Program-made: the position numbers and the translations under genes
Notes under the pieces: generated by a model
Seen by the model: only the letters and a program-made list of their open reading frames with translations
Told to the model about the DNA's origin: nothing
The model's database searches: none
In this document: piece by piece, positions 1 to 40,957 of the stretch
Layout of the letters: the number at the start of each line of letters is the position of its first letter
How positions within the stretch are numbered: the stretch's first letter is position 1
Virus record (IMG/VR): IMGVR_UViG_3300006846_000034
Span: 1-40,957 of that record
Direction: 5' to 3' (one strand)
DNA: 40,957 bases
From: a virus

Positions 1-1
1 G

Positions 2-57
2 TTGAGTGATTTCCCCATTGCGCCCGCGTGAGCAGGCGCAACAGGGATATCGCTCAA
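2..57. repeat. Intercistronic hairpin A (loop CGCGTGAGCA)
   Basis: Long imperfect hairpin covering the stop codon of the radC-like gene and the bases after it. The outer stem (2-15 with 44-57) has one G-U pair and one T-T mismatch. A symmetric CA/CA internal loop (16-17, 42-43) follows, then a perfect 7-bp inner stem TTGCGCC/GGCGCAA (18-24, 35-41). The 10-base loop at 25-34 is CGCGTGAGCA. The same loop and architecture recur at 887-941 with different but complementary stem bases. No T-run follows on the minus strand, so it is not an ordinary intrinsic terminator. Possible roles are mRNA 3'-end stabilisation, processing, or a protein-binding RNA or DNA site. Confidence 0.8.
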
Positions 58-584
58 ATCATCCCGCGCTCGGCAAAAGACAGCGTGTTTTCCGCGCCGA
101 TGATCAGATGATCGAGTACGCGCACGTCGATCAGTGCGAGCGCATCGCGCAGACGGCGCGTAATGAGTTCATCCGCCTGCGATGCTTCGGCGACGCCGGA
201 AGGGTGATTGTGCGAGAAAATCACGGCCGCCCCGTTTCGTTTCAGGACTTCTTTCACGACTTCGCGCGGATGCACCGATGCCCCGTCAATCGTGCCCCGG
301 AACAGCTCGACGTATTCGATCAGCCGGTGGCGATTGTCGAGAATCAGCATGGCGAAAACTTCGTGCTCCAACGTGCCCAGGTGCGCGCGCAGGAACGCGC
401 GCGTATTGGCGGGCGCGGACATCACGGGCGATCCCTTGCGCAGTGCGAGCCGTCCGCGCACGTCGGCGACTTTGCAAATCGTCGCAGTGTCGGCGAGCGC
501 GTAGCTGCCGTCCGCGTTGCGCTTGTAGAGTTGGTGCGCGGCGATGCCGGGCACGGGTGCGAGTTGGTCGAGTACATCGGGCAT
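54..584 (-). CDS. radC: RadC-like JAB-domain protein
   Basis: 176-residue protein of the RadC/JAB (MPN+) metalloprotease-fold family. Visible zinc motif: His125, His127 and Asp138 in the H-N-H-P-S-G...D signature, with a candidate catalytic Glu75 in [10 protein letters not shown]. The helix-hairpin-helix part of full-length cellular RadC is absent, as is common in phage and mobile-element copies. The ATG at 584 is chosen because TAGGAG lies 9 bases upstream; a longer reading to 659 would run into the hairpin at 623-670. It is the last leftward gene before the window edge and is followed directly by hairpin A. RadC biochemical function is unsettled despite the old DNA-repair name, so family membership is firm but the role is not. 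Confidence 0.9.
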
Positions 585-622
585 GAGTTGAACTCCTACA
601 GTGTGCGAGCGTGCGAACCATT

Positions 623-670
623 CGCCGCTCCCCATGTACCGGAGTGAACCCCGGTACATGAGGCGCGGCG
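623..670. repeat. Intercistronic hairpin C
   Basis: Perfect 10-bp inner stem CATGTACCGG/CCGGTACATG (633-642, 651-660) around the loop AGTGAACC. It is extended by an outer CGCCGC/GCGGCG stem (623-628, 665-670). It begins one base after the stop codon of the leftward gene 672-857 and precedes the leader of the radC-like gene. Position and overall shape match hairpins A and B, but the loop sequence differs. No T-run follows on the minus strand. Confidence 0.7.
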
Positions 671-671
671 A

Positions 672-857
672 TCAGCGGCCGGTGTACACGTTCAATCCGA
701 TCTTCACGGCACCAACGCCGGGCGCGTTAACACTCGCGTTGCCCGACGTGGTCGCGATCAGATCCGACTTACCGGACTTCGACGGCCCCAGGCGCGCGGA
801 CAGGTCCACGGTGATCGTGAGCGTGTTCCCTTTGACTTCGGTCTTTACGTTCTGCAT
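672..857 (-). CDS. Small conserved phage-type protein, unknown function
   Basis: 61 residues, predicted mostly beta with a Gly/Ser-rich centre (SARLGPSKSGKSDLIATTSG) and ending NVYTGR. I recall similar short proteins in other phages but know no function. Start at 857 is supported by ACTGTAGGAG upstream; a longer reading from 926 would cross hairpin B. The gene lies between hairpins B and C in the leftward cluster. The SGKS string looks like part of a P-loop, but the protein is far too short for a P-loop NTPase, so no ATPase function is assigned. Confidence 0.75.
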   Translation of the reverse strand: MQNVKTEVKGNTLTITVDLSARLGPSKSGKSDLIATTSGNASVNAPGVGAVKIGLNVYTGR

Positions 858-886
858 GTGCGTAGCTCCTACAGTTGTGGGGCGCG

Positions 887-941
887 GTAGTGCGCTCCCC
901 CATTGGCCACGCGTGAGCATGGCCAACAGGGAGCGCGCTAC
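887..941. repeat. Intercistronic hairpin B (same loop as hairpin A)
   Basis: Thirteen-pair outer stem (887-899 with 929-941, one G-U), a small CCA/CA internal loop, and a perfect 7-bp inner stem TTGGCCA/TGGCCAA (903-909, 920-926). The loop CGCGTGAGCA (910-919) is identical to hairpin A. Relative to A, inner pairs 4, 5 and 7 are changed on both arms, which is covariation preserving pairing. It overlaps the stop codon of the leftward gene 938-1204 and ends before the leader of 672-857. Confidence 0.85.
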
Positions 942-1204
942 GCGGCGCGGCTCGCAGTGGCGCGCAGGTGCGCGCCGATGGTCTTACGGAAGAACATCCC
1001 GGCGCTGATCGCGCGGGACTGCGCGACCAGCAACCAGTGCTCACGGCGCGCAGCGGCAACGTGCTGCCGCGCGTGCTCGCGCCAGATCCGGCGCGTTGTC
1101 ACATCGCAAGCCGGATCACGCGCGAACTCAGCAGCGCGCTTGGCTTTGCGCATGTGTGCGATGCGGGCGCGACGGTGGGCCGACACATCCCAACGCGGGC
1201 TCAC
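938..1204 (-). CDS. Hypothetical small basic protein
   Basis: 88 residues, strongly basic and Ala/Arg-rich, with likely helices (HMRKAKRAAEFARD, IWREHARQHVAAARREHW). Start is GTG at 1204, whose last two bases and the next A form the TGA stop of the upstream gene (GTGA overlap), implying translational coupling. The stop codon is buried in hairpin B. No recognised family; the charge suggests a nucleic-acid-associated protein, but that is only inference. Confidence 0.6.
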   Translation of the reverse strand: MSPRWDVSAHRRARIAHMRKAKRAAEFARDPACDVTTRRIWREHARQHVAAARREHWLLVAQSRAISAGMFFRKTIGAHLRATASRAA

Positions 1205-1524
1205 AGTCGCACCGCCGGAACAAGACGCGCAGCGGCCGCCAGCAAGGGGCGAAGGGCTGCGACTTCGTCCGACCATGACATGCGGCCGCCCAAGTCGTAC
1301 GCGTGCAGCACGTCGCGATCTGTGGGCGCGAAGTCTTTGGGGAAGGCGAGGACGTAGCCGTCAATCTGCCGATCAAGGTCGCAGATCAACACGTCACCGG
1401 ATGCGAGCACAGTCCACGCGATGCGCTGGCCGGCAGTCGTGTACAGCCGACCAGAGTTGAACGCGTGAACCGTGGGCGCGGGCGCTGTCACCGGAAGTAC
1501 GGTGATTGTTGAGCGGCCCTTCAC
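1201..1524 (-). CDS. Hypothetical protein
   Basis: 107 residues. The N-terminal half looks beta-rich (STITVLPVTAPAPTVHAF, then RIAWTVLASGDVLICDLD) and the C-terminal third is helical and Ala-rich. I do not recognise the family. It starts at GTG 1524 in a GTGA overlap with the end of the membrane peptide gene 1521-1706 and ends in a second GTGA overlap with 938-1204. The three genes are therefore a tightly coupled unit. Confidence 0.65.
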   Translation of the reverse strand: MKGRSTITVLPVTAPAPTVHAFNSGRLYTTAGQRIAWTVLASGDVLICDLDRQIDGYVLAFPKDFAPTDRDVLHAYDLGGRMSWSDEVAALRPLLAAAARLVPAVRL

Positions 1525-1706
1525 GCGAGCACCGCGCAGGCGACGAGCATCACGAGCTGGAAGCCGATCACGACCGCGAGCGCGATGCGTGCAATGTCAG
1601 GACGGAACGGGTTGACAGTGGAAACCACGCGAGTGCGCGGCTGATGGAAGTAGCTGCGGACAGCTACGGGCCGGCGCGATGCGCGCGGCAGTGCAAACGG
1701 ATGCAT
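1521..1706 (-). CDS. Small single-pass membrane protein
   Basis: 61 residues with a basic N-terminal half (RASRRPVAVR) and one strongly hydrophobic C-terminal helix (IARIALAVVIGFQLVMLVACAVLA, about residues 38-61), giving an N-in topology by the positive-inside rule. The ATG at 1706 is set by GTAGGAG a few bases upstream; the same ACTGTAGGAG leader precedes 672-857 and the radC-like gene. It is the first gene of the leftward cluster, just downstream of the 1707-1981 control region. Superinfection exclusion is a generic possibility for such peptides, without direct evidence here. Confidence 0.65.
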   Translation of the reverse strand: MHPFALPRASRRPVAVRSYFHQPRTRVVSTVNPFRPDIARIALAVVIGFQLVMLVACAVLA

Positions 1707-1778
1707 GTGAACTCCTACAGTTGCGGCACGAGTTGCGCGGCAGGAACCACCCTGCCACGGCTTGCGCCACCCCGGACA

Positions 1779-1842
1779 GTACACGCACCGACAATCTCCG
1801 ACAAGTGGCGACAAGTCCCATACAGCGGACGTACACGCACCG
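1779..1842. promoter_or_regulatory. Iteron/operator-like repeat cluster
   Basis: Three CGACAA hexamers start at 1789, 1799 and 1809, exactly 10 bp apart and so on one face of the helix. They are bracketed by two identical 12-mers GTACACGCACCG at 1779-1790 and 1831-1842. On the minus strand one hexamer reads TTGTCG and doubles as a possible -35 box. The arrangement fits a cooperative repressor/activator site or replication iterons; neither is shown. Confidence 0.65.
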
Positions 1843-1904
1843 GTAGACTCTTGTGACCGCATCGCACAAACGCGCAGCATCACGCGGGAGGGGGGCGGGC
1901 GTGG

Positions 1905-1933
1905 TAGTCAGACTTGGTTTAATAGTCTGACTA
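1905..1933. promoter_or_regulatory. 10-bp perfect inverted repeat (operator-like)
   Basis: TAGTCAGACT (1905-1914) and AGTCTGACTA (1924-1933) are perfect inverted copies separated by 9 AT-rich bases. The half-site TGACTA or a near match recurs at 1944, 1954 and 1977, the last overlapping the start codon of the next gene. This is consistent with a dimeric DNA-binding protein controlling the rightward operon. Confidence 0.55.
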
Positions 1934-1981
1934 AGAATGGAACTGACTTAGACCGACTATGTTTGTCTACAAGTACTGACT

Positions 1982-2476
1982 ATGACGGCTACAGAGAACG
2001 AACTTGAAACGCTTTGGCCGGATGACTTGGCCGGCAATGAGTCCGCCCAGGTTGCCGGCGAACCTGATCACGAACTCGCCGTGACGCTGCTCGCGGCCGG
2101 CTGCTCGCAAAGCTACATCCGGCAGAAGTGCGGCTTCGCATCGCAGCGTGACTGTGCGTCGTTCTGCCGTGACCCTGACACGCGGCAGGCTGTTGAACTT
2201 GCCGGAAGGGAAAGGGCTCAGCGGCTTGGGAAGCGGGCCTTGGTGAAACTGGAACAACTTGTCAGCCGCGATCACACGGATCTTCGCGCCCAGGTGCTTG
2301 CCGTCCGCACTGCGTTGGAGGTGTCCGGCGATCTGAAGCGCGACCACTCGCCGCCGGTCAAGTCTGTCCGTGAGCTCACGGTCACCGAACTGTCAGCGCT
2401 CATCGAGGCAACACGCGCCGAACTTGATACCAGGGTTGCCAGACAGCGGGCAGGCGGCAGGACTCTCGCGTCGTGA
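1982..2476 (+). CDS. Putative terminase small subunit / HTH DNA-binding protein
   Basis: 164 residues. An acidic N-terminus is followed by a helix-turn-helix-like segment (LAAGCSQSYIRQKCGFASQRD, about residues 36-57). A long helical region rich in Ala, Leu and Arg follows (about 70-115), then a charged C-terminal helix. The HTH-then-oligomerisation-helix plan is that of phage small terminases, which recognise the packaging site. The large subunit lies 9.5 kb downstream, so the pairing rests on architecture only; a transcriptional regulator is the alternative. The ATG at 1982 has no clear Shine-Dalgarno sequence, and operator-like TGACTA boxes run into it. Confidence 0.5.
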   Translation: MTATENELETLWPDDLAGNESAQVAGEPDHELAVTLLAAGCSQSYIRQKCGFASQRDCASFCRDPDTRQAVELAGRERAQRLGKRALVKLEQLVSRDHTDLRAQVLAVRTALEVSGDLKRDHSPPVKSVRELTVTELSALIEATRAELDTRVARQRAGGRTLAS

Positions 2477-2582
2477 AGTGTCGGCGCGTCAATGCCTTAC
2501 GTGCCCCGTCCACATGCCTGCTAGGCACATGGTCCGAACGGCAGCGCCGCCCGGCAGTCAACGAGCCGCGCCCCCGGCCGCC

Positions 2583-2611
2583 GCGCCGCCTCGGCGCTGA
2601 GTTTCTATTTT
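2583..2611 (+). terminator. Possible weak intrinsic terminator
   Basis: Perfect GCGCCG-CCT-CGGCGC hairpin (2583-2597) followed by a T-rich tract (2602-2611, TTTCTATTTT). It sits in the 168-base gap between the putative terS and the next gene. The three-base loop and the four bases before the T-tract make it weak. The rest of the gap holds two TTTCTAT copies and no clear Shine-Dalgarno sequence. Confidence 0.4.
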
Positions 2612-2644
2612 CGACCCCCTCCTAAAATTTCTATCTACCCCGCG

Positions 2645-2863
2645 ATGCCAAACCCCAATGCCATCCTGATCGACGCCCTGCGCCTCGCGGTCAAACGCTG
2701 TCGCTGCGGTGGCTCAGGCCTTCAGATCACCTGGGACATGGATGGTGGTCCGCCCTACGAGCCGTGTGAGGAGTGCGCTCCGTATCGTCAGGCTCTCTCC
2801 ACTGCAAAGCAGAAGGCGAGTCTGGCGCAGCCAGAAGCTCCGGGGGCTGTAGCCAATGAGTGA
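2645..2863 (+). CDS. Small protein with zinc-binding cysteine pairs
   Basis: 72 residues. C-R-C-G-G-S-G at about 19-25 and C-E-E-C at about 47-50 give four cysteines in a DnaJ-like treble pattern, suggesting one structural zinc. No catalytic motif. It overlaps the next gene by 8 bases. No good Shine-Dalgarno sequence is visible before the ATG. Function unknown. Confidence 0.65.
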   Translation: MPNPNAILIDALRLAVKRCRCGGSGLQITWDMDGGPPYEPCEECAPYRQALSTAKQKASLAQPEAPGAVANE

Positions 2864-3050
2864 TGAAATTAATCAGCAGTTGTTAGCCGCCTGCATCGCA
2901 CAGCACGAGGCGATAGACCGGCTGTTCGCGATGTTGATCGCCAAGACCATGCACGCCGAGAAGCCCTTCTACCCCTCCGAGTCCGGCCAGCCGTGGGAAG
3001 CGATCCAGGCTGGCAAGAAGGCCATCGAGGCTGCCGGAGGGGCCGAGTGA
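2856..3050 (+). CDS. Hypothetical small protein
   Basis: 64 residues, helical in the first half (NQQLLAACIAQHEAIDRLFAMLIAK) with a short linker and a C-terminal helix. No recognised domain. It is embedded between genes overlapping at both ends (8 bases upstream, GTGA downstream), which supports translation as part of the operon. Confidence 0.6.
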   Translation: MSDEINQQLLAACIAQHEAIDRLFAMLIAKTMHAEKPFYPSESGQPWEAIQAGKKAIEAAGGAE

Positions 3051-3349
3051 GCGCCAAGGAGCGCTACAGCTTGAGCGCCGAGGCGGTTGGCCGCTTGACG
3101 GGCCTGTGCGGCGCGACCATCCGAGGTTACGCGGCACATCGCTACATCGATCACGCGCGCACACGCACGGGGAGATTTTTGTTCAAGCGATCCGTGGTGC
3201 CGCGCGTGCTCGCCGTCTACGCGCTGCGTCAGCAAACCATTGGCAGGCCGCTGTGGAGAAAACGGGTTCTGCCGGAAGTTAACGAGGATTTCGACTCGGC
3301 GGAAGTGGCGCAGATTGTTCAGGATCTTGCCGACAGGGGCGGGTTATGA
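3047..3349 (+). CDS. MerR/excisionase-like HTH protein
   Basis: 100 residues from a GTG at 3047 (GTGA overlap with the previous stop). The N-terminal half reads as a small winged HTH: SLSAEAVGRLTGLCGATIRG is the HTH, and the following HARTRTGRFLFKRSVV is a candidate wing strand pair, as in MerR-type or excisionase (HTH_17) folds. The C-terminus is acidic and helical. Probably DNA-binding; no partner or site is evident. Confidence 0.6.
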   Translation: MSAKERYSLSAEAVGRLTGLCGATIRGYAAHRYIDHARTRTGRFLFKRSVVPRVLAVYALRQQTIGRPLWRKRVLPEVNEDFDSAEVAQIVQDLADRGGL

Positions 3350-3594
3350 GCGATCTGGATGAACTGCTCGCGCTGCTCGAAGAGAGCACGCTGACCTTCG
3401 GTGAGGACTGGGATCTTCAGCTCATCGTCGACGGCGAGAAGTTGGGCGGCTGGGACTTATCGGCCATCGTCGATGCACTGCTCGACGTGGCTGACAGCGC
3501 CAAGGAGCGCGACGACATGATCGATCTGGCGCGCCTGTTGGAGAGCTTGGCGGGCCGCATACGCAAAATTATTGCAGACATCGAGGAAAGTTGA
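3346..3594 (+). CDS. Hypothetical acidic protein
   Basis: 82 residues, very acidic and Leu-rich, predicted mostly helical (LDELLALLEES; AIVDALLDVADSAKERDDMIDLARLLESLAGRI). It starts in an ATGA overlap with the HTH gene and abuts the next gene. No family recognised. Confidence 0.65.
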   Translation: MSDLDELLALLEESTLTFGEDWDLQLIVDGEKLGGWDLSAIVDALLDVADSAKERDDMIDLARLLESLAGRIRKIIADIEES

Positions 3595-3801
3595 ATGCTC
3601 AAAGCGAGGGCGGGTGACAGGCTGGTGTTCGGCCTGTCGGCGAAGAACATCGAATATCTGATGGAAGGCAAACCGATCAGCATTGATTTGAAGGACCTGG
3701 GTCTTGAAGGCGGCAGCGTCGTGATTTTCTACGGTCGCACCGAAGGGGACATGAAGCGCCAGCTCGATGAGGCCGGCATAGAACTCGACAACGATCACTA
3801 G
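3595..3801 (+). CDS. Conserved phage-type small protein, unknown function
   Basis: 68 residues, pattern GDRLVFGLSAKNIEYLMEGK then PISIDLKDLGL...VVIFYGRTEGDM. I recall short phage proteins of this shape without a known role. ATG directly after the TGA of the upstream gene; GAGG lies about 10 bases upstream. Confidence 0.65.
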   Translation: MLKARAGDRLVFGLSAKNIEYLMEGKPISIDLKDLGLEGGSVVIFYGRTEGDMKRQLDEAGIELDNDH

Positions 3802-3811
3802 CGAGGCGGTT

Positions 3812-4168
3812 ATGAAAAAGGCGAAACACAGGCCCGTGAAACGGCCGGCGCGGCCCGTGCCGATCAAGAAGGCAAGAAAGGGGGCGCCACGACTCTCACT
3901 CGATGAGCGCGAGGAGCTGTATCGGTTGCGCGCCCAGGTGCGCGAGGCGGCGACACCGCCCGCGCCAACTGAGGCGCTTTCCTCCGATGAGCGCGACCAG
4001 TTGCGCCGCGCACGCAAAGTCATGGAGACGAACGATCCGGGTAATGCGCTGGCGATTTTCGGCCCGCCGCTTAGCGTCACTGCGCCAGAGGAAGGCGCGG
4101 CGCCGAAAGAGGAATTTCCGTTTCTGGAAGGCGATGCGCCGGCGCGCGCCGAAGACGTGAACGCATGA
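3812..4168 (+). CDS. Hypothetical protein with basic N-terminus
   Basis: 118 residues. The first 27 are extremely basic (Lys/Arg/Pro), followed by two copies of an L-S-x-D-E-R-x-x-L-x-R-x-R element (at about 29 and 57) and an acidic Pro/Ala-rich tail. The basic tail suggests nucleic-acid or membrane-surface contact; function unknown. GAGGCGG precedes the ATG, and the gene ends in an ATGA overlap with the next. Confidence 0.6.
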   Translation: MKKAKHRPVKRPARPVPIKKARKGAPRLSLDEREELYRLRAQVREAATPPAPTEALSSDERDQLRRARKVMETNDPGNALAIFGPPLSVTAPEEGAAPKEEFPFLEGDAPARAEDVNA

Positions 4169-4443
4169 GCGCGAAGGAGTTGGTCTCCCCTTTCCGTCTG
4201 GCGTTTCGCTCAGAAGGCGAATTCGTGCGCTGCTACTTGGCGCAGCAGGGAACGATGGAGAGCGCGGAGCTGCTGGCAACGGTGCGCCGCACGCTGCTCG
4301 ATGCGAGCCCGGAGCTGTGGGCGACGTACCGCTCGATGATGGAGGACGCCGCGCGCTTGATGGTGCGTGAGGTGTTGGGCGTGGAGGTCGCGGAGTTCAA
4401 CACGACGCCGGCGCCCGAACACGAGAAATCCGGCAACGCGTGA
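4165..4443 (+). CDS. Hypothetical protein
   Basis: 92 residues, mainly helical (FVRCYLAQQGTMESAELLAT; ELWATYRSMMEDAARLMVRE) with a disordered C-terminus. ATGA overlap with the gene before it. No recognised domain. Confidence 0.6.
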   Translation: MSAKELVSPFRLAFRSEGEFVRCYLAQQGTMESAELLATVRRTLLDASPELWATYRSMMEDAARLMVREVLGVEVAEFNTTPAPEHEKSGNA

Positions 4444-4459
4444 ATCCCAGGGAGGGGCC

Positions 4460-4768
4460 ATGATGATCCATCCTGAACAGCAGAACGTCCGCGTGCTCTG
4501 CGAGCTGGCGGACTTCATCGACTCAGGCTTTCAGTCATTTCGCGAACAGAGCAAGCTGCCCGCGAAAGAGATTCCGAAGGCGTCTTTTTTCTCTGGCGCG
4601 AGTCTCGTGCTCAGACTACTCACGCACTTTCGATCCTCGGGCTACAGCGAGGAGGACGTGAACTTTTTAACCAGCCTGCTCGCCCTTGAAGTCAATGCGT
4701 ACATGAGCAGCAAGAACCTGCACGAGATGGAGTGGGAGCCGCACGTGCCGAGTAGCTGGCAGCAGTGA
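4460..4768 (+). CDS. Hypothetical protein
   Basis: 102 residues starting at ATG 4460, chosen because GGGAGGGG lies just upstream; the longer reading from 4367 overlaps the previous gene in another frame. Predicted helical with a short hydrophobic stretch (FFSGASLVLRLLTHF) but no clear membrane segment. Function unknown. Confidence 0.6.
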   Translation: MMIHPEQQNVRVLCELADFIDSGFQSFREQSKLPAKEIPKASFFSGASLVLRLLTHFRSSGYSEEDVNFLTSLLALEVNAYMSSKNLHEMEWEPHVPSSWQQ

Positions 4769-4773
4769 ACGGG

Positions 4774-4944
4774 ATGCGACGCGCGGAGTGCTACGGGGTG
4801 GGCGGCACGCTGTTCGCGCAGAATGCCCTATGCGCGTTTTTTGTTGACGCATCGGCGTGGTGGGTCGCCGGGTGGACCCTATGTTCGGCACTGCTATATG
4901 CCGGCGCGGCGTGGTGCGTGGTGAATGCACGGCGATCAAACTAA
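4774..4944 (+). CDS. Small membrane protein (56 aa)
   Basis: 56 codons in the gap before the tailspike. Two hydrophobic stretches (about residues 17-35 and 37-51) contain several Trp and Cys residues; the protein ends with NARRSN. The ATG lies five bases after the upstream stop. A weak AGTGAACGGG is the only Shine-Dalgarno candidate. Small two-helix phage proteins are often holins or membrane modulators, but no other lysis gene is recognised nearby, so the role is open. Confidence 0.45.
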   Translation: MRRAECYGVGGTLFAQNALCAFFVDASAWWVAGWTLCSALLYAGAAWCVVNARRSN

Positions 4945-4960
4945 TTCGGGAGTTAAACAT

Positions 4961-6478
4961 ATGAACTTTCAGCGCTGGCCCTATCAATCCACGCCCTACC
5001 TATCCGCACTGCCCGGCGTCGGCGGCCCTGCGATGGATGTGAGCAACGGCGACAAGCCCTCGAAAATTTATTTCGTCACCTCGACCAAGAGCAACAATGA
5101 GGGCGGGAGCGATTCTGCGCGCGGGCCTAACTGTTATTCGGGCACGTTCTGGTATTGCTGGTATGCGGATCAGGGCGAGGATTTTTCCAAGTGGATAATT
5201 CCTCTGGTGGGCGGGTACGTACACCTCGGGCGCGCCATGAATGCACCCAAGCGAGAGAACTTCGATTACATCGGGCACGCCGCGCCGGGCGCGGGTCTTT
5301 TCGTACAAACGGCATCGCTACGCGTGCAAGGCTCCAACTCGCGCATCTGGCACCTACCCTCGTGGGTCGGCGACAAGCCTTCGGCCGAATCGGGCAAATT
5401 CAAATCCGATCAGCGCGACGCGTTGCAAGCAGGCTCTGATGGCGGCGACGTTGGCCGGGTCGCGTTCATCAACTGCGAGGCGCGTTTCTCGATGGATGAG
5501 GCGGTGGAAATTTGGTACGAGCAAGAAGGCACCTCATGGATACGCGGCGCGGCGTATGACCCGCTGCACCACCCGGAAGGCTTCGCGTCGGGCGATCACG
5601 AGGAAGGCGAGGATCACGGTTTTGGTCCCATCATCACGGGCAAGGCTGACTACTCGCTATCGATGCAATCACTCTACGCGCACACGACCGATCGTAACCC
5701 GTTCGTCGCGGCACCCAATCACGCGCATATCAACAACCTGCACTACAACCACGGGCGGCCCAGCATCGGGCGCGGTGAGGCGCTCAACATCAGTGATAAC
5801 GGCGACTGGAACGCGCAAGCGGATCGCACCATGCAGTGCAACGCGGTGGGCAACGTGTCGGTGAAGGGGCCGAACCAGGGTAGTGAGATTATTTTCGCCA
5901 AGGTCGGCACTGTCACTCCCGGCTCAAGCGGGCATCTCGCGTTCAATACCGTGTTCGGCTGGCCGCAGCCCGACTCACAGGAGGGCATGATTACCTCGCA
6001 CCCATCGGACTATCTACGCCCGACGTTGCGCCGTGGCGCGTGGCCGCTCGGCATGGGGTTCAACTACGATGGGGTGCTCAGGCCGTGTGCCGATCCGTTG
6101 AACCCACGCGTACAGGAATTGCTCGCCTTCGCGCAACTGATCCGCACGACGGTCGGTTGTATGCCCGCGCGCCGCTATCGCTACAAGGGCGGCGTCAACA
6201 AGGTCATGGATCAAATCGACGCGCGCATCCGGGGCGACGTTTCGACCTCCTCACAATTCATTGATTCGGTCGAGGATGCGGGCGGGTGGCCCGATGTGCC
6301 GGACGAAACTATTGACCCGAAAAATCCGGGCTCCGACTATCATGCACCGATCCCGTTAGGCGCGGACCGCGATGACGTTGTGCTCTCGGGCACATTCGCT
6401 GACGGCAGCTCAAAAATCGGCTACAGCAAACTTCGCGCCTGGACCATCGATCAGTATTTTTACGTTTTAGGTAGATAG
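4961..6478 (+). CDS. Pectate-lyase-like beta-helix tailspike / depolymerase
   Basis: 505 residues. The central part (about 150-340) has the repeating short-strand pattern and landmark strings of phage pectate-lyase-like parallel beta-helix proteins: ADYSLSMQSLYAHTTDRNP, then HINNLHYNHGR and a later VGNVSVKGPN. The N-terminus (Gly/Pro/Ser rich) may attach to the virion, and the C-terminal 150 residues look like a separate trimer-tip region. The likely role is binding and cleaving a surface polysaccharide in the host envelope; the substrate cannot be read from sequence. ATG 4961 has GGGAG upstream; an earlier ATG at 4925 overlaps the small membrane gene and lacks a site. Confidence 0.75.
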   Translation: MNFQRWPYQSTPYLSALPGVGGPAMDVSNGDKPSKIYFVTSTKSNNEGGSDSARGPNCYSGTFWYCWYADQGEDFSKWIIPLVGGYVHLGRAMNAPKRENFDYIGHAAPGAGLFVQTASLRVQGSNSRIWHLPSWVGDKPSAESGKFKSDQRDALQAGSDGGDVGRVAFINCEARFSMDEAVEIWYEQEGTSWIRGAAYDPLHHPEGFASGDHEEGEDHGFGPIITGKADYSLSMQSLYAHTTDRNPFVAAPNHAHINNLHYNHGRPSIGRGEALNISDNGDWNAQADRTMQCNAVGNVSVKGPNQGSEIIFAKVGTVTPGSSGHLAFNTVFGWPQPDSQEGMITSHPSDYLRPTLRRGAWPLGMGFNYDGVLRPCADPLNPRVQELLAFAQLIRTTVGCMPARRYRYKGGVNKVMDQIDARIRGDVSTSSQFIDSVEDAGGWPDVPDETIDPKNPGSDYHAPIPLGADRDDVVLSGTFADGSSKIGYSKLRAWTIDQYFYVLGR

Positions 6479-6658
6479 ATGAGCGAGCCTGAACCACTCA
6501 AATTTGCCGAATTTGCGAAGCCGGCGGGCGCGTACTGGATTGGCGGCGTGCATGTGGGCTTGGGCGTGCAGATGCCCAAGCGCCCGCACTGGCTGCATCG
6601 GCTCGCGATGCGCTGGGTGTTCGGCTGGGAATGGCGTGATGCGGACCCATTGCGATGA
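6479..6658 (+). CDS. Small hypothetical protein (59 aa)
   Basis: 59 codons between the tailspike stop and the SLOG gene. It starts immediately after the tailspike TAG and ends in an ATGA overlap with 6655-7002. The protein is Trp-rich in its second half (HWLHRLAMRWVFGWEWRD), with one amphipathic segment rather than a true membrane helix. Coupling at both ends supports translation; function unknown. Confidence 0.55.
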   Translation: MSEPEPLKFAEFAKPAGAYWIGGVHVGLGVQMPKRPHWLHRLAMRWVFGWEWRDADPLR

Positions 6659-7002
6659 AGGTGCTGGTGTGCGGCAGTCGGCATTTTGCAGACCGCGAGA
6701 AGATATTTCGGGATTTGGACGTGCTGCACGCCGAACACCACTTCGACTGGTTGATCGAAGGCGGCGCGACTGGCGTGGATTCGCACGCGAGCGCCTGGGC
6801 GGCCACGCGCGGTGTGCAGCACGACACCTTCTGGGCTGACTGGAGCAACTACGGTTTTGCCGCAGGCCCGATGCGCAATAAGCGCATGTTGACTGAAGGC
6901 AAGCCCGATATCGTCGTCGCCTTCCCCGGCGGCGATGGGACGGCAGACATGGTGCGTCGCGCGCGCAGCGCCGGAGTGAAAGTGCTGGAGGTTTTGGGAT
7001 GA
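6655..7002 (+). CDS. DUF2493/SLOG-family nucleotide-binding protein
   Basis: 115 residues with the SLOG/YspA-type Rossmann-like pattern: KVLVCGSRHFADRE at the N-terminus, EGGATGVDSHASAWA in the middle, then GPMRNKRML and VVAFPGGDGTADMVRRA. These Gly-rich loops bind nucleotides or nucleotide derivatives in the superfamily that includes DprA and LOG. Members are common in phages with unproven function, possibly sensing or hydrolysing nucleotide signals in host-phage conflict. ATGA-coupled on both sides. Confidence 0.85.
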   Translation: MKVLVCGSRHFADREKIFRDLDVLHAEHHFDWLIEGGATGVDSHASAWAATRGVQHDTFWADWSNYGFAAGPMRNKRMLTEGKPDIVVAFPGGDGTADMVRRARSAGVKVLEVLG

Positions 7003-7328
7003 TTAAAATTATCACGCTCAAGGACATGGCCGAGGCCGGCTACATCATGGGGCTCGCCACCATCGGGGAAGTCGCAACGCACATGCAGTTGCACTATGGC
7101 GTTTACTTTTCGATCGAGCACTTCGACTCAGAGCTGCACGATTTCCAAGCGATGATCGCCGGCCACGAAGACAAGTCGATCTTCGATTTCCTCACGCAAG
7201 AGGACAAAACGAAGATGGACGATGAGCTTGAGAAAGCCTTTGGCGATGCTGACGAGAACAAGGGCGGTCAGGTGTCAGGTGAATGGCCAGCGCCGGCCAA
7301 TCCGCCGGAGGACGAGCCAATGCCATAG
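6999..7328 (+). CDS. Hypothetical protein
   Basis: 109 residues, helical N-terminal two thirds and an acidic, Pro-rich, probably disordered tail (about 85-109). No recognised domain. ATGA overlap with the SLOG-family gene suggests coupled expression and perhaps a shared job. Confidence 0.65.
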   Translation: MIKIITLKDMAEAGYIMGLATIGEVATHMQLHYGVYFSIEHFDSELHDFQAMIAGHEDKSIFDFLTQEDKTKMDDELEKAFGDADENKGGQVSGEWPAPANPPEDEPMP

Positions 7329-7348
7329 GTACTTCCACGGAGGTTTCT

Positions 7349-7618
7349 ATGTCTCGGTCCATCCGCCGCCATCAGCAGGCGGTCGCGCGCGTGCGCAAGC
7401 TCAACATTCTCCTGCAACACATGTCGCTCAAGTATCTGCGCCGGCCGTGGCGCGGCTATGACCGTCAGTGCATGAACGAGCCCGGCTACTGGATTCGCGA
7501 AATGATGACGCGCCCTGCCCGCCGCGTGTCCAACCATCTCGAACACCTCGTTGAACGCGGGCTCGAGGATCACTGGCGCTGGCCAGACAACCGCAAGCCG
7601 CACAAGTATTACTGGTGA
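7349..7618 (+). CDS. Hypothetical basic protein
   Basis: 89 residues, rich in Arg, His and Trp (SRSIRRHQQAVARVRKL; NHLEHLVERGLEDHWRW). ATG 7349 is fixed by ACGGAGG seven bases upstream; a longer reading from 7283 overlaps the previous gene. Not recognised. Confidence 0.65.
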   Translation: MSRSIRRHQQAVARVRKLNILLQHMSLKYLRRPWRGYDRQCMNEPGYWIREMMTRPARRVSNHLEHLVERGLEDHWRWPDNRKPHKYYW

Positions 7619-7690
7619 CGATAGACTTCTGTCGGCGCGTGTCGTATACGTGCGCGCGGGGCTCAGGTGTTGGTGTGGAGTGGAGTCGCG

Positions 7691-10537
7691 ATGGCTTACC
7701 CTCCGACCTACGAACGGTCGTTTTCGTTTACCGACTGGGAAGCGGCCAACCCAGGGCAGCCCAAGCCCGGCGTGTCGCTCGATACCGAGTTCGATGACGT
7801 ATCGAACGCGCTCACCGCGACGCAAGATAACCTCGCGCTCATTCAGCGCGCCGATGGTGCGCTCGCCAACGATTCTGTTGGCGAAGACCAGATCCAAGAC
7901 GGCCTGCTTGATGGCATCGCGGACGGCATCACCGCCGACGCAGAAACTGCCGCAGCTGCTGCTGCTGCCTCCGCATCCGCTGCCGCTGGATCAGCCGCCG
8001 CAGCGGATGCCTCTGCCGACGCGGCCGACATTTCCGCAGCGGAAGCCTCCGGCGCCGCCGCGATGTCTGGCGCCTCGCAGAGCATCGCGCAGGACGCGGC
8101 GAACGCAGCGGCGTTGTCAGCCGGGGAGTCCGCCGACTCCGCGCTCGCCTCTCAGCAAGCCGCCAACGACACCGCCGGCTCAGTCGCGCAAGCGGAGCTG
8201 CACGAGGAAATGGCCTTCAAGTGGGCCGAACTACTCACCGGCCCGGTGCTGCCCGCCCCGCCCGGCTGGCCCGAAGCGGTCGATGACGGCATGTTTTCTG
8301 CGAAGTGGTGGGCGATCCGCGCGCGCAGCTACAACTCCGTCACCGAAATTGATCTTGGCAGCGGACAGGCCGACATAGGAGCCGCATTCGATGAATGGGA
8401 CCTAACTAACGATCTGCCGCTTGGCCTCGTGTACGCCACATGGGGCACGCCGCCACAAGTCTACGTTCTCACCGATCCGAGTGACCCGAGTGATCCGGCG
8501 AGCTGGACTTCGATCACCGGCCCCGTAGGCCCACAAGGCCCACCGGGCGCAGGCGGTCTCGCCAATCCCACCGCACTCGTCGGCCTAACACCCGTCAACG
8601 GCGTTAGCACCGCCGGTATGCGCGCGGACGCCGCGCCCGCGCTCGATCAATCTATTGGACCGCAGTGGACCGGACTTCATGAGTTTAGACATCCGGGCGG
8701 AATTATCATTACCAGTGCGGCCCCGCAAATTCTACTTTTTGAATCGGACGTTACCGCTGACAACCGCAAGTGGTTTCTCTACGCCGACGACGGCGAGCTA
8801 AATTTCTCGGCGTGGAACTTCACCGACACCGTTGGCACAAACTTTCTTAAAGCCACCCGCAACAGTCAAAACATCACGGTCGTTGACTTCGGCAACGCGA
8901 CCAGTAACCCGGCGTATAACTTCCTCGGCACCGGCCTCGTGACTTTTCGCGGCGGCACCAATTTCACCGGCCTCATGCAAGCCGCAGGCGTGGAAGGTAT
9001 CTCCGGGCAAGTCCTCTCATCGCAAGGTCCGGGACTGCCGGTCGCGTGGCGCACGCCGGGCGGCGGCGCGATTGAACTCGGCTACAACTTCAACAGCTCG
9101 ATTCTGGTCGCGCAGCCCGGCGCGCAAAAACTCGCCTTCAACAACACCGCGTTTACGACGACGACGGCGCTGCACGTCAACTCGCTGGCGTTCACCAATT
9201 TTGACGCCAATACCATCCTGTCGCTCTTGCAGGCCGGAAACCGCATCTACATCCAGCAGCGAAACGACGCGAGCAAGGCCGTGGTTTTTCAGGTTGCGGC
9301 ACCCGCGACTAACAACACCGGATGGTGGTCGGTGCCGGTCACGCACATCAATTCTCTCGGTACGCCGTTTCCTAACAATGCGGACCTTAACTGCGTATTC
9401 ATTCTATCTAGTTCAGGCAGCGGCGGAGCGGTAGCCGACCCGACGAGCACCATCGGGCTCGCGGCGGTCAACGGTGTCGCCACGACCGCCATGCGCTCCG
9501 ATGGTGCCCCGGCACTCTCGCAGGCCATCGCGCCGACGTGGACAGGGACGCACACCTTCGCAAGCACGTCGCCCATCATCCGCTTCAGTGAGACGGATGG
9601 GGCGGCCGATGAGAAAAATTGGGCCATCGGCATCGCCGCTAAAGTATTGACGTTGCGAACCTACGATGATGCGCTCACTGGCTCGCGCAATATTCTGACC
9701 GTGACGCGCGGCACTGGCGTCGGCGTTACCGACATCAGTTTTGGCGATCTCACTGGCAGCGCGTCAACGTACGCCTTTCTCGGTACGGGCGTTGTGACCA
9801 CGGGCGGCGTGATTCGCGGCCCGGGCGGTGCGCCCGCAGGGCCTACCTACTCGTTCACTGGCGAAACAAATCTCGGCATGTATCGCGTCGGGACCGGCGT
9901 TCTAGGTTTCGCCGTTGGCGGTACGGGCGTTGTGACCCTCTCGGCCGGCACGCTGACCCTCACGGTAAATATTCGCGGAGCCGATGGAACCGTCGGCGCG
10001 CCCTCGTATACGTTCTCCTCGGACATCAACACCGGTTTTTATTCGGGCGGTGCCGACGACCTTCGTCTAACTACCGGTGGGACCTTTCGTGCGAGCTGGA
10101 CCACCACGGTTCATACACTGCGCTTGCCGATGCAGGGAGCGGACGGCACGGCTGCCGCGCCCGGATATGCGTTCGAGAATGACCCTGATAGCGGTATGTA
10201 TCGCTCGACAACCAACGTCGTTGGCATCAGCGCCGGCGCGACAGTCGCGGCGACCTTCACCTCGGCCGGTGTGAATGCACCGGCGTTTAACGCCACATCC
10301 TCGCGGGCTATCAAACGCGAGACCGGCGCACCCTCAAAAGTGTCAGACATCCTCTCGCGCCTGCGCCCGATTTTGTATCGGCTATTGACCGGCAGCGATC
10401 ACGAACAGTTAGGCCTCATCGCCGAAGAAGTTCACGATGTCTGCCCGCAGCTCTCGGACGGCAAGACCGTCGCCTATGACCGCCTCGCCATCCTGCTACT
10501 GGCGGCGTGGCAGGAACAGAACACGGCGGCTGCATGA
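7691..10537 (+). CDS. Tail fibre protein with S74 intramolecular chaperone
   Basis: 948 residues. Order: a virion-attachment-like N-terminus (ERSFSFTDWEAANPGQPKPG); an Ala-rich helical coiled stretch (about 84-173); a collagen-like GPVGPQGPPGAGG (about 277-289). A beta-rich body follows, with a duplicated block (about 291-332 and 582-623, sharing VNGV and the WTG-H-F ending). Three AP-Y-F...GMY-type fibre repeats precede a C-terminal Peptidase_S74 domain (about 868-948) with S870/S871 and K875 as the candidate Ser-Lys self-cleavage dyad. S74 domains trimerise fibres and cut themselves off. Start ATG 7691 follows GGAGTGGAG. Likely host-receptor binding. Confidence 0.88.
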   Translation: MAYPPTYERSFSFTDWEAANPGQPKPGVSLDTEFDDVSNALTATQDNLALIQRADGALANDSVGEDQIQDGLLDGIADGITADAETAAAAAAASASAAAGSAAAADASADAADISAAEASGAAAMSGASQSIAQDAANAAALSAGESADSALASQQAANDTAGSVAQAELHEEMAFKWAELLTGPVLPAPPGWPEAVDDGMFSAKWWAIRARSYNSVTEIDLGSGQADIGAAFDEWDLTNDLPLGLVYATWGTPPQVYVLTDPSDPSDPASWTSITGPVGPQGPPGAGGLANPTALVGLTPVNGVSTAGMRADAAPALDQSIGPQWTGLHEFRHPGGIIITSAAPQILLFESDVTADNRKWFLYADDGELNFSAWNFTDTVGTNFLKATRNSQNITVVDFGNATSNPAYNFLGTGLVTFRGGTNFTGLMQAAGVEGISGQVLSSQGPGLPVAWRTPGGGAIELGYNFNSSILVAQPGAQKLAFNNTAFTTTTALHVNSLAFTNFDANTILSLLQAGNRIYIQQRNDASKAVVFQVAAPATNNTGWWSVPVTHINSLGTPFPNNADLNCVFILSSSGSGGAVADPTSTIGLAAVNGVATTAMRSDGAPALSQAIAPTWTGTHTFASTSPIIRFSETDGAADEKNWAIGIAAKVLTLRTYDDALTGSRNILTVTRGTGVGVTDISFGDLTGSASTYAFLGTGVVTTGGVIRGPGGAPAGPTYSFTGETNLGMYRVGTGVLGFAVGGTGVVTLSAGTLTLTVNIRGADGTVGAPSYTFSSDINTGFYSGGADDLRLTTGGTFRASWTTTVHTLRLPMQGADGTAAAPGYAFENDPDSGMYRSTTNVVGISAGATVAATFTSAGVNAPAFNATSSRAIKRETGAPSKVSDILSRLRPILYRLLTGSDHEQLGLIAEEVHDVCPQLSDGKTVAYDRLAILLLAAWQEQNTAAA

Positions 10538-11157
10538 CAACCGGCTACACCATCCCCGCACGCGGCGATCTGGACGTGCTGTTTAAGGCTCGCACGAGCG
10601 CGGCGGCGGCGAACGTGAATTTCTTGAGTAACGGCGGCGTGGATTTGAGTCAGCGCTTCGAGCCGCGTGGTTCAAGCACTGCGATAGCGAACACCGGATT
10701 TCAATCGGCCGGCGTCGATCTGGCGCAGATTTTCATGAGCATCAATGCCGATCCGCTCAGCATGACCGCCGGCAACTTTTTGGAAGCCGCTCTCGGCCGG
10801 ACGAATTTGGGGTTTGCGACCAGCGGCCTCATCACGGGAAGCAGCGGCATTGGTTCTGTGAGCACGAACGTCGTCGGCGCGAACACCCTGGCTGGCCTGT
10901 GGTGGAACGATGACGACAATCTGAACATCGCGCTCAACAACGCGGGCGGCGCGCCGGCCGATGCCGATGCCTCTTGGTCCAGCATGAGCGTGTTCGGTTT
11001 CTTCCAAGGCGGCAGCGCCAATGAGACGCGCTCCGCAACGCGCTCCGCGCGCACATCCACGAGTGTTTCCGGCACGCGCCGCATCTGGGTTTTCAACCCC
11101 GGAATCATGGCGTTTGCGGACGGCAACGTGTACGCGGTCACTTTTTATCGAGCATAG
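10534..11157 (+). CDS. Tail-fibre-associated hypothetical protein
   Basis: 207 residues, Gly/Ser/Asn-rich and beta-like. The N-terminal half carries repeated GVDLSQRFEPRGS and GVDLAQIF elements, seen in small phage tail or fibre partner proteins. The C-terminus ends in an aromatic-rich strand (VYAVTFYRA). ATGA overlap with the S74 fibre suggests a structural partner or second fibre component. Function inferred from position. Confidence 0.6.
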   Translation: MTTGYTIPARGDLDVLFKARTSAAAANVNFLSNGGVDLSQRFEPRGSSTAIANTGFQSAGVDLAQIFMSINADPLSMTAGNFLEAALGRTNLGFATSGLITGSSGIGSVSTNVVGANTLAGLWWNDDDNLNIALNNAGGAPADADASWSSMSVFGFFQGGSANETRSATRSARTSTSVSGTRRIWVFNPGIMAFADGNVYAVTFYRA

Positions 11158-11166
11158 CGAGGCAAC

Positions 11167-11385
11167 ATGAAAAACGGTCACGACAATCAACCCATACAGA
11201 TCAGCCCGCAGCAGGCGGCGACGTATGCGTTGCAGTTTCTGGATCAGGTGCCACACACCCGCACGCAGCGCGAGGCGTACGACATCGCGGTGAGCTTGCT
11301 GCAAGCCATCGCCACCGGACAAGTAATCATCGCCCCCTCAGCCGCCAATGCGACCGCGCCAGTGCAGGAAGAGGCGCCACATTGA
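11167..11385 (+). CDS. Hypothetical small protein
   Basis: 72 residues; helical core (QQAATYALQFLDQVPHT; EAYDIAVSLLQAIATGQ) and a Pro/Ala-rich tail. GCGAGG lies upstream of the ATG. Similar short proteins often sit beside phage terminase or fibre genes, but I know no function. Confidence 0.65.
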   Translation: MKNGHDNQPIQISPQQAATYALQFLDQVPHTRTQREAYDIAVSLLQAIATGQVIIAPSAANATAPVQEEAPH

Positions 11386-11516
11386 AACAACAAGAAACGC
11401 CGGCCCCTTCACCCACGCCCTTGCAGGTACTGACGCAATCGCACGCCTCGCGGCGATGTTGCGGCAGCCGGGTGAAGGGGATCGGCCCTAACTAGCCATG
11501 ACGACGGAGAGGAGCC

Positions 11517-11696
11517 ATGCCAAAGAAATACGAGGAAATGCGCGATGAACTCATCGCCCAAGGCGTCGCCGAAACGGAAGCGAAAACACGCGCCGCCAAA
11601 CAGTACAACCGCGAACGAGCCCCAGGATCTGCTCCGATCACCCGGCCAGCTCGCAAACGCAACTTCGGCGCCATCGTCACGCGAAAGCGTTACTGA
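11517..11696 (+). CDS. KYEEMRDEL-type small phage protein
   Basis: 59 residues: PKKYEEMRDELIAQGVAETE is followed by KTRAAKQYNRERAPG and a basic tail. I recall this short pattern from many phages as a separate small gene of unknown function. AGAGGAG precedes the ATG at 11517. It overlaps the first 152 bases of the terminase reading frame in another frame, so the same DNA appears to encode both. Confidence 0.7.
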   Translation: MPKKYEEMRDELIAQGVAETEAKTRAAKQYNRERAPGSAPITRPARKRNFGAIVTRKRY

Positions 11697-13281
11697 CACC
11701 GACGAGGAAGCGAAAGACATCGAGGCGTTACGCACGCGCCTTGAGGCCCTGGAGCGTCTGAAGGTTTTCAAGGAGGCGCGCGACAACTTCCTTCTGTACT
11801 GCAAGTTGCTCATGCCCTCCCCCGACGATCCCGACGACCTGTCGGCGTCGATGTACGAAGTCGCCAAGCATCATCAGGTGCTCGCCGCAGCGCTTGAACA
11901 GGTGGACAAAGGGCTCTGGCCCAGGTTGATCGTCACCATGCCGCCGCGCCACGGCAAGACGCAGCAGATCAGTAAGTTCTTTCCATCGTGGTTCACGGGG
12001 CGCGATCCGTACCGCTCCACCATCATCGCAACCTACAACGATGACTACGCCGGCGACATTGGCCGCGATGTGCGTGACGTGCTCCGCCATCCGCGCCATC
12101 AAAATATCTTTCCGCTCTGCAAACTGAAGACCGGCGCGCAGGGCTCCGATCGAATTAAGACGGCCGCCGGCGGACAGCTTTCCTTTGTTGGACGCGGGTC
12201 GAGCTCAACCGGGCGCGGCGGTCACCTGCTCATCGCGGATGATTTGATTAAAGACGCCGAGGAAGCCGACTCCCCGACGATCCGCGAGAAAATTTGGCGC
12301 TGGTTTGTGCAGGTATTCCTGACCCGGCAGATGCGCGTGGGTTCCGCGGTAGTACTCGTGATGACACGCTGGAACGAGGACGATGTAGTTGGACGCCTAA
12401 CTGATCCGCGCAACCCAGCGTACAACCGCGAAGAGGCCGCGAAGTGGAAGGTGCTCAACCTGCCGGCAATCGCGGAGCTGAATGATCCGATGAACCGCCG
12501 CCCAGGTGAGGCGCTGTGGCCGTCGCGTTTCCCCGTTGCGTGGCTCGAAGCACAAAAGCGGCTCGACCCGGTGGCGTTCATGGCGCTGTATCAACAGCGC
12601 CCCTCGCCCGAAGAAGGCGCGTTCTTCCGCGCCGCGTGGATGAAGACGTATCTGTCTAGCAACCGTCCTCGAGCCGAGGAAATGCGTATTTACGCGGCAA
12701 GTGACCATGCCATCGGCACCGACCGCAAGAAGCACGACGCATCGGTGATGCTCATCGCGGGGGTTTGTCCTAACAAGTACCTTTGGTTACTAGACTGTTA
12801 CTGGGATCGCAGACCCCCCGATCAAACAGTCGAAGCCATGCTCGACATGGTGGCGTTGTGGAAGCCCTCGTTCTGGTTCGCCGAGAACGAGGCGATCTTG
12901 AAATCTATAGGCCCGTGGATTCACAAACGCAAGATCGAGCGCGGTATCCCTGTCGTGATCGACTCGATCCCGGTCCACAAAAACAAGGAGGCCATCGCGC
13001 AATCCATCGCGGGCCTGATGCAAGCCGGGCGCGTGGTGTTTCCACGGGCCGCTCCGTGGTTCCCGGAAGCCAAGCACGAACTACTGCACTTCCCGCACGG
13101 CACGAACGATGACTTCGTGACCGCAATTTCAATCATGGGGTTGAAAGTGCTCCAGCTGATCGCGGGCACGCCGCTGCGCGACGAGAAGTCGTTGAAACAC
13201 GGCACGTTTGGCTGGTGGAAGAAGGAAATGGAATACCAAGGAAAGTTACGCGACGCGCCGCAGCTCGCGGAGGTGTGGTGA
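11545..13281 (+). CDS. terL: Terminase large subunit (packaging ATPase/nuclease)
   Basis: 578 residues. Walker A is MPPRHGKT (132-139), Walker B HLLIADD (227-233), and a coupling region VLVMTRWNEDD follows. The C-terminal RNase H-like nuclease shows Asp in YAASDHAIGTDRKK, an acidic FAENEA and the final TNDDFVTAI. It packages DNA through the portal and cuts concatemers. ATG 11545 has GAGGAA seven bases upstream, inside the preceding small gene. Residues 1-50 are basic/low complexity and coincide with the overlapping reading frame; the conserved terminase sequence begins just after the overlap. No other canonical start is available until residue 90. Confidence 0.95.
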   Translation: MNSSPKASPKRKRKHAPPNSTTANEPQDLLRSPGQLANATSAPSSRESVTDTDEEAKDIEALRTRLEALERLKVFKEARDNFLLYCKLLMPSPDDPDDLSASMYEVAKHHQVLAAALEQVDKGLWPRLIVTMPPRHGKTQQISKFFPSWFTGRDPYRSTIIATYNDDYAGDIGRDVRDVLRHPRHQNIFPLCKLKTGAQGSDRIKTAAGGQLSFVGRGSSSTGRGGHLLIADDLIKDAEEADSPTIREKIWRWFVQVFLTRQMRVGSAVVLVMTRWNEDDVVGRLTDPRNPAYNREEAAKWKVLNLPAIAELNDPMNRRPGEALWPSRFPVAWLEAQKRLDPVAFMALYQQRPSPEEGAFFRAAWMKTYLSSNRPRAEEMRIYAASDHAIGTDRKKHDASVMLIAGVCPNKYLWLLDCYWDRRPPDQTVEAMLDMVALWKPSFWFAENEAILKSIGPWIHKRKIERGIPVVIDSIPVHKNKEAIAQSIAGLMQAGRVVFPRAAPWFPEAKHELLHFPHGTNDDFVTAISIMGLKVLQLIAGTPLRDEKSLKHGTFGWWKKEMEYQGKLRDAPQLAEVW

Positions 13282-15356
13282 TGATTATCAAGGGCTACGA
13301 CATTGAAGTCCCCGACGCGCGCGCCGCCCTGGTGCTCGAACTACAGGAGTCTGTACGCGCCGACAAAAAGCACTTCGCCCCCTCGTTCAAACAGATGCTC
13401 GAAGACATGGAGGTCGCGTGGAACGGCGCGTCGCGCTCGTGGCCGAAGGGCAACTACAAAGTCAACGTGACGCAGCGATTCGTGCGCCAGAAGGTCGCCA
13501 GTTTGTACGCGAAGAACCCGCGCGCGCACGCGAAGTGTCGGCCGAAACTGAAATACAAGTTTTGGGACGGCACGATGAACCAGTTGCAGATGGCCGCGCA
13601 GGGGTTACCGGACCCGATGCAGGCGATGCAAATCATGATGGACGTGCAGCAGGGCAAGGCCGAAGAGGAGATGTACAAAAAACTCGGCAAGACTCTGGAG
13701 TGCTGCTTTCACTACTACATCGATGAACAAATCCCCTCGTTCAAGTCACAGATGAAGCGTTGTGTGCGCTCGGCCGTGCAAACCGCTGTCGGTTACGTGA
13801 AGTTGGGGTTTCAGCGCGAGACCGACCTGTCGCCGGACAACAAGGCGAAGATCGCGGATTCCCAGCAACGCCTTGCACACATTCAGCGGCTCGTCGATGA
13901 GGTTGGCCCCGAGGGTGACAAGACGCTGCTCGACGCTGAGGCCGAGGAGTTGCGGCTGGCGATGCAGGCGTTGCAGGCGCAACAGTCCGTCATCATCCGT
14001 GAAGGCCTGGTGTTCGACTTCCCGAAACCGACCAGCGTCATCCCCGACAAAAAGTGCATCGCGCTCGATGGGTGGATCGGTGCCGATTGGGTCACTGAAG
14101 AAATCTTCATGACGACCGATGAGGTCAAGGAGTTCTACAAGATCGATATCAGTGGCCAGACATCGGCGAACTCCACCGGCCAGAGTTACACCGCTTACTC
14201 CACCACGGGCATGGAGTACCGGCAGAATCCGCGCAACGATCTTTCCGGGCGCCACGACGATCTGGTGTGCGTGTGGATGCAGTATCACAAGCCCACGGGC
14301 TTGAAGTTCGAGATGGCCGATGGCTACAAGGATTTTTTGAAAGAGCCGGGAGCCCCAGAAGTCCAGGTTGAGCGCTTCTTCCCGATTTACGCGCTGTGCT
14401 TCAACGAGCTGGAGCATCCGACGAAGCTCTTCCCGCCCAGCGACGTGAACAACATGACGCCGCAGCAGATGGAGCTGAACCGGCAGAAGGAAGCATTGCG
14501 CGAACATCGCAAGGCGAACCGCCCAGGCTACGTGACACCCAAGGGCGCGCTGTCGGATGGCGACAAGAACGCGTTGAGCAACCTCGATGCCAGCGCAGTC
14601 GTTGAAATCGACGGCATGATGCCGGGCAACAAAGTCACGGACCTGATTCAAGCGCTGCCGAAAATCGGTGTCGACCCGAACTTGTACGAGTCGCAGTCGA
14701 TCATGGACGACGTATACAAAACGGTCGGCATGGCAGAGCCCGCCTTCGGCGGCAGCTCCGGTGACACCGCCACGGCGGTGGCAACTGCCGAACAGGCGCG
14801 CACCGCAGCCCTTGAGGCCGAGGCGGATCAGTTGAACGACTACCTGTCCGTCCTGGCTCGCGACTCATCGCAGATCATGCTTGCCGAACTTGACCCCGCC
14901 ACCGTCCAGCAGATCGCCGGCCCCGGTGCCGTGTGGCCGCAGATGAACCGCGAGCAGATCGCCAACGAGATGTATCTGGAGATCGTCGCCGGCAGCAACG
15001 GCCGGCCGAACAAGGTGCAACGTCAGCAGGCGCTTCAGCAGCTCGTGCCGTTTCTCATCCAGATTCCCGGCGTCAACCCGCAGTGGTTGGGCCAGAAACT
15101 CATTGAAGCGATTGACGATTCGATCGATTTGACCGAAGCGTTCACCGCCAACATTCCCTCTATCCAGATGCTCAATCAGGCGCCACCGGCGCAGCCCGGC
15201 GCGCCCGGCGCAGAAGACCCGAACGCACAAGGACCCGAAGGCGCGAACAACGCGCAAGGCGCGCCGACTCAGCCGCAAGGTTTAGGGCCTCCGCCCGGAC
15301 TTGGCGGCCCAGGCCGCCCGCCAATGGTGCCGCTGCCGCAGGAATACGCAGCCTAG
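13281..15356 (+). CDS. Portal protein
   Basis: 691 residues, directly after terL (the A of ATG is the last base of the terL TGA) with GGAGG upstream. The N-terminal third includes VTQRFVRQKVASLYAKNPRA, typical of podovirus portals; a long helical middle follows (about 200-235, ARRs and Glu-rich), then beta/alpha core segments (FDFPKPTSVIPDKKCIALDGW). The last 60 residues are Pro/Gly/Gln-rich and probably disordered. Portals form the dodecameric ring for DNA entry and exit and the tail docking site. Position between terminase and scaffold fits. Confidence 0.88.
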   Translation: MIIKGYDIEVPDARAALVLELQESVRADKKHFAPSFKQMLEDMEVAWNGASRSWPKGNYKVNVTQRFVRQKVASLYAKNPRAHAKCRPKLKYKFWDGTMNQLQMAAQGLPDPMQAMQIMMDVQQGKAEEEMYKKLGKTLECCFHYYIDEQIPSFKSQMKRCVRSAVQTAVGYVKLGFQRETDLSPDNKAKIADSQQRLAHIQRLVDEVGPEGDKTLLDAEAEELRLAMQALQAQQSVIIREGLVFDFPKPTSVIPDKKCIALDGWIGADWVTEEIFMTTDEVKEFYKIDISGQTSANSTGQSYTAYSTTGMEYRQNPRNDLSGRHDDLVCVWMQYHKPTGLKFEMADGYKDFLKEPGAPEVQVERFFPIYALCFNELEHPTKLFPPSDVNNMTPQQMELNRQKEALREHRKANRPGYVTPKGALSDGDKNALSNLDASAVVEIDGMMPGNKVTDLIQALPKIGVDPNLYESQSIMDDVYKTVGMAEPAFGGSSGDTATAVATAEQARTAALEAEADQLNDYLSVLARDSSQIMLAELDPATVQQIAGPGAVWPQMNREQIANEMYLEIVAGSNGRPNKVQRQQALQQLVPFLIQIPGVNPQWLGQKLIEAIDDSIDLTEAFTANIPSIQMLNQAPPAQPGAPGAEDPNAQGPEGANNAQGAPTQPQGLGPPPGLGGPGRPPMVPLPQEYAA

Positions 15357-15389
15357 TCGACAGTCGTCTATAGACCGCTGTCGACTCTT
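15355..15389 (+). promoter_or_regulatory. Strong hairpin between portal and scaffold genes
   Basis: Perfect 9-bp stem AGTCGACAG/CTGTCGACT (15355-15363, 15378-15386) enclosing an inner palindrome GTCTATAGAC (15366-15375), followed by CTTTG. The hairpin overlaps the portal stop codon. The T-run is too short for a clear terminator; a processing site or partial attenuator setting portal:scaffold ratio is more likely. Confidence 0.5.
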
Positions 15390-15427
15390 TGCGGTACATT
15401 CCGCGCGTTCGCAGTACGAGACGCACC

Positions 15428-16483
15428 GTGGAAACACCTGACGAGGAATCGACAGATAACGCGGCACCGGAATCGTCACCCGGTAGCGAACCAGCCCCCG
15501 ACGTAAGCGCAGCTGCGCCCGCAGAGTCGTCACCTGCGAAGGACGAGGAGCGCAAGAGTCTTCTCGATGTCGTCAAAGACGCTCTCGATGTGAAAACCAT
15601 CGAGGACGAAGACGCACCGATAGACCTTGCGGCCAAAGCGAAGTCGTCCGCCGCCGAAGGCGATCAGCCGGAACCAGAAGCCGACAAGAAGCCGGATACC
15701 AAAGACGACGTGAGTGACGGTGCGTTACTCGCGGCGCTGGAACAGTTGAAGGGAGAGGTTCCTCTTCACAAGATCGAGCGCTTCCGCGAAGTCTTGAATG
15801 AGAACCGCGCCCTGAAGGGCTCGAACGAACGCTATCGGGAGATGGACGCAACCTTAAGCGCCATCGGCCGCGACGCGCAGAAGATGGGCATGTCGCAGGA
15901 CGACATGGCCCAACTGTTCGCTTGGCCCAGGTTACTCGCGAACGATCCGAAGGCGGCGGTTGAAGAGCTACAGCGATTCACCGCGATGTGGGAGGAGAAG
16001 TTAGGCCACAAACTACCCTCCGACCTTAAACAGAAAGTCGATGACGGCGTTCTGGATGAGGACTCCGCCAAGGAAGTCGCACAGCTGCGGGCCGATAGCG
16101 CGTTGGAAAAGACGCGCATGGCGGCCGAAACAGCCGAGAACCAACGAGTCAGCGCCGCGCAGCGAACCAAAGAAATTCACGATTCCGTCAACGCGTATCA
16201 GGCAGAACTGAAAGCCTCCGACCCCGACTACACGCCGGAAAAGCACGAACTGGTGGTCGATGCGTTGACAGCATTGGTCACGAAGCACGGCGTACCGTCG
16301 ACGGTCGCAGATGCACGGGGAATGGCAAAAGCTGCCTACGAAACCGTGACGAAGCGATTGCAGGCATTCAAACCGCAGCCTCGTGCCGTAAGCAGTCCAA
16401 CGGTCGGCCGACGACTCAACAAGCCGGCCGAGGCACAGCCCAAGTCGATGCGCGAGGCGATTGAAAACGCCCTTGCCCGATAG
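15428..16483 (+). CDS. Scaffolding protein
   Basis: 351 residues, very acidic N-terminus (Glu/Asp/Pro/Ala, about 1-100), long central helices (LHKIERFREVLNENRALKGS; QLRADSALEKTRMAAETAEN) and a basic C-terminal tail. This is the usual composition of phage scaffolding proteins, which guide capsid assembly through a basic C-terminal helix. It lies between portal and capsid. The GTG at 15428 is preferred; an in-frame TTG at 15389 would put the start inside the hairpin. Shine-Dalgarno is weak in either case. Confidence 0.8.
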   Translation: METPDEESTDNAAPESSPGSEPAPDVSAAAPAESSPAKDEERKSLLDVVKDALDVKTIEDEDAPIDLAAKAKSSAAEGDQPEPEADKKPDTKDDVSDGALLAALEQLKGEVPLHKIERFREVLNENRALKGSNERYREMDATLSAIGRDAQKMGMSQDDMAQLFAWPRLLANDPKAAVEELQRFTAMWEEKLGHKLPSDLKQKVDDGVLDEDSAKEVAQLRADSALEKTRMAAETAENQRVSAAQRTKEIHDSVNAYQAELKASDPDYTPEKHELVVDALTALVTKHGVPSTVADARGMAKAAYETVTKRLQAFKPQPRAVSSPTVGRRLNKPAEAQPKSMREAIENALAR

Positions 16484-16494
16484 CTGTCCCGCCG

Positions 16495-16508
16495 GCCTCT
16501 TCGGAGGC
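16495..16508 (+). promoter_or_regulatory. UUCG hairpin masking the capsid ribosome-binding site
   Basis: GCCTC-TTCG-GAGGC: five-pair stem closed by C-G around the exceptionally stable UUCG tetraloop. The 3' arm is the GGAGG Shine-Dalgarno of the capsid gene (ATG at 16516). Folding would hide the site until a translating ribosome or other factor opens it. The scaffold stop lies only about 12 bases upstream of the stem, so translational coupling is plausible. Confidence 0.6.
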
Positions 16509-16515
16509 TGAACAC

Positions 16516-17574
16516 ATGGCATTCACTGCGTCGGAGCTGGCATCCATTGCCAATGCAGCTCTCGACTTTCATTTCCGGGGTCAGCCGCTCCCGCAGTCGA
16601 TTCAGGACAAGCCACTGCTCGCAAAACTCGAAGGCGCGCGCAAGACTTTTCCCGGCGGCAAGGGCGACATCACGATCCCGGTCAAGGGCAAGTATTCGTT
16701 CGAGGGTGCGGCCGTTCCGCCCACGGGCTCACTTCGCGGCTTCACGCATGACGATCCGGTTGCCTACGGCAACATCGCCGGCATCGAGCGCGTGAAGTAT
16801 CCGTGGCGCGAAGTTCACACCGGCTGGAACTGCACGTTCACCGAACTGAAGATCGATGGCATCAGCGTCACCGATTCGGCGTTCGGCGAGAACACGAGCA
16901 AGCACAGCAAGCGCGAACTGACCGCAATCACCAACATCATGCAGGACAAGGTTGAGACCTTCGGTGAAATCACCATGAAGTCTCTCAACACGATGTTCTG
17001 GGGCGATGGAACCGCCGATCCGCTCGGCTTCATCGGCGTGCGCTACTTCCTCACCGCGACACCGGCTGTCGGCGTCACGGGTGGACTGGATCGCGCGACG
17101 AATACGTGGTGGCGCAATCGCTATGCCACGTGGCCGATCGCAACGACCGAACTACCCAACGTGATCCACTCGGAGATGCGCCAGCTGCGCCGCTACGGCG
17201 GCAAGCCGACCGTGGCGTTCGCGGGCTCGGGCTTCCTCGATGCGTTGGTGAAGCAGCTGCGTGACAAGGGCTACTACACCGACGCGGGCTGGACGAAACC
17301 ATCCTCGACCGATATTGCGGTAGCCGACATCCGTTACAACGATCTGGTGTTCCAGTACGACCCGTCACTGGATGACCTGGGCGGCGCGTTCATCAACAGT
17401 TGTTACGTGATCGATCCCAAACACCTGTACGTCTACGCGATGGAACAGGAATGGGGCAAGGACCACGCCCCGGCTCGGCCGCACGATGTCTACGCGCTCT
17501 TCAAGGCGCGCACGTACACCGCGCAGCTCGTCGCGGATCAGCTCAACTGCCACGCCCTCTTTCAAGTCACTTGA
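16516..17574 (+). CDS. Major capsid protein
   Basis: 352 residues. Recognisable capsid pattern: N-terminal helical part (SELASIANAALDFHFRGQPL), KGKYSFEGA strand, GIERVKYPWREVHTGWNCTF, long spine-like helix (ELTAITNIMQDKVETFGEIT), and C-terminal VYAMEQEWGKDHAPARPHDV. It follows the scaffold and precedes the adaptor genes, as expected. HK97-type fold is assumed by position and size rather than shown. ATG has GGAGG nine bases upstream inside a UUCG hairpin. Confidence 0.9.
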   Translation: MAFTASELASIANAALDFHFRGQPLPQSIQDKPLLAKLEGARKTFPGGKGDITIPVKGKYSFEGAAVPPTGSLRGFTHDDPVAYGNIAGIERVKYPWREVHTGWNCTFTELKIDGISVTDSAFGENTSKHSKRELTAITNIMQDKVETFGEITMKSLNTMFWGDGTADPLGFIGVRYFLTATPAVGVTGGLDRATNTWWRNRYATWPIATTELPNVIHSEMRQLRRYGGKPTVAFAGSGFLDALVKQLRDKGYYTDAGWTKPSSTDIAVADIRYNDLVFQYDPSLDDLGGAFINSCYVIDPKHLYVYAMEQEWGKDHAPARPHDVYALFKARTYTAQLVADQLNCHALFQVT

Positions 17575-17583
17575 TGCAGATCA

Positions 17584-17606
17584 GCGGGGGGCGCTGTGCC
17601 CCCCGC
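17584..17606 (+). terminator. GC-rich hairpin after capsid gene
   Basis: Perfect 9-bp stem GCGGGGGGC/GCCCCCCGC with loop GCTGT, starting nine bases after the capsid stop. No T-run follows (CTCTAACG), so it is a partial terminator or an mRNA 3'-end stabiliser keeping capsid message abundant, rather than a strong stop. Confidence 0.55.
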
Positions 17607-17627
17607 CTCTAACGCGAGGGAAGAGCA

Positions 17628-17969
17628 ATGCAGACACTGAACGCGATGGTGGCGCTCACGGGCGACCGCAACAACATGGTTTGGAAGCTCGGCCTCACGC
17701 CTGCGGAAATCCTGCTCTTGCAGGCGCTGCACGGCGCTGACGCTGTCATCCAGATCGAACCCATTGGCGAAATAAAGCGCGAGCCATCGGAGGAAATTGA
17801 ACGCCTCAAGGAACTCTATCCACTGCATCGCGAGCGCATCCAAAACATCTGGCGCGACTTTCCAGGCCCCGCGTTCCCGATGCGTATCGATTCACTCGGC
17901 GTCAACCCCGCTTTGCTGAAGCCCGCAGAGGCGTCGGCGAAATTCGCGGTGAGCGCAAAGAGCGCATGA
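17628..17969 (+). CDS. Hypothetical protein downstream of capsid
   Basis: 113 residues. Helical middle (LTPAEILLLQALHGADAV; PSEEIERLKELYPLHRERI) and an Ala/Lys tail. The start follows GAGGGAAGAG. Positions just after capsid often encode head-completion or decoration proteins, but nothing in the sequence identifies this one. Confidence 0.65.
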   Translation: MQTLNAMVALTGDRNNMVWKLGLTPAEILLLQALHGADAVIQIEPIGEIKREPSEEIERLKELYPLHRERIQNIWRDFPGPAFPMRIDSLGVNPALLKPAEASAKFAVSAKSA

Positions 17970-17970
17970 A

Positions 17971-18723
17971 ATGCGCGGTAACACTCTCGGCGAACTTCTC
18001 TCCGAACTGAAGGCGGAGTGTGGTTACAGTCAGAACGCGGCCCACGGGATCAACAACCGCGACACGCTGATTCAGGTGTTAAAGCGCACGCAGCGCAGGC
18101 TCTGGTCCGATTGGGACTGGATGCACTTGCGCGTGTCGCGCGACTTCTCGCTCAACGCCGGGCAGCGCTTCTATTCGGTGCCAGATGATTTGCCGTTTGA
18201 GCGCGTCGACGCGGCGGAAGTGAAATTTGGTGGCCAGTGGTTGCCGCTCATCATGGGGATTGACGAGCGCCAGTACTCTATCTACGACCCGGAGGACAAC
18301 GAGCGCTCATGGCCGGTCACTCGCTGGGACATCACAGAGGACCCGGCCGATACTGCCGGCACGCCGGACGATCGCGGCATGATTGAAGTATGGCCTCTGC
18401 CATCCACTTCAGCGGACCTCACTGGATCGAAGGAAGGCTTCGTTCGCCTAACAGGTATTCGGTTCCTGACTGAGATCGTTGCTGATGCTGATCGGTTCGA
18501 TCTGGACGGCGATCTGATCGTGTTGTTTGCTGCCGCGGAAATTCTATCGCGCGAGAAGAAAGACGACGCGCAGCACAAACTACAGCTCGCGACCAACCTG
18601 TATCTGAAGTTGCGCGGCAACTCGGAGAAGAATCGCACGTTCAGCCTGGGCGGCGAGGAAACCGAAAAGAACAAGCAGCCGGAAGTATTCGCGAAGCCCG
18701 TGCCGTTCTCTGTGGGGTTCTAG
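17971..18723 (+). CDS. Head-tail adaptor protein
   Basis: 250 residues. N-terminal NTLGELLSELKAECGYSQNA and IQVLKRTQRRLWSDWDWMHL, then FSLNAGQRFYSVPDDLPFER, matches the plan of podovirus adaptor/tail-tubular-A-type proteins that bind under the portal ring. The C-terminal helix (LIVLFAAAEILSREKKDDAQ) and basic linker support this. The start overlaps nothing and lies one base after the previous stop. Confidence rests on pattern and order. Confidence 0.65.
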   Translation: MRGNTLGELLSELKAECGYSQNAAHGINNRDTLIQVLKRTQRRLWSDWDWMHLRVSRDFSLNAGQRFYSVPDDLPFERVDAAEVKFGGQWLPLIMGIDERQYSIYDPEDNERSWPVTRWDITEDPADTAGTPDDRGMIEVWPLPSTSADLTGSKEGFVRLTGIRFLTEIVADADRFDLDGDLIVLFAAAEILSREKKDDAQHKLQLATNLYLKLRGNSEKNRTFSLGGEETEKNKQPEVFAKPVPFSVGF

Positions 18724-20703
18724 GTGCCCTACACGCAAGTCAAATCCTTCGAGCGCGGGGTCGATACCCGCAAGCTCATCGATACGACGGAGGCCGGAGC
18801 GTTGTTAGACGCGCGCGACTGTCACATCACGTTGGGCGGCGAGCTGGAGAAGCGCGCCGCGTTTGTGGTGACGGACACGCTGCCGTCGAGCACGGTGGGG
18901 TTGTGGGTCACGGAGGGGCGCGTCTATCACACCTGGGGCGACGCGGCGACGCCGCCGACCGGGCTGCCCGCCGGCACGGTCTATCACTCCATCCCCGAAC
19001 CGATTCACGGCACTGCGCTGGTACGCATTTTGTCAGTGGAAGAATTCAGCGGCTCGCTGTACGTGATTGCGCAGTACGCGGACGGCGACATCGTGCATTG
19101 GTGGAAAGACGTGGCGGTGACGATTCCTCCACCCACGCCGGTTGAGATTCCTGGCGGCGGCGGAGACGCCGAAGTTCCAGACACGAGCACGCCCGTTAAC
19201 AAACCACAGGTCACGCTCAACTTGATGCCGGCTATCTACCTGAGTGGCGTGACGCCCACGAACATCGAAATTTATCACCTGCATCTCGTCGCGCCGAGTA
19301 CTACCTACAACTTCACCGGCGGCTCCACACCCATTGACGCATACGCGTTCATGACAATCACCGGCACGAGGATGGGGCGCCCGGCAGGTAGCATCATCGT
19401 GCCGTACAACCCTGGCCCCACCGGCGGCGAAGCGGCGGCGGCTGCGCTCATGGACGAATGCAACTTCGTTTCAAACGCCCTCACCGCACAACCGAAATTG
19501 TTTGCACAGGCGGGGACGGGCGGCAACATTCTCTTCTGGGTCGATGTGGCATCGCCCTTGTACAACGGCTGGCGCGTTGAAGTTCGCGGCGGAGCGCTGC
19601 GCGAGGCCTCCGGCACACTTTCCGGCGGTATCGATCCAGGCGGCGGCACACTTTTTAGAAGCACGCCCGTTCCTATGGCGTTTCCTGAAACTCCCGGCAG
19701 CCCGATGGAACTCGGGACGTACGCCGTCGCACATAACTACCGCATGTTTTCCGTGCATGGAACGAAGCTGCGCTTCTCGGAAACGGCTGACCCATCGATA
19801 TGGGCCGACCCTGCCATCGGTCCGCTTGAAATCGATCACACGATGATTACGAACCGCGCGCCGAAACTCGTATCGATGGCGGACTACGGCGGCGAGCTTG
19901 CGGTGTTTGGCGAGCGGCACATCTTCGTCTGGCACATCGAAGTAGACAACCCGGAAGGCGACGCCAAGCGCCAGACGATCCACGGCACCGGCACTTTCGC
20001 GCCGCATAGCGTGACGCCGTGGGGACAGACCGATGTCATGTACCTGGATGTCAGCGGCATCCGCAGTTTGCGTGCGCGCGATTCATCCGAACAGGCCTTC
20101 GCCGCCGACATCGGCAACCTGATCGATACACTCGTGAAGCAGAAACTGGAGACGCTGACCGACGTTGAAAAGAAGCACAGCATCTGGGCGATTGTCGAGC
20201 CGCGCTCCGGGCGGCTATGGATGGCGCTCAAGGATGAGTTCTTCGTGCTGTCGTTCTATCCGACGAGCCGCATTTCAGCGTGGACGCGATACGACGCGAC
20301 GAGCGCGCCAGTCACCATGATGAACAGCTCGGATAACAGCGTTTACTGGCGCTCTGGCAACAACATCGTTGTCTACGGCGGCGAGGATGGCGACACGTAC
20401 GACGACACCGAAGCGCTCGCCCGCGTTCCGTACATCGACGCCAGCAAGCCGGCGACCTCGAAGAACTGGACCGGCATCGATGCGGCTATCTACGGCACGT
20501 GGATCGTGCGCGGATCGTTTGACCCGACGTTACCCACAGCACTCGATTTGCTGGCCACGATCACCAAGAGCACGTACCAGCAGCAGAAGATCGCGATCAA
20601 TGGCGAGTCCCCTGCCCTATCTCTTGAACTGAGAACCACTTTCGTCGGCCCCGCGAGAATTGGTAATGCAAGCCTGCACTACACCGAATCAACAGCAGAT
20701 TGA
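18724..20703 (+). CDS. Tail nozzle / stabilisation protein
   Basis: 659 residues, GTG start immediately after the adaptor stop. Beta-rich throughout with propeller-like segments: VKSFERGVDTRKLIDTTEAG at the N-terminus; LVSMADYGGELAVFGERHIF then GTGTFAPHSVTPWGQTDVMY in the second half; a Gly/Pro linker near 135-155. This is the composition of podovirus tail nozzle (tubular B / phage stabilisation) proteins that close the short tail. Function is inferred from architecture and its place after the adaptor. Confidence 0.7.
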   Translation: MPYTQVKSFERGVDTRKLIDTTEAGALLDARDCHITLGGELEKRAAFVVTDTLPSSTVGLWVTEGRVYHTWGDAATPPTGLPAGTVYHSIPEPIHGTALVRILSVEEFSGSLYVIAQYADGDIVHWWKDVAVTIPPPTPVEIPGGGGDAEVPDTSTPVNKPQVTLNLMPAIYLSGVTPTNIEIYHLHLVAPSTTYNFTGGSTPIDAYAFMTITGTRMGRPAGSIIVPYNPGPTGGEAAAAALMDECNFVSNALTAQPKLFAQAGTGGNILFWVDVASPLYNGWRVEVRGGALREASGTLSGGIDPGGGTLFRSTPVPMAFPETPGSPMELGTYAVAHNYRMFSVHGTKLRFSETADPSIWADPAIGPLEIDHTMITNRAPKLVSMADYGGELAVFGERHIFVWHIEVDNPEGDAKRQTIHGTGTFAPHSVTPWGQTDVMYLDVSGIRSLRARDSSEQAFAADIGNLIDTLVKQKLETLTDVEKKHSIWAIVEPRSGRLWMALKDEFFVLSFYPTSRISAWTRYDATSAPVTMMNSSDNSVYWRSGNNIVVYGGEDGDTYDDTEALARVPYIDASKPATSKNWTGIDAAIYGTWIVRGSFDPTLPTALDLLATITKSTYQQQKIAINGESPALSLELRTTFVGPARIGNASLHYTESTAD

Positions 20704-21139
20704 TCGCGTCGCTCCGGCGCGCTTCTATGTACCGAATCACAGGGCAGTGTGGGCGGATATTCTGCCTGGGCTCGAGCAGCTGGCCTCGATGTATTCAGAC
20801 AAAGACTGGTCGATCGACGGCGTGCGACACATGCTCGACAAGGACCGCGCCGCGTTGCTGGTGGACAGGGAAGATGCCTCCGCATTCGCGATCGTGCGGT
20901 TCGATGACTACCCGTACATCGAAGGTGACATCGAACTATTCGTTTATCTCGTGTGGCACAAAGGTGGCGATGCCATCGCGCGCTTTCAGCCACATCTGGA
21001 AATCTATGCGCAACTCGGTGGCGCGAAGTACATGCGATTTTACACGCGAAGACGCGGGTTTATACGCGTCGCACAACGCGCGGGCTATCTGCCCCACAAC
21101 ATCGAATACGTGAAGGAGATCCCCCATGTTTGGCGGTGA
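20666..21139 (+). CDS. GNAT-fold-like protein, internal virion protein A-type position
   Basis: 157 residues from ATG 20666, overlapping the nozzle gene by 38 bases. Segments resembling an acetyltransferase-like fold (LLVDREDASAFAIVRFDDYPYIEG; RFYTRRRGFIRVAQRAGY) are visible, but a clear acetyl-CoA P-loop is not. In T7-like phages a protein in this slot is an internal virion/assembly protein. Catalytic activity should not be assumed. Confidence 0.55.
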   Translation: MQACTTPNQQQIDRVAPARFYVPNHRAVWADILPGLEQLASMYSDKDWSIDGVRHMLDKDRAALLVDREDASAFAIVRFDDYPYIEGDIELFVYLVWHKGGDAIARFQPHLEIYAQLGGAKYMRFYTRRRGFIRVAQRAGYLPHNIEYVKEIPHVWR

Positions 21140-21752
21140 CGGTGGAGCGGGCAAAGAAGCCCGGCGAGCTAGGCAAGAAGAGCAGCAGCGACAACTCAAC
21201 ATCAGCACGGGCACGGCGGATACCCGCAATAAATTCGCGCATACCTTCGACAAGAAGTACTACGACGATCTGGTGCAGAACGTAAAGAACTACTACCAGC
21301 CGGACGTTGATAAGCAGTTCGCGGACGCCGCCAAGGCGATGGAAGCCGGGCTCATGCGAGCGGGACTTTTTAATTCGTATGTCGCTTCAAAGAAGGAGAA
21401 GGAGAAGGAGACAGCGAGACTACGAGGCAACACCGCCGTCAATCAGATGGCGCTCGGGGCGAAGAACCAGCGCGTTTCGGATGTCGAATTCGCGCAGAAC
21501 CAGGTGCTCAACCAGCTCAACGCCACCGGCGACTCGTCGGCCGCATTCGCCAATGCAGCGTCCGCGATCAAGGCCAACTACGACGCACCGGCGATGCCGA
21601 TGCTCGGGCAGGTCATCACCGATCTATCGGCGGGGCTCGCGACGCAGGCTGATCTTGAACGCAACAACCAGAACCGTCGCACCTTGTTTGGTCGCATCCC
21701 AGGCTGGAGTACTGGCGGTGGCAGCCGTTACACGCGAACGGTCGGAGGCTAG
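21126..21752 (+). CDS. Internal virion protein (ejection protein), small
   Basis: 208 residues, Ala/Asn/Gln-rich and helical (GKEARRARQEEQQRQLNIST; DAAKAMEAGLMRAGLFNSYV), no signal peptide, with a Gly/Arg tail. AAGGAGA precedes the ATG. It opens a block of coiled, Ala-rich proteins ending in the giant protein, a layout typical of short-tailed phage ejection proteins. Confidence 0.6.
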   Translation: MFGGDGGAGKEARRARQEEQQRQLNISTGTADTRNKFAHTFDKKYYDDLVQNVKNYYQPDVDKQFADAAKAMEAGLMRAGLFNSYVASKKEKEKETARLRGNTAVNQMALGAKNQRVSDVEFAQNQVLNQLNATGDSSAAFANAASAIKANYDAPAMPMLGQVITDLSAGLATQADLERNNQNRRTLFGRIPGWSTGGGSRYTRTVGG

Positions 21753-21754
21753 TC

Positions 21755-22675
21755 ATGACACCGCTTGAATGGATCGCACTCGCGCTGATGGCTGCCGGCA
21801 CGGCGTCAAACGCGCAGGCACAGCATAAGACGCGCAAAGCACAGGCCCACGTCATGGGTGAGGAGCGCGAGCGCCGCAAGGCGCAGCAGGCGAAAGCCGA
21901 GGCCTCTGCGCGGGACACCGCGACGAAAATGACGGGGATTAAAGATCGCGAGGCGCAGCGTGCAGCGGAGCTGACGGAAGTCTATCGACAGGAAGCGCCC
22001 ACGGCGACCACGACCGACGCCGGCACTCGCGTGCTTGCAACCGATGCGCCCAGGCAGGCCACTTCAACGGTCCAGGGAAACGAGCGCGCGCGCGCGAGTG
22101 CTCTGGCGGAAGAAAACCAGCGTACCGGAGCGCTCTCAAAACTCGGGGCCTTTGGCGATGTTTTTCAAGAATCCAATATCGGTGCCGCACGCAACTTGCA
22201 AGACATCGGTATGCAACAGGGCTTCACCGAGGGGTGGCAGCGCAACGTACTTCCGGCGCTGTATCAGAAGGCCGCCGGCGCGGGTCGCGATTGGGCCACG
22301 GCAGCCGACATCATGAAGCTCGCCTCTGCGGTTGTTTCAATGGGAGCAATGGCGGCACCTAACGCCGCCGGCAACGCCGCTGGTGAGGTTACCGCCGAAG
22401 GGATGCAGGCCGCGAAGGTCGGATCGGGGTTCGATTGGAGTCAGCCGATGCTGTCGGGCGGCGCAGAGATCGGCTCGACCGCTGGCCGTTTCGGCAGCGC
22501 CTACGGCGTGGCAGACGCTGCGAGCGGGGCCGCCACTGCGAACGCAGGCCTCACACAAGCCGGCGCGGCAGCGGGCGGCTATGACCCCTATTGGTATATG
22601 ACGCCAGACCAGCGGGCATTCTGGCCGCAATGGCTCAACAAGGTTCCAGGCGGTATGCGAAGACGAGGTTATTAG
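21755..22675 (+). CDS. Internal virion protein
   Basis: 306 residues. A hydrophobic N-terminus (TPLEWIALALMAAGTASNAQ) is followed by a highly charged coiled coil (about 30-75), then Gly/Ala-rich regions, including a second hydrophobic helix near 190-205 (IMKLASAVVSMGAMAA). Such membrane-active, Ala-rich helical proteins are ejected with DNA in podoviruses. Two bases separate it from the previous stop. Confidence 0.6.
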   Translation: MTPLEWIALALMAAGTASNAQAQHKTRKAQAHVMGEERERRKAQQAKAEASARDTATKMTGIKDREAQRAAELTEVYRQEAPTATTTDAGTRVLATDAPRQATSTVQGNERARASALAEENQRTGALSKLGAFGDVFQESNIGAARNLQDIGMQQGFTEGWQRNVLPALYQKAAGAGRDWATAADIMKLASAVVSMGAMAAPNAAGNAAGEVTAEGMQAAKVGSGFDWSQPMLSGGAEIGSTAGRFGSAYGVADAASGAATANAGLTQAGAAAGGYDPYWYMTPDQRAFWPQWLNKVPGGMRRRGY

Positions 22676-22683
22676 GAGTCAGC

Positions 22684-23832
22684 ATGGCCACCGTACCAAA
22701 CTACTACTACAACTCGCCGTGGATCGCGGACGCCGCGCGCAATCTCGCCTCCGCGTTCGCGCCGCCGGATCGCGACAAGCTGATGGCGCGCGAACAGAAC
22801 AAGTGGGAATTCGAGTACGCGAAAACGAAGGCCGCGAACGAGGAAGCAGATCGCACCAGGGAGACCGAGGCGTCCGGGTATCTCGGCGAGCTTGCGCTGC
22901 TCTACAAAGATCCCGTGCTTAACGCAGAAGGAAAGCCGGACCTTGAGGCAACCCGTGCGAAGGCCGCCGGCCTGATGGACAAAATCGTCACGGTCGGCGG
23001 CCCGAAGTTTGTCAACGAAGCCGAGTCCGTTGCTGGCCCTCTGAGCGCGGCATTCGTGGCGAAACAGGAGTTTAAGTCGCAGTCCGACGCCGCCGCGATG
23101 CGAAGGCTCGGGGTTACCCAGAGTTTCCAGGCTGGCGAGGGTGAAAAAAACCGCGACTTTCAGACCGAAAGAGACGAGCTGGCGCACAAACATCGTCTTG
23201 AATACTTGGACATCCAAGGCCAACAGCACATCGCCGAAATCAACTTGCGCAACCAGTCTCAGCAGCAGGCCAACGCGATCACGCTCACGCCAGCGATGGG
23301 CAACGCCATCATGGTCGGCATCTATCAGCGTATGCGCTCGACCGGCAAGAAGATGGGCGATGCCGAAATCTACAAGATGTTCGATGAGATCGCGCACGAC
23401 ACTTCAGTAAATACCCACAACTACGCGACAAGCTTGTCGCGCGTCTGGGACGCGCGGTTTCCCGGAGGCGTCTACCAGAAACCGAGTAGCGGATTCTTCG
23501 GTTGGGGCGAGACCGAATATCTCACGCCCAACTTTGAAAACCCCCTGCCTGAGTTCGGTGCAGCCACCGACAATCCAGCGCAGGCGCCGCGCGAACTGGC
23601 TGACCCAATCGTCAATGCTGGCCCGCCACCAGCAGCCGCGCCAACCGCTGACGCGCCGCGCGCGGCCACCCCGCCCCCGAAACCAACATCCGCAAAGCCC
23701 GTTGCAAAAAAGCGCTGGACAGATGGACGCATGTTGCCGGCGCCTACGAACAAAGCGGAGCGCGACTCGTTGCCATCCGGGACCGATTACATAGCGCCGA
23801 CTAACCCGCCAACGATCAAGACAAAGAAATGA
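22684..23832 (+). CDS. Internal virion protein
   Basis: 382 residues from ATG 22684 (TAGGAG eight bases upstream). The first 280 residues are helical and charged (KLMAREQNKWEFEYAKTKAA; RDFQTERDELAHKHRLEYLD); the rest is a Pro/Ala linker and basic tail. The stop overlaps the giant gene's start (ATGA), so production of the two is probably coupled. Function inferred from position. Confidence 0.6.
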   Translation: MATVPNYYYNSPWIADAARNLASAFAPPDRDKLMAREQNKWEFEYAKTKAANEEADRTRETEASGYLGELALLYKDPVLNAEGKPDLEATRAKAAGLMDKIVTVGGPKFVNEAESVAGPLSAAFVAKQEFKSQSDAAAMRRLGVTQSFQAGEGEKNRDFQTERDELAHKHRLEYLDIQGQQHIAEINLRNQSQQQANAITLTPAMGNAIMVGIYQRMRSTGKKMGDAEIYKMFDEIAHDTSVNTHNYATSLSRVWDARFPGGVYQKPSSGFFGWGETEYLTPNFENPLPEFGAATDNPAQAPRELADPIVNAGPPPAAAPTADAPRAATPPPKPTSAKPVAKKRWTDGRMLPAPTNKAERDSLPSGTDYIAPTNPPTIKTKK

Positions 23833-26800
23833 GTTCAAATCCTGAATGGTGGGAAGAGGACGAGCCGGCGGCGAAACCGAAAGCGGCGAATGAGTCGTGG
23901 TGGGACGAGGATGCGCCAGCGGCTCGCCCCGGCGCGCGCGAGCCCGGCAACATCAACCTGGACAACCGCAAGCGTTACGAACACCCGGAGGGCGGCTTCA
24001 GCACGGTGCGCTCGATGTCGTTCCAGGACCGCGACGGCCGCGAAGTTCTGGTCCCAACAATCAGCGACTCCGGGCGACTGATGTCCGATCAAGAAGCCAA
24101 GGACGAGTACTACCGCAGCGGCAAGCATCTCGGAAAATTCGCCACGATCGCGGACGCCAACGCGTACGCGCAGCAGCTGCACAAGGAACAGGAGCGCCAG
24201 TACGCGCTGCCGCGCCCGCCCGACGCGCATCCGTTGGCGAGCGCGCTCAACTTGGAACAGCCGTTCCTGAGACCGGGCCAGGGCATGACCGCGCCACCCG
24301 AAGAGCCGATGTTCGAGGAGTCGGACCTTGCGTCTATCTTTGGTCCATTGCCGGAGAAGCCGCGCGTCTCCATGCCGATGACGCCAGAGCGCGAGGCGGA
24401 CATCGAAAGCAAGATGGCGGCGCTCGGTGGACCGCTAACAAAGCCGGCTGATTTTCACAGTGGGAGTTTCAGAGACCAGCGGCTAGGCCCACGGCTGTCG
24501 GAACGAAACCAGCGCAATCCGCTGCAAGAAATCGAAGTCGCCGCCGCCAGACCACAAGCGCCGATCGACACTCGCCCTTATGCGACGTTCGGCGACACGT
24601 TGGCAGCAATCCCGCCGACCGTCGTGGGCCGCTACGGATTAAAAGCGGTCGGCGCGCAGGAAATGGTTGCCAGCCAGGACGCACGCAAAAAGTTCTGGCA
24701 GGCGATGGTGTTGCCGGACGCGATTCGCCGCATCGACGAATTCAATCGCACCGTCGCGGACCCGCGCGACCGCATCAACTACGACGAGGACCCGTATGTT
24801 GCCGAAATGGCGAAGCGCGCAGGCGTGCGGCCCGATGTCTTCACGCGCGACTGGCCGTCGATCGCCAACATGGAGCCGCAGGAACTGGAGAACTTCAAGG
24901 AAGAGAACCGCGCGCTGATCGCAGAGCAGGACGCGCGACTCGAAGGACTCGCGAAGGAGCGACAGGACATCGCGGCCGAACTCCAGCGCACCCGCCCGCA
25001 CTTCGAGAGCGAGTGGGGTCCAGATGCGTTCTTCTTCGATTCCGCGAATTCCGTTCTCGCGGACATGGTTCCCGCTCTCGTGGCTGGCATAGCGCTGGGG
25101 CCAGAAGCAGGCGCTTTGACGATGGGCGGCCTTGTCTTGCCCGAGGAATTCGCCAACCTCAAGAACGAGGGACATGACGATGCGACAGCCCTCTTCGGTT
25201 CGATGGCAAGGACGTTTGCCGAAGTAGCGCCGGAAATGGGCGTGTTGGAAGTGGCTTTGAAGACGGCCACCGGCAAAGAGGCGATGCGCAAGATGATCGG
25301 CAAGTGGGCCGAAGGAAAGCGCGGGCATGTAATCAGCACGGCGACAGCCGAGGCGATCTCCGAAGAAATCACGGAAGACATCAACGTCGCTGTCGACAAG
25401 GGCTGGTTAAACCCTGACATGACGGTGGCCGAAGCGCTTGAGCGGATGGCGCGCGCGCCAGTGCTCGGCGGCATCATGGGCGGTGGCGTCGGCGTTCTGA
25501 CGAGCCCACTGCCAGAACCACACATCGATGAGTCCGCTTTCCAGTACGGCACACCGGACCCATTGCCTGAGTCGAGGCCGCCAACGCCGCCCGGTGGCGG
25601 CGCGCCAGATGGCTTCAACGCATCCACGGTCGCGAACTTCGCCGACATTCTTGCCGGCCAGGGCGGCGGCGGATTCGCTGCGCCCAACTTGCCGCAGCAG
25701 TCCGACATTCCGATGCAGCTGCCGATCAACACCCAAGCCGGCCCGACGATCGACCTGTCTGAGCTGGCTGGCATCTCAGTCCCAGCGATGCGATTTGGCG
25801 CAGGCCCGCCGCCGGACGCTGGTACAATGCCGCCGCCCGCAACCACGGGTAGTCCGGCCTCTGGGATCGGCGGTGCGGTGGGTCCTACAGCCCCGTCCAC
25901 TGCTTCCCAGAGGACGGCGACTCCTCCGCGCGCTGGCGCGTTCGTCATTCAGGCCCAGGTTGAGGACGAGACCAGCACAGGCGGTCCCGCTACCGTCGAA
26001 GCAACACCCGGAATTCATGGCGGCTGGACGCTGATCCAGCCGAACGGGAAATCGATCGCGGTTCCGCCAGAAGATAGGCGCCCGCTCGAAGAGATCGTTG
26101 CCGAGTACACGAGCAAGAGCAAAAATCCGGCTGGCGTCAGCATTCCAGAGGAAAGCCGCTCCCTATCTACCGCATTTCAACAGTCAGCCCCACCCGCCCC
26201 TTCTGCGTCAACTGAACCCGCGCCGACATCTGCGCCCCAAGCAGGTCAACCGGTTTCACCGACGCAGAAACCCCCGGCGGGTGGGGCTGCCTCTCAGCCG
26301 CGAACGCTCGGCGAGGCAGTCACACCGAAGGGCAAGCGCAAGCCAGCGGCACCGCCGCCGGCACAGGGCAAACTATTCGGCAGTGAGGGCGAAGTCGTCA
26401 ATGCGCCGCCGGCCGCGCCAGCGCCGGAAATGCCGATCGCGCCGCCGGCCGAAGCAAGCGCGCGCCCGTTCGACACAGAGCGCGCGGCGCTCAACGAATT
26501 CATCAAGGCGCCGAAGAAATTCGGCCAAGTGAAGAACGAAGAGACGCACGACGCCCGCGCCGTCAAGAGCGCGCGCGACTTGCTGCCGAAGCTCGATGAG
26601 CTGGAGTCGCTGATGGCCCAGGTGCCGGCGGAAAAACTCTCGCCGGAAATCCTCACGAGCTTGCGTGAAGACATTGCCGAAATCGGCACGGCCACGAACG
26701 TCTTGCAACGCGAGGATGCGGTCGGCTTTGCGCACGTGTCAGTTGCGCGATTGATTCATGAGGCGAAGGAAATCGCCGCCGGCCGCGTGCCGGAGCCAAC

Positions 26801-29800
26801 GTCGCGACAGAAACAGTTAGCCGAGGAAGCGGCCAAGGCCGCGCGCAAGGGCAAGCCGGCGAAGAAGGCCCCAGCCGCCCAGGCTGCGCCAGCTCCGGCA
26901 GCGCCCGCTGCGGCGCCAAAATTCAAAAACGCACGAGACGAGGCGGAGCATTGGCTTGAGGAGTACTACAAAGTCATTGCTGATGCAGAGGCGAAGCGCG
27001 ATGCGGAAACCGATCCCAAGAAGAAGGCCGAACTACAGGCGCACATTGATCGCCACAGAGAGAAACTGAAAAAGTTTGAAGCCGAATACAAAAAGCTGAC
27101 CGGCGAAGCGTATGTGCGAAGTGGCGCAGCTGCCGCGCCACCGACTGAAACCGGTGAGACCGATCCGGTCAAGAAGTTAATGGCCGGCGTTCTCGCGAAC
27201 GCACAGAAGCCAGAGACCACTGCCGACGACGGAACCCCGCTCGGCAAACTGAAGGCGTCCATTGCCGGAAACCTCGCGGACTCCGGTAAAGAAATCACGC
27301 AAGAAATGGTCGATAAGCTCCACGAAGCCACCGTGACCATTAATCACTACATGACTGAGTTCACTGCGCTGATGAAATCGAAAGGCGCGGAAGGGCTCGT
27401 TGAGATGGGCATCACTCCAGAGGATGTACAAAAAGTCCTCGATGCCGCAACGGAATCGCAGAACGCGATCGACTATCACGATCAGGTTGCAAAAGCCCAA
27501 AAAGCGCTCAAGGCATTCGAGGAGTTCGCGAAGAAGGCAAAACTGAAACCACCATCGCTGACAGCGAAAAAGCCGCCGCCAGCGCCTGTCCAAGCACCGA
27601 CGCCGCCGGAATGGCGAAAGGGGTTCGATGAGTTTTGGAAGTTCTGGTGGGGCCATACGCTCTACAAGTACCCGCGAAGCATCCACCACAAAATCGTGGA
27701 CGCGGGCACCGCGATAAATGCCGCAAAAAGCAAAGTCGATGGTGCCAAGGAAGAAGACAAGGCGACCGCAAACGCCGAGTTGATGGCGGAGGTGCAGAAG
27801 GGCCTCGACGCGATCGCCGAGGCTGAGAGGGTGGGAATGATCCCCCCGGTTGCGCCGGAGACGGAGGCGGCAGAGAAAGAGTTTTGGGAAAAGTTCAAGG
27901 TGATGAAGCAGGAGGATTACCCAAAAACCTTTTGGAACATCCTCTCGGCCTCGACACGGATTAATGCGACGCGCCAGAAGCGCGATGCCGCAGACACACC
28001 GGCAGAAGCAGTGAGCTTCGAGGGCGAGTGGCTTGCGGCACTGAAAGACGGCATCGCCCTGATCGATGCGAAAGACCATCCCCTGCCCGCCCAGGCTGCG
28101 CCGACTACGCCGCCCGCGAAACCTGCGGAGAAACCGGCGCCCGCCGCACCAGCCTCAGCTAAACCGTTGCAGCGCGGAGAGGTGTACCCGCAGCCCGAGG
28201 GGCCGGTGCGCCAGAACGCGGAGGGCGAAACGGAGGCGGCAGACAGCGGCAAGACCCTCCCGCTCGAAACAACGCAAGACAAATTCAGCGAAGTCATCAA
28301 CGAATTCCCGGCGCTCTTCGCCGCGCCGAAAAAGCGCACGCGCGCCACCGATCACCCCAGTTACGGCACCTATCTATCCAGAGAGGAGGCCGCGCGCCGC
28401 ATCGAGAGTTGGCAGGAGCACGCCGAGAAACAGGGCAAGATCAAGCGTCCGAAGGGCAACAGCGAACGGGTAATCCTGTCGCTCTTCGACCTCACGGGTA
28501 ACTGGGCGAGGCCGTTCGCCGACGCTGGCTACGACGTGCGCGTGTTCGACATCCAGAACGGCGCGGACATCAAGGATTTTTCCGTCGAATGGTTTGCCGA
28601 CAACATGCCGGACATTCACACCGTAGACGGCATCCTGATTGCTTGTCCGTGTACGGACTTCGCCAGCTCCGGCGCGCGCTGGTTCGCCGACAAGGATGCG
28701 GACGGACGCACGGAGGCCAGCAAGGAACTCGTGTTCCAGGCGCTGCGCACAGTGGAATTCTGGCGCCCGCGATTCTGGGTGCTGGAGAATCCCGTGGGCC
28801 GCATCGAGTCGCTGACCGGATTGCCGCCCGCGCGCTACTCGTTCAACCCGAACGATTTCGGCGACCCGTACACGAAGAAAACATTGCTGTGGGGCAAGTT
28901 CAACACTGATCTTCCCGTCGCTCCCGTGGAGCCCAGTGAAGGCTCCAAGATGCACGCGAAGTACGGCGGCGGCAGCCTGAGAACGAAGAACGCGCGCAGC
29001 GCGACGCCGGAAGGTTTCGCCGCCTCCTTCTTCATGGCTAATAACTACCTCGACGCGACGCCGGCCGAACGCCTGCTATCGCAGTTCCCGGAAGCGGCCG
29101 GCGCCGTCGAACAGGCGCTCGCCGCCGGGTTCACGGAAGAACAGATTCGCGAAGTTGTCACCGACCCGTATGAGAACTACGAATATGCGGAGGCGCGTGA
29201 CGCGCTGCGCCAGCTCGTCAAGAGTGCGACGAAGACCAAGGCGGCAAAACCGGCAAAACCAGCGGCCGAGGGACGGGCAGACCAACAGACGCTCGAACCG
29301 GACATCGACGCCAACGCGCCTATTCCTACGCTGGCAGAACAGGCCGATGCACTCGATCGCGCGGCGGACGAGGCTGAAGAGGAAGGCAACACGGACGAGG
29401 CTGAATCGCTGCGGCGGTACGCGGAGGAAGTACGCAAGGGCAATGTGCCACGTGAAGAGACGCCGGAGCCCGTCGATACCAGCAAAGCCGAGGAGCGCGA
29501 CGAAGTACGCCGCCCGCAACGTCGCAAGAGCAAGCGACAACCTGGGCCGTTCAGCATGACGCGCGAAGGCGAAATCCGCGCCGCGCCGGACACCATCTGG
29601 ACTGACAACAACATCAACGCGGATCTGATGGAGCTGGCGACGCCGAAGCGGCGTTTCGATAAGGCCGTCGAACTTCTGAAGGCGCGGTTCGGTTTCCGCG
29701 ATATTCAGATGGACAAAAACCTACCCATCGGCGAGGCCATCGACGCGCTGAAAGATGCGTGGATTGGTCTAACAAACCTCGCCGCCGTGCAGAACGTCAA

Positions 29801-32800
29801 CCCGGAATTCATGAGTTTGAATGGCCGGCTGGCCATGCAGCTGCATCGCGAGTACGACGGCGCCCTCGCCTACTACATGCCAAGCACGAAAACGATCGGC
29901 ATGACTCGCCGCAACGATGCGTTCGCGCACGAGTGGGCGCACGCGCTCGATCACTATCTGGTCGAGACCCATGCGCAAGATATCCTTGCCATCAAAGGCC
30001 GGCACCTGACCGGCAAGACTCGCCAGGGCGGCACGACACAAACGCTCGATGAACAGGTGCGCGACGCGTTTGCCATGTTGCTCAACTCGATGTTCTTCAA
30101 TGCTGACGCAGCGGCGACCTACGTCGCAGACCTTGAAGCCAAAATCAAAGCCGCGAAGACGCCGAAACAAAAGGCCGTGCTCCAGAAAAAGCTCGACACG
30201 TTCATAGCCGGACAATCGAAGAAGCAGGACATCGCGTCCGACTACTACGAGCGCGCGAAGGCGAAGGATGGCCCCACGCCCGAAGACAGCGATAAAGGCT
30301 ACTGGCAGCGGCCAACGGAAATGTTCGCGCGCGTGTACGAGTCATACATCGCCCACAAGATCGCGGGCCTGCCGGCCGATCACCCGTTCGTCACGCAGTC
30401 GGCGCGCATGTACGACGAGAACCGCATCGGCTGGATGAGCGTGCCGTATCCGCAGGCGATGGATCGCGGCAACATCTTCGCGGCGCTCGATACGTTGATG
30501 CGCGCGATGCGGGATCGCAGCCTTGCACCGACCGGCAGCGCGCCGAACACCATCGAGCCGACCGACACTCGCTACTGGCGCAAGCTCGCGCCAAATCTGC
30601 CACCGCAGGTCATGCAGCAGGCGCGCAGCGTCATCGAGCGTTTGAAGGCACCGTTTCAGCGCCAACTCGCCGAGACGCATCGTGCCGATCGCGATGCCCG
30701 CGCGCGCGCGGAGCAGGAGAAAGGCATCCGCGACGCGAAGCTCAACGCGAAGGGCTACGGCCCCACCCGCCGCTGGTTCGCGAATCTGGGCATGATTGCT
30801 GCGGGGAAAATCAAAGCAATGCCCGCGATGATCGCGTTCACGGTTCGCGGCGTACTGCTTTCGCTCCAGGCCAAACATAAGGGCAACACCGGACTTGCGA
30901 CGCTGGTGCGGATGTTCGCCACTGACCCAGGCGCCAACGTCGGCATACAGGGGAAGGTCTACAACGACGAAGTCAAACACTGGGAAAAGGACTACCAGAA
31001 TCGATTCGCGAAGATTATCGAGAAACATGGCGTACGTGGCTTCACAGACGGGGAGCTGCGGCAGATGCGCGATGTGTTGGTGAATGCGATCCCTGAGAAC
31101 TCAGTGTCAGAGAAGATCAGGGCGCCGGCGGCCGACATGCGCCGCTTCCTCAACGACATGTACAACTATAACGTCAGCAACGGTGTCAACATCGGTTACG
31201 CGAAGAACGGCTATCTACCGCGCATGATTGACTCCCTGGTTGTCGAGGGCGATCTGGCGGGATTCCGCGCGCAGGCACAGAAGCTGTACAAGCTCGTCTA
31301 CCCTCGCGAAGTCGGCACGCTCGATCACGTGCTCGAAGACCCGTTGGAACACCCGGAGCGGCTGGAAAATCTCACGCAATACGTGCGGGAGATCGCGCGC
31401 ACTGGTCGAGTATTGCAAGCCAAGGCGGCGGCCAAGGCATTGTTAGACGACGCCAAGGCGCTCAACAAGAAGCTGGCGGAGCTCAAGGAGGCTGCTGAGG
31501 CCGGCGAGGACACAGACCAGCTCGAGGACGAGGTGCGCGCGCTGGGCAAAATCATCTATGACGGGCTGCGCGATCCGTGGGCGATGGAAGCCGCGAACGA
31601 TTGGGAAATGCGTATTCGCGGCCTGGGTGACAAGCCTGCGTTTGCGTTCGACCAACTCGATCCGAATAGCGACTACACCAAGGCGCGCATCCTGCCGGCA
31701 GAAACCGATCAGATCATGGGCGACTACCTGAAGAACGATCCGCTGGAACTCATCACCACATACATCTCGCATTCCGTGCATCGCGTGGAGTTTGGCAAGT
31801 TCTTCGGCAACCCCGCGTCGGCCAACGCGAGGGCAGGAACGCCGGAAAGGAAACTCGGCTGGAAGCTCGATGCGGCGATGCAGAAGGCAAACGAACCGTA
31901 CACCGCAGTAGATGGTTCTGAAAAACGCATGAGCACCGACGACTTCCAAGAGTTGCAGAAATCCATCGAACTACTCACCGGCCGCTACAGCACCAACATG
32001 ACGCAGAAGGGCATTCGCTGGCGCGGGCGCATTGCCGCGGTGCTGACGCCATTCATTTTTGCGCGCGCGCTCTGGTCGCAGATATCGGAGCCGATCGTCG
32101 TCGCGCGCGCAACTCGCGACATGACAGACATCCTCCGTGTGTTCTATGCGCAGATGCAGGACTTGGTTTCACACCTGCCCATCAAGAGCGCGAAGCAAAA
32201 ATCCGCATGGCGGCGCGAAATGTCCGAGTACTTCGGCGTCGTGGCCGACCATCTGGCCGACCAGCTCATGCTTCAGCGTTACAACCTCTTGGAGATGAAC
32301 TCCTCGGATCGCGTGAAGGCGCAGCGCTTCTTTCATATCAGCGGCATCCACCCGCACGCGATGAGTATGCGGCGCGCTACGTCGCAGATTTTCATGCAGC
32401 GTTACGCGCCGAAGATCGCCAACCGCGCCCTGGGCACGGGGCCAAGGGCCGTGCTTGCCCGTCAGGCGCTCGCCGAACTCGGCCTCGATTCGGCAAACCT
32501 CGAACTACTGCGCGAACTGCAATCGCTGGGCGACATCACGACCGTGCAGCAACTGGACAAGTTGCGGCACCTGGATGAAATCCGCACGGCGATTAACCGC
32601 TTCACGGATGGCGCAATCATGGACCCGAGAGCCATCGACAAGCCGCGCATGGCCTCGCAGCCAGAGTATTCGTACATGTACGGCATCCTGTCATTCCAGT
32701 TTGCCTATCAGCGTCACATTCTCATTGCGACCGGCAAACGCATCTCCAACGCGTGGAAGGAAGACAAGGCCATCGGTGTCGCAACAGCCGCTTCCGCTGC

Positions 32801-33434
32801 CGCCAATTTTGCGCTGCTGATGGGCTCCCAGATGGCCGCGTACATGGTGCGCGCATGGCTCTACGGCGGCGACGATTGGGAGGAGCAGAAAGAAAAGCTC
32901 GCAGAAAGGCAGTTTGGACTGCCCAACTGGTTTTGGCAGTCAATGTCACGCAGCGGCATGTTCGGCTCGGCTGATCCGCTGGTGAACGCGATGTTTGGAC
33001 TCAAGTACGAGCGTGATCTGACCCAGCTCATGGCCGGCCCCACGATCGCCTTGCCGCTGAAGCTCATTCAGGACGCCGCGCGCGCCGGCCTCAACGACAC
33101 CCCCATGAATGCGAACTCGGAATACAAACTGACTGAGCTGACGTGGCGAGCGGCGTGGATTTGGGGCACCTCGAAGGCGCTTTCGATAGCCGGCGCCAAC
33201 CCACTCCTCGATGCCGCCATTGGCTATGGCTTGCCCTTTCTGACAGGTGGGCGAGTCACTAAATGGGTTAGCGAGACCGGCGCGGAGCTGATGAGCGGGC
33301 AGGACTACGTGTCGCCAGAAACGAAGGCCAAGGCGGCGGCCGGCAACATAGACGCGATGGCTGAGGCGGAGTCGGCGAAGGCGACCAATGCCGCAACCAC
33401 AGACCCATTACTGAACGAAGAGATACCGGAGTAG
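23829..33434 (+). CDS. Giant polyvalent internal virion protein with methyltransferase-like and zincin-like domains
   Basis: 3,201 residues, about a quarter of the window. Order: two acidic-Trp motifs (WWEEDEPAAKP, WWDEDAPAARP; residues 5-33); a phage-protein N-terminal domain (GNINLDNRKRYEHP..., 39-126); a hydrophobic stretch (about 415-440); long Pro/Ala linkers (about 570-920); coiled coil (about 1039-1096); two W/YP repeats (1261-, 1348-). A C5-cytosine-methyltransferase-like domain follows (about 1545-1720: FDLTGNW, PC at 1607-1608, ENP at 1653-1655, YTKKTLLWGKF). Next is a metalloprotease-like region with HEWAH (2034-2038) and candidate third ligand E2164. The C-terminal part is helical with a hydrophobic segment (2982-3014). 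This matches the 'polyvalent protein' type described for phages: probably injected to counter host defences. Activities are inferred. Confidence 0.85.
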   Translation: MSSNPEWWEEDEPAAKPKAANESWWDEDAPAARPGAREPGNINLDNRKRYEHPEGGFSTVRSMSFQDRDGREVLVPTISDSGRLMSDQEAKDEYYRSGKHLGKFATIADANAYAQQLHKEQERQYALPRPPDAHPLASALNLEQPFLRPGQGMTAPPEEPMFEESDLASIFGPLPEKPRVSMPMTPEREADIESKMAALGGPLTKPADFHSGSFRDQRLGPRLSERNQRNPLQEIEVAAARPQAPIDTRPYATFGDTLAAIPPTVVGRYGLKAVGAQEMVASQDARKKFWQAMVLPDAIRRIDEFNRTVADPRDRINYDEDPYVAEMAKRAGVRPDVFTRDWPSIANMEPQELENFKEENRALIAEQDARLEGLAKERQDIAAELQRTRPHFESEWGPDAFFFDSANSVLADMVPALVAGIALGPEAGALTMGGLVLPEEFANLKNEGHDDATALFGSMARTFAEVAPEMGVLEVALKTATGKEAMRKMIGKWAEGKRGHVISTATAEAISEEITEDINVAVDKGWLNPDMTVAEALERMARAPVLGGIMGGGVGVLTSPLPEPHIDESAFQYGTPDPLPESRPPTPPGGGAPDGFNASTVANFADILAGQGGGGFAAPNLPQQSDIPMQLPINTQAGPTIDLSELAGISVPAMRFGAGPPPDAGTMPPPATTGSPASGIGGAVGPTAPSTASQRTATPPRAGAFVIQAQVEDETSTGGPATVEATPGIHGGWTLIQPNGKSIAVPPEDRRPLEEIVAEYTSKSKNPAGVSIPEESRSLSTAFQQSAPPAPSASTEPAPTSAPQAGQPVSPTQKPPAGGAASQPRTLGEAVTPKGKRKPAAPPPAQGKLFGSEGEVVNAPPAAPAPEMPIAPPAEASARPFDTERAALNEFIKAPKKFGQVKNEETHDARAVKSARDLLPKLDELESLMAQVPAEKLSPEILTSLREDIAEIGTATNVLQREDAVGFAHVSVARLIHEAKEIAAGRVPEPTSRQKQLAEEAAKAARKGKPAKKAPAAQAAPAPAAPAAAPKFKNARDEAEHWLEEYYKVIADAEAKRDAETDPKKKAELQAHIDRHREKLKKFEAEYKKLTGEAYVRSGAAAAPPTETGETDPVKKLMAGVLANAQKPETTADDGTPLGKLKASIAGNLADSGKEITQEMVDKLHEATVTINHYMTEFTALMKSKGAEGLVEMGITPEDVQKVLDAATESQNAIDYHDQVAKAQKALKAFEEFAKKAKLKPPSLTAKKPPPAPVQAPTPPEWRKGFDEFWKFWWGHTLYKYPRSIHHKIVDAGTAINAAKSKVDGAKEEDKATANAELMAEVQKGLDAIAEAERVGMIPPVAPETEAAEKEFWEKFKVMKQEDYPKTFWNILSASTRINATRQKRDAADTPAEAVSFEGEWLAALKDGIALIDAKDHPLPAQAAPTTPPAKPAEKPAPAAPASAKPLQRGEVYPQPEGPVRQNAEGETEAADSGKTLPLETTQDKFSEVINEFPALFAAPKKRTRATDHPSYGTYLSREEAARRIESWQEHAEKQGKIKRPKGNSERVILSLFDLTGNWARPFADAGYDVRVFDIQNGADIKDFSVEWFADNMPDIHTVDGILIACPCTDFASSGARWFADKDADGRTEASKELVFQALRTVEFWRPRFWVLENPVGRIESLTGLPPARYSFNPNDFGDPYTKKTLLWGKFNTDLPVAPVEPSEGSKMHAKYGGGSLRTKNARSATPEGFAASFFMANNYLDATPAERLLSQFPEAAGAVEQALAAGFTEEQIREVVTDPYENYEYAEARDALRQLVKSATKTKAAKPAKPAAEGRADQQTLEPDIDANAPIPTLAEQADALDRAADEAEEEGNTDEAESLRRYAEEVRKGNVPREETPEPVDTSKAEERDEVRRPQRRKSKRQPGPFSMTREGEIRAAPDTIWTDNNINADLMELATPKRRFDKAVELLKARFGFRDIQMDKNLPIGEAIDALKDAWIGLTNLAAVQNVNPEFMSLNGRLAMQLHREYDGALAYYMPSTKTIGMTRRNDAFAHEWAHALDHYLVETHAQDILAIKGRHLTGKTRQGGTTQTLDEQVRDAFAMLLNSMFFNADAAATYVADLEAKIKAAKTPKQKAVLQKKLDTFIAGQSKKQDIASDYYERAKAKDGPTPEDSDKGYWQRPTEMFARVYESYIAHKIAGLPADHPFVTQSARMYDENRIGWMSVPYPQAMDRGNIFAALDTLMRAMRDRSLAPTGSAPNTIEPTDTRYWRKLAPNLPPQVMQQARSVIERLKAPFQRQLAETHRADRDARARAEQEKGIRDAKLNAKGYGPTRRWFANLGMIAAGKIKAMPAMIAFTVRGVLLSLQAKHKGNTGLATLVRMFATDPGANVGIQGKVYNDEVKHWEKDYQNRFAKIIEKHGVRGFTDGELRQMRDVLVNAIPENSVSEKIRAPAADMRRFLNDMYNYNVSNGVNIGYAKNGYLPRMIDSLVVEGDLAGFRAQAQKLYKLVYPREVGTLDHVLEDPLEHPERLENLTQYVREIARTGRVLQAKAAAKALLDDAKALNKKLAELKEAAEAGEDTDQLEDEVRALGKIIYDGLRDPWAMEAANDWEMRIRGLGDKPAFAFDQLDPNSDYTKARILPAETDQIMGDYLKNDPLELITTYISHSVHRVEFGKFFGNPASANARAGTPERKLGWKLDAAMQKANEPYTAVDGSEKRMSTDDFQELQKSIELLTGRYSTNMTQKGIRWRGRIAAVLTPFIFARALWSQISEPIVVARATRDMTDILRVFYAQMQDLVSHLPIKSAKQKSAWRREMSEYFGVVADHLADQLMLQRYNLLEMNSSDRVKAQRFFHISGIHPHAMSMRRATSQIFMQRYAPKIANRALGTGPRAVLARQALAELGLDSANLELLRELQSLGDITTVQQLDKLRHLDEIRTAINRFTDGAIMDPRAIDKPRMASQPEYSYMYGILSFQFAYQRHILIATGKRISNAWKEDKAIGVATAASAAANFALLMGSQMAAYMVRAWLYGGDDWEEQKEKLAERQFGLPNWFWQSMSRSGMFGSADPLVNAMFGLKYERDLTQLMAGPTIALPLKLIQDAARAGLNDTPMNANSEYKLTELTWRAAWIWGTSKALSIAGANPLLDAAIGYGLPFLTGGRVTKWVSETGAELMSGQDYVSPETKAKAAAGNIDAMAEAESAKATNAATTDPLLNEEIPE

Positions 33435-33440
33435 ACAGTC

Positions 33441-34112
33441 ATGAGAGACATCGAACTAACATCCGAAACGGACCTCGCATACACGAGCGCTGCCCCCGGC
33501 GGGCTGCCGGTGGATACTACCGCAGTCGATCCGTCCTTCACGGATACGAAGGCGTACCTGAAACCATCACTCGGCGGCGAGTTTGGCCCGGCGCTCTCAC
33601 TCTTGTTAGGCGCTCCGGCGGACGGTGGCGAAGCACTGCTCGACGCCGCCGCCGTCGTCACGGTCACGCCGCCAGTGGTGCCGACCGCGCCGATTGTTTG
33701 GCCAGGACGCGCGGCCAACAACACGAGTGTTCTGAATCTGTACCCGTGGCGCAAGACGCCGCCGCAAGGCCTCGATCAGAACAACCCAAACCCGCCGCCG
33801 GCAATGGAAGAGCCGGAGCCATCCGGCATTACGGTCACGGGCAACGTGCTCGTCGGCAACCAGGGCAGCGCAACTTTCAGCGGCCCCGCGCAGCGCAACA
33901 CCGTCATTCGTCTCACGTACAGCATCAACGACAACCCGTTACAGACGCTGGACATCCACGTGTTGAGCGGCGACACCGGCTCGCAGATCGCAGCCAAGGC
34001 ACGCGCAGCCGTCGATGCGGTGTTCGGACTCGACGCGGGCGGCACCGGCGGCACGGTCAACGTGGTCGGGCTCGGCGGCCTTCTCACCCATTTCAACATC
34101 TCGGTTATCTGA
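33441..34112 (+). CDS. Hypothetical virion-type protein, paralogue 1
   Basis: 223 residues, beta-rich and Pro/Gly-rich. N-terminal motif DLAYTSAAPGG...VDPSF...AYLKPSLGGEFGPA and C-terminal VIRLTYSIND...GSQIAAKARAAVDAVFG. Both halves align with the next protein, so the two are duplicates. A GGAG lies upstream of the ATG. Possible decoration or internal protein; no family recognised. Confidence 0.65.
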   Translation: MRDIELTSETDLAYTSAAPGGLPVDTTAVDPSFTDTKAYLKPSLGGEFGPALSLLLGAPADGGEALLDAAAVVTVTPPVVPTAPIVWPGRAANNTSVLNLYPWRKTPPQGLDQNNPNPPPAMEEPEPSGITVTGNVLVGNQGSATFSGPAQRNTVIRLTYSINDNPLQTLDIHVLSGDTGSQIAAKARAAVDAVFGLDAGGTGGTVNVVGLGGLLTHFNISVI

Positions 34113-34122
34113 AGGAGTCCCC

Positions 34123-34695
34123 ATGATCGACCAAACTACTCCACCCTTTCGCACGGGCGACACGGCCTACACGCGCTCATCGCCGGGCGGCTACGCCTCG
34201 GCCGCTGCCGTCCCCGTCGACCCCGCGTATGGTGGCAGCGACGCCGCGTACCTCTGCCCATCACTCGGCGGCGAGTTTCAACCTGGGTCTGGCATGGCTG
34301 CGCCCACCAGCTCACCGATCACGAAGGGCGCGGATGCAGACGGCGGCGCGGCCGATATTGCGGCGATCACGCGCATCGGCGCGCCAGCGCCGCCGGCGCC
34401 GGCCGTTATTCCGCCCCTGTCTGGCACGGTTGCCTTCCCGGCCGTCGTCTTCGCTGGCGCTGCCGATGCAGCGCGCACCGTCGTTGTGAACTACAAGATC
34501 AACGGCGAGGGGAGCGCGCGCGGAGTGACGACAATAGTGCCGATTGGTTCCAGCGCAGGAGTGGCCGCCGCGTTGGTTGCAGCGGCCATGAACGCAATTC
34601 CTTTCCTGCAAGCGTCAACCACAAGCAACGCGGTGCGGGTCGGAACCAAGACGCCGAACGTGCTCAATGAAATCGTTTCGGTCGTCATCACGTAG
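34123..34695 (+). CDS. Hypothetical virion-type protein, paralogue 2
   Basis: 190 residues. DTAYTRSSPGG...VDPAYGGSDAAYLCPSLGGEFQPG corresponds to the same stretch of paralogue 1; the C-terminal half (TVVVNYKIN...AGVAAALVAAAMNAIPF) corresponds to its second half. ATG 34123 is fixed by AAGGAG. The Pro-rich insert of paralogue 1 is absent here. Confidence 0.65.
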   Translation: MIDQTTPPFRTGDTAYTRSSPGGYASAAAVPVDPAYGGSDAAYLCPSLGGEFQPGSGMAAPTSSPITKGADADGGAADIAAITRIGAPAPPAPAVIPPLSGTVAFPAVVFAGAADAARTVVVNYKINGEGSARGVTTIVPIGSSAGVAAALVAAAMNAIPFLQASTTSNAVRVGTKTPNVLNEIVSVVIT

Positions 34696-34703
34696 GAGAA
34701 CCC

Positions 34704-34841
34704 ATGCTTACCATTTCACTGATCTTGGTGCTCGCAGCTCTCATCGTCGCGATCTTGTCCGCGATGGGCAAAGCGCCGCTGTGGGTCGCTGTCATCGTGC
34801 TGGCTATCGCGGCGCTGCTGCCGCTGCTGCCTCTCAAGTAG
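34704..34841 (+). CDS. Two-helix small membrane protein (45 aa)
   Basis: 45 codons with TAGGAG just upstream of the ATG. Two hydrophobic segments (TISLILVLAALIVAILSAM and LWVAVIVLAIAALLPLLPL) are separated by GKAP, an almost pure membrane hairpin. It is the last rightward gene before the terminator at 34862. Size and topology would suit a holin or other membrane peptide; no endolysin is recognised in the window to pair with it. Confidence 0.7.
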   Translation: MLTISLILVLAALIVAILSAMGKAPLWVAVIVLAIAALLPLLPLK

Positions 34842-34861
34842 ACAGCCACGTCTCATCCACG

Positions 34862-34890
34862 GAGGGCCAAAGTCACTTGGCCCTCTTTTT
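34862..34890 (+). terminator. Intrinsic terminator ending the rightward (late) operon
   Basis: Perfect 9-bp stem GAGGGCCAA/TTGGCCCTC, 6-base loop AGTCAC, then TTTTT (34886-34890). It lies 21 bases after the last rightward gene. The leftward gene 34873-35181 ends inside it, so the two operons converge here. Confidence 0.9.
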
Positions 34891-35181
34891 CTCCCACGCC
34901 TGCACCGCCGCGCGTGCTGCTTCGCGACAGGTCATGCCCTCGGGATCGGTTTCCGTTGAGCCACGGACAAAACACTGACAGCGCCGCTCGATGTGCGCCA
35001 CGCTTCCCATGATCGCGCGGAAATTGCATTCGGGATGCGCTGGGAGAGGACCTTCCGATGAGTTCACCTTTTCGGCGTTGTCATAGATGGTCACTGGCTC
35101 GTCGCAGTAGAAGCATTTATCGGATACGCGCACAGTACCTCGCAAGGTCGTACACTCGCTGTCGGCACTTCTCATCGTCAT
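34873..35181 (-). CDS. Zinc-finger-like hypothetical protein
   Basis: 102 residues from ATG 35181. C-F-Y-C (about 23-26) and H-P-E-C (about 49-52) give a C2HC-type pair, followed by further cysteines (C-Q-C). No Shine-Dalgarno is seen before 35181; GTG 35133 has GCGAGGT just upstream and may be the true start, giving 86 residues that keep the zinc motif. The gene ends within the terminator stem. Function unknown. Confidence 0.6.
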   Translation of the reverse strand: MTMRSADSECTTLRGTVRVSDKCFYCDEPVTIYDNAEKVNSSEGPLPAHPECNFRAIMGSVAHIERRCQCFVRGSTETDPEGMTCREAARAAVQAWEKKRAK

Positions 35182-35195
35182 GGGCAGTCCGCTGA

Positions 35196-35226
35196 AACCG
35201 CCCGCCGTCCTCGACGACGGGCGGTT
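35196..35226 (-). terminator. Strong hairpin, possible leftward terminator
   Basis: AACCGCCCG/CGGGCGGTT (35196-35204, 35218-35226) with an inner CGTC/GACG stem. It is four bases after the stop of the leftward gene 35230-35511. On the minus strand the stem's own TT plus one T are followed by CAGC, so termination would be partial. Confidence 0.5.
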
Positions 35227-35229
35227 ACT

Positions 35230-35511
35230 TTACCCCCGCTTCACTTGTTCCACGTGCAACTGTTTCAGGCGCGGGTCGCCCTGGTCCGTAAGTCGCTTGT
35301 AAATCGACTTGGTGAGCGCGGGGCGGCACCCGCAGGAATGAACCCACCCGGCCGACGTGCGCTTTGTTAGGTCTTTGCCCGCCTTCACACACGTCTCGCC
35401 ACAATCGCACGCGCAGTGCCACCACGAACCCGGACCTTGGCGCGTTCCGTACCCGACGACGAGTAGGTGGCCGAAACGCTTGCCCGTAAGGTCCGTGGTG
35501 ACACCGCGCAT
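35230..35511 (-). CDS. Stand-alone zinc-ribbon protein of the HNH/AP2-endonuclease N-terminal type
   Basis: 93 residues. DLTGKRFGHLLVVGYGTRQG then C-A-C-D-C-G and S-C-G-C is the zinc-ribbon block commonly found at the N-terminus of phage HNH and AP2/homing endonucleases. No HNH or AP2 domain follows; the C-terminal 30 residues are basic helix. GGGGAG precedes the ATG. It may be a remnant of a homing endonuclease or an independent DNA-binding protein. Confidence 0.7.
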   Translation of the reverse strand: MRGVTTDLTGKRFGHLLVVGYGTRQGPGSWWHCACDCGETCVKAGKDLTKRTSAGWVHSCGCRPALTKSIYKRLTDQGDPRLKQLHVEQVKRG

Positions 35512-35521
35512 AGACTCCCCG

Positions 35522-36265
35522 TTACTCGGTCGCTGCTCCGGTCTTGAGCATATGCAGAATCGCCATCGCGCGCTCCAGCGGTAACATCGCTGTCATCTTA
35601 AGCTCGACGTGGCCTGGATGCTCTTCAGAGGAGGTGATGTGGTAATCGGGCGGCGATACGCCCTCGGCCAAGACCCATGCCGCGCCGCCTTCTGCCGGCG
35701 CGTGACCGTTCATCTTCGCCTTGCGGACGTACGGGCGCTTGCCCGTTTTTTCGGCCTTCTTCTTTGCTCTGTACGCGGCGTTGTACGCCCTCTGTTTATC
35801 CCTGTCTTTGCCGCTTGTCGTTGTTGCGGCCTTCTTCGTCTTCTTCGGCTTCTTCGGCTTCCCGCCGCTCGGGAATCGGACGCTGTCGGATCGCGGTCGA
35901 ATCATCGGAGGCGTCGGATCGTACTTCCCTTCCGGTTCCAGCAAGCGCGCCATCGACACGCCTAAAACCTCGGCGATGTACCCGGCGGTTTGCTCGTTCG
36001 GAATGGGATGTTCGGCGACTACCCAACGACGCGTTGCGCCGACATTGCGGGGCGATTCATTCGCGCCGAAAGAGCCGTACAGCGCGCGCGCCAAGTCGGT
36101 GTGCTTCCATTCACGGGCTGGCAGAAGTTCTTGTAGCGACGCTGCAATCTTCTCTGCAACCTTGTCGTCGTGGTCCTGGCTGGGCCACACGAAATCCTTC
36201 GGCGAAGGCTTCGGATTCGGCGGTTTCGCATTCTTCGTATTTATCCTGCCTGGGACCTCTTTCAT
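35522..36265 (-). CDS. HTH-type DNA-binding protein with basic linker
   Basis: 247 residues. A central helical region (about 52-110; HTDLARALYGSFG... and EQTAGYIAEVLGVSMARLLE) resembles an XRE/Cro-type helix-turn-helix. A Lys-rich segment follows (about 133-185; KPKKPKKTKKAA and YRAKKKAEKTGKRPYVRK), then a compact C-terminal part. TAGGAG precedes the ATG at 36265. Could be the regulator of this phage's phased repeats, but that link is untested. Confidence 0.6.
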   Translation of the reverse strand: MKEVPGRINTKNAKPPNPKPSPKDFVWPSQDHDDKVAEKIAASLQELLPAREWKHTDLARALYGSFGANESPRNVGATRRWVVAEHPIPNEQTAGYIAEVLGVSMARLLEPEGKYDPTPPMIRPRSDSVRFPSGGKPKKPKKTKKAATTTSGKDRDKQRAYNAAYRAKKKAEKTGKRPYVRKAKMNGHAPAEGGAAWVLAEGVSPPDYHITSSEEHPGHVELKMTAMLPLERAMAILHMLKTGAATE

Positions 36266-36275
36266 GGATCAGCTC

Positions 36276-36560
36276 CTAGTGCGGTTTGGGAATTGAACTC
36301 GCGGCTTGTGCGCGGCGCTTGGTGCCGGCGACCGACTTATTGGCATCGTTGATGATCTGCGCGACGCGCGGATCGTAGTGTTCGAGACGGTGTGAAAACA
36401 GTGAGAGCCTTTCGCGTCGATATCGCATCGCCGGCAAACTCTGCTTTTTCCAGTAGTAGGAACTGGTACGGCATTGGGCGCACATCATCGGCCCGCCTTT
36501 TGATCCACATCCCTCCGTTAATTCTTCGCCGCATCCTTCGACTTCACAAAGCATCTTCAT
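36276..36560 (-). CDS. Small zinc-binding-type protein
   Basis: 94 residues from ATG 36560, set by CAGGAGA upstream. C-E-V-E-G-C-G-E-E-L...C-G-S...M-C-A-Q-C supplies at least two cysteine pairs near the N-terminus, then a basic helical stretch. No recognised family. The 90 bases upstream (36561-36650) are non-coding and carry phased CTGT repeats. Confidence 0.65.
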   Translation of the reverse strand: MKMLCEVEGCGEELTEGCGSKGGPMMCAQCRTSSYYWKKQSLPAMRYRRERLSLFSHRLEHYDPRVAQIINDANKSVAGTKRRAQAASSIPKPH

Positions 36561-36571
36561 GCTGACTTCTC

Positions 36572-36609
36572 CTGTAAGGCCTCTGTAGGGGCTCTGTCGC
36601 ACACTGTCG
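36572..36609. promoter_or_regulatory. CTGT/CGACAG repeats phased at 10-11 bp
   Basis: CTGTAA, CTGTAG, CTGTCG, CTGTCG start at 36572, 36583, 36594 and 36604, spaced 11, 11 and 10 bp. The last two read CGACAG on the minus strand, related to the CGACAA repeats at 1789-1814. They lie in a 90-base non-coding gap upstream of the leftward gene 36276-36560. The rest of the gap has a short TCAAC/GTTGA inverted repeat near 36640-36655. Confidence 0.5.
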
Positions 36610-36650
36610 GAAGCTACCTTAGGTTGGAATTGCATTCAACTAACTGTTGA

Positions 36651-36968
36651 TTAAAAGGGTATCTCGTCGGTTCCGGGTTCCCCCGATTCCGCCCCATTTT
36701 GGCGCGGCTGAGGGGTGTGGTTTACGGTCCCTTTTGGCTGGCAAAACTTGCGGGCGTGCTCGTCTGTCATATCTTCAAGAGACAGCCGCATCATGTCCCC
36801 GCCGCGACGCTCCCAACATGAAACCCAAATCCAGCCGTAGCCGACTAGGTAGTACTTGCCCTTCCATTGCGGGGAGTTAGCGGACGCTGGCTTTTTATTT
36901 CTCGCGATGTACCCGCCGCTTCGGATCTCGCCCTTCCATGTGTTCGGGTTCACCTTGGAACCGCTCAT
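36651..36968 (-). CDS. Hypothetical protein with SSB-like C-terminal tip
   Basis: 105 residues. The N-terminal two thirds are beta-rich and aromatic (KYYLVGYGWIWVSCWERRG) with a helix LSLEDMTDEHARKFC; then a disordered Gln/Gly/Glu linker ends in TDEIPF, close to the DDDIPF tip with which bacterial SSB recruits partner enzymes. No clear OB fold is visible. ATGA overlap with the next leftward gene. Together with RecT and exonuclease nearby this hints at a replication/recombination accessory role; function unproven. Confidence 0.65.
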   Translation of the reverse strand: MSGSKVNPNTWKGEIRSGGYIARNKKPASANSPQWKGKYYLVGYGWIWVSCWERRGGDMMRLSLEDMTDEHARKFCQPKGTVNHTPQPRQNGAESGEPGTDEIPF

Positions 36969-37180
36969 TTCTTCCCCCGATTGCGCTCGCCGTTGATGAT
37001 GCGCAGCGCGCGGAAGTAACGGATCAGCTGCTGGCGTTTGGCCGGCGTTACGGCGATGGCGTGATTAAGACCGGCGTCATATGCGGCGGCGACTTCGGTC
37101 CAGGTTGGCACCTTCTGCGGCCGATTCCATTGCAGCGCTTTGACGTAGCACGTTGCGTATTCTGAATGTTCCATTTTCAT
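36965..37180 (-). CDS. Hypothetical small helical protein
   Basis: 71 residues starting at ATG 37180 in an ATGA overlap with the ParB-like gene stop; a longer reading to 37267 would overlap that gene. Helical (TWTEVAAAYDAGLNHAIAVT; KRQQLIRYFRALRIINGERN), basic C-terminus. Not recognised. Confidence 0.65.
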   Translation of the reverse strand: MKMEHSEYATCYVKALQWNRPQKVPTWTEVAAAYDAGLNHAIAVTPAKRQQLIRYFRALRIINGERNRGKK

Positions 37181-38046
37181 ATGATGAAAAGCCGCGCGTC
37201 CTCGGATGGGGAGACGGTGATGGTCTGATAAGTCGCGACATCCATGCCGCGCCGCCGCCAGTTCCACGCCTTGATGGTCATACGGACCTTGACGCCGACC
37301 GGGAGCTTGGAGGTGATGCGTTGCGCATCCTTCTGGAACGCCGCGCGCAACACGAATTCAACATCGGTTCGCTCCAGGCTTTCGCCGGTGAACAAGTCCT
37401 GAAAGAACTTGTCCGCCTTTTCTTCATCCTTGCGCGCGAAGTATTCGTAGAGCGCCGTGCCGACCCCGAGTGACAGCGGCCGATTATCTTTCGGGTAGGA
37501 CTGCAAGCGCTCGGCGCGCTGGAACAGCGAGGGATGGTCTTGCGCATATACAATCACTTCGGAATTGCTGATCTTGTTGCTGCCGCCGGAGCGCAGCGCA
37601 CCGCGTTCCAACTGCTTCACCCACGGCACAGCCGTTGCCACGGCCTTGACGATCCCGATCCCGTACTCGTTGAAGTGCAGATACAACGCGTCGGCGGAGC
37701 TGCGCACCGCGCCGGTGTCGATAGTGCTGAATGCTTCGGGAGTGATGCCATAGACCACCAGGGTCTTGATCGGCTGGCCGGCCTCGATGATGGCGAGTAG
37801 CCGGTGCTGACCGTCGAGCACCTGTTCATTGTCGGCGATGACAATGGCCTGACCGTTGATCTGCCAATGCCCTTCCTTGATCTCCTTGGCGAGAAAATTC
37901 ACGTGGCCCTTGCGCACCGGTCGGTTGCGCTCATTGCAGCGCAGCCACGCTGTCGCCTCGGCCGGCGTGATGGTCACGACCTCGGCGATGATGTTCTCGC
38001 AGCCGTAGATTTTGGCGGCGTGCTTCAACTGGATGATGTTGCTCAC
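37177..38046 (-). CDS. ParB-like domain protein
   Basis: 289 residues. The ParB/Srx-type signature D-G-Q-H-R-L lies at 78-83, preceded by RPVRKGHVNFLAKEIKEGHW; the remainder is helical, ending in a beta-like tail. In ParB this fold binds CTP, and phage relatives are variously annotated as nucleases or regulators. No partner ParA or parS site is visible, so partitioning should not be assumed. Start is GTG 38046 with TAGGAG six bases upstream. Confidence 0.75.
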   Translation of the reverse strand: MSNIIQLKHAAKIYGCENIIAEVVTITPAEATAWLRCNERNRPVRKGHVNFLAKEIKEGHWQINGQAIVIADNEQVLDGQHRLLAIIEAGQPIKTLVVYGITPEAFSTIDTGAVRSSADALYLHFNEYGIGIVKAVATAVPWVKQLERGALRSGGSNKISNSEVIVYAQDHPSLFQRAERLQSYPKDNRPLSLGVGTALYEYFARKDEEKADKFFQDLFTGESLERTDVEFVLRAAFQKDAQRITSKLPVGVKVRMTIKAWNWRRRGMDVATYQTITVSPSEDARLFII

Positions 38047-38048
38047 GG

Positions 38049-38324
38049 TCAGCTCCTACTTGCTTTCTGGAGTGGTTTGGTTACCGTGCGCGCCATGTCT
38101 GGACGCACCGCAACATCTTGTGATCTACCTACACGTACATCCCCTGCCGGGGCCTTTGGTCTGCAACCCCCAGCTGCTCGCGCACGTTGAGCGGCAACTA
38201 GCGCGACGCGGTATCGCTCTGCGCAAGGTCGGTGACACCACCTGTGTCCTATGGGCTGACCCCACCAGTACGGGAAGATGTCCGCCGCCGCGATTCCCGG
38301 CCGCCTGCAAACAACACACGCCAC
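38049..38324 (-). CDS. Candidate small zinc-binding protein
   Basis: 91 residues from GTG 38324; a longer ATG at 38390 would overlap recT. C-V-V-C and W-C-H-R-P-C form a plausible zinc site near the N-terminus; the tail is Arg/Ala-rich. Its stop lies two bases from the ParB-like start, consistent with an operon, but no strong Shine-Dalgarno is seen. It fills an otherwise unassigned 309-base gap. Could be a spurious reading in a GC-rich region. Confidence 0.5.
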   Translation of the reverse strand: MACVVCRRPGIAAADIFPYWWGQPIGHRWCHRPCAERYRVALVAAQRARAAGGCRPKAPAGDVRVGRSQDVAVRPDMARTVTKPLQKASRS

Positions 38325-38355
38325 TTGTTTGAGGGGGGCCGCCTGCGGGGTGCCT

Positions 38356-39282
38356 TTACGGCGCGCCCGGCGCATCGCCCAGCACTTCACCAGTGACCGG
38401 GTCGACCAATAGATCCCCCGTACGATCGTCTACAGACGGCTGTAGACCCTCGGTCGGCTCCTGTTGAGCGGGAGCACCTATGTTGTCCAGCGCCGTCCTA
38501 CGGCGCTTGGGCTTCGCTTCCGTGGCCATGTCGACGGCCGGCTCCTTCTGCTCCTCGTCCGACACCACCTCGCCCTCGATCACGCGTCCACCGCGCCCCA
38601 ACTCTTCCTGCAACTCGGACAGGCGAAACGCATTGCCGGCCGTGGTCGACAGCGGCAGCAACTTCGCCAACCGGCGAAGAGCGGTCTTCTTGGCCATCTC
38701 TTCGTAGTTGCCGGACCATGCCGGACCATTGGCCGCCTGCGAGCGGGCGCGAATCTCATCAACCTGGGTCTTGGTCATCACCACGCGGGCGCAGATACCC
38801 CCGTCGCGATACTTGGCCACCGCGTAGACCGCCACCATTGGCCCTCGGTCCCGCCAGTTCACGATCGACTCGAAGCGCGACTCATCGCCGAGTACATAAG
38901 TGGTGTCGTCGTTGGCGCAGATGATCTCCGCCTCGACAAAGCCGATGTCGCCCTGGCGCGCGAGTTTCAAAAGTCCACGGTAGCCGGGGATCAACGTGAC
39001 CTTGCCCTTGAATGGTACGAAGTACGCCTCGCCTAACTGCGCATCCGGGAGTAACCCCAGCTGCGCGCTCGTGACGACGGCAGCGAACAACGACGGCCGG
39101 TCCATCGTTAACAATCCGGGGTTCTGCTGGAGCGCGGTCATGGCGACGCGCAAGAACTTCTCAACGCTGACGTGCGGGGGCAGCGCGCTCTTTAGCTGCT
39201 CCTGCATCGATGGCAGGTACAACTGCGAGCGGATCAGTTCAATCGGTTTTGCGGCGGGCTTTTGGGCGACAACGGAATTCAT
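38356..39282 (-). CDS. recT: RecT-family single-strand annealing protein
   Basis: 308 residues with recognisable RecT sequence: FLRVAMTALQQNPGLLTMDR, SAQLGLLPDAQLGEAYFVPF, VTLIPGYRGLLKLARQ, and YEEMAKKTALRRLAKLLPLS. RecT anneals complementary strands and works with an exonuclease partner; a YqaJ-type exonuclease lies upstream in the same operon. The C-terminal 80 residues are acidic/basic and probably disordered. It overlaps the VRR-NUC gene by 44 bases. Confidence 0.95.
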   Translation of the reverse strand: MNSVVAQKPAAKPIELIRSQLYLPSMQEQLKSALPPHVSVEKFLRVAMTALQQNPGLLTMDRPSLFAAVVTSAQLGLLPDAQLGEAYFVPFKGKVTLIPGYRGLLKLARQGDIGFVEAEIICANDDTTYVLGDESRFESIVNWRDRGPMVAVYAVAKYRDGGICARVVMTKTQVDEIRARSQAANGPAWSGNYEEMAKKTALRRLAKLLPLSTTAGNAFRLSELQEELGRGGRVIEGEVVSDEEQKEPAVDMATEAKPKRRRTALDNIGAPAQQEPTEGLQPSVDDRTGDLLVDPVTGEVLGDAPGAP

Positions 39283-39832
39283 GATCTTCCCCCAGCGGTT
39301 GTGGTGTCAGTTCCGCAAGCGCAGCGCGCGGCGGCAGAGTTAGATAGACATCGATGAGCTTGAGCACGGTGTTGAGGGAGTCCGACCAGCACGCCGCGTA
39401 ATCTTGGGCGCGGGCGGCCTCGAGAAATTTGCACTGGCTATCGGTCGGCCGGTGCGTCGGTGATTTGAGTTCGACTACGAGCCCGTGATATGCGCCGCGC
39501 GCCACCAACATCACGACATCGGCGACCCCGGCGCGCGCGCCGAGTGTGTGGAACATGCCGGCGCTTTGGTCGTCACGGCGAAGTAGTTCGAGCGGTACGT
39601 GGAAGCACAGCGAGCCGATCTGCGGATAGGCGTTGTCGATGTACTGCATGACGGCCTTCTGCATCGCGCGCTCGCGGTACGCGTGAATCGCGCTCTCCGG
39701 CCCAAGGTCGAGGTTCAGATACAGCGCGCGCTGGCGCGGCAGTAAATCGACGGCGCCGCTGCCATCCACCCACCTGAGCGCGGCCTTGGGAAGCCACCTC
39801 AATCCGGGGTTCTTGCAACGACGCCGCCTCAC
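39239..39832 (-). CDS. VRR-NUC domain nuclease
   Basis: 197 residues. Motif: G-x-x-x-G-V-A-D (D105), VELKSP (E121, K123), then D-S-Q (Q133), the VRR-NUC restriction-like nuclease core. Members cut branched or flap DNA. The N-terminus is basic. Start is GTG 39832 (GTGA overlap with the upstream stop, GCGAGG five bases before); a longer TTG reading at 39853 is possible. Sitting between exonuclease and RecT, it is probably a recombination accessory nuclease. Confidence 0.85.
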   Translation of the reverse strand: MRRRRCKNPGLRWLPKAALRWVDGSGAVDLLPRQRALYLNLDLGPESAIHAYRERAMQKAVMQYIDNAYPQIGSLCFHVPLELLRRDDQSAGMFHTLGARAGVADVVMLVARGAYHGLVVELKSPTHRPTDSQCKFLEAARAQDYAACWSDSLNTVLKLIDVYLTLPPRAALAELTPQPLGEDHEFRCRPKARRKTD

Positions 39833-40215
39833 TTTGGCCTCGCTAACTGCCAAACGGGTTTCGGACTGCGGTGGCTCTTTACGTCCTTCTGTTTCTCGTA
39901 CCGCACGACAGAGATTTGTCCGCTGCGCGCTGCGCGTAGTGCGACTGGTCCCCAGGCGCGACGATCCGGCGGCGACGGCAACACACCGGCCGCCGCTTGG
40001 CGCACATCTTCCACCATGAATTCCGCGCCGCTTTGTGCGAAGCCCAACAGGAACGCGTAGGCGCGATCAGTCCATGCCTGCTCGTCGCTGTCGGCATGGT
40101 TTTCGACGCGGCGCATTCCTTCGTCGCGCGCATCGCACGCCTTCTTCGGGTCCAACACCGGCGCGGCAAACAAGTCGTGCTGAATGGGTTCAGAGGTATT
40201 GGTCGAAGCCTTCAT
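39829..40215 (-). CDS. Conserved phage-type protein, possible winged helix
   Basis: 128 residues from ATG 40215. Middle: RDEGMRRVENHADSDEQAWT, FLLGFAQSGAEFMVEDVRQA, then RRAWGPVALRAARSGQI. The last two parts read like a winged helix. I recall similar phage proteins near recombination or replication genes, without function. GTGA overlap with the VRR-NUC gene; overlaps 26 bases with the upstream zinc gene. Confidence 0.7.
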   Translation of the reverse strand: MKASTNTSEPIQHDLFAAPVLDPKKACDARDEGMRRVENHADSDEQAWTDRAYAFLLGFAQSGAEFMVEDVRQAAAGVLPSPPDRRAWGPVALRAARSGQISVVRYEKQKDVKSHRSPKPVWQLARPK

Positions 40216-40411
40216 ACCCAACCCAATCGATCTGGTCTGGCTGGCGCTGAAACGCTATGCGGTCTCGCAAGATTTCCTCGGCTATCCACTCCGCGCTATG
40301 CGCCGTGCCATGCAACGCGCCACCACAGCGGCAGCGGCAGCGTTTGCACTTGGCGGTCTCGCAGCGCATCGCCTCATAGCGCAACCGCCCTTCGCTGATC
40401 GGGCGTTTCAT
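40190..40411 (-). CDS. Small cysteine-rich zinc-type protein
   Basis: 73 residues. C-E-T-A-K-C-K-R-C-R-C-R-C-G (about 17-30) is a dense cysteine cluster, followed by HGTAHSAEWIAEEIL. ATG in an ATGA overlap with the exonuclease gene. Similar short proteins occur in phage early operons; function unknown. Confidence 0.7.
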   Translation of the reverse strand: MKRPISEGRLRYEAMRCETAKCKRCRCRCGGALHGTAHSAEWIAEEILRDRIAFQRQPDQIDWVGYEGFDQYL

Positions 40412-40957
40412 CGCGTCGTGATCCGCAGTTCGATCTTTGCCGGCTGCTCTTTGAACAGGCGCGTGTGCGCGGGCTTGGCCTCACGCTGCTTGCAGGAGAC
40501 GCGCCCGCCATTGGCCGTGATGGCGGCGTAATGGTTCGTCACGCAGTAGCTGAGGATTCGGCCCTCGATAACGTCGGCGTCGGCCTCGGTGCGCTTCTTC
40601 AGTTCACGCAGCTCGCGGATCTGATGCAGCCAGCCTTCGACATCGGGATCGCCGGTTAGGTCTACGTTGCCATCGCCCGCGCGCCAGACGCGTTTTGCCG
40701 CATCCATGTCGGCCGGCATTTCGGCCGGCGGCTCCTCATTCGCCTCGATGGTTCGCCAGAATTCCGTGACGCGGCGGCGTATCTCAACAATGGCTTCGTG
40801 GTGCCGTGGTATCTCACAGCGCACGATGCGATCCCCGCTGATGAGCGCGATCAGCAGCCCGACATTGGCGCGGGTGCAAGCGAGCTGCGTCTGTACCTGC
40901 AACTGGAACCGCAGCGGCGGTTCAGTGAAACCATCCTCGTGAATAATCCAGTTGTCT
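40408..40957 (-). CDS. YqaJ/lambda-Exo-type exonuclease, C-terminal part (cut by window edge)
   Basis: The reading frame continues past the right edge. The visible 183 codons begin DNWIIHEDGFTEPPLRFQLQ, then VQTQLACTRANVGLLIALIS and IVRCEIPRHHEAIVEIRR, the conserved C-terminal half of YqaJ-type recombinase exonucleases. The catalytic Asp/Glu/Lys residues lie mostly before the edge and cannot be checked. In such phages it resects double-strand ends for RecT. It heads the visible part of the leftward operon. Confidence 0.8.
   Translation of the reverse strand, partial: DNWIIHEDGFTEPPLRFQLQVQTQLACTRANVGLLIALISGDRIVRCEIPRHHEAIVEIRRRVTEFWRTIEANEEPPAEMPADMDAAKRVWRAGDGNVDLTGDPDVEGWLHQIRELRELKKRTEADADVIEGRILSYCVTNHYAAITANGGRVSCKQREAKPAHTRLFKEQPAKIELRITTR

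Follow-up and report, generated by a model that had tools for sequence, protein, structure and literature searches.

The giant ORF and its gene context

The window, by which we mean the whole stretch of 40,957 nt analysed here, belongs to a phage known from environmental DNA. Its plus strand carries a virion module (11545 to 23832) with terminase, capsid, adaptor and other structural genes in the order found in sister phages, followed by a single ORF (23829 to 33434, plus strand) that begins with an ATG, has no internal stop and encodes 3,201 aa. The start of this ORF is overlapped by the stop of the preceding gene (22591 to 23832). Homologues of this giant virion-module protein of polyvalent type are found at the equivalent site in sister contigs, one of which (G001) encodes a protein 100% identical, and the giant gene comes after the virion module in those sister contigs where the module is visible. 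The gene order with the MCP and adaptor genes is conserved in the sisters and in Microcystis phage Mae-Yong1326-1.

An earlier note made from the sequence had described an ORF of 3,201 residues with a PC motif at residues 1607-1608 and a HEWAH motif at residues 2034-2038. Length and positions were all confirmed, HEWAH being the sole HExxH of the protein, and a single polypeptide unites unrelated enzymatic domains, one methyltransferase (MTase)-like and the other zincin-like. Among domains associated with polyvalent proteins, LPD1 occurs in the giant itself, while ddrB-ParB, GNAT-like and ART-PolyVal domains occur in its sisters. The polyvalent layout that the same note had proposed is supported by the position next to the virion module, by LPD1 and by the polyvalent domains of relatives. 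These features support the assignment of the giant ORF to the phage polyvalent proteins, putatively made together with the virion genes, and the product is probably packaged in the particle and enters the host by ejection along with the DNA. When the whole protein was compared with PDB chains using phmmer, no match was obtained. Giant genes of Stx phages were recovered as weak matches.

The methyltransferase module

Residues 1500-1765 (28326 to 29123, plus strand) correspond to a C5-cytosine-methyltransferase-like module, which matches the phrog_757 profile with an E-value of 1.5e-44 and Pfam DNA_methylase with an E-value of 4e-4, the latter at 20.2 bits and thus below the gathering score of 22. 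An AlphaFold model of this segment had a pLDDT of 89.5, and its 23 first matches in a PDB fold search were all C5-cytosine DNA methyltransferases (best E-value 2.1e-5, TM ca. 0.42). Profile searches of PDB sequences with the module returned chance matches only, mostly coiled coils, and PADLOC reported weak type II methyltransferase matches and nothing else.

The module includes a clade-specific N-terminal helix (aa 1518-1536, within 28326 to 29123, plus strand), and its motifs, all encoded on the plus strand, were compared in 47 relatives. In the motif I variant FDLTGNW (aa 1553-1559; 28485 to 28505), D1554 and G1557 are invariant (47/47), as is D1574 beyond this motif, these three residues lying on the SAM side. 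Motif IV, ACPCTDF (28641 to 28661), contains the candidate catalytic Cys1608, and P1607, C1608 and T1609 are found in all 47 sequences. The same holds for E1653, N1654 and P1655 of motif VI, ENPVGRI (aa 1653-1659; 28785 to 28805), in which the Glu of the usual ENV is retained but the motif reads ENP. The equivalent of motif VIII is YTKKT (aa 1681-1685; 28869 to 28883), with K1683 in 47/47 and T1685 in 46/47 relatives, and a motif IX-like C-terminal family motif, RSATPEGFA (aa 1723-1731; 28995 to 29021), has R1723, T1726, P1727, F1730 and A1731 invariant (47/47). The C5-methyltransferase-like domain with a Cys in its PC motif, as read in the earlier note, is thus backed by both the fold matches and the conservation of C1608. 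Such invariance or near-invariance, in 47 relatives of the MTase and in 16 of the zincin (see below), indicates that the catalytic motifs are not due to chance. The dN/dS ratio was 0.14-0.29 for the MTase domain and 0.14-0.31 across the MTase and zincin domains, pointing to purifying selection.

Several features differ from classic enzymes. The canonical forms of motif I (FxGxG) and motif VIII (QxRxR) are absent, the arginines of the latter being replaced; FDLTGNW and YTKKT do depart from the classic forms, as had been remarked earlier, yet are common to the whole clade. Motif X was not recognisable in the domain, and no target-recognition domain lies between motifs VIII and IX, with fewer than 40 residues between positions 1685 and 1723; such a spacing of ca. 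40 residues leaves no room for a normal one. These divergent motifs, the missing full target-recognition domain and the Pfam score below cut-off would suit a fold that is catalytically dead or very weak and that functions in DNA binding or as a decoy, either shielding the entering DNA or holding the giant on it. We regard this as unlikely, since neither the invariance of the catalytic Cys, the ENP Glu, D1554, G1557 and D1574 in 47/47 relatives nor the low dN/dS is expected in a dead enzyme. The limited space for DNA target recognition, together with a weak and non-significant profile match to DNMT2 (E-value 0.85), might also point to an RNA substrate, for instance a host tRNA shielded from the anticodon nucleases of defence systems in the way that Dnmt2 protects tRNA. 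This appears very improbable given that all of the 23 best fold matches are enzymes acting on DNA and that Pseudomonas phage 8P (see below) has its copy fused to DNA methylase and helicase domains.

The zincin-like region and the remaining parts of the giant

A region resembling zincin metallopeptidases and including LPD1 (aa 1925-2300; 29601 to 30728, plus strand) is conserved throughout the sister giants, whether or not they carry the MTase. It comprises HEWAHALD (aa 2034-2041; 29928 to 29951, plus strand), predicted to provide two zinc-binding His, the general-base Glu and an Asp at +3, of which E2035, H2038 and D2041 are conserved in 16/16 and H2034 in 15/16 relatives. Pfam LPD1 (aa 2154-2229; 30288 to 30515, plus strand; E-value 9.9e-11) occurs in 16/16 members and includes, in the sequence TEMFAR, the invariant E2164 (16/16), a candidate third zinc ligand. 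HEWAH and E2164 both fall on predicted helices, within a predicted order of helix, three strands, HExxH helix and Glu helix (H43-63, E78-82, E90-93, E98-102, H106-129, H238-253). In addition, NCBIfam CLCA_X matches aa 1942-2051 with an E-value of 2.7e-15, far under its curated cut-off. Motif, secondary-structure order and family profiles therefore support a putative zincin at HEWAH, as had been suggested. In the PDB fold search nothing below an E-value of 0.001 was obtained for this region, zincins appearing only at 0.3 or more, and profile searches of PDB sequences gave nothing useful. Structure prediction, put forward in the earlier note as a check on both domains, recovered the methyltransferase fold and gave no significant match for the zincin. 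The Asp three residues past HExxH, a trait of one common phage clade, is present (D2041, 16/16), but the His that ends strand 2 in that clade is replaced by Tyr2015 (His in 10/16 and Tyr in 6/16 relatives), and the region was therefore filed as a polyvalent zincin outside that clade.

Upstream of the MTase, the N-terminal part (aa 1-1499; 23829 to 28325, plus strand) is variable, contains Pro/Ala-rich linkers and shows mostly short or weak similarity in the sisters; residues 405-432 form a hydrophobic stretch. The C-terminal region (aa 2301-3201; 30729 to 33431, plus strand) is kept in most sister giants, with alignments running through it at 48-61% identity to L097, L098 and L099 and ca. 25% to Microcystis phage Mae-Yong1326-1.

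Whether the zincin processes the giant itself or acts as an effector protease directed at the host is left open in the text of Iyer et al. 2017 (PMC5512222), and the host-directed role is compatible with any reading of the MTase. We consider it doubtful, though less so than an inactive MTase, because the zincin stays constant in sister giants while the effector modules change, which fits shared processing better, and because DdrB of phage P1, in which a zincin-type domain was found, is described in the same source as being cut before packaging.

Distribution and exchange of the MTase module

The MTase domain was found at 52 viral loci, at 51 of which it lies within ORFs of 1,404-5,586 aa, and the 12 of these giant ORFs that were scanned all show textbook polyvalent domains. 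InPase and LPD37/38/39 occur in other MTase-bearing giants and, with SNF2-helicase domains, among the relatives of the giant. In the tree, all giant-borne copies (61/61) fall in one supported group that is joined by 13 solo copies, several located on plasmids, at least one of which is conjugative. As judged from sequence, the MTase belongs to a distinct family branch found mostly inside giants.

Solo relatives of ca. 200-250 aa occur in other phages among replication or recombination genes. They would agree with an MTase acting late in infection on host or progeny phage DNA, as an epigenetic or self-marking activity, as would the likely late expression of a gene in the virion module, at a stage when both SAM and replicated DNA are at hand. 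Against such a role, giant-borne copies form a group distinct from the small solo enzymes of phages, an MTase active only inside the cell would gain little from fusion to a virion giant, and no depletion of C-dinucleotides, the trace expected of stable 5mC, separates MTase-bearing from MTase-lacking phages; late methylation thus has little probability. The missing trace is compatible with transient methylation, which would leave none.

The module is present in G000, G001, G022, G008 and G011 and absent throughout the records of G006, G014, G009 and G012. In place of the MTase, or alongside it, sister giants carry ddrB-ParB, GNAT-like or ART-PolyVal domains, as in G006 (GNAT-like and ddrB-ParB) and G014 (ART-PolyVal), which both lack the module. 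The four comparable sisters, whose MCP is 86-95% identical to that of the window, divide into two with and two without it. Moreover, L112 is 87% identical in the MTase and 67% in the zincin, while L128 is 56% and 74% identical, respectively, a reciprocal incongruence that supports module exchange. The MTase is an exchangeable module, swapped between phages for other effector domains, a finding that is new here.

Proposed role

We favour, with modest confidence, a virion-delivered anti-restriction function in which incoming DNA is methylated at cytosines and the zincin processes the giant. The protein would be made with the virion genes, packaged and ejected alongside the DNA; the zincin would cut it at the flexible Pro/Ala-rich linkers into working pieces; and the C5-methyltransferase-like domain, using host SAM, would methylate cytosines of the phage DNA as it enters, which would defeat those restriction enzymes of the host that are sensitive to cytosine methylation. 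This proposal is favoured by the fold and catalytic residues, the D+3 and candidate third ligand of the zincin, purifying selection, synteny with virion genes, the 51/52 giant-ORF loci, the dyad-like polypeptide of phage 8P and the solo plasmid copies, and also by module exchange, which is expected if the module answers host-specific defences. Arguing against it are the lack of room for a target-recognition domain, the replaced QxRxR arginines, the missing dinucleotide trace, the zincin model without a significant PDB match and the unclear mechanism of Dar-type protection in P1 (PMC12707154).

A more specific version can be offered only tentatively, namely that of a compact C5-cytosine MTase clade devoid of a normal target-recognition domain and specialised for delivery by virion giants, which would act in cis on incoming DNA, methylating it largely irrespective of sequence and blocking many restriction enzymes at once, and which would also have reached plasmids as a free-standing gene. 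An enzyme that worked despite having no target-recognition domain would itself be unusual among methyltransferases. The polyvalent proteins, established as a class of ejected phage effectors, have seen hardly any testing, and the methylases described in them are adenine enzymes; a widespread cytosine-type module, in giants and on plasmids, suggests that entering DNA may be protected by a second chemistry. Gain or loss of the module between phages with near-identical capsids provides natural matched pairs for identifying the defence that is answered.

Comparison with known systems

The giant resembles the polyvalent proteins of Iyer et al. 2017 (PMC5512222) in being a giant of the virion block that contains LPD1 and a zincin domain as hub, and in having relatives with ddrB-ParB, ART-PolyVal, InPase and LPD37-39. 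It differs from those described in the main text of that study by its C5-cytosine-type methyltransferase: the polyvalent MTases presented there are mostly EcoKI/TaqI-like adenine enzymes, and a cytosine enzyme is nowhere mentioned in that text as a polyvalent domain. A polyvalent protein with a cytosine methyltransferase was not found in the literature, nor was a paper on phage 8P. DarB of phage P1, a virion-borne methylase-type protein tied to cis protection of incoming DNA, offers a predicted likeness, but it combines an adenine-type methylase with a helicase, while the present giant has neither NPP[YF] nor a helicase. A DarB-type methylase-helicase dyad was accordingly rejected for the giant, NPP[YF] being absent from the identical ORF of L111 and the helicase domain being absent as well.

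M.HhaI, M.HaeIII and DNMT3A share with the module the fold and the PC and EN catalytic motifs, from which it departs by its altered motifs I and VIII and by the lack of a full target-recognition domain and of a recognisable motif X. Members of phrog_757 share the motifs P-C-T, ENPV, YxKxT and RSxTPxG, and the five named phage members that were examined occur as solo proteins of ca. 200-240 aa, lack the N-terminal helix and fall outside the giant-borne group. In Pseudomonas phage 8P, which is available as an isolate, an MTase domain 51-54% identical to the module forms part of a giant whose annotation reads 'structural protein' (8P_023; MT152150). This product of 5,145 aa, for which homology in the C-terminal half was not detected, also contains LPD23 and joins the C5-MTase-like domain to an Eco57I-type adenine methylase and SNF2-helicase parts in one polypeptide, a domain set that resembles the DarB-type anti-restriction dyad described in the text of Iyer et al. 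2017 (PMC5512222).

The giant protein and its methyltransferase-like domain

The giant protein is encoded at 23829-33434 (+) of this 40,957-base virus record by one uninterrupted reading frame of 3,201 aa, which a second viral contig holds unchanged. The motifs named in an earlier note were found at the positions it gave, namely PC (1607-1608), HEWAH (2034-2038) and the variant FDLTGNW (1553-1559) and YTKKT (1681-1685). Both the methyltransferase-like (MTase) and the zincin domains are maintained, since dN/dS values are 0.14-0.29 and 0.24-0.31, respectively. Directly before the MTase module lies a diverged duplicate segment of ~75 aa (27630-27863 and 27879-28112; aa ~1268-1345 and ~1351-1428), with a local score of 66, whereas none of 200 shuffled sequences scored above 58.

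The MTase domain matches phrog_757, a DNA methyltransferase family of PHROGs, over aa 1540-1745 (E 1.5e-44) and Pfam DNA_methylase only marginally. Its AlphaFold model (pLDDT 89.5, pTM 0.89) retrieved C5-cytosine DNA methyltransferases as the first 23 matches of a PDB fold search (best E 2.1e-5), with modest TM-scores of ~0.42. In an alignment of 47 domains, D1554, G1557, D1574, P1607, C1608 and T1609 are invariant, as are E1653, N1654, P1655 and K1683 and, towards the C-terminus, R1723, T1726, P1727, F1730 and A1731. The unusual motifs I and VIII, numbered as in the C5-methyltransferase family, are common to the whole clade and partly present in more distant solo phage enzymes, so that these departures represent a family trait. 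Between motif VIII and the final motif there are fewer than 40 residues, a gap too small for the usual target-recognition domain.

The zincin domain

Across 16 zincin domains, E2035, H2038, D2041, E2164, A2167 and R2168 never vary, and H2034 is present in all but one. The predicted order of elements (helix, three strands, HExxH helix, Glu helix) is the same as the core described for zincins of polyvalent proteins, the giant multi-domain phage proteins of Iyer et al. 2017 (PMC5512222). The giant resembles the common phage zincin clade of that study in its Asp at +3 but has Tyr in place of the strand-2 His. Because E2164 falls inside Pfam LPD1, which is matched by all 16 members, model and conservation suggest that LPD1 here probably takes in the candidate zinc-binding Glu helix. 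NCBIfam CLCA_X covers aa 1942-2051 with an E-value of 2.7e-15, under its curated cut-off. A PDB fold search with the zincin gave no match below E 0.001, and the zincin is therefore well supported by its motif and not independently by fold.

Genomic surroundings and module exchange

Upstream of the giant are found terminase, capsid, SU10-type adaptor and further structural genes, in an order identical in sister contigs and shared by a more distant relative, Microcystis phage Mae-Yong1326-1. As the tail of the latter is reported to be long and flexible (PMC9503304), no tail type was given to the present virus. Directly after the giant, two adjoining ORFs (33441-34112 and ~34120-34695) have similar starts (TAYTRSSPGG and LAYTSAAPGG ... 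SLGGEF) and are perhaps tandem paralogues. By eye, a small ORF (6655-7002) resembles SLOG-type nucleotide-binding proteins, a tail-fibre-like protein (7667-10537) has a C-terminus like S74-type intramolecular chaperones, and ParB-like, RecT-like and nuclease-like genes seem to occupy 36965-39853 (-), a block in which PADLOC found no match.

An MTase profile search detected one copy each in virus records G000, G001 (the contig with the identical giant), G022, G008 and G011 and no match in the possibly incomplete records G006, G014, G009 and G012. Capsid proteins are 86-95% identical to that of the window in the four comparable sister contigs, two with the MTase (G022, G011) and two without (G014, G012). 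Of the records lacking the MTase, G006 has GNAT-like and ddrB-ParB domains and G014 an ART-PolyVal domain scoring below the Pfam cut-off; in G022 and G011, ddrB-ParB adjoins the MTase. One relative (L112) shows 87% identity in the MTase versus 67% in the zincin, whereas another (L128) shows 56% versus 74%, a conflict of kinship that exchange of modules predicts.

Spread of the MTase family

A scan of viral contigs, biased towards giant-borne loci by one of its two search patterns having been drawn from a giant-specific helix, gave 52 MTase loci, 51 of which lie within ORFs of 1,404-5,586 aa, some ending at contig ends. Among 12 MTase-bearing giants scanned, InPase occurs in five (at aa 1136-1264 in the relative L115, and in four others), LPD1 in four, and LPD38 and ART-PolyVal in three each; LPD37, ddrB-ParB, RadC, SNF2 and others were each seen in a single giant. 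A quick tree built from 100 domains places every giant-borne MTase (61) together with 13 solo ones in a single group (SH-aLRT 97), small solo enzymes branching apart. Solo copies of the same group, ~360-450 aa long (L171, L172, L175, L180 and further plasmid matches), are carried by plasmids from Pseudomonas, Cupriavidus and Acinetobacter; these include multidrug-resistance plasmids and one or more conjugative plasmids.

Possible role and relation to known systems

The main text of PMC5512222 does not mention cytosine methylases as polyvalent domains and a full-text search of the accessible literature found no later report of one in a polyvalent protein. The giant would be packaged and ejected, then cleaved with the zincin as putative processing enzyme, and the MTase domain may methylate incoming DNA and so protect it. 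Dinucleotide bias did not differ between MTase-bearing and MTase-lacking phages, which neither favours transient methylation nor rules it out. On our analysis, anti-restriction of incoming DNA would be the likeliest role of the MTase, given the module exchange pattern and the situation in Pseudomonas phage 8P, where, in a giant annotated as a structural protein, the MTase domain is joined to Eco57I-type adenine methylase and SNF2-helicase parts, a combination resembling the DarB anti-restriction dyad.
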